From: Chamaelirium japonicum
Lineage: Eukaryota > Streptophyta > Magnoliopsida > Liliales > Melanthiaceae
DNA: 64,000 bases
Reading direction: 5' to 3'
NCBI GenBank assembly: GCA_947650365.1
Contig: OX393550.1
Coordinates: 70,615,978-70,679,977, forward strand
The stretch's first letter is position 1. Each line of letters starts with the position of its first letter. This document shows positions 1 through 64,000 of the stretch, one piece after another. The notes beneath the pieces are model-generated. The model was not told where the DNA came from. It saw only the letters and a list, made by a program, of their open reading frames with translations, and did not search any database. Position numbers and translations under genes: made by a program.

Positions 1-720
1 ACTAACATATCTTGAGTTATTTCTATTTTTATTTCTGGTTTAGGTAGGTGCGAGCCATGTTCGCATCCGGTTCAAGCCACAGATGCTGAACTAACTCATT
101 TCTGTGTTTGGTTTTTAGTTATGGGATCTTAAGTGAGATAAGGTCTCAATGGATGAGATTCAAAGAGAGTCAAGAAGCCCTAAAAAGCCCATGCCGATCC
201 CCTCACCCGTTCGCTCTCTCTTCCCACGGTAAGACCCATGCGGACACGTCTCGAAAAGCATGCCCATGTCCCCTCCTTCCTCTTTTTCGTGCGGACGCCT
301 CTCTCTCTTTCTTTCCTTTTTTCTTTTGTTGTTTCCTTGCCTATAAAGCCCTACAAACCCTAATTGAAGATAGATTATGATGATGATGAATTGAAACCCT
401 AGAACGGAGAAGCGGGTTTACTTGTTCGACGTCTTATCCGAATAATCCTCTTGCTTATAGTCTTCTTCTTCTCTCTGCAAGCTTCTTCATCGTCGCCACA
501 CCCTTGTCTACGACTTCGCGGAAGATCGACGTGGAGATCATTTATTCTCCAAGATCAAACCATCTCGGCTTCTTCATCCCTTTCTTCTGGACCACGCCTT
601 CTCTTCCGCCCATTCATCTACAACAACGGAGCCTTTGATCACGACCGACATTGACCAAAGCACAGTTTGAATCGTCTCTTGATATTTTCATATGATAAAC
701 ATCCTTTCAATCCGGCCTAT
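1..720 (+). repeat. Dispersed LTR-like repeat, copy A
   Basis: This stretch matches 63293-64000 in the same orientation over its whole length. Shared blocks include the segment around 50-110, a TATAAAG box at 342-348 followed by CCCTAA-like motifs, and the leader around 390-660. The layout of pyrimidine-rich upstream DNA, TATA box and a transcribed-looking leader resembles an LTR or 5' leader of a retroelement, but no primer-binding site or gag was found, so the family is not assigned. Short open frames inside it do not resemble known proteins. The copy begins before the window. Confidence 0.6.
342..348 (+). promoter_or_regulatory. TATA box of repeat copy A
   Basis: TATAAAG lies between a CT-rich stretch and CCCTAA motifs. 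The same box occurs at the matching place (63627-63633) in the second copy, which supports a conserved promoter role. Activity is inferred only. Confidence 0.4.
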
Positions 721-1265
721 TACTGATTTTAATTAGGGTTTCAAAATACTTGGCTTCTGAAGAATCTCATCCATTAGGTTAACTATCGCTTAGATCTGTA
801 TTTTATCTTTGAGACTTTGGCTTTATATTTGAGATCTTGTTAGTACTTTATTGCTGGAATTTGTTTGTTAAATCTGGAATTAGTCATTCACATGCTAGTT
901 TTATTACTTCGTTAAATTAAACTTGTTTGGGCATGATTGGATGATGATTCTGCTGATATCTTGCTGAAATTAAAATAAAGACGTGCAGAACTCTATCGTT
1001 AATCATTCTAAATTTAGCACTTGAATTCTTTTAAGCATCTACATGCATAATGTACGATCGAACGGACCCAAAGCCAAATGATGGATCGATGGTCAGTCAT
1101 TCAAATATCGATCAATAAATTTTGCGGGTGCATTAGCTAAATCGAAGGACGATCGAGATCCAGTACCGGATTTGTTGACCAGGTAAATACTTAGCGAGTG
1201 ATTTTATTTTAATAATTGTATCATCTATAATTTTAATTTATTTTAAATTATTTATGCATCTAGTT
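721..1265. other. AT-rich stretch, no gene seen
   Basis: No coding sequence, terminal repeat or RNA gene was recognised. It lies between the dispersed repeat and the first readable part of the PIF/Harbinger element. The missing left end of that transposon may lie here in decayed form. Confidence 0.4.
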
Positions 1266-1283
1266 GATGCAAACCTTCTTTAC

Positions 1284-1829
1284 AACAATCTCTACCACGA
1301 GGCATTCAAATTCGAGCATTGCTAGATAAAGCTACGATATCAGCAGAATTGGATGCAGCAAACACAATCCGTTCATCAAGTACATACAGAGCCGAGGAGA
1401 GGGAAGGAGTCCGATTTCTTACTAAACACCTGCTCTCCCGCAACTCCAGATGTTATGAGCCTCGGGGATGAAGATGACGATCCTACCGAGATGCAAAGAC
1501 CGAAGGAGAGGAAGGCAGCAAAGTTGGCAAGAAAGGGTAAGGGTCAGTTGGTAATCAACGGAGGAAGTAGCGAATCTGTCTCCAACCTGTTTAAGGAGGT
1601 ATTCGCATGGATGAAGATGGATAAGGAACAATTCAGGAAGAAGAGGAAAGAGAGAAGAGATAAGAATATCGAAAATGCAACTATGGTCGAAGTCGCAAAG
1701 TTGCAAGCACAAACCGAGTCTTAAAAGGAAGTACGAAAGCAATAAAAATTGGATGATGCGATTATGATGAAAGATCTCACGGGTCTCTCATAGGCAGAAC
1801 GAGAATACTTCGAACTACACAAGACTTAG
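1284..1829 (+). pseudogene. PIF/Harbinger ORF1 (NAM-associated type)
   Basis: ORF1 proteins of PIF elements bind DNA with a Myb/SANT-like domain and help the transposase. In one frame this stretch reads FKFEHC, then a TAG where the family normally has the Trp of FEHCW, then a Met-started open frame from 1353 to 1724 with RPKERKAAKLARKGK and KMDKEQFRKKRKERRDK. After another stop come MKDLTGLS and AEREYFELHKT, the family's usual C-terminal motif. The N-terminal SANT-like part is not recognisable. The closest family is the NAM-associated C-terminal domain (PF14303). Two or more in-frame stops make it a pseudogene. Confidence 0.75.
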
Positions 1830-2049
1830 ATTAGAGCTCGAAAAGGGTTATGGTTTTTTTGAGTTGTAATATGTAGTAGCTTTAATTAGGGTTGTGATTT
1901 CCTTGAATTACTTGAATTATGTAATTTTTAGTAGATTGTATTAGATGTTAAACTCTTTTTGCATAAATAAAAGTACTTTTATTATTGAAATTGAAAGCAC
2001 GTACAAGAACTTGCATAAGTTCAAGGTAATTACATTAAAATAAAAAAAA

Positions 2050-3341
2050 TATAATCTTAAGTAGAGATCCCTTGAGTTGCCAAAAATACTAGATCAAATC
2101 ATTTTTAAGTTGGTCATGGGTTTCTCTGCTCCTGATCTGTTGATAGTTCTGGATAAACTCCATCAGATGCACCGTATGCTCGTGAGAAGCTTTTACAGTT
2201 GACGTTATATCAGGGATATTAAAGTCAAGATTGTGGATCTCGTTCATCTTCAATAATCATATTATACATTATAATGCAGGCTGTCATGATGTCTATAAGT
2301 ACATTCGGCTGCCAAAAATATGCCGACCTTTTATTATCGTAAATCGGGTTTGCAATACTCCAAAAGCTCGCTCGACATCCTTGCTTGCCTCCTATTGCTG
2401 TTGAGCAAAGTACTTATTCTTATTTCCTCGAGGTGCTGGGATGATATTTACTAATGTTGACCATAAGGGGTAAATCAAATCGGCGAGATAGTACACCATA
2501 TTATAGTCATGGCTGTTGATTGTAAAATTACATGAGATAGTTTTTTCCTCCGTAAGTTACCTGAAGACCGGTGAACACTCGAGGACGTTGATGTCATTGT
2601 GCGACCCTGACAACCCGAAGAAAGAGTGCCAGATCCATAGATCTTTGCTAGCTACAACCTCATAATTGTTGGCTTGTGAATATGGCAAGTGTACATACCT
2701 TGTCAGGCTGTTGGGCAGTTCTTCCACTTCCAGCGTATGCAATCAATGCTTCCGAGCATGCCTGAAAACCCTCGTTATTCACCTTCTGTGAGGAGTCGTG
2801 CAACATCTTTGTTATTGGGTGAACGATGATACTCCTTCCCAAAGACGCTGATGACCGCTCGAACAAACCTCTGCATGCTCTCGATCAAAGTACTTTCTTC
2901 GATCTGAACATAGTCGTCCACGAAATCGGCGGATGCTCCATACGTAAGCATCCGCATAGTGGCAGTAATATTTTAAAGACTAGATAGCCCCAATTTTCTA
3001 GCATTGTCCCTCTTTTGGACGAAGCAGTTGTTGTGGTCCACAACGACGTCGTGGATCCGTAGCTAGCAATGATGACTCATCCTGAGTCTCCGCCGAAACT
3101 GATAAGAAAGGTAAGTCGGCTGATCGACAAAGTAATCATGGAATAACCGATTATGGTCTTCCAGTCTGCTACGATCAAGCACGGCATGGCCTGGTACAGA
3201 GCCGTGTCTTCTACGTCGGTGTGAACTTTCAGCTTGCTTCTCTTCGTCGCACGCGGTGGCTCCCAGAAGAAATAACATTCGAAGGGTAGAGCTATCGTCA
3301 TTGCTGCTCGACGTGTTGTCGGTGGGGCTCAAATCGGACAT
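2050..3341 (-). pseudogene. PIF/Harbinger DDE transposase
   Basis: The plant-type transposase (PF04827/PF13359 kind) cuts and reinserts the element. Motifs appear in family order on the - strand: RRRRHGSVPGH near 3200, RMLTYGASADFVDDY near 2950, FGKEYHRSPN near 2845, GSIDCIRWKWKNCP near 2740 (first catalytic Asp), DLWIWHSFFG and GSHNDINVL near 2600 (second Asp), YYLADLIYPLWS near 2490, and VERAFGVLQTRF near 2365 (catalytic Glu). The end, with NDLI and WQLKGS, lies near 2060. The pieces fall in three frames with several stops, so it is dead. The N-terminal Met at 3341 is plausible because the similarity starts close behind it. Confidence 0.88.
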
Positions 3342-3439
3342 GGTGTTTGAAGAGTAGATGATTTGGACAAGGTATGAAGGAGTGATGGTGTGATGAAAGA
3401 ATCGATATTTTTATATAGAAAAATTCCAAAGAATAAATA

Positions 3440-3740
3440 TCTATCCGTTGGTGGTGGTCATGCATGCCACCTCGTATATCATGCCCAACGAATAGAAATA
3501 TATCAATTTGGCTCTTGAAATATGAGCCACCTCTCATATCGTGCCTAACGGATAGAAATTTATAAGTTTGGCTCTTAAAAGCGTGTCACCTCGCAGATCG
3601 TGTCCAATATATAGAAATCTATATGTTTGGCTTTTGATATGTGTGTCGATTCGTAGATCGTGCCCGACAGATAGAAATGTAACTGTTGATGGTAAAAATA
3701 TGAGCCGCATCGTAGATCATGCTCAACGGATATAATTATA
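3440..3740. repeat. Degenerate ~60-bp tandem repeats upstream of the transposase
   Basis: About five diverged units follow each other. Each holds a core like ATCGTGCCCAACGGATAG, a run like AAATATA, and TTTGGCTCTTGAAATATGAGCC. They lie between the transposase start and the right terminal repeat, so they may be subterminal binding repeats of the transposon. That role is inferred. Confidence 0.6.
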
Positions 3741-3903
3741 GCCGTTAAAAATATTATATATATTTTAATAATTTTATATAATTTTTTAATATTTAAATTG
3801 ATGCGTGGAAAAAAATTATGGTGGGAGGGGTTTGGTGTAAATTTGGAGGGTTTAGATAAGTTGTAATATATGGGGTGTTTGGTGCAAAAGTGGCTCGGAT
3901 ATC

Positions 3904-4025
3904 TTAGTTCGGAGGCCGTTGGAGCTGATCCCCTCTGAACTAGGATAGTTTCATGAGGTAGCAGCCAAAATGAGCCCCATGGTCCTTAGGAGGTGCTCCT
4001 AGTTCGGAGGCCGTTGGAGATGCTC
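3904..4025. repeat. Duplicated terminal block of the PIF element
   Basis: The 20-bp block TAGTTCGGAGGCCGTTGGAG occurs at about 3904-3923 and again at about 3999-4018. The outer copy runs into the terminus GATGCTC. A doubled end may reflect a nested or imprecise insertion of a relative. Confidence 0.55.
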
Positions 4026-4192
4026 TAAGGATAGGTTATGTTTAAAAAATCATGACTATATTGGATCAAAATCAAATAAGACTGGTACGAAATTTGACGA
4101 ACGATTTTGTTATCGCGCATTGCATTTCCGTGTTATATGTAGAATCCAGACACACACTATCAAATGCGAACAAAATGGTTGTTTCAAAGTAA

Positions 4193-4930
4193 GGGGGTGT
4201 TTGCTTCGGCTATTTGCTTATAAGTAGAGCTGTTTCTATAAGAGTTTATTAAAAAGTTTTGCTGAAAAAAACTCTTATAATAAGAAAAGTCGTTTGACAA
4301 CTTTGTTTAGATAAGCTCTTAAAAGAAAAGTGTGTTTGGTTAACCTCTCTTTTATAGCACTTATTTTGAGATAATATTGTCATAATTTTGGGGTGGAGGA
4401 AGTCTCGCTGCAAATCTCGTGGCAAACGAGAGGCGGAGGAGGTTTTGCGGAGGGGGTGGATTGCGGAGGAGGCGGACGAGGGGTGGACTGTGGTGGAGGT
4501 GCAGACTGAGGGCAGACTGCAGAGGAGGACGGACGAGGGGCGAAAGAGGGCTGATGAGGGGTGGAGGAGGTGCAGACTAGGGGGCGGACTGCAGAGGTCT
4601 CGTTGCAGATCGGGAGGGAGAGGAGCGAGATATTTTTTTCTCTCGACCGGTTGTGGAGCAGATAGATTAAAGGTAAAAACAATTTATACCCTCTGTAATT
4701 TTCTAATAAGTGAGGGGCTCAATAGTCCAAAAAAACGTTGAGCGAATAAGTGCAAAAAGTTATTTTTAAAAAATCATCTGATTACTTCTAACATAAGAGA
4801 AAAAAAAGCTTATCACTTAAAATAAGCAACACAAAAAAATACTCGATCAAACATACATTTTAAATAAAAAAACATTTATTTATTAAATAAATTTAATTAG
4901 TACTTATAATCAGCCGAACCAAACGCCTCC
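4193..4930. mobile_element. PIF/Tourist-type MITE upstream of the MBL-fold gene
   Basis: The left end GGGGGTGTTTGCTTCGGCT and the inverse of the right end, GGAGGCGTTTGGTTCGGCT, are terminal inverted repeats with few mismatches. Identical TAA target duplications flank them at 4190-4192 and 4931-4933. No transposase is present. The middle (about 4384-4640) is a GGA/GCGG-rich repetitive stretch that also opens spurious reading frames. Its right end is 143 bp upstream of the start codon of the next gene, so it sits in the promoter or 5' UTR. Confidence 0.88.
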
Positions 4931-5073
4931 TAATAGTCAAACATGACAATACGTGAGAAACATCTAAACATAATGGGTGGCCAGAAATTTCAGATGCTTA
5001 ACCCTCCCTGTCGCGGTAAAGAGCTCCCAAAGGGCGCCGAACCAAAAATGGCTAGGAGCAGCAGAGCTCACCA

Positions 5074-5821
5074 ATGGCGCTCCACACCCCCACCCTCCAT
5101 TCCTTCCTCTCCTCCTCCAACACCACCAAGCACAACAGCAGCAGCAGGTCAAGCCCTGTTCCTCCGTCGTCCAATCTTGCAACCACCCATTGTCTTTTCC
5201 CCTCGACCCATTTCACCCCCAAGAGGAAATCCTTCCACTTAGGATGCCGCCGGCCCGCCGCTCCAGGCGCCGCCGCCGCCGCCGCCTGTGCTGCTGTGAT
5301 ATCCGAAAGGGCGCCGCTGCCCGTCCGCCTCACCTATCTGGAGGTGCTTCTTCCATCACCCATTCTCCCTCTTCCATGGTTTTGTAAAACTGCATGCCAA
5401 TTTGATACTGTGCCTTTCAAACCTCTACCACCTTAGGGGAACAGTTGGTTGTGGGATGTGGGTGGTGTGAGAATGTTGGTGGATCCCATCTTGGTGGGCA
5501 ACTTGGATTTCGGGGTGCCATGGCTCTATGATGCTGCCAAGAAGGTGCTCAGGAGCTTTCGGGTAATTCCTCGGATCGATCGCTCGCGTCCTACTGGTTT
5601 GGGCTCTCTTTGATGATGATGACACCTTATGAATTGCCAATTGATCTCCATGGGCAGCTGGAGGACCTTCCCGAGCTTGATTGCTTGCTGATCACGCAGA
5701 GCCTCGATGACCACTGCCATGCCAGGACACTGAAGCCACTCTCCGAAAACCTTCCTGACCTGCCCGTGGTCGCTACTCCTAATGCCGAGGCCATCTTGAA
5801 ACCTTTCTTTAACAATGTGAC

Positions 5822-5856
<35 letters not shown>

Positions 5857-8586
5857 AATAAATTTTTTTGTAGAAATTATTTATACTGTTATGTTGAAAA
5901 TTGTGTTATATGGGAAACAAGCCAACTGCCGACCCCCTTTCCTCCTATCAATATCACAAGGATTGGAATTCCAATCCAAGGGGCACAGCAAATTTTAAAA
6001 AAAACATTAAGAAGCTTCTAGAGGGTTGGCCCTCCTTTTCCACTAAGGAGGTTGGTTCCCCTTTCACTCAAATTCGAACTCTGGTTCTAATTTTACTTGA
6101 ATGAGAACATCTTGACAAATTGAAAGCGCTAATTAAATTGAATCTTGACTCCGGATCAACAATTGCAAAATGTTAGTAGTTCAGCCGGGAAAGGTACCCC
6201 TTATAGGTCAAAACATAGGGCCAGTCGGCGACCCCTCTTGGCGATCATAGTAGGTGTCTCTTCTCCTTCTTTTGAAGTTTCTTTTCCTTTCACCTTCTTC
6301 TTTGTGTACACTCTGGTAGAGATTTTGGATGCGTCACAAGTGGGGTTGCCCAGACACTTTAGACTGGTCTTGTTTGACACTCAAATTGTTTGAGATTGAA
6401 CGTTTCATTATTAGCATTGGAGTTTATTTTGACAGGAGTCACAGGACACTTAAATAATAAAATTCAACCAAGTGTTTACACTTCGGCTAACTTAAACAGG
6501 AAAATCCACTTTGGATTTCTGAGAAGTGTGATGCCGTGTAATGTCATGTCATGTGTAGTGTCGAAATGTGCGGCCCTCCTTGATTCCTGAATAATGAATT
6601 GTCTATATCCAAAATGATAGTGTTGTGTATTACAATTTTTGCGATTGTGTTTCTCCAGTTGAGATGATGAATGGAGGATGCATTTGGAAGTCGACATGCA
6701 TGACCCACAATTTTATAGTGCTGTGACTTAACTTCTTTGCAGATCGAGTTGATATCTATGACCAGCAAAGATCAGAAAATCAATTATGTTTAGCAGATAG
6801 AATAAACATCTCTTTCAACAAACTTGGATCAAAGATCTTGTTCATGCGCAACAGATTTTTTCCAATAGACAATTGTTCACCTCCGCAATGAAAAGCTTTT
6901 CTCGCAAAAGAATGAAGTTGCTGTTTTTTTTTTCCTTAACTCCAAATTGGTGTTCTTTTTTATTTGCACTATGCATATGCTTTTTATTGAAGTTCCTTTT
7001 ATCTTCATTGTTCACCTATTCATGCTTGAGTCAAATTAAATCATTATAATATATGAACTTTATTTTTACCAGTGTTTGGTATTTTCATGTTTATATATGC
7101 ATCAGTTGCCTAAGTCAGTTTAGGCATATCAATGCTGATACTGGAATATGTTAATTATTTGTAGGTTACGTATCTTGAGCCTGGTCAAAGCTCTGAAGTG
7201 AAAGGAAAAGATGGTGCAAAGGTCAATGTCTTTGCCACTTCAGGTCCTATATTAGGGCCTCCTTGGCAGCGACCAGAAAATGGGTAATAACTCATTGTTT
7301 CTTAAATTTCAAATCAGATACTTCTTCTGTCTGCATGCATGTTCCATTTCTATGATACAAGTTACACTAGTTTGTTTGGCGTGATAATAACTGGCCTTGT
7401 AATGCATCCATAGGTACATAATCAGATCCAGACAAAGTCAGTTAACGGTTTACTATGAGCCACACTGTGTATACAACCAGTCTTTCCTTCAGAAATGCCA
7501 GGCGGATATAATCATCACACCAGTTATAAAGCAGCTGCTGCCTTTATTCACACTGGTATCTGGGCAAGAAGATGCAGTTGAGCTAGCTAAGTTACTGCAA
7601 GCCAAGTATACAACTTTGAATTCAGTGGTTGACTTGCAATAGTTTTACTCCGTCGATATTTCCATTCATATGACCATTTATTTTCCAGGTACGTTGTTGC
7701 AATGAAAAATGGTGACCTGGACAGTAAGGGGATTCTTTCACGTTTCATTAGTGTTGAGGGGACACTAGAATCATTCAAGGTCAGTTTTCATTTTTGTACA
7801 TCAACGAACTGAGACAGACAAATGCGCGCACATCAATCATATGCACATACAAAGTACCATCCTTGTTATATGTTGAGCTGATTGGCCACATATCGATGTG
7901 TAACACAGAGCAAATGACCTCACTTTAAATTCTCAGCAACTTTGATAAATTATTCTTTTTGATAGGTAAGGGCAATTCATCAGTAAAAGACAAAGGTCAC
8001 CTAGAACACTGTTTCTCCAGAAGTGGAGATACGTTTGACAAATAAAAGTAGATGGATTTCTACAAATAATTTATTCCTTCCAATTCCATTCTCAAGAAGA
8101 TCCACGGCATTGCTCTCCCTTGAATGTGCAAAAGAGTCACCTTTAACCGTTGAGTGGGCATTACGACCTTTAGGGGCTGTTTAGTATCATGCCGCGGGCA
8201 TGATTCTAGCCAAGATTCTATGCCCGCAGAACAAAAACCCGTTTGGTTGGTTTAAACTGCTAAGCCTGTACCGCGTGCCCGAGGTTCAGCGTGCCGCGGG
8301 TAGGAGAATCGTGAAACGAATTTATCGCTCTACAGATTGTGATCACAGAATATCGAGTGCGATCTCCTTTTAACTGTGCCCCCCATACCCGATCGTGCCC
8401 GACTCGGCGACTCCTTCTCTTCAGAAACCCCTGATAGAGACGAGTGATACTCCAAGCGACAACCCTCGTGCAAATCCAATCGGTGGCCTGCCCTTCTCCA
8501 GGTGCTATCTCTCTCTCTCTCAACAAAATTTATTTTTGAAACATGATTGCTGATCATGCATCCACTGCATTCATATTTTTTTTAGT

Positions 8587-8674
<88 letters not shown>

Positions 8675-10850
8675 GCATTTTTTTTTGACACATGATTGCC
8701 GATCATGCATCCACACTGCATTCATAGTTTTTTTTTTAGTGGATCTCTCTCTCTCTCTCTCTCTCTCTGTTTGCAAATTAATTTTTTTTTGACACATAAT
8801 TGCCGATCATGCATCCATTGCATTCACAGTTTTTTTTTAGCGGAGATCTCTCTCGCTTTCTCCCTCTCTTTCTCTCTCTCTCATAACAAATTTTTTTTTT
8901 GAGAGCATGATTGCTGATCATGCATGCACAATTTTTTTTTTTTGAATGGATCTCTCTCTTAGCAATTTTTTTTTGAGAGCATGATTGCATAATATGATGC
9001 ACAGTTTTTTTTTGAGTAGAGATCTCTCCCCCTCTCCCTCTCTCTCTCTCTCTCTCTCATCATAGAATTTTTTTTTTGAGAGCATATCATCCATACGTGC
9101 AGATCATGCAAAAAAATTTAAACTCCTTGGGCCATATGGAGAGGAGAAAAAATTAGATGATCGGCTTTGACGAACCGGTAACTATGACCGACCACTGACA
9201 TTGCATCACATACTCACATAAGAGGTAAGGATGTAATTTGAAGAGGCTAAGGATGTAATTTTTAATGGGTTCAAATTACCTCCTTACCCATATGTGGAGT
9301 ATTTGGCGTAATGCCACTTGCCAGTCGTAGTTACCTGTCGTCAAAACCGGACATCAAATATTTTCTATTGTATATTCTGTCTTACTTCATACGAAACGCT
9401 ATTTCTGTGTTTTTGTGCTGAAGAATCTGGGTTCAACAAGGTTTTGTGCCACATACCAAACATAGTTTCTGCATGGGATTGTGCCGTCACATTCTACCTG
9501 AGGCACAAGCCTTAGGCAAGAAACAGAGAAATGGAATGGGCCTTATGCCAAACAGTCCCTTAGTGTACAAGTGAAAGGAGTTTCCAAGAAGCACTATGCA
9601 AATTATCCAACAAATAACACTTTTAGATTCCCCATCGATGGGATTATGGTGAAATCGGCTAATTACCAGGTTTGAACCATTATGAAGGCAACTACCTCTG
9701 TTTTACGAAGTGTCAAGTTTCACAAAGCCAAGGCCATTTCATAAGTGATAGAGTTTGAAACTAACTTAGATATTCATATCTTAAGAGGCCTGATTTTTAT
9801 TTGGGAATGATGTTTCTATGTAACTAGACTTGTGACATATAATCTTTTTGTTTAGCTAAGACTAAGGTCCTTAACTTTATATGTATGGATGCTGTATTGA
9901 ACCCTAATGGATGTGATATCTGATTTCTAGCCACCTCCTCCCACTTCTCTCTCTGATAACATTGTATCGAAGTCGGGCTGGTGGCTCCAAACTCCCTAGT
10001 GGTATTGATCAGTCTTGCTCTTCCCATGTGGAACTAGAAAGACCCTTTGGTTTGCGATATTGTGTGTGATCGGCTTTTCCTCTCATGTGGAACGCTAGAG
10101 AGCATTCAACCCATCTACGCATTAGCGAATTGGCCTCTCTCCACATAATGGATCCCATCCCTCCTCATAGTCTCTTAGATCAACGCATGGTGTCCATGAT
10201 CCACTTGCCTCTCTTACCCTCTCTATATGCATTGAATCACGCTTCTTCACCATGTGGAATCATCATGGGATGCTTGAGCATGATCCCTTGCCTCTCCAAT
10301 CTTCTTTCCACACTGGATCTTGTCCTCCTTCGAGTTAACTCTTCATGCATGCAGAGGAGCTGTGAACCACACACCAGACCTTACCTCTCCACTAGTGGAC
10401 TTTCACTTGACACTGGAACTATTGGGACTGTGCCCTAAAAGATAATTGTTTTACATTGTCTAATAGAATAATGATTGTGAGTTATTGTTGAGATTCATTT
10501 GCACCATACTCTGAGATCAGTCAGATATATGGATCATGAGATGAGTCTTTCCACCATTTACTCTAGTACTGGTAACATGCTTTAACTAGGCCGGTCTCTC
10601 AAGATCTAGTGAACGTGCTAGCCACCTTGCCATGCGACGCTCAAGGGATACCCTATTGTCAATTCTATAGGTTAAACCATGTAAGGGACTATACCTGGGT
10701 ACTAAGAGGTTAAAGCTCTTGTACTAGTTGTAAGAATCTGTCAACTGTTGGAACTAAATTAGATTCACTCGGCACCTCATTTAATTTACTTAAGCTAATA
10801 AGCGGAAGCATCCAATGAAGCATTTCATCATTCATCTCTCTCTACACGCA

Positions 10851-10893
<43 letters not shown>

Positions 10894-13800
10894 ATGTTAA
10901 AATGCGGCGTGCGGTACGTGAGGTGTTGCACTGCAATCGTCCGATACAATCCCTGCGTGCGTAGAGGATGAAGAGACAAAGCATTCGATGGTTATCATGC
11001 ACAGTGGAAGACAAAATATGCTCGCATGTTTTCAATTAGAACGATAGATGAGAACTATAAGCAATAATAAAATCATCACATATGGATTATGGAAGATGAT
11101 ACCTCACAAGATTTACAAAGCCAACATTGGAGAAGATGCGTTGAGGATGAAGAGAAAGAAAATGTGATGCGACCTCGGTAATGCAACCTCTATTCCTTCG
11201 TGCAAAGATCCGATGAGGGAGATGGTGAGATCTCCTTTTTCTTTCTCTTTCTCTATCTCTATGTGACCGCCCCCTTGTGATTAGAGATTAGTGTGACCGG
11301 CCACAAGGGCCTTATAGAGCCCTTATGTGGCCGGCCACCCCTTCTCCTAGTCTATGGGGATTGGTCTCCTTGAGTGTAGGAGCCATCCCCACACTCAAGG
11401 TTATCCAATCCTATACTTTAGGAGTTACCAAAACTAGGAATCCTTATCCCTTTAGGACTGTATGGCCGGCCACCTAGGGAGTCCTTTTGGACTCTCAAGG
11501 CCGGCCATGATGCCCTATCCTCTTAGGATCGACTCCATTAAGATCATGATAATTTTTAGAAACTTTTGAGATCCATATGTCAACCCTTCCGGAATCCTGG
11601 TCAAACTATGATTACATGCCTTCATGGTCAACAAGGAAATCCCTACTTTTTAAAAAGTCATCTCAAACTGAATTAGAGATATAGTTAGGAACTTAGGATG
11701 GTTTATATCATCGCTAACACTCCCACTCAAGTTAGGAATCGTACTTTGTCGGCCTATCAGCTAAAAGTTAGAAGTTGGGATCCATTAGGACTCTATAACC
11801 TTAGGTCCAATTAGATTAGGATTCTTGTCATCGCATGACTACATTCATATCTAATTAATCATGGCTAGAACCACTATCAAGACATGACTGCACTCTGTAA
11901 TTGAAAATTATACAAATGCTCTATTGTACTTATTTGCACATAGATCCCTCATTATCTAGAATTCACAAGCAATGTTTTAAAAAACGCACCCCAGGGCTCG
12001 CCCGGGATGTGGGGCGGTCTAATATGTGCTTTTTTCTTATGGGGCTTATGCCTGAACTACTGGGGCGTACGCCCCCAACGCTCGGGGCACGCCTTTTACG
12101 TCCCAATGGTCTGGGCTTACGCCTCACTGGAGTTTGTCTAGTTAAAAAAAATGATTTGATTACCATCGTGTGATTTTATATATGTGTCTTACTTTCTTGG
12201 ATGACGATTATGATATCGTTTGGAACTAAAGTTGTTTTAAATTGGTTCTATATCATGTATGGAATTATAGAATCTATTAAATATGGACATATATAGTTTG
12301 AATTTTGGTTAGAAACTTAGAATTAGATCTTAAATGATATTGAAAGACAATGACAAGTTCATTTTTATTATCGTTGTTATATATTTGTGATTTATCAACC
12401 ATGTTTATAGGTTTCAATGCTTAATTTGTTCATTTTATTAATTTATTTTGTTTTTTAATCTATTTTCAATTTATATATATTAAAGTAAAAATTAAAAATT
12501 AAAAATTCGTGGGGCTTATGCCCCTGCCCCACGACAGGCGAAACACTCAGCCTTACACCCCCGCCTCTGAAAATGTTGTTCACAAGTAATGTGTGGGAGA
12601 AGTGACTATCCTACCCGAAGCATACATTGTACCATAAGTCTTTAACTTGCAACTCCTTATACCTGTATGATCACTGATGAAACATTTTTCATATTAAAAT
12701 ATTTATTATAAAATAATAATATTTTTATTAAAAATAATTTGATCAACCATTTATCAAACAAAAGCATGAGTGCTCAGTTCCAGTGATCATCTTACATGAG
12801 AGTTTACTGAAGGGAATACCTTCTCTCCTCAGAGAGTTTAGAATTCATTGACAATGAAAGTGTTCCGATGGACTAAGTGACCAACAAAATGGTCTCACTT
12901 AATTGTAACTCAAAATGACAAAGGCTAAGCCATGAGTTCACAATCACCTTCAGGATTGAGAGTCTATGGAAACAACAGATGAGAATCACATCATTACATG
13001 ATAGTCATTTAGATGATGTGTTCTCATAGTGATCCATGTTTAGTATGTTCCAAACACATCAACACAATTGACTCAGAGTCACTACTCTAATGATTAAGAT
13101 AAACCATCTTGCTAAGCAAGAGTCAACGATTTTATAGTCTTTCGGATAAAATATCCTATTCTTTCACCGAGTGCGAACCTTATCAAATATAATATACATG
13201 TAGGCTTAAATCTTTTGTATGTGATTCTCATCCACATACCTATGCCACCTTAGTTATACTTAATGGAGCATTATGTATCTATATAACATGGCACGGCGGT
13301 CTACAAGCTGACTAGACAAAATGGAACAACAAGCTGACTAGACAAAAAAGAACGGAATAGAAGAGAGAGATTTTGGCTGACCATTAAAATATTTTAAAAT
13401 ATTTCTTACTAAAATTTATAACCAGGTTTTAGGAAAGAGAGGACGGAGTGATGAACGATGGGATCCAAGAGGCCATGCATGAGATCTAGATGGTTGTAGA
13501 ATAAGGAAACAAAAAAAAAAGAAAAGAGTATAAAAAGAGAGAAAAGAGGAAAGAAAGAGAGGGAAAGTTATGACCAGATTTTAGAAAAGAGAGAGGTGTA
13601 GTTATTTCTGGCTGTAGAAAAAGGAAAGAGTATAAAGAGATAGAGAAAAGATGAGAAAAAGAGAGGGAAAGTTATGACCAGATTTTAGGAAAGAAGGTGG
13701 AGTATGTTTCGTCTCCCCATCGATGTGCCATCGCCACCGTTATTGCCTGGAAACCTGAACATCAAGTAATCTCTCGATTTTATTATAAAGTTCATGAGTT

Positions 13801-15251
13801 CTTGAAGAAATGAAGTTTGTTGCCCCCCCTAATATGCTTTGCCATCAAAGGCGGCCGTTGCAGTACCAAAGCCGCAAAAGATGGCTGGGGTATGTTGCCA
13901 CCAAAGGTGGCCGTCCGAGTGCTGGCAGGGACGGGTATGCATTTCGCTGCCCTCGTCGAAGGCGCCATGGGTGTGCTGTCGGCAAAGGCGACCATTCGAG
14001 TGCAGACAGGCACGAATATGCACTAGTAACATACAATATAGAAACAAATGCAACAATATTTGATACAAAGAAGGTTAGGGACTATGCGTGGGTTATACCG
14101 TGTAAGTGATTATGCCTGGGTACCAAGAGGTTAAAGCTCGATACTAGTTGTCATGATTGTTAGTATCTTACGATCCACGATACGATACGATACGGGGAAA
14201 AAACGATTCGATACGGGCGTACGTATCTTTTTTCACCGTATCGTATGATACACAATACACAAAACAATACGATACATACCATATAATGAAAGTAAGGGCT
14301 TTGGGGTATGATTTGTATTGAAATGTCTAAAATGGTTTTTTTTATAGGAGTGTATAAGTACTTGTGCTTTTCACATCAAATTCGGCCCATTCCCTGTGGA
14401 TTAGGGAGTTCCTGAACGACGTAAACTCGTATGTACTCTATGATTGCTTGTCTCGGTGATGTCTCTCTTGCTTGACGCGTTTCATGTTTATATTACTTGT
14501 GAATGCTAGATTGCATTGTTCGTAATGTTTGAGGGATTGAGTTGGGAGTTTTGGCGATTGATTCTCCCCTTTAGGTTGATAACCTGTTAGATTAGTTAGG
14601 ATTCGATCCTTGCTGACAGTGGTAACAGAGCAGTCTCTGGCACTGATCCCCCTAACTGGTATCAAATTATTGCCCTCTTGGTACCTAGGTCAGTTCATTT
14701 GGGCTCTATCATGTTTAAAGTCTGAAAGTATCGTGGAAGCTTGCAAGGCCTGGTCTCACAAATCACATGAGTATCGACTGCCCTTTTGTTTTCCAGCGCA
14801 ATATTATTGAACATCTTCCTTGCTTTTGCAAATTAGATTGCAACTTATGTAATTGTTCACGAATATCGCTCATTTACATCTTTATCAGTTTTTCGTATTC
14901 AATATCTCGATGTTTGATCCACCTCCACACATAGTTATGGACTGTTTTGTTATTGCTCGGTGCTGATGGTATCATTCAATGCTGCACATCACTGGTTTGC
15001 TGCCGTAGTGAGAGTGATAGTGAAACCAAGCGATGACTTGTCATATGTTGCCGCCATCTTCATAACATAATTCTCTTATCTGAAAATCAGAATCTACTAA
15101 GAAGCTGAGACGCGATGCTGATGATTGAACCGATAATTAAATGGTCTTGCAGGAACTATTGGCACGAGAGCTGCCGGATGCATGCATACTGGATCCTTCG
15201 CCTGGTGTACCCCTTGTAATTTCCTCATCCCATAGTGTATCTCCGCTCTAG
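5074..15251 (+). CDS. Chloroplast metallo-beta-lactamase-fold protein
   Basis: Seven exons with GT-AG borders join in frame: 5074-5343, 5437-5562, 5658-5816, 7165-7283, 7414-7605, 7689-7779 and 15153-15251, giving 351 residues. The start ATG has the good context ACCAATGGCG. Residues 1 to about 75 are Ser/Thr/Ala-rich without acidic residues, like a plastid transit peptide. The mature part reads NSWLWDVGGVRMLVDP, then ELDCLLITQSLDDHCH (residues 138-153), then GPILGPPWQRPENGY and VYYEPHC, in the order of the UlaG-like metallo-beta-lactamase superfamily. The classical HxHxDH is degenerate: Q146 and L148 replace the first two histidines, while D150-H151 remain. The plant homologue I have in mind is Arabidopsis AT1G29700 (metallo-hydrolase/oxidoreductase type), from memory. 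Substrate unknown. Intron 6 is 7,373 bp and full of mobile elements. An upstream ATG at 5049 is out of frame. Other 3' ends by alternative splicing remain possible. Confidence 0.85.
5817..5858 (+). repeat. (CT)n(CA)n microsatellite at the 5' edge of intron 3
   Basis: The donor GTGACT of intron 3 runs straight into (CT)n followed by (AC)n. Length variation here would lie directly behind the splice site. No other element was recognised in the rest of this 1.35-kb intron. Confidence 0.85.
8173..9559. mobile_element. PIF/Tourist-type MITE with internal tandem repeats
   Basis: The left end GGGGCTGTTTAG and the inverse of the right end, GGGACTGTTTGG, are flanked by TTA at 8170-8172 and 9560-9562, the superfamily's 3-bp target. 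There is no transposase. The inside is dominated by a tandem array (about 8530-9115) made of (CT)n, poly-T and a TGATCATGCATCCA core. The short terminal repeats and decayed arms make the class call less sure than for the MITE at 4193. Confidence 0.75.
8530..9115. repeat. Compound minisatellite, about six units
   Basis: Each unit consists of a T8-12 run, GACACATGATTGCCGATCATG with variants, CATCCACTGCATTCA, another T run, AGTGGATC and a (CT)n block. Unit starts are near 8536, 8686, 8791, 8898, 8974 and 9078. The (CT)n block of the first unit is about 80 bp long (8588-8670). The last units have lost part of the core. Confidence 0.8.
9563..10745. other. Intronic DNA without recognised feature
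   Basis: No coding or terminal-repeat structure was recognised. The last 70 bp (10674-10743, around CTGGGTACTAAGAGGTTAAAG) recur in diverged form at 14088-14155, so part of it is repetitive. Confidence 0.4.
10848..10892 (+). repeat. (CA)n microsatellite
   Basis: ACACACGC-type repeats follow a CT-rich piece inside the LTR. Right behind them, at about 10900-10965, lies sequence akin to one arm of the palindrome at 27888-28036. Confidence 0.8.
11970..12578. mobile_element. hAT-type MITE nested in the LTR element
   Basis: Perfect 8-bp target duplications TTCACAAG lie at 11962-11969 and 12579-12586. The ends CAATGTTTT and, inverted, CAACATTTT match the CA[AG]TGTTTT-like termini of hAT MITEs. Just inside, both ends carry GC-rich blocks (CGCACCCCAGGGC on the left, GCGGGGGTG inverted on the right). 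No transposase is present. Confidence 0.8.
13390..13720. repeat. Purine-rich direct repeats
   Basis: The block TATGACCAGATTTTAGGAAAG and close variants occur three times (near 13420, 13567 and 13671), separated by GA-rich DNA containing AAAGAGAG runs. It looks like a diverged tandem repeat of roughly 100-150 bp. No protein match was seen. Confidence 0.55.
13826..14030. repeat. Short-unit degenerate tandem repeat
   Basis: Variants of GCCACCAAAGGTGGCCGT, GAGTGC and a following ACGGGTATGC block recur with a spacing of about 65-80 bp, about three times. The overlapping reading frames in all phases are a by-product of the repeat. Confidence 0.5.
14162..14285. repeat. GATACG palindromic repeat
   Basis: Runs of CGATACGATACGATACG on the left face the inverse CCGTATCGTATGATAC on the right, around a short centre. 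Repeats of this ATACG kind are common as small foldback elements in plant DNA. Its exact ends and target duplication were not resolved. Confidence 0.55.
14290..15152. other. 3' part of intron 6, no feature seen
   Basis: No repeat or coding structure was recognised apart from the polypyrimidine tract and TTGCAG acceptor at the end. Confidence 0.4.
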
Positions 15252-15460
15252 TCTCGAAGGAATTGCTACTGATGCACACCATATGGAGATCAAATATTGA
15301 AATAGTGTCGAGAGAGCTGCCAATTTGCGGGTTACTTTGTTTGCCCGTATTGGTGTCGAGACATTTTTTTCTCCCATATTTGCATTAGGTTGAATTGTGT
15401 AATCTGTCGAGAGTAATTGCATTTCCTTTTACATGTCATTCATTCATGTGATTTTTTTTT

Positions 15461-15724
15461 GGGTTATTTTGACTTTGCCCCCCCAATTTTGCCTTGAATT
15501 AGACTTTACCCCCCATATTTTCATTAATTAGACTTTACCCCCCAAAATTAACTGTTTCGTCAGCTCACCATCTAAGAGAAAGGGTGAGCTGACAGAAAAG
15601 AAAGAAAGTTTTGGGGGGTGAGCGGACGGACAGTTAGGTTTGGGGGGTAAAGTCTAATTAATGAAAATATGGGGGGTAAAGTCTAATTCAAGGTAAAATT
15701 TGGGGTGCAAAGTAAAAATAACCC
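15461..15724. mobile_element. Mutator-type foldback MITE
   Basis: Two arms of about 100 bp are inverted copies: GGGTTATTTTGACTTTGCCC on the left and its inverse on the right, with repeated blocks like TTAGACTTTACCCCCC inside each arm. The element sits between two T9 runs (15452-15460 and 15725-15733), consistent with a 9-bp target duplication. A relative lies at 25474-25886. It lies about 210 bp downstream of the MBL-fold gene's stop codon. Confidence 0.8.
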
Positions 15725-15739
15725 TTTTTTTTTGGGTGG

Positions 15740-16340
15740 TATTCTCATCTATAGGTGACTACACTTTCTGTGGCTCGGATGTATTTTTAGCCTCCTGCCC
15801 TATTAGAGTTTAGCATTGCCCTCGAGGTTTTCTTTCTGTTTCCTGATAGCCAGTTGTCCTTCAGACACTGACCAAATTTGCCCTATTTCGGACTGGGGTT
15901 TACTCCCAACCTCTTCCAGTCTTCAGTCACTTCAAGATCTTGGCTGCACATTAACTATGTTTCATATGCAGGTACCCAAAAAGTAATGAGGGTTTTTTTA
16001 CAAAATGATCCCTGAAATTATGACTAATTGTGTCAAATTCTTCAAATTAGACTATTTGTATATTGATCGTTGCAAACATGTTAAGTTATGCACGTTAGCT
16101 CTTCCGTCACAGTCTGTCAATTTCTCACCAATTAACCATGATTCAGAGTTAACCACAGAGATAAATGACCAATTTGTCCCTAAATAACTTAACGGTCTTT
16201 CTTTTTCCGCCACAACTGTTGCCCACCACCAACAATCACCATCACCACCACTGTTCGGCCACACCCAATAATCACCGTCGCCTACCTCCCAGACACCACC
16301 ATTGTCGTCCACTTTCACGAACACTGCCCACCTTTGCCAC
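15740..16340. other. Intergenic DNA, no gene seen
   Basis: Possible 3' flank of the MBL-fold gene. An isolated pyrimidine tract and ATGCAG near 15970 resemble a splice acceptor, but the frame behind it closes quickly. The part 16180-16340 is CAC/CCA-rich. Confidence 0.35.
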
Positions 16341-16640
16341 TGTTGACGAATAGTCCCACATCGGTGAGGGAGGTACCCATCACCCGCTTAATATACCCCC
16401 TGTGGACCTCCCCTTACAACCCGGGTTTTGGGGCGCGAGGGTATCTAACATGGTATCAGAGCTAGCCCTGCTCCCGCTTTGAGTGCTCCCCAACGATCGT
16501 GTCTTGCCACGCGTGCCCTGCTTGAGGGAGTGTTGACGAATAGTTCCACATCGGTGAGGGAGGCACCCATCACCCGCTTAATATACCCCTTGTGGACCTC
16601 CCCTTACAATCCGGGTTTTGGGGCGTGAGAGTATCTAACA
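16341..16640 (+). mobile_element. TRIM (miniature LTR element), complete layout
   Basis: Two 110-bp LTRs (16341-16450 and 16531-16640) both begin TGTTGACGAATAG and end TATCTAACA; I count about six differences between them. The first is followed at once by TGGTATCAGAGC (16451-16462), the initiator-Met tRNA primer site. A GAGGGAG purine tract stands before the second. Flanks GCCAC (16336-16340) and GCCGC (16641-16645) fit a 5-bp target duplication with one change. It has no coding capacity, so it was moved in trans. The LTR difference suggests an insertion of a few million years. Confidence 0.92.
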
Positions 16641-16651
16641 GCCGCCACCAG

Positions 16652-16890
<239 letters not shown>

Positions 16891-17039
16891 CGTCCATAGA
16901 AGGTCAATGGTTGTACTATACTGAAAATATCTGTTACCACAATCACTAAAATGCACCATAACCGTAAAAATAGAGACATGAAAGCCATAATCCATGCTCC
17001 CTAACTCCATTAGTTACAATAATGAGTAAATATATTGAA

Positions 17040-17921
17040 ATGTGAAGTGTAAAAGGGTCGGGTTCCATGCAGGATGGGATAAACCTGGACCCATCCCAAA
17101 TCAAATTGAGTTTTCTTAAAAAATTTCAAACCCATCCAAACCCATTTAAGATCATGCCATGCCAGACCAATCGCAATAGAATCGGGTCGGGTAAGCCAAA
17201 AAACACGATTAATTGCAATCCCTACTAAGGCAAGAGGGAGGCCGGAGTGGGAGGATATTTCATGAACAGTAGTTTGGCTTGCAGGCCAAACAACCAGGTC
17301 GAGTGAAGCCCCACCATTTCAATATTTCAGAACCGGTCATCGGAGTTGGCCGCTGATTGCTGGAGTTGTTCACCGGCCGGTATCGGTAATCTCCGAAGCC
17401 AGCAACCGGAGATAGGCACCCGGAGCTCGCCTGAGTTAGTCTTCGATCATCAAAGCTGGTCGTCTAAATTGGTCGTCAATGCCAGTTACAAATGACCACT
17501 AAAAGTCGCTGGAGTTGGCACTTTAAAATTCCACCTATTATGGTAGAACTTGAAATCGGATCGGGTAAGCCTGTAGATGGGATAACTTTAAACTTGAAAT
17601 CGGTATTTTACAGTTTCTTATAAATTCTCCAAAGTTGTAAGTCAATGTCGGCTCAAGATCTTCACATACATGAGGAAACCATGATGAATTCCAAAAGAAC
17701 ACAAAGCAATAGAACTACATCTCCGCATCACCCAGTCAGCTCGAAGCATACAAGACACAGCTTCTACTATTCGAACAAAAGATGGCCGAACACTGAATGC
17801 AACACCCCCCAACACACTGTACAGTATTACCCATAGCATCAAGGCCTAGCAGGGGCTTGCGGCGGACCAACACTATTCATGTGTTTGTTGATAGCATGGG
17901 TAATTTGCTGCTGAACAAACA
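17040..17921. other. Intergenic DNA at the 3' side of CWC16
   Basis: No gene was recognised. A stretch around 17060-17210 is rich in GGGTCGGGT and CCCATCC motifs like those of the hAT MITEs at 24.6 kb. The part next to 17921 probably holds the 3' UTR of CWC16. Confidence 0.4.
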
Positions 17922-20900
17922 CTATTTGCGCGATGTTGACACCACAGGCCTTTTGTTCCGCCCACCAGCACAGCAATGATTCGGCTGCAACCATGACGAT
18001 GACTTCACCCTCCCTGCCAATAGAGCAGATGCCGTCGCCGCTTTTATTTTCCTCCTTTTTGACTCGAGCTCCAACTGTCTACTGCCAGATAAGGAAGGGT
18101 TCGATGGCCCTGGAAAGATTGAGGAAGCCTTGATCACCGCTCGCTTCTCCTTCGTGTTCCTCTCAAACTTTGAGGAGAACCTCACACCGGCCGCACCTGC
18201 AGCATCCTCCTCCGATAGAGGAAGAAGCCGGATTCCGAGGCCCCTCTTTCTTGACACCTCTTCTTCATGGGCAACCTTCCTCTTTTGATCCTAGACGGAG
18301 TAATAAATATGAATAAGAATCTGTAACAAGATTACCATGGCGAAGAAGCAACAAAGGTTTTAGAGCTTTACCCGAAGCCGAGCACGGAGAGCTCTATTAA
18401 GGCTGTAATCATCGGAGTGCCTGCTGTCGGAGACCCTCTGGAGCCGCACCAGCAATGGCTCGGCTTCTTTCTTCTTCTGCAGATCTTCCTCCTGATGTTC
18501 AAGACGGTAGAAGGGATCCGCAGCAAGCTTGCCTCGTTCTGAAACAACAATGGCGGGGATTTTGATGAGGTTCATTATATCCTAACAGTAGACAAATGTT
18601 GCATCAACTCCATGCAAGGACTCCCACAGACCTTCATCCGCAGGAAGAGCAAATGTTTCCGCGTCCTCTATATCAAAATCCTCCGTCTTGCGCTGAGCCC
18701 CACTAATAATCACATATTCACAGTTCTTTGGATCTGTCTGAATAACTATCTCATGCCTGCAGCATGCTGACTTCATTGTGAAGCTCCATATCTAACACAA
18801 ACATTGAGTGAATTTGCACAATCAAACTAATAATATAGGAGAGCCATCCACATAAACAGAAACTAGTGTACATGCTCCATACACAGGTCAAGAACAAGGG
18901 CCACAATAAAGCTGTAAACCAAAGTTTGATTATCTAGTTATTACATGATTTTGAAGACCATGGACAGGTATTGAATTGCCTTGACCTCAAACACATGATA
19001 GTATGATACATGGTAGAGTTGACAAGTCAAATTAGAAACAAGAGTTAGAGACATATGACAACCCTGCTGACTCAGCTGCGATGCCTGATTTCATCTAATA
19101 AATATTTATAATATCAGCGTTTACACCGTTCACTCTAGTTTCTAGGATAATCAAACACAGATGATTTGGCATATTCGAAAATCCAAAAATAACTTTAACC
19201 AATATTTCAAGGTACCTTTGTGGAGTAATAAGTTCCCACTTGCTTCTTCTCTGCATTGAATCTTACACCCTTGGCGATCATGGAGTTGCACCCACCACAC
19301 CACACATTGAAAGGCATCTCGAATCTGAAAACCAAGAACTTACAGTTGAGCAGATGGAGTGTAGTCAAAGAAAATTACTTCAATTGCTGTATGAATCTTT
19401 TGCCTAGTAATGCAGACAAAAACAAGCTTCCAATGTCGACCCACTTCTGAGGGTTAAAGATGCATCTTATATCTGCATTTACTAGTCTGTCTTTTCTCAT
19501 GTTATCAATCAAGTATGACATGAATGTTACAGAAAAGAAGAGAAATACACTCTTTTCTGAAAGGAATGACGACTTCTAAAAACTGTCCATTTAATTATTA
19601 GTACATTTAAAATGTAAGCTCTTTATGAAAAGAACTTGAGAACTCCATTGTTCACATGATCCTGTATTGGCCAAAATGAAGGAGAAAAACAACATAGATA
19701 CGCATCAGCATAAGGCCTGAAAAGAGAAATCAGCATTTGAATACAGTGAGAATTTTGTGAGAATCATTTAAAATTTAAGAGAAGCCGTTAGAAGGTAAAG
19801 GAAAAATAAGACAACATGTGTTTCTTAAGTAGTCGTCTAAGCAAACACCTTCTTCAAGAAATGCCAATCTCTTTCTTGAAGAAATGCATGTTTCCTTACA
19901 CGGTCAACTGTTTGTGACCATTTGAGATACTCAGTGGTTACAATCCCAGGAAGCATGTAGTTCTTATCCCATTACCCCAAGAAGCTAGGATTTGTGAGCA
20001 TACATATGCATTTTCTAGGAACATTCATGAATTGCATAATGAGATCAAATGTAAAATTAATCTGAGTAATGAAAATTATGAATCTATTGTAAATGGTCAT
20101 CGCATGTTGCAAGAGTTTCAGGAAAATTATGAATCTATTATAAATGGTAATCGCAGATTGCAAGAGTTTCAGGAAAATTATGAATCTATTATAAATGGTC
20201 ATCGCAGGTTGCAAGAATTTCAGAAAGGTGACATGGTTATGATAAGGATCAAACCTGAAAGAGTTCCCAAAGGTAATTTGAGAATACTCCCAGCAAGGAG
20301 CATCGGTCCATACAAGGTATTACAATGTATTAGTGCTAATGCGTATGTCTTGGACATCCATCTGGGCATGGGAATTAGCCATACTTTTAATATTGAAGAT
20401 CTAATGAAATATAATGAACCTGATGATAGTTTTGCTGATGATCATTTTCCTTTACTTGTTGATCCAACAAAGACGACCGATCCTACTACAGTACCACCCA
20501 CTCCTCGTGCTTTCACTGTGTAATTACCTCTAGAATTTTCAAAGAAGAGGGAAGAAGTGGACATATTGGATGAGCAACTCGTGTCTACCAGAGCAGGGGG
20601 CTATCAAAGGCTCCTTGAGAAGTAGCGAGGGCAACCATCTTCAGAGAGCACATGGATGACCAAGGAGAAGCTTCTTCGACCCAATTTGGATCTCTAAGAG
20701 AAGTACATCAGCTCTTATTCTCCATAGGAGAATCCTTTCAAGCTAAGGAGAGTTGATTGGGATCAAAGGCATGGTGAGCACCATACAAGAATCTACCAGC
20801 ATCAGTGCCGTAGAGGATGATCAGAGCTTCAGTCTGCTTCAGACAGATCCAGATACGGACACCATTTAATAGATCTTTTCTGTTTTATTGGCCTATAGCA

Positions 20901-21080
20901 TGTAATGGGATGATATGAGTTATTTGGCTTTGTTTTATTTTATTTTAGGTGAGAGGGTTTATAATGACACCGATTAAATACACGACTTAAGTCGGAAGTT
21001 ATTTGGAAACCCCAAGAAATCGCAACGAGGGATGCAGCCCCATTGTTTCATGCATACATGTTTCATACGGCTTCCAAGCC

Positions 21081-21116
<36 letters not shown>

Positions 21117-23488
21117 AGTTATCTTGTAAGCCTCTATAAAAGGCCGTGTATTAGGGTTTGAAAGATAATTATTATGCTATTTGAATAAAGTTTATTGGAT
21201 TGCTGTGATTGCTTGCAAGCTCATGACCTTTTTTGCAGATTCAAAGGTTCTAGGACACGAGCCTTTGAGCCGGTGTAGTTCGGCACTTATTTCAATCTCT
21301 GGTGAGTTCGTTCTAACTTTCGTGTAATTTTAGGACATTAAGCATAGTGAAAGCAAGAACATCATCTAATCCTATCATCCATCACCAAAACCATCTTCTA
21401 TAACCGTTCGACAAACCTTCCTCTAGAAACCCTAACTTTAAACCTAAAAACATATATCTCCCACACCTACGATCCGAAATCCACCAAACTTGAACATACC
21501 TTCCTCCCAACATCTTAAAGCCTTCCCCAACAAAAGCCCCAATTCGTTTCGTCAAATCGGACTTCAATTCGAACGCGGATTCAAATACGAAAATACAGTC
21601 CAAACCTGATCCAGGTTTGATATCTCAAGATCTAGTGATCTGATTGACCCTAAATTCGAACCACACAACCATCATAACCTTATTCACCAACCCTCCAAAT
21701 TTGACTTCAATCAGAAAAAACAGATCAGAGTCAAATTACAAAAATACCCTTTGTTGTCAAAATTTTCAAAATTTCCTAAATCCACTTCCTAACCTTTACT
21801 TTGACCCATTGCTAGCATTGCATCTCTTTACCACTAATTTGCTGCATTTGAAACCTAATCATGCAATAAACTCATCAAAAAAACAATTATATTAATCAAT
21901 CCGATGCTTAATTGTTGGAATTCCCCACAACTAGTATGAAGTACTATGTGTACTAAACTGAGGCCTATTGTTACCCGAAAACTCTCTGGGGAAGACCCTT
22001 TTTAACTTGTGTTGTCATCATTTTCTAATTGCTCCGTTGTTGATCATTAGCCTTATTATACTTGATTACTATTTTGATTATGTGTTTACCTCTTACCATT
22101 TTTTAGTTGCATAAGTGTAGGACTAGATCTAGGAAATCCATCATTCATGCTTGCTTGCATATAGGCCTGAGCTGCAACTTTGCATTCATTCCGCAACATC
22201 AAACCTAAATTAGCCACCCTTTAGTTTGTCCTGCATCATCTTGTTTGTCAAAAACATGCTGAAAATTAAAAGGAATATCGAAATAAGGAATAGATCATAT
22301 CTAAAAATAGAAAAGCTAACTTGCTTACCACCAAATTCCTTCTTCTAATTTTATTTTCTAGAGAAGAACTAATACCAAACGAATCTAGCACATAACATTG
22401 CAATAGTTCAACTATCTTGGGTGCAAACCTACCTTCTCTAACTTGTGTTGCTTTTATTCTTCTGTTAATTAATTATTATATCATATAAACAATGTATCTA
22501 ATCCTAAACATACTTACAACCATGATTCATGATGGCAGCCCCTTAACATTGAGTTGGTGACCTTCATTAATCTTTACTATATAAAAAGAATTGTGCTTAT
22601 GACTCAATACCAGCTACTACCCCTACATAAATAATAAAAAGGAAGGTGGGGGTGCTTGGGTTATTTCCACGATACAATACAATTCAATGCCCGTTGTTGC
22701 CCCCAATATATTGAAAAAATAAGGATTTTTTAGTCTTTTTCCAACCCCCATATGACAAAGCATTATCTACTTACTAGGAACTCAAACACCTGTTATAATT
22801 TTAGAATTGGGCCAACCAATCTACTAGGTTTGGTAATTGCTGATAATATATCCCTGTCTCTAGAGATCACAATATTTCAATTGTTATTGAATAAAAACAT
22901 CTTAATGCAAGCCTTCAAACAAAAAAAATATATCAACTGAAAAAATTGCTTTACCTTATAATCAATATGCCCTGGTCTATCTTTCTTGCTCTCTCTCTCA
23001 AAGCATGTTGACCATGAAACTTGTTGAGTGAACCCTGGAGGTAAATCACAAACCCAAATTGAGTAAACCGCAACCCAGCCTTAATTAAGAAGAATACATG
23101 AACAAATCACAAGGCAGGGTACCAAGTTGGAAAAGAACTGATCAAATTACCTTTTTGGGAGTCCATTCTGGAGGATAATAGAAGTTATCTGCTCGGGCAG
23201 CCGCAAGTGAAGACTGAGGAGAAAAAAAATTTGCAATTAGAAATCCGATCAGGCATTTCGATACGATTTCAATCATGGAAGGAAACCCAGTTTGATGGAA
23301 TTCTAACCCTAACTGATTAAAGCAATCGATCTACAGAATACCACAATTTCGTATGGGGATTTAAGAAACCCTAACCCTAACCCTAATCCTAACAAGTCGA
23401 GAAGAACCCTAACTGATCAACAAGGGTTCTGTATGCATCAGGGCCTAATTCGATGGAATTTTTTTGTGAAACGCTTGCTACTCACCAT
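17922..23488 (-). CDS. CWC16: CWC16/Yju2-family splicing factor (CCDC130-like)
   Basis: Proteins of the Saf4/Yju2 family (PF04502) join the spliceosome and act around the first catalytic step in the nucleus. Seven exons with GT-AG borders join in frame: 23488-23486, 23213-23151, 23034-22955, 19324-19216, 18791-18632, 18538-18372 and 18290-17922, giving 316 residues, close to the roughly 310 of plant homologues. The start [18 protein letters not shown] is the family's typical N terminus. The zinc-binding part is CGGC (C58, C61) plus SACC (C95, C96), followed by [28 protein letters not shown] and a basic C-terminal region complete it. The initiator ATG is the last codon of exon 1. Intron 3 (3,630 bp) carries a chromovirus remnant; all other introns are short. 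No break was seen, so this is probably a working gene. Confidence 0.93.
20071..20223 (+). repeat. 51-bp direct triplication inside the integrase remnant
   Basis: Three head-to-tail 51-bp units (20071-20121, 20122-20172, 20173-20223) each encode the 17 residues [17 protein letters not shown] with one or two changes. The unit length is a multiple of three, so the frame continues through it. Confidence 0.95.
21135..21142 (+). promoter_or_regulatory. LTR TATA box
   Basis: TATAAAAG lies shortly behind a (CT)n tract in the LTR-like part of the intronic chromovirus remnant. It would drive transcription opposite to CWC16 if active, which is not known. Confidence 0.4.
21360..22954. other. Rest of CWC16 intron 3, no feature seen
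   Basis: AT-rich DNA without recognised coding or terminal-repeat structure. Parts near 21.4-21.9 kb may be retroelement leader sequence. Confidence 0.35.
23366..23393 (-). repeat. Telomere-type CCCTAA array in CWC16 intron 1
   Basis: Four near-perfect units read AAACCCTAACCCTAACCC and onward, with one CCTAAT variant. Further AACCCTAACTG motifs are within 60 bp. Such telo-boxes are often found near the start of plant genes of the expression machinery; a regulatory role here is inferred. Confidence 0.8.
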
Positions 23489-23706
23489 GTTCTGTCACCT
23501 GAATCAGATCAGAGAGGTATCCGTCGACGGGCGATGAGATTTACAGCGCTCCGGCGACCGGGGGGAGACTTGCACCAACTTCGTCGGGACCGTGAGTAAT
23601 GCTTGCTTGGGCCTTGTATTCTCGGAACGTCGTCCAGGGGAACGGGGCCAATTATAAAAGGGAAATTTTATTCATACCCCAAAAATCTGTAATTAGCCCC
23701 CATTTT

Positions 23707-24407
23707 TAGGGGTGTTCATCGGTTCGGATTGACCCGTCAAACCGAACCGAACCGAACCGAATCGGTCTATTTGGTTCAGTTTGGATCGGGTATTTTTGAC
23801 CGTTCGGTTTGGTTCGGTTCCAAAAACAAAAACCCGATATGATCGGTTCGGTTCTGGGTTGTGAGTTTTTTAACCCGAACCAACCCAACCCGAACCATTG
23901 GTACTATAACCTCAGTAGTTACTACTATACAATGTACAATCTCACTAATATTGTACATTACATGATGGTGACCCCAATTACCACCATTCGATGCATTCAA
24001 AACTTTCAAGTGCACAACGATGTGATAAAACTGAAAAAGTGAAGGGCGTTACACACATAATGACTAGCACTCTCAAATCCTAACTTATGAAATATCTCAA
24101 AGTGAAAAATTAGGGGTGTTACTAGTAATTCTATAGGGGCAAATAGCAACAACCAAAGTTAAAGGCTTATAAATGAAATCTAAACCAACTCAGCGGCTCA
24201 ACCATTCATGCCTCACAGTGTGATGACGAGCGATTTGAAAGACCCGCAGAACTGAACCGAACCAAACCGAACTTTTCCGGTTTGGTTTCGTTCGGTTTTT
24301 ACCAAGGAATGGTTTGGTTCGGTTCCATTTTCTAGAGAACCGATCAACTTCGGTTCGGTTTCAAAATTATCAAAAAACCGAACCAACCCGAACCATGAAC
24401 ACCCCTA
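23707..24407. mobile_element. hAT-type MITE with CCGAA/TTCGG arms
   Basis: Termini TAGGGGTGTTCAT and, inverted, TAGGGGTGTTCAT are identical. Flanks CCCATTTT (23699-23706) and CCCATTTC (24408-24415) fit an 8-bp duplication with one change. Both arms are built of CCGAA and TTCGG runs that can fold on each other. No coding capacity is present. Confidence 0.82.
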
Positions 24408-24623
24408 CCCATTTCCAACAAACGTGAACATCCATCTTTTTTTTTCATGCCCCATTCTTATCCCAAAAATACCCTTCCCCCTCACACCCCAGTTAAATGG
24501 CCCATAGCAACTTAATTATACCCCAATCAAACACATACCCCCTTAAATATATCCTAATTATATACACTCTTGAATACACCCCACTCTTAAATAAACCCCA
24601 TGCAGTTGGTTGGTACTTGGAGG

Positions 24624-25073
24624 TAGGGGTGGCAATCCTTGACCCGACCCGAACCCGACCCGAAGTTAGCGGGTTTAGATTTGGCCTAAACGGGTTTGGG
24701 TCATATAAGGGTCAACCTGATTGACCCGTTTATTTAATGGGTCGGGTTCGGGTTTGTACTTATAGACCGATTGACCCGACTTGACCAGTTTACCAAATGG
24801 GTCGTGTCAACCCGACCCGACCCGACCCGACCCAACCCGACCCAATCCGATCAAATCCGGCCCAATCCGACTTGTCTTGACCCAACCCGGTAGGTTTACA
24901 TGGGTTCTGTTAGCCAACCCGAGCCAACCCGACCCCACTCGTTTAGTAAACGGGTTGGGTCGGGTTTGGGTTTAAGTTTTTGACCCGGTTATTAAACAAA
25001 CGGGTCGGGTTCGGGTTGGGTGTTTTGCCCTTATACCTATGTCTCAACCCGACCCGACCCATTGCCACCCCTA
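24624..25073. mobile_element. hAT-type MITE with GACCC repeats
   Basis: The ends TAGGGGTGGCAAT and their exact inverse border 450 bp. Flanks CTTGGAGG (24616-24623) and CTTGAAGG (25074-25081) fit an 8-bp duplication. The inside consists of GACCCGACCC and GGGTCGGGTT runs. Confidence 0.82.
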
Positions 25074-25086
25074 CTTGAAGGCAGAC

Positions 25087-25275
25087 GTAGGGCTGCAACT
25101 TGGGCGGGCCAACCGGAACTCAACCCGAGTCCAACCCAAATCCAACCCAAATTTGGGCGGGCTAACCTGAACCCAACTCGAGCCCAACCCGAATTATTTC
25201 TCCTCTACCATATTGAAGCCGATCAACCCATCCCGCACAACCTGATCAACCTGGCCAACCCGACGGATTAGGTTA
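25087..25275. mobile_element. Related hAT-type MITE fragment
   Basis: It begins TAGGGCTGCAACTTGGGCGG and is followed by CCAACCC-type repeats, as in a third MITE family of this kind. The far end TTAGGTTAGGGCT is only partly inverted to it. Confidence 0.45.
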
Positions 25276-25473
25276 GGGCTAAGGAAGTTCAAACAGACCT
25301 TGGGTTGGGTTGGGGGTACAAAAGATGCTAAGTTAGGGCTTTGAGGTTTGGGGTACAAAAGAAAAGGGCAATGTTGGTATTAAAGGGTCCTTGAGTAAGT
25401 TATTGAGAAACGATAGGGAGACGGGGGCTAGTTACAGATTTTTGGGGTATGAATAAAATTTCCCATATAAAAA

Positions 25474-25886
25474 GGGTAATTTAGACATTACCCCTCAACT
25501 TATAGTTTAATTAGACTTTGATCCCCAAACTTTTCTTGATTAGACTCCGCTCCCAAATTTCACGGATTCATTGCGTGCGCCGTAGTTGACCCGTTTGCTC
25601 ACGTTCACCCTCTGTGCATTCCTACATTGACAATACTACCCCTCCACATTTAGACTTTGCCTCTTTAGTTGCTAACAGCATGTAGCTATACAACATCTGT
25701 AAATGGGGGCCAAAGTTATAAGGTTGTAGCATGGGAATGCATAGAGGGTCAGCGTGAGCAAATCGTTGGTCAACCATGGTGCACACTTGGAATCCGTGAA
25801 ATTGGGAGGTATAGACTAATAATGAAAAGTTTGGAGATCAAAGTCTAATTAAGGGTATAAATTGGGTGGCAAGATCTAAATAACCA
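25474..25886. mobile_element. Foldback MITE related to 15461-15724
   Basis: Arms of about 95 bp are inverted copies: GGGTAATTTAGACATTACCCC-like on the left, and on the right the inverse with TTAGACTTTGATC and GAATCCGTGAAATT. The repeated TTAGACTTTG motifs tie it to the Mutator-type MITE at 15461. The 9-bp target duplication is not clear here. Confidence 0.7.
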
Positions 25887-26331
25887 ATTTTTTATTGGGG
25901 GTGCCGACTCCTCTTCTTTCCCCATTGCTAGAGAGGTGAATCCAAATTGGGGAATTGGGGGTTGGGATCTTCGACCCCTGCTACCGATGACGATGACGCC
26001 ATAACCCCGCAGTTGCTGGCACTGCTGATGACGATGACCTACAACCCCGTTGTTGCTGCCTTGCCGATGACGCCGCAGATGAGGATGACGAGCAGCCAAA
26101 GGGTTTAGGTTTAGTTGGGATTTGGGGTAAAAAAAAGGGCATAGTTGGTATTAAAACTTTGTTGAGTAAGTTATTGAGAAACGATTGGGAGACGGGAATA
26201 ATTACAGATTTTTGGGGTATGAATAAAATTTCCCATAAACTAAATGCCAAATAGTACTTTACCTCCTGAATTATAAAGCGGACAAAATAATAATTTGAAC
26301 TATGGTTTTAATGGTAAATTTTTTATGGCTG

Positions 26332-26450
<119 letters not shown>

Positions 26451-26454
26451 CATG

Positions 26455-26725
26455 GTCTTTAATGGTAGGTTTTATTGAGAGAGTGAACATGCATGCTGAA
26501 GGAATGGGTTTTATGGCAAGGGGGTGTGTGTGAACACGGAAAAAGGATTCACGCTCTTCCAAGGAGGTCCACGTGTCACAACACTAGAGATAGGCCTCCA
26601 TTTTAGTATAGTTACTAGTAAGAAACCCGGGCAAAGCCCGAATATGCTTGATGCATGCCATTTGACAAAGACGACATCACAATTGTTCGGAGAAATGTGA
26701 AATTTGAAGTGAGTGCGATTCACTA

Positions 26726-26735
<10 letters not shown>
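26455..26735 (-). repeat. Helitron-like repeat, copy 1
   Basis: It shares with the copies at 28.0-28.8 kb the block GTCCACGTGTCACAACAC and then ACTAGTAAGAAACCCGGGC. On the - strand the latter is a GC hairpin followed about 10 bases on by CTAGT, the usual Helitron 3' terminus. Near the end is GTGATTCACTTGTTAGAGAG or its variant. Confidence 0.55.

Positions 26736-26800
<65 letters not shown>
26729..26800. repeat. (AT)n tract
   Basis: About 70 bp of pure AT repeat stands directly left of the palindrome at 26801. Confidence 0.97.
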
Positions 26801-27589
<789 letters not shown>

Positions 27590-27642
27590 ATAGTTCGGTT
27601 CTAAGTTTTGTGGATCCGACTAAATACGGGTCGGTTCCGGGT

Positions 27643-27887
<245 letters not shown>

Positions 27888-28036
27888 GGGGCATGCTATA
27901 ATGCGGCATGCGGTAAGTGCGGCACCACACCGCAGCCGTATGATGCACCCGCTGTGTGCATCGCATGCACGCAGCGGTGCATCAGACGTTGTAGTGCAGT
28001 GCCGCACTTACCGCATGCCGCATTATAGCATGCCCC
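27888..28036. mobile_element. Third palindromic element in (AT)n
   Basis: It is 149 bp, with near-perfect inverted ends GGGGCATGCTATAATGCGGC, and GTGC-rich arms folding over nearly the full length. (AT)n lies on both sides. One diverged arm of the same family lies at about 10900-10965. Confidence 0.82.
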
Positions 28037-28039
28037 TAT

Positions 28040-28775
28040 ATATATATATATATTAACATCAAATGACCATTAAATGCCATTGAATGAAAATTTATCATCT
28101 TTATTGTAGGTTTTTAAATGGATTTACAAGAGAGTCGCGTTCACACATGGAAGAATAATTCTAGCTCATTGAAAGACGTCCACGTGTCACAACACGGGAG
28201 AGAGGCTTCCATTTTTGTATATATATAGACTAGTAAGAAACCCGGGCATTAATTGTTCAAAGAAGTGTGAAATGTGAAGTGGGTGTGATTCACTTGTTAG
28301 AGAGAGAGATTAATATCAAATGACCATTAAATGCCATTGAATGAAAATTTATCATCTTTATGATAGGTTTTTAAATGGATTTAAAAGAAAGTCGCGTTCA
28401 CACACAGAAGAAGAATTCTAACTCTTTAAAAGACGTTCACGTGTCACAACACGGGAGAGAGGCTTTCAGTTTAGTATAGCTATATAGATTACTAGTAAGA
28501 AACCAGGGCAATGCCCGGATGAAATTGATGCACACCACTTGACACATACGACATCCACAGCCATTCGAAGAAGTGTGCAGTATGGAGTGAGTATGATTCA
28601 CTTGTTAGAGAAAGAGAGAGATAGTACTAATGATTTTCCTAATGACCATTAAATACTATTGAATGAGTATTTATCATCTTTCAAATAGGATTTATGAGGG
28701 CGAGCCGTGTTCACACATGGAAGCAGGATTCCGGCTCTTCAAAAGATATCCACGTGTGACAACACAGGAGAGGGG
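28040..28775 (-). repeat. Helitron-like tandem array, copies 2-4
   Basis: Units of about 270-310 bp start near 28050, 28313 and 28626, the last incomplete. Each carries TGACCATTAAATGCCATTG, ATTTATCATCTTT, CACGTGTCACAACACGGGAG and then ACTAGTAAGAAACC with a GGGCAATGCCC hairpin (shortened in copy 2), ending GATTCACTTGTTAGAGAGAG. Read on the - strand this gives a TC start and a hairpin-CTAGT end, typical of Helitrons. No Rep/helicase is present. Confidence 0.6.
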
Positions 28776-29118
28776 AAAAAAAAAAGGGAAAAGAGAAGAA
28801 GCAAGAGTAGTTGCAATACAGCTGTCCGATGGGCTCTTTCCTCTTTTTCGACCCTTCTTTCTACGTTTCCCGAGCAAAGCCGGGGTTTCATTCCAATATT
28901 ATAGCTGACATCTAATATATCGTTAGAATAATGTTACCGAATTTATGTGGGAAAAAACTAAAGCAATGTCGATTGTAATGCATTTACCATTTTCCTAATC
29001 TTTTGTCTTGCCCTATTCCAGTGGCTTAGGTGTAATTTTTCTTATTTTTTCGAGTTAAACGTGTTCTGAAGTCAGCTAAATAGCATTGCCTAGTCCAGTG
29101 GTGCAGGTGAATTTTTTC
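28776..29118. other. No feature seen
   Basis: An A/G-rich start followed by ordinary AT-rich DNA. No gene or repeat border was recognised. Confidence 0.4.
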
Positions 29119-29250
29119 TGAACAATACTTCACTCCAACAGGTGTTAGAGCGCAATGCTCGTCTGTCTGATGTGAACCGTTGGATGAATATCATCACATC
29201 GGACATTGGAGCCGCGCAGTTCAACACCTGGTGGAGCGAAATATTGTTCA
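29119..29250. mobile_element. Small foldback MITE
   Basis: The 132 bp begin TGAACAATACTTCACTCCA and end with the inverse (two mismatches in 19), and the arms keep pairing to about 60 bp. T-rich flanks (TTTTTTC and TTTTTTT) may be the target duplication. Class not assigned. Confidence 0.7.
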
Positions 29251-29644
29251 TTTTTTTCCCCTTGTACGGAGTTAACTGTGCTCTTATCTCAACTAAAAAA
29301 CCGCTGAATCCAGGAGCGGTTTACATAAACACGAAACCGCACTTGGGTGCACCAGTCCTCTCAAGGATTCACCACGCTAAAGTTTGGAATTTGCGGGAAA
29401 GATCAATCTCGCGGTTTTACACTCCTGATTTTATTTTAGAAATTGCACAATTTTTTTATCCCAGGGTTTTATGCGGAAACTCTTAAAAATCATGGTTCGC
29501 TACAGGATACGATATGGTCGAACCCAGCCAACTCAATCATACCTAGTTAGTTAGTTACAACGCAACCCTAGCTCCGGCTCCCACCAGTTCAAACTAAGCC
29601 TGGACATAAACATCAGATATGAGGAATGGTAGTGAGAATCCTCG

Positions 29645-29819
29645 TCAACAACCAGTGTTGAGTTGTACTTGGGAAAGCATCTTGGAAGCTGCTGAATTCT
29701 CTGCATCCTTCACCCTGGGCTTCGGCTCACTGACCGTGACAAAAGTGCTGGTTGGAGTTCCAACTCGTACCGAACACACGAATCTCTTGTCGTGAGCAGG
29801 ACCCAGCTCTTTCTTAATC
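29645..29819 (-). pseudogene. Orphan last exon of a dsRNA-binding (RNase III-like) protein
   Basis: Behind a good acceptor (AACTGCAG), the - strand reads IKKELGPAHDKRFVCSV, then EPKPRVKDAENSAASKMLSQ, and ends at TGA (29647-29645). This is the C-terminal half of a double-stranded-RNA-binding domain as in plant RNase III-like (RTL) proteins, where KDAENSAA is typical. No upstream exon was found within the next 1.3 kb, where LTR-like DNA follows. It is either a gene fragment or the end of a gene whose other exons lie beyond the inserted elements to the right. Confidence 0.5.
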
Positions 29820-29829
29820 CTGCAGTTCC

Positions 29830-31146
29830 AAAAAATCCGTAGTTAACTGAGTATATTAACGGCATCATTCAGTACAAAAAACCATCTTCTTGCGATAAAT
29901 CATTTTCTGGTACACTACTCATATCACAACAAAATGTTTCACCATTGTAAATCAAGAACAACGGGGACACAACCAGTCACCTTCTTGCATTTAATCTTTA
30001 AGCTCCATGACTAACGGGCCAAATATATAACGATGATGAACATGCAGTAAGAAAATATATAATAATGGCTTGCAAAAGGGTAAACATAAAAATAACTGGG
30101 GTTCCCTCAGGAACCAACGCACTTCGACACTCAAGACCGATCAATCATCTCACAGAGGAAGAGAGTAGAAAATACGAGCTAAGAGGTTCTTGAATTGCAT
30201 ATCTCCTCTAGTGTCCTTCAAGTCATTTTATCATGAACAGCTCAGACATCATGGGCCACTATGCGTCAAACACGCTAAATACTCTGCTCGTGATCTCCAA
30301 CGATCAGCAAAGTAACCTTGCATGGGACCGTAACGCGCCTACTACCCGGGTATTCTGCCAGCGATCTACCTCCATCGTTGGACTAATGGCACACGAGGTT
30401 GTTACACTTCTTATCGTTCCTTTCCTGCCGAGAACATCCTTATATCTATTTATGTTGGCATTCTTGATATACAATGCACAAGGCGTATTCTCTGCTCATA
30501 GAGCGTTATGCCAATAACTGCTCCAATGTACAGATTATTTGCGATTGCGGAGTTACTGCCCTATCTTGGCAGCGACCTCCAGAAGAGCACCTCACAAGGA
30601 TATCCTCTGGTCCTTCTTGTTAGTCGACCATGGTCAACCGACTAGCTGTATTGCCCTCCCAGGGTGGCCGATACGTTATACTTTCTCTCTCGATTGCTCA
30701 ATCTAGCAATGTCAGACCAGTAATCCCGCATCAATATTTTATTTCAGCCAGGACCACGTCGGGGACCAGATACCGATCGGGGATTCTCAAATCGGACTCC
30801 AAACACTTTATTATTAGCATATGAGAATGCCAGTGCCGCCTCCTCATTCATGCATATGTACCCACACACAATAGTCCCCTCTCTAGTAGCTGGAAGTCAT
30901 CCAGCTGACCAAGAAGCTGCATTGGTTGTCTGCCCTGCAGTGATGACCGATTACTTTTCCCAAGACATGCGTGCCATTGGTCTAGGCCCATGTCATATCT
31001 CACAGCCTCTGCAGGCCTGTGTGCCATTATCGTCCTGATTATAATCTCAGAATTGCGCCAACTGGGGTCTCGGGGCAACGCAATGGTGACATGGTGTTAG
31101 TTCCGCTTTGTGAGCAGTTGCTTTCCCCTGACATTAGGTGCGGAAC
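29830..31146 (-). other. Unassigned, possibly LTR-derived DNA
   Basis: No gene was recognised. On the - strand the pieces around 30170-30100 (TTGGTTCCTGAGGGAACCCC) and 31000-30850 resemble the LTR and leader sequence of Tat-type gypsy elements in composition. No LTR borders or primer site could be fixed. Confidence 0.3.
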
Positions 31147-31472
31147 CCAATCTATCGTGTCGTTTCTTCATCATACTCCTTGAGTGGTCTAGCATCATTT
31201 AATGCTAATAAGACCTTGCTTGAGATGTTTTTGAGCTCGATCTCAGATGGAATGTAGTACTTCTTGCGGAGCTCAGGAATGACGGGCGTTATGAGACCGA
31301 GAAGGGTAACCTGACGAAGGATAAATTGCAGAATCAGAAGTGAAAGGAGGGTCCCGCGCAGCCTTATATAAAGGAGAGAAACCATCAAAACATGTCAAGC
31401 AAGGTCTTATTAGCATTAAATGATGCTAGACCACTGAAGGAGTATGATGAAGAAATGACACGATCGGTTGGG
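31147..31472. repeat. Large inverted repeat, ~77-bp arms
   Basis: The left arm (31147-31223, containing TTCATCATACTCCTTGAGTG) and the right arm (31395-31472) are inverted copies with few differences. They enclose a 171-bp loop with TTATATAAAGGAG. A short - strand frame runs through the loop but matches no family I know. Confidence 0.8.
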
Positions 31473-31567
31473 GGAACTTATTTGTAACCCATGGAGTTCT
31501 ATTTAAAGGACCATGTGCTTCTTATCTAATATATAATTCAAATAAAAGAATAATTGTTCCTCATGTG

Positions 31568-31703
31568 AGAAGGTATGGCCAAAACAAGAATTAGGGTCAC
31601 ATTGAACCCTAATCCCTTTATATATTAAATATCTCCACAGAATTACAAAGGAGTCCTCATACATTACAATAATTCATAATAAGGACATAAAAGATCTCCA
31701 ATA
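31568..31703 (-). repeat. copia 3' LTR
   Basis: The inverse begins TATTGGAGATCTTTTATG, and a TATATAAAG box lies inside. A GAGCAGGAG purine tract precedes it. Confidence 0.9.
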
Positions 31704-34700
31704 CTCCTGCTCAAGCTGGAGCAAAGATGTCAAACATGGTCAACTTGGATATAGTAGAGATAAGGCGAGTAGGTCGGACAGCCTTGGTAAAGGCATCAAC
31801 AAGTTGGTCAGCAGATGAACACCGGAGTGATTGTACCAAACTGAACATGATCCAGTAGAAAGTGAATATCAGCCTCGACATGCTTTATCTGCTCATGAAG
31901 AACAGAATCGGAAGCAAGCATAATTGCGGACTGATTATCACAGAAAAGTGTCGAACGGACTGATGTAGGGAATCCAAGCTTTACTAGAAGAGAGTGTAAC
32001 CAAATTAACTTAGTGGTCCCTTGCGCCATAGCACAATACTCGGCTTCAACAGAAAATCGAGAGACCACATGCTGCTTTTTGCTCTTCCATGAAATAAGAT
32101 GTTCACCATACAGAGTGCAGACTCAAGAAGTAGAGCGACGGTCTGTAAGAGAACCCGCATAATCCGAGTCAGTGTAACAATACACCTCGGAGCTATCTTG
32201 AGCCTTGTAGAAAAGTCCAAGACCAGGAGCAGCTTTAAGATATCACAGAATCCTCAGTACGGCCTCCATGTGTGATGTTCGGGGAGCATGCATAAACTGG
32301 CTAATCACACTAACCGCAAAGCTAATATCAGACCAAGTATTAGTCAGATAAATCAAACGACCAACCAAACACTGATAGGAACTAGGATCAGGAATAAGAT
32401 CACCAGACTCGACATGGAGACGGCGATTAAGATCCATCGATGTACGTGTCGATCGACACGCGAGAAGACCAGTGTCTCGCAAGAGATCAAGAGTATACTT
32501 TTGCTAGGAAATGGAGATGCCTGGTCGACAGCGAGCTATCTCAATCCCTAGAAAATAACGAAGAAGTCCAAGGTCCTTCACTTCAAAGGCCGCCTGAAGA
32601 GTAGTCTTGACAGCAGTGATCCCTGCTGCATCATCTCCGGAATAATATCATCAACATAGAACAATAGCACGTCGTCCCTCAACAATGGTCTTAATGAAGC
32701 AAGTCGGGTCAGCATGACATCGAGTAAGTTCCATACGAAGAATCACAATACTAAATCGTTCGAACCAAGCCCGATATGATTGCTTCAAACCATAAAGAGA
32801 CTTGAGCAATCGACAAACATGGCCATAATACTCCCCCTGAAGACGATACCCTGGAAGGGGGGTCCATATAAATATCCTCTGTTAGATGACCATAGAGAAA
32901 GATGTATTTGATATCAAGTTGATGGAGGGACCAAGAGTGACTAGCAGCAAGAGAGAGGAGTAAACGAACACTAGTCATCATGGCAACAGGAGAAAAGGTA
33001 GCACCGAACTCATCAATAGTCTATGTGAATCCTTTAGCAACAAGCCTGGCTTTGAATCGATCAAGAGAACCATCAGCAGATACTTGACTGTGTTGACCCA
33101 CTTACAGCCAACAGTACGTTTCCCAGGGGGAAGCGGAACCAAGGTCCAAGTTCCATTCTGCCGAAAGCCAGACATCTCAACATCCCTAGCTTTGACTCAC
33201 TCAGGGTCACGAAGCACCGCAGTAGTAGACCGAGGGATACGAATAGAGTTGATGGCAGTGAGATAAGTATGAGAAAGACCCTGATAAGAAACAACACTTG
33301 CTAAAGGGTGATCAGTGTAACACAAGCACACTTGCCCTTGCAAAGGACTACGGTATAGCTGACTCAAGAGGTGGCACTGACGCAGTGATAGGGCTAGGCT
33401 GGACAGCTGGAGTCTTGCGGGGCGCCTGTGATATGTTTGTATAATGGGCAGACAAGCATGCAGACCGCTCGGTGGCAGACTGGAGGCAGGGAAAAAAGGC
33501 AAAGGCTGCGAAGAAGCGGTAGATGGTACAGGGGCAAACATAGGGAGAGGTATAGACAGTACCCGAAAATAGGACTCATCCTCATGAAAAGTGACATCCA
33601 TAGAGTGGTAGAGCCGACGGGATTTGGGGTCCAAGCAACGATAACCTTTAACACCAGAAGAGTATCCAAGAAAAACACATCGAATAGCCTTGTCATCAAG
33701 CTTAGTCTGGGAAGGACTACGGTCCTGAACAAAACACACAACCAAAAACACGCAGTGGGATAGAAAAGAGAGGTTGGTTAGGATGAAGTAAACAGAACGT
33801 GGGACTTTCATTAAGGGAACAAGGTGGAGTCCGGTTGATCAGGTAAGTTGTAGTAAGAATCGCAGAGCTCGAGAAAGACTTGGGAACCGACATCCCATGA
33901 AGTATGCATTGGACAACGTTTAAGAGATGATGATTATTTCGTTCCGCCACGCCATTCTGCTCAGGTGTATAGGGACAGGTAAATTAATGAAGAGTGCCCT
34001 GTTCTGCAAGAAAAGACATGAATGGGCCAGAAGTATATTCACCACCATTGTCAGAGCGAAGAACACGAATACGAGCACCATACTGAATACGAACAATAGC
34101 AGAAAATTGACAATACATAGCAAACACACTAGACTTGTGTTTCAAAAGATAAACCCAACAACAACGAGAATAATAATCAATAAAGGTAACATAGTAACAA
34201 AAACTATCATATGAGATGGTGGGAGACGGACCACATACATCCGAATGGACTAACTCAAAAGCAAAAGATGACCTACTAATAGAAGGAAAATAAGAGTTAC
34301 GTGTGTGTTTACACAGTTCACACACATCACACCTAAAAGAGGAACTCAACGAGAACTCAGGATAGACAGAGGCAACATTCTAAGGACTGGCATGACCAAA
34401 CCGAGCATGCCACAGAACACCAGTTGGGGAGATCGAAGAGCGTGCGGGAGAAGCAGTAGCGGAAGTAGGCAAGGCAGCCACAGGTGGAGGAACAAGAGGT
34501 CGGTCCAACAAGTACAACCCATCATTCTCACAGCCCCTGCCAAAAGTCCTTGAAGCCAGATCTTGAAAAAGACAGCCACCAGGGAAGAATTTCACGGAAC
34601 AGTGCAAAGACCGGGTCAGACGACTAACAGACACTAGATTAAGGACCAGCTTAGGAATATACAAGACAAAGTCAAGACAAATAGTAGAAGAAAGGGGGAC

Positions 34701-36584
34701 AGTACCCTTGTTGAGGATTGGAATAACAGATCCATCAGCAAGACGCACGTTCCGCTGGAGATAAGACTCAATATGTGAAAGGAGTTTAAGCTCATCAGTC
34801 ATATGATCAGTTGCACCAGAGTCGATCACCCAGGGAGAAGAACAGGGATCGACCTCTGATACTTGGAAAGCGAACGGCGTATCTGAGGAGGCAGTGGATG
34901 CGGAGGGCTGAGAAGGCGGAGACTGAGTCTGAAAGTACTGAAACTGACTCATCATCTGCTGCATTTGTGACATCATCTGGCTTAGATCAGAGACTCCCGA
35001 AGGCTGAGAAAACTGCTCCGATGGACTAGATAAGTCAACGGCAGCCACAGTCGCTGAACAGGGAGCAGGGGAGGTAGTAGGATGCAGGTGTGGGTACAAC
35101 TGGAAGCATTTGGAGCGATCATGAAATTGCTTCCCGTAATAGAGACAAGGACCGGGAGGACCAGAAGTGCCACGACCACTAGACATGCCTCGTCCACCAG
35201 ACATAGAACAACCGCCACAACCTCGAGTATGAGAAATAGGAGTGTGGGAACCAGAAGCAAGAGCTATCTGCTCAGTCAGAAGATCATTGTTAGAAGAGAC
35301 TGACGCCCTTGAAGCAGTAAGTCGAAGATGACATTCCTAGTCGGCAACAAAGGAGAAGGGGTCGAGAATATCTGGAAGAGGTGACATCACAACAATCTGG
35401 ACACGGATGGCCTCAAACTCGAAGTGAAGTCCCATCAGAAGCTGATACATCTCTTTCTTTTCCTGTCGTCGTCGGGCAAGTGTGGTGGCATTAGTAGGAT
35501 CCTAGAAGGCACTCAGTGGCTCTAAGTCGGATAACTCGAGGAACCTACCTTGAAGAAAGAAAAAATACTCCTGAACAATGCAATCGTCCAAAGTAGCGGC
35601 AGTGATCTCTCGGTATATAGCGTAGATCCGAGCATCAACATGGGCGTGTCCATAAGTCCGCTGTAGGGTAGACCACAAACCCCGAAATTGTATCATATCG
35701 CATAAACCGCTTATAGATCTTTAGCTCCATTGAGCATTGAAGCCAGCCAAGGATCTGAAAGTTTTCCGTGGTCCACGTCAACACCTCTGTGTCCCCTTTA
35801 GGTTTTGAGACACCGGTAAGCCATGCAAGCTTATTTTGACCACCAAAATAAACACGCACAGAGTTGGACCAGGAAATAAAGTTCTTTTCATCCAAAAGCA
35901 CAGTAGTAATACGACGGGCAAAGCCCTCTTGAGTCTTGAGAACCATTAAGAGGAGCCACCTTGGAATCCATGGGATGATAAAATTATGAAAATGGGACCG
36001 AGAAATCCTTCACAAAGCCAGGACAGGATGTAGCAGAAAAAAAATAAATATAGAAGAGACAAAAGGAAACACCACCCCATAAAAAATTTTATCGCAAGGG
36101 CGGTTTATACCATCCCATACAAGGTCACAGATCACCGGCTACACCCGTGAAACGGCTGACAACGGTAGCCACATGGCAACGAACAGACCCACGAGTGGTC
36201 TGCGAGTGGGTGCGGGGTGGACTGAGCACCGAACGAGGCCACAGACGGGCGCGGAATGGCCGGACAGAGTCGCAAGAGGCCTGCAGACCCATGCGGGGTG
36301 GCCTGGACGCCGGACGGGACCGCAAGGGTCCGTGGGTGGACGTTGGATGACCTGCGCGTCGGAAGGGGCCGCGGGTGTCCGCGAGGTGGCCTGAGTGTCG
36401 GACGGACGGGACCGCGAGGGTCCACAAGTGGACGCCGAGGGGCCGCGGGTGCCAGATGGCCAGTGTGTCGGACGGGCCTCGAGTGGCCACGAGGAGGTGA
36501 GGGGGTAGCCCGTGGGTGGGACGTGAGAGAGAGAAATCGAGAGAGGAGACGGGGCGGGCTGCGAGTGTGACGGCTCTGATACCA

Positions 36585-36720
36585 AGAAGGTACGACCAAA
36601 ACAAAAATTAGGGTCACATTGAACCCTAATCCCTTTATATATTAAATATCTCCTTAGGATTACAAAGGAGTCCTCATACATTACAATAATTCATAATAAG
36701 GTCATAAAAGATCTCTAATA
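36585..36720 (-). repeat. copia 5' LTR
   Basis: Matches the 3' LTR except for about eight sites. The primer-binding site (36584-36572) follows directly. Confidence 0.9.
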
Positions 36721-36725
36721 ATGTG

Positions 36726-37434
36726 AAAGGTTGATCCTCGAGGTGAGACTCATTAACTCGGTGGGATTCCAAGTCTTTCTCCCCCCGTCTCGTTTCTCTC
36801 TCTGTGCTTGTGCGCCCAACCTCGACTCTGACTTTCGTCCACACTCTGGCCCTGATTCCACCTCCCAGCTTGCGGCCGAATCCGGCTTCGGCCTCCTGCT
36901 TGTGCTCAGTCCCAGCTCCCTGCCCGCGTCTTGCCCCGGTCCCGACTCCTTGTCTGTGCTTGGCAAGAGGCAAGGAAGGGCACGGGGGGGGGGGATTGCT
37001 GTGGGGCCGGAGGGGGGCGTGGGGGTTGCTGCGGGGCTAGAGGAGGGCGCGGGGAGGGGGGGTGCAATGCCGGAGGAGGGAGGGTAGGGGAGATCGGGGC
37101 CGGAGGAGGGAGGGAAGGGGAGATCGGGGCTGGAGGGGGGTGTTGCGAGGCCGGAGGAGTGAGGGAAGGGAAGATCGGGGTTGGAGGAGGCTGCCGGAGG
37201 AGGGAGGGAAGGGGAGATCGAAGCCGGTAGGTGCAGCCATCGCCGCCGTCGTCGTCACAGTCGGTGCGCGAGAGAACCCTAGAGCTCTAATACCATGTTA
37301 GGAGATGACGATTAGGGTTTGGAGAGAATGGAATGATCTCTATTTAGGGACTAAAGCCCAATATATATGTACATCAATATACAACCAACTCAACCCGACT
37401 GTACATAGAACCCAACCCGATATATACATTAACA
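36726..37434 (-). mobile_element. Second LTR element, 5' LTR and leader, host of the copia insertion
   Basis: An interval 37296-37434 (139 bp) begins TGTTAGGAG and ends ATTAACA, fitting a short LTR on the - strand. Next to it TGGTATTAGAGC (37295-37284) is a Met-tRNA-type primer site. The leader continues leftward through a G-rich repeat to the copia insertion point. No matching 3' LTR or coding part was recognised on the left side of the copia element. Fossil, incomplete. Confidence 0.65.
36980..37230 (+). repeat. G-rich minisatellite
   Basis: About five units around GGAGGAGGGAGGGAAGGGGA with GATCGGGGC spacers, 30-50 bp each, lie in the leader of the second LTR element. Many G3-5 runs on one strand could form G-quadruplexes. 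The Gly/Arg-rich frames are artefacts. Confidence 0.8.
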
Positions 37435-37439
37435 GAGCG

Positions 37440-39130
37440 AAAGAAAGAATGTTATGGTACTTGCCCAAATTTTGGACTAATTCACCTTGCTCTTCAAGGA
37501 CTCATGTGAGACATAGATGATTACTTTTTACAAGACAAATCTCTGTTCAAATGCCAAATAAGATGTGTATCCCATCGATATCAATCAGAAGTTTCTTAGT
37601 TTGGGAATTACACACTGGTGGTTTAGCTGGACATTTCAGCCAAGATAAAACAAGAGTTCATGTAGCAGATCATTTTATTGGCCTAGTATAAAACGTGATG
37701 TAGCCAAAATTGTAGGTCAATGTCGAACTTGCCAATTAACTGAGTAAAGAAACAAAATATTGGATTATACGCTGTTACCAATTCCTGATATACCTAGGCA
37801 AGATATAAGTATGAATTTTGTATTAGGCTTACCGAAAAACTTAAATGAAGCATGAATTTTTTTTCATGATTGTCAACAGTTTTTTTTATGGATCATTATA
37901 TTCCCTATTTGAAGACATCGGATGCCTCACGAGTTGCAAAGATTTTATTTGATAAGGTTGTATGCTTACATCGACTAACAAAGTCAATAATGTCTGATAG
38001 AGATTCCTAGTTTGTTAGCTATTTCTAGAAAATGTTATGGCATCTCATGGGAACGAAATTAAAATTTTCTACATCCTATCATCCACAGACATATATGCAA
38101 ATAGAAGTGGTCAACCGAAGTCTAGAAAGCCTACTTAGATGTTTAGTAAGTGAGAATAAATGAAAATTTGGACTTGATTCTTCCTATAATTGAATTCGCT
38201 TAAAATAGTTCTTGTCAATCGAACCATAGGAATTATCCCTTTTGAAGTGGGTCGCGAATACAAGCCTCATAAACCTATATAGATTTGATTCCTATGGCAT
38301 CACAAGTCCACATATCTGAATCTGCAGATAGTTTTGCACATCACATTCAAACTTACACAAGGAGATTAAAGATAAAATTGCCCTTATTAATAAGAACTAT
38401 TAAATGATCGTTGATTTACATAAACGATGCAAAGAAGTTCAAGTAGGTGACTGTGATGTCAGAACGGTTTCCTTCAGGGACCATGAAGAAACTACGGGCA
38501 CGTAGTATGCGACCATTTTAAATATTAAAAAGAGTTGAGTCTAATGCTTATTTAGTGGAGGTTCCTTCAGAGTATGGGATAAATCCAACATTTATGATAA
38601 AAGATGTTGCTTTTAAAGGTCCAGTAGACATCCCAAAAAATCCCTTCAATGAGCTGATGACTTTTTAGCCAATCCTGAGCCTATTTCTCTTGTTATTCCT
38701 CATTTGCTTTCTGCGTCATAGGAAAATGAAAAAGTACATCAGATTCTGGATGAGCAACCAATTTCCACTAGGAGCGGTGGATATCAGAGGTACCTGGTGG
38801 GATAGTGAGGACGTTCTTACTCTGATGCGACAAGAGTTACTAGAGAGGAGCTGCAACGCCTAGATCCAGACTTGTTGGAGAGCTACCAAAGCTCTCAGTT
38901 TAGGCTTGGATGAGACTACTTGCATGTTTGCAATTTCCACTAGGAGCGGTGGATATCAGAGGTACTTGGTGGGATAGTGAGGACGTCCCGACTCTGATGC
39001 GACAAGAGTTACTATAGAGGAGCTGCAATGCCTGAATCCAGACTTGTTGGAGAGCTACCAGAGCCGCCAATTTGGGCTTGGATGAGATTACTTGCATGTT
39101 TGCCCGCCTGTTTGGGCTTAGTAGTTATTC
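37440..39130 (+). mobile_element. Chromovirus fragment with doubled chromodomain region
   Basis: Integrase remnants appear around 37.6-38.6 kb (GGLAGHFSQDK-like near 37.62, a PIPD..QDIS..FVLGLPK-like block near 37.8). After them comes a chromodomain-type tail (LDEQPISTRSGGYQRYL near 38750; LDPDLLESYQS near 38870). That tail is followed by a second copy of itself. This is a fossil with many breaks, no LTRs recognised, and a close relation to the intron fragment at 20.0 kb. Confidence 0.75.
38761..39105 (+). repeat. 172-bp direct duplication of the chromodomain tail
   Basis: ATTTCCACTAGGAGCGGTGG starts at 38761 and again at 38933. The two copies are about 95% alike by eye over roughly 170 bp. 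Confidence 0.92.
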
Positions 39131-39711
39131 CTTCCTCCTGTGAAAGCTTGGCTCCTGAAGTGAGACTCAACTCGGTGGCATCGTTTGAAATTCCAGTCGA
39201 AATTCAAACATTTTGTAAAAAAAATTTGGTTTCGATCACGGGAAACGAAAGGGGGGTTTGAAACCTGGACCCTTCCGATTTTGGCATAGTTTCGGGATTT
39301 CGAGTGCATTTAGGTCATTTCATCAAAATTTAGACCAAAATGTGAGGGCCCACCGAAATCACGTGCTGTCCCCCAGTTTTGTTATTCAATTCACCGAAGT
39401 TTCCTCGTTTCATAATCATTTTCTCCATTTAGTCGAGATTCCAACCGAAACCGTGGGGACCCCTACCGAAATCAAGTGTTGTCTCCTGATTTCAGTGTCC
39501 ACATCACCGAAGCTTCGTCGTTTTATGGAATTTCGATAATTTCGACTGAAACGAGCCCACATATTTCATGAAACCTGTGGGCTAGTTTTGATGGGGCAGG
39601 GGCCTTTAAATGTTGGTTGAGGCCAAGGTATAAAATGTCGCGAAATTTCATGAAATATCGCGAAATACCTCGGTTTTCTCATACCTCGGCACGAAATTCC
39701 TATTGCGATAT
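39131..39711. other. GAAAT-rich repetitive DNA
   Basis: Motifs CGAAATTTC, CCGAAATC and GGTTTCG recur in both orientations, as in some small foldback elements, with GCGAAATACCTCGG near the right end. No border was fixed and no gene seen. Confidence 0.4.
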
Positions 39712-41071
39712 TGATGCAGGCTCCGATAAGGGGCGCTACAATCTTAAGCTCTTTAGGGTTTCCCTTTGGTCAATAACTAAGATTTAATTATCAAAAGGAC
39801 AACAAACATAAACTATCTCACGCAGTACTAAGAGTCTATGCAGTCAACATAAAGCAGGTTTAAGATTTAACAATAAAAGACACAATATTATCACGAAAAC
39901 TAATTTCAGCATATAAGAGATTAAATCGCAGCAATAGATATTGAGATTTAAAGATAGGTTTGCATCAGATTTTCACTAAAAATAGGCTAAGCATGCTTGC
40001 TAGGGTTACCAACAAACTAAAGATAGCAAATATAATGATTAGGCATATGTTAGGGCTTCAACTAGTGATGAACGGGAGGATTAAAGCTGCGATGCGGAGC
40101 GCAGGCAATGAAAACAAAATAAAAATGATGCGGATGTGAAGGGGAAATAAAATAAAGGATAGATAATGCCTGGGGTTTCCCGCCGTGGGTCGATGCGAGG
40201 ATGTGCCGATGATCCCGCACACGGAGCAAGGCCGGACATTGGGAGAAGCCGGATCCTTCGAAAAAATAAGTCAAGGCCTTCATGAGGCGAAGTCACGGAT
40301 GCGGCGAGGGTCGGGGACACGTCTCTCCCGGAAGCTCTCACGAAGAGGCACAAGTTTCAGCAATCATCAAAATCTGCAATCTTCTTCTTGTTTTCCCTTT
40401 TTGTAGAATTAGGGTTTTTCTTTGGATGTCCAAGATCAAAGGGAATTAAGGGTGAATGGTGGGGATGCAATGGCTAAGAAAGGCAAGGAAAAGAGAGAAA
40501 TAAGGGGGAAAGAGAGAGAGAAGAGAGAGGGCGGAAGAGGGTCGGCGGTCTTGGGTTTCGCGCGGACAAGGGGGGGCGGACGGCATGTTCACGGGAAAAG
40601 AGAGAAGGGGGGGGGGGCGGCATCTCAATGGGAAACCCTTTTGGGCTTAAGATAAGCCCATTTAACCCTAATTGAAGCCCACTTGATGCCATGTCATCAA
40701 ATTTAATATATTTTGCAATCTAACCATCGGTTTCGAGACCTAATATCGTCCGTCGGTACCCCACAAACACACACACCCAGATTTTATTAAGATAATGCAG
40801 AAAACTCATCCGAGAAGACCCGGATTCAATCCGAAAAGCCCTCGGATAAGATCATGGACATCCCCCATGAATTGGGCAAGAACATAACTAATACTAAGTG
40901 AAGAAATTAGACCAAAAACATAGAAAAAGGGCCAAAAACTGAAATAAACGGCTACAAGTTCCATATGGATAATGTCCTCCAAGCATCAAATAAAAACGAT
41001 TGGAAATAAAGGTCTCTGGCGATGAACTGAAGTTGCGGCGATGATCTGATGATGTTGATCATGCTGCATCA
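39712..41071 (-). repeat. chromovirus 3' LTR
   Basis: Bounded by TGATGCAG and CTGCATCA inverted ends. It carries a GGGG-rich, pyrimidine-flanked region near 40.5-40.6 kb. The first 800 bp match 46203-47015. Confidence 0.9.
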
Positions 41072-44000
41072 ACTCCCCCGGACTAGAAAGAACTCGACTC
41101 CGTCGAGTGGACGTCCAGCTGCTGTACGAGGTCGGGCCACTGTGTTCGCAACTGTCGCTCGTCCACCCAGGTACAGTCTGACAGTGGCCTGCTTACCCAC
41201 CGAACAAGGAACCGTCGGAAAACACCGCGGCGGGTAGCAAGCTCTCTGATGTCAACTATATCCTAAATCTGCTCTGTCTCGTCTCTCTGTGCATCTGAAA
41301 AAGGAATCTGTGGCACCGAAGGCGTATCTGGTCGGTCTCCGTGGAAAGGGAATAACTCTGAGATGTTGAAGATTGGCGATATCGGCATATCATCTGGCAA
41401 ATCCAGCAGGTAAGCATTGGGTCCCAACGCTCGGAGAACGCGGAAGGGCCCAAACTTCCTCTGGCTCAGCTTCCCATAAGAACCTGTGGGAAACCGCTCT
41501 CTGCGAAAGTAAACGAGGACCCAGTCCCCTGACTGAAATGTGCTCTCTCGCCTGTGTAAATCTGCACTTGCCTTATACCTGGCATTGCTTTCCCTCAGTT
41601 TCTCAAGCGACTCTCGCTGTACGGTCTTGATGTGTTCAAGGAATTCATCAGCATCAGCACTTGCAAGACCTGTAGGCGGTAAGGCAGTTCTATCCAGGAA
41701 ATGGGGAATAACATGGCCATAGACGATTTCAAAAGGAGTTTTACCTACTGAGCAATTAATTGAACTATTATATGCGAATTCAGCTTGTGGTAAAACTACA
41801 TCCCACTGTTTCGGTCTTTCACCAGCTAGACATCGAAGCATATCCCCAAGGCTACGGTTGACAACTTCCGTTTGTCCATCAGTTTGAGGGTGATACACGC
41901 TACTGTATTGAAGTTTAGTTCCTAGCTTTGACCAAATAGTACGCCAAAAGTGGCTTAAAAATCTAGTGTCCCTATCAGATGTGAATGACCGTGGAATGCC
42001 ATGCAAACGAACAACTTCCCTAAAGAATAACTCAGCTACATGAGATGCATCAGAAGTTTTCCTACATGGAATGAAATGTGTCATTTTAGAAAATCGGTGA
42101 ATCAACGCGCCGAAGTGTTCGAGGTAGACCCACAATGAAATCCATGGTGATATCCTCCCAAGGACGAGCAGGGATTGGTAGAGGAATGTAAAGACCTGTG
42201 TTCTGCTTCCTGTCTTTGAACATTTGACAGGTTCGACATCGTTGCACAAACTTGACGACATCTTTCCTTAAGTGAGGCCAAAAGTAGCATCGCTCCACTG
42301 ACTCAATTGTTTTGGTTTGGCCAAAATGACCTCCCAAATTACTTCCGTGCAATTCGTGGATTAACGTATCTCTAAAAGATTCATTCGGATTTTCCTCAGA
42401 GACGGTCCCTTCATGGGTGTTTTGAACAAGGCTCTCGTGAAGGGAACACTCAGGGATGCACAGGCGGAACAAGAATCCCTCTTGGATGATATAGGATGCC
42501 GTGGGATCAATGCTCGTTTCCTGACAGGATTCCCAGATGGGACCGAAGTACGGATCAGTCGCGTACATTGATTTCAGAGCGTCAAAAGAAACAACAACGG
42601 GCTGTAAAGTGGGTTGCACCAGGCCTCGTCGACTCATAGCGTTAGGAGCTTTATTCAGGACTCTAGCCTTATATCTGAGGTTGAACGTGTACTCTTGCAA
42701 GAAATTTGACCACGTAGCATGATGTTGGTTCAAGCTACGCTGAGACTTCAGATAGCGAAGCGCTTCATGGTCAGAATTGAGCACAAATTCTCGCTGGATC
42801 AAGTAATGCCTCCAGTGCTTGAGGGCTTGAATAACCACGTTAAACGAAATGTCATATGTCGAGTAATTCAAACGCACGGCGTTCAGCTTCTCGCTGAAGA
42901 ATGCGACGGGACGTCCCTCTTGACTAAGGACTGCTCCTATCCCGACGTGAGAGGCATCACAATCAATCTCAAAAACCTTTTCAAAGTTCGGGAGTGCCAA
43001 AGCTGGAGCACTCATCATCTTGGTCTAGATGAGGTCGAAACTCGCTTCAACTTCGGGGGTCCAAAGGAAACCACCCTTCTTCATACAGTTCGTGAGAGGT
43101 GCAATGACGGAACTAAAGTTCTTAATGAATCTGCGATAAAAGGACACTAGACCATGGAATCGTCGCACATCACTAATGTTCTTTGGAACGGGCCATGATT
43201 TGATGACTTCGACCTTCTCTGGATCGACCCGTATCCCTTCGGAGCACACGATGTAGCCTAGAAAGGTCAAGCTGTCTGTCAGAAAGGTGCACTTCTTCAG
43301 ATGGATGTACAGCTTATCTTTCCTTAGCGTTTTCAGGACTTCTCGCAAGTGCTCGACATGTTGTTCATATGTCGTACTATAGATAAGGATGCCATCAAAG
43401 TATATGACAACGAACTTTCCTATGAATGGTCTGAGCACCTGATTCATAAACCTCATAAAGGTACTTGGTGCATTCGATAGACCAAATGGCATTACTAGCC
43501 ATTCATACAGTCCTTCCCGGGTTTTAAATGCAGTCTTCCATTCGTCACCGGGTCGTACGCGGATCTGATGATAACCGCTACGAAGATCAATTTTCGAAAA
43601 GATTTTCGCACCATGTAGCATGTCAAGCATATCATCCAATCGGGGAATCGGAAATCTATACTTGACAGTTATTCGATTGATGGCACGGCAATCTATGCAC
43701 ATTCTCCATGTCCCATCCTTCTTGGGAGTTAGGAGTGCAGGTACTACACATGGACTCACGCTCTCTTGGATTAGTCCCTTTTGCAGTAACTCGGTAACAT
43801 GTCGACGAATCTCCTCATATTCAGACGGACTCATTCGGTAGTGAGGAAGGTGAGGTAGCGTCGCTCCTGGGACTAGGTCAACGCAATGTTGAATATCCCG
43901 AAGAGGTGGAAGTCCTTCAGGTAGTTCCTCTGGGATGAGATCATTGAAGTCTTCAAGTAGTACTCGAACCTCATGAGGAATGCTAGGACCCTCTGTGGCC

Positions 44001-46202
44001 TCTTTTGCTACTAGGAAAAAGATAGAGCGAGATTCTCTAAGCTCGTCCTCGAAGCAAGCTTGTGTCAGCAATGTTGGTAGGGCCTTCGATTTCTCTTTTG
44101 GTAATTTCGGGGTGACGGGTGGGGGCGTCAGTTCACTAGAAATTGGTTTTAGTGGCTCCTTCTGAGGCACTAAGGTGATATTATAGTCATCTTTGCAGAA
44201 GGAGTAAGTGTTCTTCTCCCCATCATGTTTTGTCTTTCTGTCGTACTGCCACGGGCGGCCCAACAGAATGTGACAAATGCCCAAGGGCGCCACGTCACAC
44301 CAAACGGCTTCCTTATACATTTTGCCAATGGTGTATTCGACTAGACATCGCTCTTTAATAGCGACATCTGATCCTTTCTTAAACCAAGACAAGTTGTATG
44401 GCGTGACCAGCTTCTCTGTCTTGAGCCCTAACTTGTCAACCATGATCTGGGAGACCAAGTTCTCGGTACTGCCACTATCTATGATGAGGACACAATGCCT
44501 CCCCTTTGAGGTACAAGTGGTGTGGAAGATGTTCCTTCTAAGCCATCGATCAGGTTCAGGAGCTTTCGGTGTCGACAAAACACGGTGCATGACTAGTGCA
44601 TGCGTTGCCTCGTCAGCTTCAGCGACGACATCATGTGTTTCGTCATCCTCCTGATATTCGGCATCTCTAGGATCATCATCATGCCCTTCTTCGGCCATGT
44701 TGTTTAGGGTTTCCTCAGTTGGCTCTTCACTTTCTGTCAGATGGGTCTCAGGTCTCCTTTTTGGGGATTGGGCGATGAGATGTCCTACTTCTCCACACTC
44801 GAAGCATTTGTAAGTCGCTCCGGGTGGTCGACTCCCTATCGCACTTCGCTCACGACTTGGTTGTTCAACCCGACCAGGGGGTTGATGGGTTCTTGATGGA
44901 GTTGTAGTCGAAGTGGGAACAGGTGGGGTGACTCTGGTAGGAGGTACTCCTCTTCCAGCTGAAGGGGCACCTGGGGTACTCTAGGGGCAACCTCTCTACT
45001 AAAGGCTCGTTGTTGAATCTCCTCAGCCTTGAGAGCTTGCCTAGATGCTTCCATCACAGTCCCGAGACGTAGCGTGCAGCCTTCTGTTCATTGTCTTCCG
45101 GGATGGCGTTACGAATGGTCAGGATGTCAAACTCTTCAGTGTACTCCTGTACGCTTCGATTGCCTTGTTTCAGGCTAAGCAACCTTTAGTACAGAGAGGT
45201 ACGGTAGTCAGGAGGAAGGTACTTCAGTCGTATCTTGTCACGCATCTTGGTCCATGTTGCGACCTTTTGTTTCCTTTTCCTGAGGCGACTCGTTTGCAAC
45301 TCTCGCCACCAAACCAAAGCGGCTCCTTTTAGTTTCGTTGCCACGAGTTTGACTTTTCGATCGTCAGGGAGATCTTTCCATTCAAAGAAGTGCTCGACGC
45401 TTTCTACCCAGTCAAGGAATGCGTCAGCATCATGGCTTTCCCTAAAGTCATCGATGTCAACTCGGACTCCATAACCTTGGGATCTCTCAAGGGCTCGCAC
45501 AAGGCGCTCTTCCATGCCGTGTTGATCACGCGCATGCTGCTCTCTAGGGTTTCTGGGACGACCGAACTGAACGTACTCTCGTTCGAAGTCTATGTCGGAC
45601 TCGTCCAACTCAGCTTCAGACTCAGGGGGCGAATCAAGATAGTCAGCTCGATTTCGCTCTTGCGGTTGGTATCGGTTGTGATTCTGAGGTAAGGCTTGGT
45701 TCTGGTTCTGAGGTGGGGCTGGAACCGGATTTCGATTTAAGCCCTGGCGTTGGTCTTGCACTTCGACCCTATGGACCTCGGCATTTGGATTGGCTTATGC
45801 CACTCCCAGGTCCTCTTCGACCGGTCGGGTTTGAGGGTTGACGCCTCTATCTTGTAACAGTAGCCCTAGCCTATCCGTGATCTCTTGCAACAAGGTTGCA
45901 TGTCGATCCAAAGTATTTTGGGTCGGTTCTTGCCAAGCACCACGAGGTTGTGGTCCTCGAGGAAAACGTCCCCGATTCCGGGCATCCCGGTGCAGATGGG
46001 TACGATCAGCCATGGGTTATGAGATATGCAAAGGATTATGCAATTGCAGATGTTTCACACGATGCAATCCTAACACTAGATGCAATTTCAAGCACGCAAG
46101 ATTATGCGCTATGCAAAATCAGCAAAGAAGAATATGAGGGTTTGCTGAATTTCAGCACTCAAAAGAAACCCGAACAGGTTCTTTCGAGCTCTGATACCAA
46201 CT

Positions 46203-47015
46203 TGATGCAGGCTCCGATAAGGGATGCTACAATCTTAAGCTCTTTAGGGTTTCCCTTTGGTCAATAACTAAGATTTAATTATAAATATAGCATCGTACGA
46301 CTCAAAAGGACAGCAAACATAAACTATCTCACGCAGTACTAAGAATCTATGCAGTCAACATAAGGCAGGTTTAAGATTTAACAATAAAAGACGCAATATT
46401 ATCACGAAAACTAGTTTCAGCATATAAGAGATTAAATCGCAGCAATAGATATTGAGATTTAAAGATAGGTTTGCATCAGATTTTCACTAAAAATAGGCTA
46501 AGCATGCTTGCTAGGGTTACCAACAGACTAAAGATAGCAAATATAATGATTAGGCATATGTTAGGGCTTCAACTAGCGATGAACGGGAGGATTACGGCTG
46601 CGATGCGGAGCGGAGGCAATGAAAACAAAATGAAAATGATGCGAAGGGGAAATAAAATAAAGGATAGATAATGCCTGGGGTTTCCCGCCGTGGGTCGATG
46701 CGAGGATGCGCCGATGATCCCGCACACGGAGCAAGGCCGGACGTCGGGAGAAGCCGGATCCTTCGGAAAAACAAGCCAAGGCCTTCACGAGGCGACGTCG
46801 CGGATGCGGCGAGGGTCGAGGACACGCGTCTCTCCCGGAAGCTCTCACGAAGAGGCACAAGTTTCAGCTCATCAAAATCTGCAATCTTCTTCATGTTTCC
46901 CCTTTTTGTAGAATTAGGGTTTTTCTTTGGATGTCCAAGATCAAAGCGAATTAAGGGTGGATGGTGGGGATGCAATGGCTAAAAAAGGCAAGGAAAAGAG
47001 AGAAATAAGGGGGAA
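46203..47015 (-). repeat. chromovirus 5' LTR remnant
   Basis: It matches 39712-40510 and then stops abruptly at 47015, where gag-like DNA of another element begins. About 560 bp of the LTR are missing. Confidence 0.88.
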
Positions 47016-49317
47016 TACCTGGAATAAATCCCCCTCTAACAACAATCAAACTGTTCCCAATCTAAAGCCTTCCCATCCTAAAGAGAACACATGGAACAAA
47101 GCAAAGGGCATCCTAGGGTCAGCTCCAGGCACTTTGAAGTATTTCAAGTACAACCAACCTGGACACAAATCGGCTGACTATCCTAAGCGAAAGTTCAACC
47201 CTGAAGCTAATCTTATAGAGAATGAAAAGATGAAGATCAAGGGGATGAGGAGGGAGGAGAGTCTGAGTCTGAGCTAATACACGCTGCCGGGGATGAGAAT
47301 AGAGCACCACTCATGGTCATTCACCGAGTGATGATGTGTCCTCAAAGCTCCCCCAAGAAAAGCAAAAAGGCTCCTAGCAACGATCAGTGGTTGAGATGCA
47401 ATATTTTCTGCACCAGGTGCACATCTTATGGAAAATTGTGCAACCTGCTATATGATAGTGGGAGCACGGACAACTTTGTTGCTACTTTGACGGTTCATAA
47501 GCTAAAACTGAAAACTGAACCTCGAAAACGAACCTATAAAGTGTCATGGTTCAAGGAAGGAAGTGAAGTTAATGTCATGCATCAATGCCTTATCAAGTTC
47601 ACCATTGGTAACTTCTACAGTGATGAGGTTTGGTGTGATGTTATCCCTTTAGGGGTATGTCACATATTGCTAGGGCGACCATGGCATTATGATAGGAAGG
47701 TTCTTCATGATGGTGCCTCCAATATTCACACGTTTTTGAAGGATGGTCGCACGATAGTCCTACTTCCCTAGCAAATTGGCCCAAACATAAAGAAAGAACC
47801 AAGTTCTATACCTACAAAGACTCCCGAGAAAACAACTCTTGTTGTTAGCGGAGCACGAATGGGAAGCGAGTTGAAAAGGAAAGATTATGTTTGTTTGCTT
47901 GTTACTAAAGATAGCGAGGATGTTCTTGATATTCCATTAGCTGTACAACCCCTTCTTTCAGATTTTTCTGATGTCGTGCCGGATGATCTCCCTGATGGAC
48001 TTCCCCCTTTGAGAGACATACAATATCAAATAGATCTTCTCCCAGGAGTTAGTTTACCACATCTCCCACACTATAGGATGAGTCCGAGCAAGTACGAAGA
48101 GCTACATCGGCAAGTTTCTGAATTGCTTCGCAGAGGTTTTGTCCGAGAGAGTTTGAGCCCATATGTAGTCCCTGCATTGCTCACTCCCAAAAAGGATGGA
48201 ACGTGGAGAATGTGTAGACAGTAGAGCCATTAATAAAATTACAATCAAGTATAGGTTCCCCGCTTAATGACATGGTTGATATGTTGCATGGCTTGAAAAT
48301 TTTCTCCAAAATTGACTTGAAAAGCGATTATCATCAAATACGGATCTGACCAGGGGATAAGTGGAAGACAACATTCCAAACTAGAGAAGGTCTTTATGAA
48401 TGACTTGCCATGCCCTTTGGTTTGTCAAACGTGTCAAGCATATTCATGCGGGTGATGAACCAAGCCATCCGACCCTTCATTGGAAAATTTGTGATCATGT
48501 ATTTTGACGATATTTTGATCTACAACACCACAACTGAGGATCACCTAATCCATCTAAGAGAGGTGCTTAGAACTTTGAGAGCGTAAAAACTCTATGTTAA
48601 CCTTAAAAACTTCTGATGCATATCTGTCATTGCATTGAGTTTGAAAGAAATTGTTCACATTCATGGCATACCAAAATCTTTTACTTCAGATAGGGATACA
48701 CGGTTCCTAAGTTACTTTTAGAAAACTTTATGGTCTAAATTAGGAACTAAACTAGAATTTAACAATGTTTATCATTCCCAAGCAGATAGACAGACAAAGG
48801 TGGTCAACCGAAGTCTTGGTAGCATGCTTAGATGCTTGGCAGGTGAGAAACCATCCCAATGGGATGTGATTTTACCTCAAGCGGAATTTTCTTATAATAG
48901 TTGAGCAAATAGGTCTACCGGCAAATCCTCATTTGAAATAATATATGGATACCCTGTACCCCATTTACTTGATAGTACATCAATTTCTTATTCTGGTTCT
49001 GAAAGACATGATGCCATTGAATTATATGATTTTATCAAAAATGTGCATAAAGATGTACTTGACAGTTTTCAGGTCTCTAATGTGAAATACAAGGCTATTG
49101 CCAATAAGCAATACCAATGAGATTGAGGCCGTCATCGATGTTCGGACTACCAGGACGAGACGCAGAGTAGCGACAGTACTTGGTTCGTTGGCATGGACAT
49201 CCACCTTCAGACGCCTCGTGGATCAGTGAGCAGGAGTTACTTCGTTTGCAAGAGAACTTCAACCAGCATATGCAGGACATTATTCGTCAGGAGTCTAGTT
49301 CTCCGAGTCGAGTGGAC

Positions 49318-50087
49318 TGATGTAGCAACATCGAGCTACATATGCTATTTCATCTTTATTTTTATGTTCTAGTTGGTCGTAGTTTGTCTTTTCGGTTCCT
49401 TCGCCTATATCCGGACGAAGATCGGACGTATGGATTGTTCTCTATGACTTTTTGGCCAATGGTGCGGGGTTATGTTGCACCAATGTTTTTTATGTTTTGG
49501 CCACTTATAATGTTATGTTTTGGCCACTTATAATCTATACAGGAGGACGGAAGGCATCGGATGTCGCATCTGATGGTGGGAAGCCATGCAAGTCTAAAGC
49601 CAAGCCATTGGAGCCATTAGCCAAGCCATTTTAGCCTTTAGATGCCAGAAGGGTGCCCATAATAATCCCTAACTTAATTAAAGGGACTTAATTTAAGTTA
49701 TGGGGTGCCCTTAGCACCCAAAAAGGGGAGATCGGGATTCTCGAGACAAGACCCACGCGGGTATTGTTTCCTGTGGGCTCCCGCGACCCTCTCTCTCCCT
49801 CTCTTGCGCCTCTTTTGTTTCCATATGAGGCCATGGGGGATTTTATAAAAGGGGGATGAAAGTAAAACCCTAGTTTTAAGAAGACAATGAAGAAGAAACC
49901 CTAAAAGCTTGTTGCTTTGATTGAGAGATCGTGAAGGTGCGCTCTTCGTTCGTTGTCGTCTTCTCCATGGAGTTCCTCTGGCTTTGTCTCTTGATCTTTC
50001 TCGTCGCCTCTACCTCCTCGCCGTTCATCTTCATCGACATAGCTATCCTCTATTCCAAACCTTCGTCTGTCTCAATAGAAGAAATCA
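49318..50087 (+). repeat. chromovirus 3' LTR
   Basis: Borders TGATGTAGC and GAAATCA are inverted. A TATAAAAG box at 49844-49851 is followed by CCCTAG-containing leader sequence. The LTR abuts Tat-type sequence directly. Confidence 0.75.
49844..49851 (+). promoter_or_regulatory. LTR TATA box
   Basis: TATAAAAG in a purine-rich setting about 80 bp before the first ATG of the long frame that runs into the Tat pol region. Promoter activity is inferred. Confidence 0.45.
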
Positions 50088-53000
50088 AGCCCACCGGCTG
50101 GGAGTCAGAAGGCGAACCACCAAGGTCCCCAGAGGAGCAGGTCTCCCCGACCCATGAAGGACCTACCACTCCCACTCCAGAGCTTCACCTTGGTAACGAA
50201 GAATCCACTGATGAAGATGCATGGGTCGTGTTGCCTCGCAGACGAAGGCCATGGATGCCAAGAAGTCGCAAGTTCGATCGGGTAACAAGAAAGCTTCCGG
50301 AACGAAGAACTTACAAAAAGAAAAACAAAGCTCCAGGAAGGAGGGGATTCAAAGTACCGCCAGCAGATCCTGATGATCTCCTCCTGCAAAACCCCCCGGA
50401 ACCGGCAACGTTACAAGAGTTCTTCCCCGATTACTTCCTCCCAGCTGATCAGCTGCACGAAGCCTCCTGTTGCATGGTTGAGATTCACGTGGCGCCGGAA
50501 GAAGAAGATAGGATCAAGCCTTCCAAAGAAAGCAACACCATCAACGATGAGGATGATTCCGACAAAGAAAGCACTGCCGCTTACGATGAGGCAATTCTAC
50601 ACTTGCCACTCATAGAAGCACTACACCTCCCAGAGAAAGCTCGCCTAGCAATGGCCGAAGCTTTGACAGACCCAGACAGCTACAAAAGAAAGAAGAAAAA
50701 CGCCGAGAAGGACAAAACTATTGTCTCATGTAACGCAGCAATAACTTTCTCGGACGAAGATTTGCAGCTCGGAACACGACTGCACAATCGACCTGTCTAT
50801 GTCTCGGGATACATCAACGAGAAGCCGGTAAATCGAATCCTGTTGGATTGCGGCTCCGCCGTCAACATCATGCCTATCCAAACAATGCGCCAGCTCGGCA
50901 TCACCACCGACCAGCTCTCACAAAGCCAGCTGGTCATTCAAGGGTTCAACCAAGGAGGACAGTCCACCATAGGGATCATTCGTCTAAAACTCTCTATCAG
51001 TCAGCTTGACACGATGGTTCTTTTCCACGTCATTGACTGTCAAACATCATATCACCTTTTGCTGGGAAGACCGTGGCTGCACGAAAACGGTGTCGTAGTG
51101 TCTACTTGGCACCAATGCCTCAAGTACTACGAGGAAGGTCTGGAAAAGTGCATTGTTGCAGACGACAAGCCATTCAATGAGGCTGAAGCGCACCTCGCCG
51201 ATGCCAAATTTTACCAAGCAAAGGACCTTGTTGCAGAAGTCCTTCCAGCTAAAACTCCTCGAACTCAGAAAGCTAAAAGTATGGAGCAGGATGAAGCTCC
51301 GCCAACTCCAAATCCGGTACCACCATCTAAGGCGATACACGAAGTTAAAGAAGTGCTAGCGCCGAGACGAAGAATGCGCATCAGCTCCAAGCCAAGATCC
51401 ATGAAGCACACTCCATTACCTGCCCAAGCTACGACAGTCTTACGCCTCACACCTCAGTGGCTTCGCAAAGATGAACCACCACCTTTTGCCTCGCCAAAAG
51501 GGATGGTCCAGCCGCTATCGGAAGCTAATGTCATCACTCTGCAAGAGATGACACTGCCACTACCCAGCCTGGGGCAAGCTTCAAGTTCACCAAAACCCAT
51601 CAATCCCTTCGAATCCAGCCAACTCACATTCAAGCCAAAAGGAAGCTGGGGGCAAAATGCCGCCAAGCTGCTGTTCAAAGCTGGTTACAACGAAGGCAGT
51701 GCTGCACATATGAGTACGCTCCTGCCAGCTCCAATACCACACGGGATGACTAAGACTCAAGCCCATTTACTCCAGGGTGGCGAGCAGATCCCACCAAATC
51801 GGCGAGGCATCGGCTCTCGTCAAACCCCGGTGGTCATCAAGATAACAGGAGAGAAGACCTTCACCTCTAACTACATTGAGGTGAAGTTGGTGAATGAAGC
51901 GGAAGAGGGATCGTCAGCTTCCGATGCACGCTCTACCAATATTCATCCCGGTACAAAGGGCGCCAAAAGAAGGCGATATCGAGCTCGGCGTCGGACCGTA
52001 CCTCAAAAGCAAAAGAAGAGCATCAAAAACCAGGCAAGTCAAAATCCCATATCAGTATTCAAAAGACTTGGGCCGATTAGACAAGCAAAACAAAGGTCAG
52101 TATTCGACCGTTTGGGAAAGCCACCCACTGAGGTGAGAAAAATCATACCCACCCACCCACCCTTATCATTCTACGAAACTGGCGACATCACCGACATTAT
52201 CATGGTCTCTGTTAATCATATCACCATTTCCGACTCTCCAATCAACGCATCTTCTACTTCGGACGACGAGTTGCTCGACGCCCCGCCGGTCCTCGAAGAA
52301 GGGGGGCAATCTACCGTCGACGATTTGAAGGAAATCAACTTGGGTACGCAAGAGGATCCTCGGCCTACATTCGTAAGTGCACTCCTGACTCCCGAAGAGG
52401 AAGCTGCATACATCAGGTTACTCCAAGAATACAGAGATGTCTTTGCATGGTCCTACAAGGAAATGCCCGGACTTGACCCCAAGATTGCAGTACATCAGCT
52501 TGCCGTCAGGCATGGAGCTAGCGCTGTCAAGCAAGCACAAAGATGCTACCGGCCGGAGCTGGTACCGCAAATAGAGGGCGAAGTCAACAAGCTCATCGAA
52601 GCCGGCTTTATCCGAGAAGTTAAGTATCCAACGTGGATCTCCAGTGTGGTCCCAGTCAAGAAGAAGAACGGCCAGATCAGAGTATGCGTGGACTTCAGGG
52701 ACTTAAACAATGCATGCCCCAAAGATGACTTCCCACTGCCAATCACAGAACTAATGGTGGATGCGACAACAGGCCATGAAGCACTAACCTTCATGGATGG
52801 GTCCTCGGGCTACAACCAGATCCGGATGGCGCCCAAAGACGAAGAGCTTACGGCATTCCGCACGCCAAAAGGGATCTACTGCTACAAAGTCATGCCTTTC
52901 GGCCTGAAAAATGCAGGAGCCACTTACCAACGAGCCATGCAAAAAATTTTCGACGATATCCTTCATCAGAATATAGAATGCTACGTCGACGACCTCGTGG

Positions 53001-55605
53001 TAAAATCAAGACAAAAGTCAACACATCTTCAAGACCTCGAGCTAATCTTCAAGCGACTTCGAAGGTACCAGCTCCGCATGAACCCGCTTAAATGCGCATT
53101 TGGGGTCTCCTCGGGAAAGTTTCTCGGCTTTGTCGTACGCCATCGAGGCATCGAGATAGATCAATCCAAAATAGATGCTATCCTCAATATGCCAACCCGA
53201 AAACCGTGCGAGACCTCCGAGGTCTCCAGGGCCATCTAGCATATATCAGAAGGTTCATCGCCAACTTAGCTGGAAAATGCAGGCCCTTCAGTCGCCTCAT
53301 GAAGAAAGGAGCGGCATTCAAGTGGGATGAAGCTTGTCAGGAAGCCCTCCAAAACATCAGGGATTACTTACTCAAGCCCCCGGTTCTGACAGCACCAGTT
53401 CAAGGAAAGCCATTGGTCCTTTACATCAGCGCCCAGGAGCAGTCCTTGGGGGCACTCCTGGCTCAAGACAACGAGCTAGGCAAGGAAACAGCATGCTACT
53501 ATTTGAGCCGCACTCTCATCGGCGCGGAGCTAAACTACTCCCCGATTGAGAAGGTCTGTCTGGCGCTCATCTTCGCTACAAAAAAGCTGCGACACTATAT
53601 GTTAGCTCACGCCATCAGGCTCATCTCAAAAGCCGATCCGCTCAAATACATCATGTCAAGACCAGTGCTCTCCGGACGTCTGGCCAAGTGGGCTTTGCTC
53701 CTCCTTGAGTTTGACATCACCTTTGTCCCTCGTAAAGCGGTCAAGGGTCAAGCTCTCGCAGACTTCCTAGCAGAATACCCCCTTCCAGCAGAATGAGAAC
53801 TATCGGAAGATCTCCCAGACGAAGAAGTATTCTGCATCGACATCGCCCCTTCTTGGAAAATGTTCTTCGACGGTGCGGCCAGGCAAGATGTAGCAGGAGC
53901 GGGAGTTATCTTCGTCACACCAAACGACGAAGTACTTCCCTTCTCGTTTCTACTATCAGAGCCATGCTCCAACAACAGGGCGGAATATCAAGCTCTAATC
54001 ATTGGCCTCGAACTCGCCAATGATATGAAACTTCAAGGGCTCACAATTTTCGGCGACTCTCAACTCGTCATTCAGCAGATATTGGGGGCATACGAGGTCA
54101 ACAAAGAAAATCTCGTGCCATTGCACCTACGAGCCCTGAAACTCCTTGGTACACTCAAAGATGCTTCAATCCAGCATGTCCCCAGAAACCTCAATCAGCA
54201 GGCTGATGCGCTTGCAAATTTGGCGGCTACACTTCCGTTCCCAGAAAAAAGCCAACTCATCATCCCTATCTGTAAGAGAATGGTGATCACCGAGGAGGAC
54301 CTCCCTATGGGAATCCCGGACCAAGTCAATACAGTACACGTTTTCGTGACCGACGAGCTAGACTGGAGACAACCATTCATAGACTTTCTTGTCCACGGGA
54401 AGCTCCCTGAAGATCCGAAGCGTAAGGTCGACATTCGCCGACGGTCTCTGAAATTCTTCCACTTCAACGAGTTGTACCGTCGAAGCTACGATGGTGCACT
54501 CCTGAGGTGTCTAGCAAAAGAAGAAGTAGAAACAGCACTAGAAGAAGTCCATGCCGGGATCTGTGGCTCACATCAGTCCGGTCCAAAGCTGCACTTCCGC
54601 ATCAGGCGGATGGGGTACTACTGGCCCACTATGATCAAGGACTCCCTCGAGTTTGCAAAAAGATGCCACACTTGCCAGCTGCATGGCGACTATATCCGCC
54701 AGCCTCCGGAACCTTTGCATCCAACCATCGCATCATGGCCCTTCGATGGATGGGGACTCGATATTGTCGGTCCGCTGCCCAAGTCATCCAAACAGCATCT
54801 TTATATCCTGGCGGCAACAGATTACTTCTCCAAGTGGGCTGAGGCAGTACCATTGCGAGAAGTTACCAGGCACTCTGTCATCAACTTCATCCAGAACGAC
54901 ATCATCTTCCGATACGGCATACCTCGCTATATCGTTACGGACAACGGGAAGCAATTCAAAAACGCCGCCGTCAGCCAATTTTGCGCCAAGTTCGATATCA
55001 AGCAAAGGTGTTCAACCATGTACAACGCCTCTGCCAACGGCCTAGCTGAAGCTTTCAACAAAACACTCTGCAAACTTTTGGAGAAAGTCGTCTCAAAGTC
55101 GAAGAAAGACTGGCATGAACGCATGGGCGAAGCACTGTGGGCGTATCGCACCTCTTTCCGCACGCCAACACAGGCAACTCCGTACTCACTAGTGTACGGA
55201 GTAGAAGCTGTCCTCCCACTTGAACTCCAGATCCCGTCACTCAGGATAGCCATCCAGGAAGGCCTCGTCAATGGCGACAACACTCAACTTCGCCTAGCAG
55301 AATTAGAAGCCCTGGATGAAAAACGCCTCGAAGCCCAGCAACGCCTGGAATGTTACCAGGCTAGGCTAACCCGAGCCTTCAACAAAAGGATTCGCCCTCG
55401 ATCCTTCCAAAAAGGAGAATTGGTGCTCGCAGTCAAACGCCCCATCATCCTTTCGCATCGAGGAGGAAAGAAGTTCGACGCCAAGTGGGATGGACCTCAC
55501 GTTATCAAAGAGGTCTACTCCAACGGCGCATATCTTCTCACCACGCCAGAAGGGCTCACACTCGGCCCTATCAATGGCAAGTACCTCAAAAGGTACTATG
55601 CCTAA
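50088..55605 (+). pseudogene. Tat pol region (protease to integrase)
   Basis: Recognisable signatures: LLDCGSAVNIMP (protease), WISSVVPVKKKNGQIRVCVD and CYVDDLVVKSR (reverse transcriptase), a first RNase H ending near ALADFLAEYPLP, WKMFFDGAARQDVAGAG with GDSQLV (second RNase H), and CHTCQLHGDYIRQP, GLDIVGPLP and TDNGKQF (integrase). Long spans are open, with about two breaks. This is fossil retroelement coding sequence, not a host gene. Confidence 0.88.
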
Positions 55606-55626
55606 GAGCAAGGCGACACTCCTTGC

Positions 55627-55650
55627 AAAAAAAAAAAAAAAAAAAAAAAA
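55627..55650 (+). repeat. A24 tract after Tat pol
   Basis: A run of 24 A follows the pol stop by 21 bp. Directly behind it stands GTACGTAGGCAGCC within a 45-bp block (GGAACTACG.. onward) that I remember as a frequent conserved piece of Tat-type elements. Confidence 0.85.
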
Positions 55651-55859
55651 GGAACTACGTGTGACTTGATCCCTCTCAGTAGGGTACGTAGGCAGCCTGT
55701 AAAGGTTCAGTCCAAACAAAAACACAACCAAGCTCTGCCATTCCAGAATACAAGTCCAAAAAAATAGATGCATGATATTAAGTTATCACCAGATAAAGAA
55801 AAGCAGAACTACAAGTCTGTTCAACAGAAATGACAAGAAAGAAAAGGAAATGCGACATG

Positions 55860-56885
55860 CTAGTAAAGCGAATCAAATCCTTTGAGACGTTGGAGCAGCT
55901 CGCCATCAGTAACCTCCATGCACTCAAACTCTGAAGACCGAGAAGCTACCCGCTCCCGGTGCGCCGCCAGCTCGATACGCTGCTTTGCCAAGTCTGCTCC
56001 AGAAGACTTCTCGATCGTCTCAGCTTTCTCGAAAGATGCGCGAGCAGCCTCTAGCTTCTTCTGCGCCCGAACAAGGCTCGCAGCAGCAAGTGCATGCTGC
56101 GCCTCCAGTCGACGCTCCTCGTCCTCGGCCTTTGCCAGTATCAGGGGGAGGTCATCTTCCATCGAAGCCCGTTTCAAGCAATGAGCTTCACTATCCGCCA
56201 AGAGAACACGTATCTGTGTCTCAAACAAAGAGCCATCTACCTGGAAGGCCGCCAGACTCTTGCAAAACTCAGGCCCCTCGAGGACCCACCAGCTGCTCAA
56301 AGCGGCAAAGCCCTCTTCCTGGAAGGTTGCAAGCGTCGTCTGGATATACTTCCGACAGCTCTCCAAAAGAAGCACAGAGAGAAGGTCCCGCGAACTGTAC
56401 TTTCTCTTGTCTGCCTCTGAGTGCGCGGGCAAGGTGGGCTCCGGCCCTGAAGGCTCAGGTGAAAGAACCGCCTCCTGGACCATCGCCGTGATAACAGTCA
56501 GCGGAACCACCGGAGCCAAAGGAGGAGGCACAGGCAAACCTTCCGACAAAACAACTGCGGGAGTAGCCTCTGCCGGAGTACCGGACCTAGCTGGAGGAGT
56601 CTGTTCTCTCCCTACACTGGAGACCTCATCTTCCTCCCCAAAGCCCAACTGCTCCACGTCAATATCATCCAGGTTGACAGCACTGCCGGTAAAGTCTGCT
56701 CCACACGCTCCCAAAAGCTCCAAGTTATCCCAGGGAACATCCAGCCCGCCACCTTCGATCAACGTTGCTCTGATGGGAGAGCACTCCTGCCCAACCCCCT
56801 TCCGGGCAGACTCGCAGTCCGGTCCAGCAGACCCTGCCAAAATAAGAGCTGGACAACTCAGCCAACGAAGTAAGAATACAAGCAC
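55860..56885 (-). CDS. Antisense coiled-coil ORF of the Tat element
   Basis: The open frame of 341 codons is antisense to the element's pol. The C-terminal third is a strong coiled coil rich in Ala, Glu, Arg and Lys (EDEERRLEAQHALAAASL, then heptad-like repeats). The front is acidic and Pro-rich. It directly follows the plant-mobile-domain ORF; the short gap between them has intron-like GT and AG borders, so both may belong to one spliced transcript. The first ~20 codons would then be intronic. Function unknown. It is an accessory gene of a retroelement, not a host gene. Confidence 0.65.
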   Translation of the reverse strand: MLVFLLRWLSCPALILAGSAGPDCESARKGVGQECSPIRATLIEGGGLDVPWDNLELLGACGADFTGSAVNLDDIDVEQLGFGEEDEVSSVGREQTPPARSGTPAEATPAVVLSEGLPVPPPLAPVVPLTVITAMVQEAVLSPEPSGPEPTLPAHSEADKRKYSSRDLLSVLLLESCRKYIQTTLATFQEEGFAALSSWWVLEGPEFCKSLAAFQVDGSLFETQIRVLLADSEAHCLKRASMEDDLPLILAKAEDEERRLEAQHALAAASLVRAQKKLEAARASFEKAETIEKSSGADLAKQRIELAAHRERVASRSSEFECMEVTDGELLQRLKGFDSLY

Positions 56886-56901
56886 ATAAATTTATGAGAA
56901 A

Positions 56902-59019
56902 CTAAAAACAAGATATACCTGCAGCGTCCGATAAAGATACCCCAGAAGGAGGGATGACCCCATCGACAAAAAGCCCTGGCTCTCCGTCTCGAGCTGGCCC
57001 TGCCTCGCCAGCACCAGTCAAAGCTGCCTCACACAAGAGGTCCAACTTTCTCCTCTTGGGAGAAGCACCCCCACTCCAAGAAGCCTGAGTCTCAGGAAGG
57101 CCCTGAACCTTGGAAAACGGAGCCATCTCAACTTCTTGCACAGAAAGTGAAGCCTGGGAAGTACTCTCTCGACGGCCACAAGATTTCTCTGACCATCGCT
57201 CCTCGGACCAGAGACGGCGATCCTCTGACCCCGCCAAAGAGTCAAAAGGAAAGTCAGCCCGCTCGCTGCTAGCAAGGACGTCTAGCGGAAGGTCAGCCAA
57301 GAGGGGAAGCACTGACCCGTTGACCCAGCGACGATACTCAGGAGTTGCGGCATCCTTGCCGCCCGACTTAATCCCCGGTGAGAAAGTACACCCAGTAAAA
57401 CGATCGTAAAGTGCTCCCCAGAGGCGGTACGCCTCCTGCGGAGTGTAACGTAACCGCAGGCGCAAAGGAGTCCCAGGCAACTCCTGCCGAAAACCCTGCT
57501 GACGAGCAAACCGGTGGGGAGAGTACCGGGCCACCTCCACTACATCCCCACGGCGCCAAACAAGATACCCAGGCCTGCAACTCACCATGCTCCAGTACAA
57601 AGGATCGGACATCTCCGGCCCATCGCACACCAGGGATTTCATAGAAGGCGCCAGTGCATTTTCCGATACAAATTCGAAGTCAGAGGGGCCCATGCGCCGT
57701 AAACACTCTCGGGCACCAGGCTTCGGACGCTCCCATGCATAAAAAGCGTTCATTACACCTCCCACACAAGGAAGAAAGGGCACCGAGGTCGAAGGTCCAC
57801 GCGCCGCGAAGATCCCCTTCGGAAAGTGGAGCCCAATCCAACCATAGAGGTAATGCAGGGGGCAAAAGGAACTGGCTCTGCCTACTTCCCCTCTTGCATT
57901 ACCCGCACTCGATAGACTCCAATAAGTGCCGCTAAGCCCGCCATACAACGAGCAGAGGATCGCCGGCGCCAGATTAAGGAACTCTCCAGTCACCATCCGA
58001 GCAGCTGCAAGGAAGGTCCCAGGGCGTACCACATCCCCTTCCCAGGGTAAAGCAAAGCGGCAGAGAAAGAGTACTAACCCCGCTGACCAGTAAACAGCAC
58101 GCCAGTCATCACTACACTCTTCAAGTCCCAAGACTTCCCAGGGACGCTGCGCCCCGGCCATGGAGCACCACTCTTTCTTCAGAGATTCGATCGGTCGCCG
58201 GAAGGTGCCAGGCGCCGGCCTCTTTGACGAGGCATATCTCCACATCGGGTGACTCGAAGGAGGAGCGTGACGATACTCTCCTCGAAACCAGAAGTCCACC
58301 CAATCCGAGTGAAGTACCCGGTCTGACCGCTCGCGCGCCGCTATAATAGCATACGCCTTAAAAAGCAAAAGGCAGAAGCTAGGAGACTCATCTGGGTCCG
58401 TCAAAACCTCCAGGGAAGGAACCTCCTCCTGATAATAGCTCCGAACTTCTGGACACCCAGAGATGACATGCACATCACGAAGGGTGATCCCGATTTCACC
58501 AGCTCCAGTCAAAAAGGTATTGGTCTCGGGGCACCACTGCTCACACAGAGCCCGGTACATACCGTCTGGTCGACTGTACTCCCAACAAGCTGGCTCCACA
58601 AACCTCGCCAAACGTTCCATCCCTGGCTCTGCCTCCAACGCGCTGGATAGCTCTTTCATCCAGTCCCGGAAACCTCCCAGATAGGTGACATCTCCACGCG
58701 ATTGAATCCCCACACCCCATCGCGTACGGCGGGAACATATCTTCAAAGCAACAACAGGGACCGGAACCGAATCATCTCCAGTATGGTGAAACGATAACCC
58801 CAAGCTCGGCCGGACAATTTGCCGGGAAGACCCTTCGTCAGTAAGGATGCGCTCGCCAAGTTTTAACACTCGACAAGAGCCGTCGGTCACACCATCCTCG
58901 CAAACTCGCTCGTGCGTCAAAAGCTGAAGCACTGACAACCCGGTCTCCTGTCTCGAAGCACGGTAATGGGAGACTTGCGCGAAGGGGAAGCGAAGGTACG
59001 TACTCCCGTGGGAGACCAT
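56902..59019 (-). CDS. Antisense plant mobile domain (PMD) protein of the Tat element
   Basis: A long intact frame runs antisense to pol. I start it at the ATG at 59019 (MVSHGSTYLRFPFAQ), because the frame upstream is low in similarity to anything and carries an AG acceptor-like site just before it. Roughly residues 110-450 look like the plant mobile domain (PF10536, aminotransferase-like, as in MAIN/MAIL1): GEIGITLRDVHVISG, then FRRPIESLKKEW, AGLVLFLCRFALPW, FLNLAPAILCSLYGGL and HYLYGWIGLHFP. The C-terminal part is Ser/Glu-rich with a basic KRRKLD motif, possibly nuclear. Related elements are known to carry such antisense ORFs; what they do is not known. No break was seen. Confidence 0.72.
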   Translation of the reverse strand: MVSHGSTYLRFPFAQVSHYRASRQETGLSVLQLLTHERVCEDGVTDGSCRVLKLGERILTDEGSSRQIVRPSLGLSFHHTGDDSVPVPVVALKICSRRTRWGVGIQSRGDVTYLGGFRDWMKELSSALEAEPGMERLARFVEPACWEYSRPDGMYRALCEQWCPETNTFLTGAGEIGITLRDVHVISGCPEVRSYYQEEVPSLEVLTDPDESPSFCLLLFKAYAIIAARERSDRVLHSDWVDFWFRGEYRHAPPSSHPMWRYASSKRPAPGTFRRPIESLKKEWCSMAGAQRPWEVLGLEECSDDWRAVYWSAGLVLFLCRFALPWEGDVVRPGTFLAAARMVTGEFLNLAPAILCSLYGGLSGTYWSLSSAGNARGEVGRASSFCPLHYLYGWIGLHFPKGIFAARGPSTSVPFLPCVGGVMNAFYAWERPKPGARECLRRMGPSDFEFVSENALAPSMKSLVCDGPEMSDPLYWSMVSCRPGYLVWRRGDVVEVARYSPHRFARQQGFRQELPGTPLRLRLRYTPQEAYRLWGALYDRFTGCTFSPGIKSGGKDAATPEYRRWVNGSVLPLLADLPLDVLASSERADFPFDSLAGSEDRRLWSEERWSEKSCGRRESTSQASLSVQEVEMAPFSKVQGLPETQASWSGGASPKRRKLDLLCEAALTGAGEAGPARDGEPGLFVDGVIPPSGVSLSDAAGISCF

Positions 59020-59134
59020 ATCAACAATCCAGCCGGAACTCGGAAAGCTCTCGTAACGACGAGACCTGAAAAAGAAAGAACACAAAGCCCTAGTCAGATG
59101 GATTCCGAGTACAGAAACAAAGAAATCAAAAGGG

Positions 59135-59490
59135 GGGGCCTTCAACAAAATAAAGAAAGACAGAGGGGGGTAATGGCAAAAAGCCACGACCCCCCCCCCT
59201 TATCTCTCCTATTAAAGGGGGGGGGCCTTCAGCAAATAAAGAAAGACAGAGGGGGGTCACAGCAAAAAAGCCATGACTCTATCTCCTCTCTCTTGTTAAA
59301 ACTAGCAGGGAGGGGGCCTTCAGCAAATAAAGAAAGACAGAGGGGGGTCATGGCAAAAAAAAAAGCCACGACCCCCCCCCTATCTCTCCTATTAAACTGC
59401 AGGGAGGGGGCCTTCAGCAAATAAAGAAAGAGAAAGGGGGGTCATGGCAAAAAGCCACGACCCCCTCTCTCTATCTCCTGTTTTACATGC
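59135..59490. repeat. Tandem repeat, ~85-bp units, four copies
   Basis: Each unit has GGGGGCCTTCAGCAAATAAAG, AAAGACAGAGGGGGGTCA, GGCAAAAAGCCACGACCCCC and TCTCTCCTATTAAA. Unit lengths vary between about 80 and 95 bp. It lies upstream of the antisense genes and would be in their 5' leader or an intron. Confidence 0.9.
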
Positions 59491-59494
59491 AGAG

Positions 59495-59990
59495 GGGGGG
59501 GGGGTGCGTCGTCCCCGCCTACGCCGCCGGCCCCCGCGCCCTGCCGCTCCGGCCCACGGCTGCCGCGCCGTGCCGCTCCGGCCCCCGCGCCCTGCCGCTC
59601 CGCGCCGCCCACGGCCCCCGCGCCGTGCCGCTCCGGCCCACGGCCCCCAGCGCCGTGCCGCTCCGGCCCCCGCGCCCTGCCGCTCCGGCCCACGGCTGCC
59701 GCGCCGTGCCGCTCCGGCCCCCGCGCCCTGCCGCTCCGCGCCGCTCCGGCCCCCCGCGTCGTGCCGCTCCGGCCCACGACCCCCGCGCCCTGCCGCTCCG
59801 GCCCACGGCCCCCGCGCCCTGCCGCTCCGGCCCACGGCCCCGCCTCGCGCCCTCCTCCCGCGCGCCGGCCGCCACAGCAGCCCCCGGCCGCACCCGCGCC
59901 TCGCACCCTCCGACTCGCGCCTTCCCACGCCTCCAACCCGCGCGCCGGCCGCCACAGCAGCCCCCGGCCGCGCCCGTCGTGCCCTCCCGC
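59495..59990. repeat. Extremely GC-rich minisatellite
   Basis: The core CGCCCTGCCGCTCCGGCCCA and variants repeat every 27-30 bp (sometimes doubled) more than ten times. C and G make up most of the interval. It opens Ala/Arg/Gly/Pro-rich frames in all six phases, none of which I take as genes. Confidence 0.92.
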
Positions 59991-60306
59991 ACCATGCGAA
60001 GAAGAAGAAGGGGAAGAAGAAGAAGGAGGAGGAGAAGAATCACCTCGCCGGCAACCCTCCGCCGTCCACGGGCCGGCGATCTTCCCTCCTCCGCGAACCC
60101 CATGGCGTCACCATCTTCATCCTCCTCGGCATCGTTGCGAAGCAAGAAACCCTAGCAGAGCTCTCGACTCCAAGCCGCCGGGAATCGCTGATAATGAAGA
60201 GAAACGAAAAACAGGGGTCCTTTTAAAGACCTAATCCCACGAATACGCGACTCAAGTCCAACCGCTACGCGTTTCCCGCGGGCGCACTCGAACTTGAGGG
60301 GGCACT
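59991..60306 (-). promoter_or_regulatory. Possible promoter/leader of the antisense genes
   Basis: On the - strand a stretch near 60160-60060 reads like a plant 5' leader (CTAGGGTTTCTTGCTTCG), and GT sites lie downstream. It would place the transcription start of the antisense genes next to the LTR. This is inference from composition only. Confidence 0.3.
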
Positions 60307-60464
60307 TGTGGGCATCGAAATTAGCCCACGGGTCGAACCCGATTCTTACACAAAAAAAATAGGCCCGAACCCAACGGCCTTCGGGTCGAACCCGATTTGT
60401 ACACGAAAAATGGGCCTGCACTCGATGACCTTCGAGTCGAACCCGACTCGCTCATGCAACTTGG

Positions 60465-60690
60465 GCCCGCACACAACGGCCCGCATGCACACTCGGCCCG
60501 CACACAACGGCCCGCATGCACACTCGGCCCGCACACAACGGCCCGCATGCACACTCGGCCCGCACACAACGGCCCGCATGCACACTCGGCCCGCACACAA
60601 CGGCCCACATGCACACTCGGCCCGCACACAACGGCCCGCATGCACACTCGGCCCACACACAACGACCCTCATACGAAATTGGGCCCGCAC
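60465..60690 (+). repeat. 31-bp minisatellite in LTR U3
   Basis: About seven units of CGGCCCGCACACAACGGCCC plus GCATGCACACT follow each other at a strict 31-bp period; the last units are diverged. The repetitive frames it opens on both strands are artefacts. Confidence 0.95.
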
Positions 60691-60867
60691 ACGAATGGCC
60701 CGCATGCGAACTCGGCCCGCGTGCAAACCCAATTCGCGCATCGCGGCCCAACTCGAAGCAAACGGGTCCCACCGGACCCACGACTCGAACACAAAGAGGG
60801 GGGCCCACCGGCCCCCCCCCCCTCTTGAAAACCGTGCCTCCCTCATCAAAGAAAGGTGGGGCCGGCC

Positions 60868-60945
60868 ATAAAAGAAAAAGAAAAGAAAAGAAAAAGAAAA
60901 GAAAAGAAAAAAAAAAGAAAAGAAAAGAAAAGAAGAAAAAAAAAT
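60868..60945 (+). repeat. A/G-only tract
   Basis: Nearly 80 bp of AAAAG-type units without pyrimidines. It may form unusual DNA structure in the LTR U3. Confidence 0.9.
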
Positions 60946-61247
60946 CAAAACCGCCTTGATGCGGGGGGAGGTGGCGTGGACGTCTACACAACCGTAGATC
61001 CGCGACGATCCCTCGATCCAACGGACAAGATGACGTTGTGTCGCCATCCGATCCAAAAGTGCAACAAAAATAACAACTCGATCTTTAAAGATCGAGTCAC
61101 ATCTAGCCCATAACCACCCCACCTAAAAAGGAGGGGATCGAGTTTGTTTCCCCGAATCAAGGAACAATATCTTGATGGTTATGGGGGAAGATATTGGATG
61201 AAACAAAAAGATTTCAGCAATATCTCCCCCAACCACCCACCTTTGCC

Positions 61248-61256
61248 TATAAATAG
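61248..61256 (+). promoter_or_regulatory. Tat LTR TATA box
   Basis: TATAAATAG followed by a purine-rich start region (GAGGGGGTGGGGG). It marks the likely U3/R boundary about 30 bp on. Confidence 0.55.
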
Positions 61257-62289
61257 AGGGGGTGGGGGAAGGCATCAAGGGTCCGAAAGCCGAAGACGAA
61301 AGAGCTCCGCAAGAGAAGCTCCAACGCTCGACGACCGAAGGCTTCACGAGGCACGGCAAGCATATCCTACGGGAGTCCTTGGCCCTTCAAGTCCTCATCA
61401 ACGTGAAGACCTTGCACTCGAAGGTCAAAGCTTCGACTCCTCGCACGAAGAAGAAAGCCTGGAGAAGAAGACCCGGAGCCGTCATCACCCGATTGCTCCA
61501 ACGATCTTCATCAGCTCCGAAGACGCCATAAGCAAAGGCCGGAGAAGAAGATCGAAGCCGACAATACCCGTCGTCTTCAACAAAGGCATCAGCTCCTTGC
61601 ACGAAGAAGAAAGCCGGGAGAAGAAAGCCTGAAGCCGGCGCTACCCCTGCCGCCTTCGTCAATCAAAAGCCGACGCTACAACCGTCGTGCCGAAGCCGGT
61701 GCTACACCCGCTGTCTTCATCAACAAAAGCCGACGCTACAACCGTCGCACGAAGATCGGTGCTACCCCCGCCGAAAAGCCAATACCGACGCCACAACCGT
61801 CGAGGAAGCCGGAAGAAGAAAGAAGCCTTGAAGAAGCAACGCCAGTCGTTCGAGAAGAAGATCGAGTCAAAGCTAAAGTCAAAGCCGACGCAAGAAGCCA
61901 AAGCAAACGCCCCGGTAAAGCCCGCGCTAAAGCAACGCACGTGCCAAAGCCAAGCAACTACGACGGTCACGAGCAAAGCACCGCACGTTCTAGCCGATAC
62001 GACGCGAAGTCCGGAAGAACTAAAGCATCGCAAGCCTCTACCCGTCTACGTTCAAGCGCAAGCGCCAAAGCAAAGCAAAAGCCAGAGCCACACCAAAGCT
62101 ACGCCAAAGCCGAAAGCTAAAGCCAAAGCCGAAGCCAAAAACACGATCGACGCCGCGAACCGACGATCAAGGACGCCAAGGTCTAGCAAGGATCGAGGAA
62201 GACACGAAGGTCGAGGAACGAAGCCCAAAACCTCCCTAGCCGAGAAAGCGCGAAGCACGGACGGGACAAAATCAACGGCGGAAACTCCT

Positions 62290-62542
62290 TAGCCTCTCAA
62301 AAACCCTCATCCTGTAAAGACCTCTGTCCTGGGCAACCCCTTCAGAGCTCTCGCACGAATACCACGTGGAGACGCGGATCAAAGGGACCCTCCAGAGGAT
62401 CTCTCCCACAATCTCCTGATCAAAGAAAATTTGTAATCTCGTGTGATCCGCAATAAAGACGACCCGAATCTTTTTCCGCGACCACACATGCATAAACGAT
62501 GGCAAATTAAGAAACCAAGACAATAGGATTAAATTAGATCTC
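62290..62542. other. Junction of Tat LTR and following repeat
   Basis: No gene seen. It contains an AATAAAG near 62452 that could serve as poly(A) signal of the LTR. Confidence 0.35.
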
Positions 62543-63140
62543 AATAGGGTTTGCAAATAATAATTTTAGCAACTAAGTATGCATGCAAAGGACTAATAAA
62601 AGGTTCGGACGACGATCCAACGGTGTACCAAGCAATCCAAAACCAAAATTAGGGTTAGGGTTTATTACGGTTCTATGGCAGGATGCGATAAAAGCCAACG
62701 ATACCAAATGACATATGATAATTATCAAAAAAACGAGGAAAGATAATACCAGTGAGATTCAAGATCTCTATGCGAATAGCTTTACTCGATGAAGATGACG
62801 AGGAAGATCGAGAGAAGCCAAAAGAACTCCACGCTAAAAACGTTGACGAAAATAGGGTTTGCAAATAATAATTTCAGCAACTAAGTATGCATGCAAAGGA
62901 CTAATAAAAGGTTCGGATGACGAACCAACAGTGTACCAAGCAATCCAAAACCAAAATTAGGGTTAGGGTTTATTACTGTTCTATGGCAGGATGCGATAAA
63001 AGCCAATGATACCAAAGGACATATGATAATTATCAAAATAACGACGAAAGATAATACCAGTGAGATTCAAGATCTCTATGCGGATAGCTTTACTCGATGA
63101 AGATAAATGGCGAGAGGTAGAAGATGACGAGGAAGATTGA
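62543..63140 (+). repeat. 308-bp tandem duplication with CCCTAA-type motifs
   Basis: The block starting AATAGGGTTTGCAAATAATA begins at 62543 and again at 62851 and runs in parallel to about 63130 with few differences. Both copies contain ATTAGGGTTAGGGTTTATT. Copy 2 has an extra ~19 bp near its end. Confidence 0.93.
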
Positions 63141-63292
63141 TGCAGACGAGCCTACTACGTGCAGTTTTTCTACAGCTGATCGTGTATTTTCATCCTCTCC
63201 GGAGATCCAGGAAGCCGATCGTCGATCCGTCTGCATCAGTGGAAAGCTCAATTGAAGCTCTACAACTTTGGTTTTTACTTTATTTCGATCCG

Positions 63293-64000
63293 ACTAACGG
63301 ATCTTTAGTTACTTCTGTTTTTATTTCTGGTTTGGGTAGGTGCGAGCCATGTTCGCATCCGGTTCGAGCCACAGATGCCGAACTGACTCATTTCCGTGTT
63401 AGGTTTTTAGCCGTAGGATATTAAGTTAGGATAGATCTCAATGGATGAGATTCTAGGGGAAATCAAAAACCCAAAACCCTAGCCCAAACTTCCACCCGAC
63501 CGGCCCTCTCTCTCTCTCCCGCGAACGCCCCGCTCCCCCTCTCTCTTCCGCGCGTCTCTCTCTCTCTCTCTACCCGACCGGCCTCTCTCTCTCTTTCTTT
63601 CCTTTTGTGTTTTGTGTCTCATCCCCTATAAAGCCTAAAACCCTAATTGCAAGAGGGGAGAAGAATCTGAAATTGAAACCCTAGAACGGAGAAGCGGCTC
63701 GCTTGTTCGGTTTATCCCTTCCGAAGAATTCCTCTTTGCTTCCAGTCTTTTCTTCCTTCCGCAAGCTTCTATCCTGTCGCCTCACCATTCGTCTACGACT
63801 TCACGGAAGATCGACGTGGAGTTTCTTCGTCTTCAAAGATCCATCGTCTCGGCTTCTTTACCCCTTCTTCTGGACCACGCCTCCCCCTTCCGCGCCTTTC
63901 ATCTGCGACAAAGGAGCATCGGAAAGCCGCCGGCATTGACCAACGCACGGTTTGGATTATCCTCTGATCTTTTCATGTGATATTTTTCCTTCTCGCAACC
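63293..64000 (+). repeat. Dispersed LTR-like repeat, copy B
   Basis: Matches 1-720 in the same order and orientation, with a TATAAAG box at 63627-63633 and the leader CCCTAGAACGGAGAAGCGG. It continues past the window edge. The family is unassigned. Confidence 0.6.

Follow-up and report, generated by a model that had tools for sequence, protein, structure and literature searches.

A predicted spliced antisense gene with a plant mobile domain in a Tat-type retrotransposon of Chamaelirium japonicum

Results

Structure of the retrotransposon

The window, a 64-kb stretch of a 1.52 Gb genome, contains a copy of an abundant Tat-type element, with a remnant of pol on the sense strand, two long frames on the opposite strand and a 3' LTR. 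Pfam searches placed on the sense strand, in this order, RT, RT_RNaseH, RVT_3 (a second RNase H), and the H2C2 and rve integrase domains, which bears out the Tat-like affiliation proposed in the initial annotation: a second, archaeal-type RNase H between RH and INT is given in Neumann 2019 (PMC6317226) as the mark of angiosperm Tat elements (Ogre/Retand), and the window element carries one at that place. The pol remnant (50045..55605, plus strand) comprises a protease-like region that scored below the cut-off, RT, RNase H, the second RNase H and integrase; its open reading frames are divided by one frame change and one stop, and its similarity to a relative begins at about position 50045 (blastn, E 1e-10). 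The 3' LTR (TGTGGG...CCACA; 60307..62486, plus strand), delimited by means of a relative that has both LTRs and a 5-bp target duplication, includes a 31-nt tandem array and, as judged by eye, a sense TATA-like box near 61240.

A single LTR was detected, no 5' LTR being present in the 64-kb window, and the gag of the relative had no match anywhere in it. The copy is truncated or interrupted on the gag/5' LTR side, or its missing part lies beyond the window, and its sense side has decayed further than the slight decay initially described. The search for tRNA genes, made to name the primer, was negative for the window. The relative, located on contig C10 and read in separate pieces (5' LTR, gag and pol start, L061; 3' LTR, L060), has a gag with a PF03732 domain (E 2.3e-14), and its TGTGGG..CCACA LTRs, flanked by the target duplication CGCAC, identify it as an LTR retrotransposon. 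Its two LTRs were identical at 3018 of 3050 gap-free sites, a divergence that corresponds to about 0.4 million years at a substitution rate of 1.3e-8 per site and year.

Model of the antisense gene

Both long antisense frames reported initially were recovered on the minus strand, at 56902-59199 (765 codons) and 55860-56891 (343 codons), that is, between the end of pol (55605) and the start of the LTR (60307), the placement that defines an aORF-3R. The integrase adjoined the second frame in 20/20 loci, chosen on that frame. PF04195 (TRP28), used here as a mark of the Retand lineage, had no match in either of the two. The frames had been taken for two paired proteins; judged by their sequence and that of their flanks, they most plausibly form the second and third exons of a single gene of about 1069 codons, the first exon of which is predicted.

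The gene would begin beside the LTR, where a leader had been suspected. A TATA-like box (TTTAAAA; 60221..60227, minus strand), recognised by eye, lies about 80 bp inside the start of the 3' LTR; its final four bases and the ten that follow are identical in 29/29 copies. About 90 bp downstream of the box lies the start codon of predicted exon 1, whose coding part (60044..60132, minus strand) consists of an ATG, 29 codons in all plus 2 nt, and a basic N-terminus. The ATG context was identical, and the frame open, in the 29 readable copies, and no indels were found in the exon (0 in 30/30 copies). Its end reads GAG|GTGATT, in the phase needed by exon 2. Predicted intron 1 (59066..60043, minus strand; 978 nt in the window copy, GT..AG) is made of GC-rich tandem repeats and purine tracts, and its candidate acceptor reads TTTTTCAG|G at 59066/59065. 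Among 30 copies its length took 28 different values between 835 and 1402 nt, with the three residues modulo 3 equally represented (10/10/10); the acceptor was AG in all 30. The donor was GC in 23 of 29 copies and GT in the other six. GC donors are a minority class of splice sites; the GC forms here are preceded by AAG and have G and T at +5 and +6, the GT forms have T at +5, and these flanks look as if they compensated for each other.

Predicted exon 2 (56919..59065, minus strand; 2147 nt) is followed by predicted intron 2 (56834..56918, minus strand), which accounts for the intron-like gap noted between the frames: it is an 85-nt, phase 1, GT-AG intron with the borders GCAG|GTATAT ... TTTTGGCAG|GG, and its removal preserves one frame. 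In 50 aligned rows, representing 42 distinct places (eight rows are second readings), its length was 85 nt in 49, the donor was GT in 48 and the acceptor AG in all. Predicted exon 3 (55860..56833, minus strand) ends at the stop codon 55862-55860. Once joined, the three exons form a single frame of 1069 codons without a stop, and it is quite likely that the gene is spliced as drawn.

The ATG at 59019, initially proposed as the start, was rejected; it occurs in 1/30 family copies (the others have GCG, n = 20; GTG, n = 6; or ACG, n = 3), so it is not the start codon of the family. The first in-frame ATG common to most copies is preceded by 135 codons of exon 2.

Encoded protein

The plant mobile domain (PMD) announced for the first frame was confirmed with PF10536 (60.6 bits, gathering cut-off 34.9; E 1.9e-16). 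The columns W..ET.TF, E and L.DV are invariant between this domain, a host-like PMD gene of the same genome (L001) and locus L003; identity to the host-like gene is 26% over 95 residues, a distance at which a common partner is not implied. The linker after the PMD contains a basic motif, PKRRKL, kept in 30/30 copies, which agrees with the basic KRRKLD motif of the initial annotation. Exon 2 gave no match to solved structures at E <= 1, nor did the exon 3 frame to Pfam at E <= 0.05. Exon 3 encodes a proline-rich and acidic stretch followed by a coiled-coil-like C-terminal region. The strong coiled coil of the initial annotation stood as a helical C-terminal region and was reduced to moderate strength by a custom heptad score, which was reached by 0/300 shuffled sequences with a 42-residue window, 2/300 with 56 residues and 9/300 with 28 residues; a coiled coil is moderately supported by this pattern.

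Family copies and selection on the exons

The exon 3 protein query yielded 6593 first-look candidates, of which the best 123 were scored, and 110 of these matches had no stop; for exon 2, 44 of the best 63 scored of 4644 first-look candidates were stop-free. Scored matches are the best-scoring copies and therefore a biased sample. The loci read, 30 selected by exon 2 and 20 by exon 3, correspond to 42 distinct places. In exon 2, the 29 copies other than that of the window were 96.8-99.1% identical to it, 22 of the 30 were stop-free and none had indels, these copies having been chosen on exon 2 itself. Over the 42 places, exon 3 was stop-free in 36 and had a frame-breaking indel in three. Only 14 of the 30 copies combined an open exon 2 with an exon 3 that was open and without indels.

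Variants were classed by the number of copies carrying them, and nonsynonymous (N) and synonymous (S) counts were compared with the numbers expected for identical base changes with the CpG context held equal. For the 30 copies selected by exon 2, the singletons of exon 3 gave an omega of 1.14 (N 62, S 26), and the variants present in at least three copies an omega of 0.37 (N 22, S 29; P 3e-4), with no shared-variant stops vs 1.7 expected. Over the 42 distinct places the values were 1.02 for singletons and 0.49 for shared variants, and in 200 subsets the shared omega had a median of 0.43 (central 95 percent, 0.37-0.68). Against a reading in terms of selection, the shared omega of exon 3 was 0.93 when the 20 copies selected by that exon were taken alone, though on few variants (n = 16); for the terminal 1300 nt of exon 2, these 20 copies gave 1.03 for singletons and 0.43 for shared variants (n = 21).

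In exon 2 itself, the 30 copies selected by it gave an omega of 0.53 for singletons and 0.14 for shared variants, the latter biased low because the copies were ranked by protein similarity, and no shared-variant stops were found vs 3.5 expected. In its first 135 codons, from the same biased sample (singletons, 0.66), the variants found in at least two copies comprised N 15 and S 36 vs 31.6 and 17.2 expected (omega 0.23; P 3e-7). This segment therefore looks translated, and since amino-acid changes are depleted in the codons that precede the first common ATG, translation should begin upstream of it. Exon 1 showed N 7 and S 10 vs 12.3 and 4.3 expected (P 0.004).

The other frames of the antisense strand had omega values of 1.7-3.4. 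Those of the complementary sense frame were low (0.20 in exon 2 and 0.36 in exon 3) because third positions coincide, and that frame had two shared-variant stops in each exon. The integrase had a shared omega of 0.04 (20 copies), exon 3 being far less constrained. Of the outcomes set out beforehand as speaking against the initial annotation, neither the lack of a PMD nor neutral evolution of the frames came true. The gene was probably maintained during the multiplication of the element; the depletion among shared variants, together with private variants of exon 3 that are near neutral, suggests a product of use to the element at the time of its multiplication.

TRP28-type genes in the same genome

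TRP28 domains were also found in this genome (137 matches among the best 150 scored of 5979 first-look candidates). At one of these loci (L062), a gene traced by eye has a TATA box, an ATG, a TRP28 domain, the motif AKKKRKV, an acidic linker, two GT-AG introns and a helix-rich last exon; five further TRP28 loci likewise have two long frames, the first of which is interrupted by a stop at L065. Homology between the PMD and TRP28 domains, and between the C-terminal exons, was considered and rejected, as hhalign gave probabilities of 0.33 and 0.88 percent on very shallow profiles. The likeness of the two types of gene is thus architectural only, and the antisense placement of the TRP28 loci is putative. 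PMD-type and TRP28-type genes also resemble each other over a short stretch at the splice junction, which was not counted as evidence.

Discussion

We consider it probable that the antisense strand of this retrotransposon carries an accessory gene for a spliced protein, with a PMD and a C-terminal helix, that acts in the nucleus for the element. That it is a protein-coding gene used by the element is very probable; that its product is a nuclear accessory regulator is rather likely. The gene, between pol and the 3' LTR, would have its own promoter beside the LTR, from which an antisense transcript would be produced; the removal of two introns would then give the mRNA for a nuclear protein whose first part contains the PMD and whose end is a self-associating helix. 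The antisense direction would also explain why the introns survive in the copies, since the sense RNA that is reverse transcribed does not splice them. The protein would most likely act in trans in the nucleus and favour the expression or integration of the element.

A reasonable guess for the route is competition with the MAIN/MAIL-type PMD proteins of the host. The host proteins MAIN and MAIL1 act with PP7L (PMC7156037); their silencing of transposons takes place, according to Ikeda et al. 2017 (PMC5418596), for the most part without DNA methylation or siRNA. These host silencing genes belong to the same domain family as the antisense gene (PMC5418596, PMC7156037), and are compared here only by way of the host-like L001 (26% over 95 residues). 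Anti-silencing through the MAIN/MAIL pathway is possible, on balance doubtful. A broader scheme, which we regard as unlikely, would have the PMD protein interfere with MAIN/MAIL-PP7L as an anti-silencing factor, the antisense direction allow an intron-containing gene to ride in a retroelement, and the PMD and TRP28 types be two solutions to the same need; host PMD genes may, in that scheme, descend from such a gene. The direction of origin between retroelement and host PMDs is described as unsettled in PMC5418596.

The best-surviving alternative, though improbable, is that the antisense RNA and not a protein is what matters, pairing with the sense RNA and feeding siRNA production or copy control, with the frames as leftovers. 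Antisense transcription over the sense RNA makes dsRNA possible, as pointed out in PMC7264820, and in tea phasiRNA loci have been reported at 175 PMD genes (PMC10673657). An RNA role predicts no frame-specific constraint, yet shared amino-acid changes are depleted, the 30 copies have no shared stops in exon 2 (3.5 expected) or exon 3 (1.7 expected), and the length of intron 1 varies freely. Still less probable are two separate antisense genes, one for a PMD protein and one for a coiled-coil protein, each with its own start. Two long frames with a gap between them would suit such an arrangement, but the gap has the form of an 85-nt GT-AG intron, a single frame being preserved when it is taken out, the 59019 start is found in 1/30 copies, and the first 135 codons of exon 2 lack an in-frame ATG common to most copies.

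The genome does contain a host-like, single-exon PMD gene (L001), from which one might think of a transduced fragment of a former host gene, carried passively and without function for the element. This is very unlikely, given the thousands of first-look candidates (6593 and 4644), the stop-free frames in 110/123 and 44/63 of the best scored matches, the constraint on shared variants, and the separate clades formed by Gypsy PMDs (PMC5418596). That the window locus itself has been domesticated and serves the plant is hardly credible. The copy shows neither gag nor 5' LTR within the window and yet keeps its antisense gene open. Against this, exon 2 sequences 96.8-99.1% identical to its own occur in 29 further copies, stop-free matches make up 44 of the 63 best scored for exon 2, the window's included, and nothing sets the window copy apart.

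The accessory protein gene remains our preferred reading. Surveys based on ORFs would, if its exon model holds, break a single spliced protein up into several. The function and origin of such antisense genes become directly testable in a family like this one, which combines high copy number, a maintained PMD gene and a clear gene model with a TRP28 counterpart in the same genome.

Retrotransposon-borne accessory genes of this general kind are already on record (Ikeda 2017; Neumann 2019; Vicient and Casacuberta 2020; Vicient 2025), as are the antisense ORFs of Tat relatives that the initial annotation mentioned. An antisense gene that is both spliced and of the PMD type may not have been described so far, no spliced antisense gene being announced in the titles and abstract openings surveyed. 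PMD is reported as the most frequent non-canonical domain in the Gypsy consensuses of one survey (PMC9289625), and Ikeda et al. 2017 (PMC5418596) describe PMD-A clades encoded only by Gypsy elements, with Gypsy PMDs forming clades of their own. The present element resembles these in carrying a PMD within a Gypsy element, a type widespread in angiosperms; unlike here, no orientation, exons or C-terminal helix are described in the parts of that account drawn upon. Ogre elements, 57% of which have a PMD (Neumann 2019, PMC6317226), share with it the PMD in an extra ORF and the second RNase H between RH and INT; the position and orientation of their PMD frame are not stated in the corresponding parts of that source.

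The maize Grande gene23 (Gomez-Orte 2013, as told in PMC7264820 and PMC11963269) is likewise antisense and located between pol and the 3' LTR, with its own promoter and a nuclear protein, both of which are predicted for the gene presented here; unlike the PMD gene, it is described in these accounts as lacking clear similarity to other proteins. Retand elements carry antisense TRP28 and SMC-like frames. TRP28 is given for 23% of Retand in Neumann 2019 (PMC6317226), and for 97% of clusters (PF04195) in Vicient 2025 (PMC11963269). The words "PMD" and "intron" are absent from the main text of the latter, a difference from the gene described here. The Retand TRP28 gene is similar to it in its antisense orientation, its place between pol and the 3' LTR, the accompanying tandem repeats and SMC-like antisense frames, and the regulatory role proposed for it (PMC11963269).

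Repeats in and around the Tat element

A tandem array with a unit of 31-32 nt was observed within the LTR of the Tat element (window 60422-60716), as well as in both pieces of a relative, the 3' LTR piece (L060) and the piece with the 5' LTR, gag and the start of pol (L061); the length of the array varies between copies. Immediately past the end of the 3' LTR there is a direct repeat of 254 bases (96%, window 62543-63104), and the two ends of the window, 1-697 and 63293-63982, both external to the Tat element, share 76% identity in the same orientation. A further direct repeat pair of about 0.8 kb (39711-40510 and 46202-47015, 93% identity) has the appearance of an LTR pair belonging to another element, some 7.3 kb long.

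Gene structures

Two types of exon 1 donor, GAG|GTGAT and AAG|GCGCGT or GCGGGT, were found for the antisense PMD gene in the Tat family copies L029-L058, both of them among closely related copies. A host-like PMD gene of the same genome (L001:835-2910, minus strand) is a single-exon gene of 691 aa with a full-length PMD match (334.7 bits). The exon layout of the TRP28-type genes at six loci of this genome (L062-L067; in L062 at 697-3492, minus strand), as made out by eye, resembles that of the antisense PMD gene.
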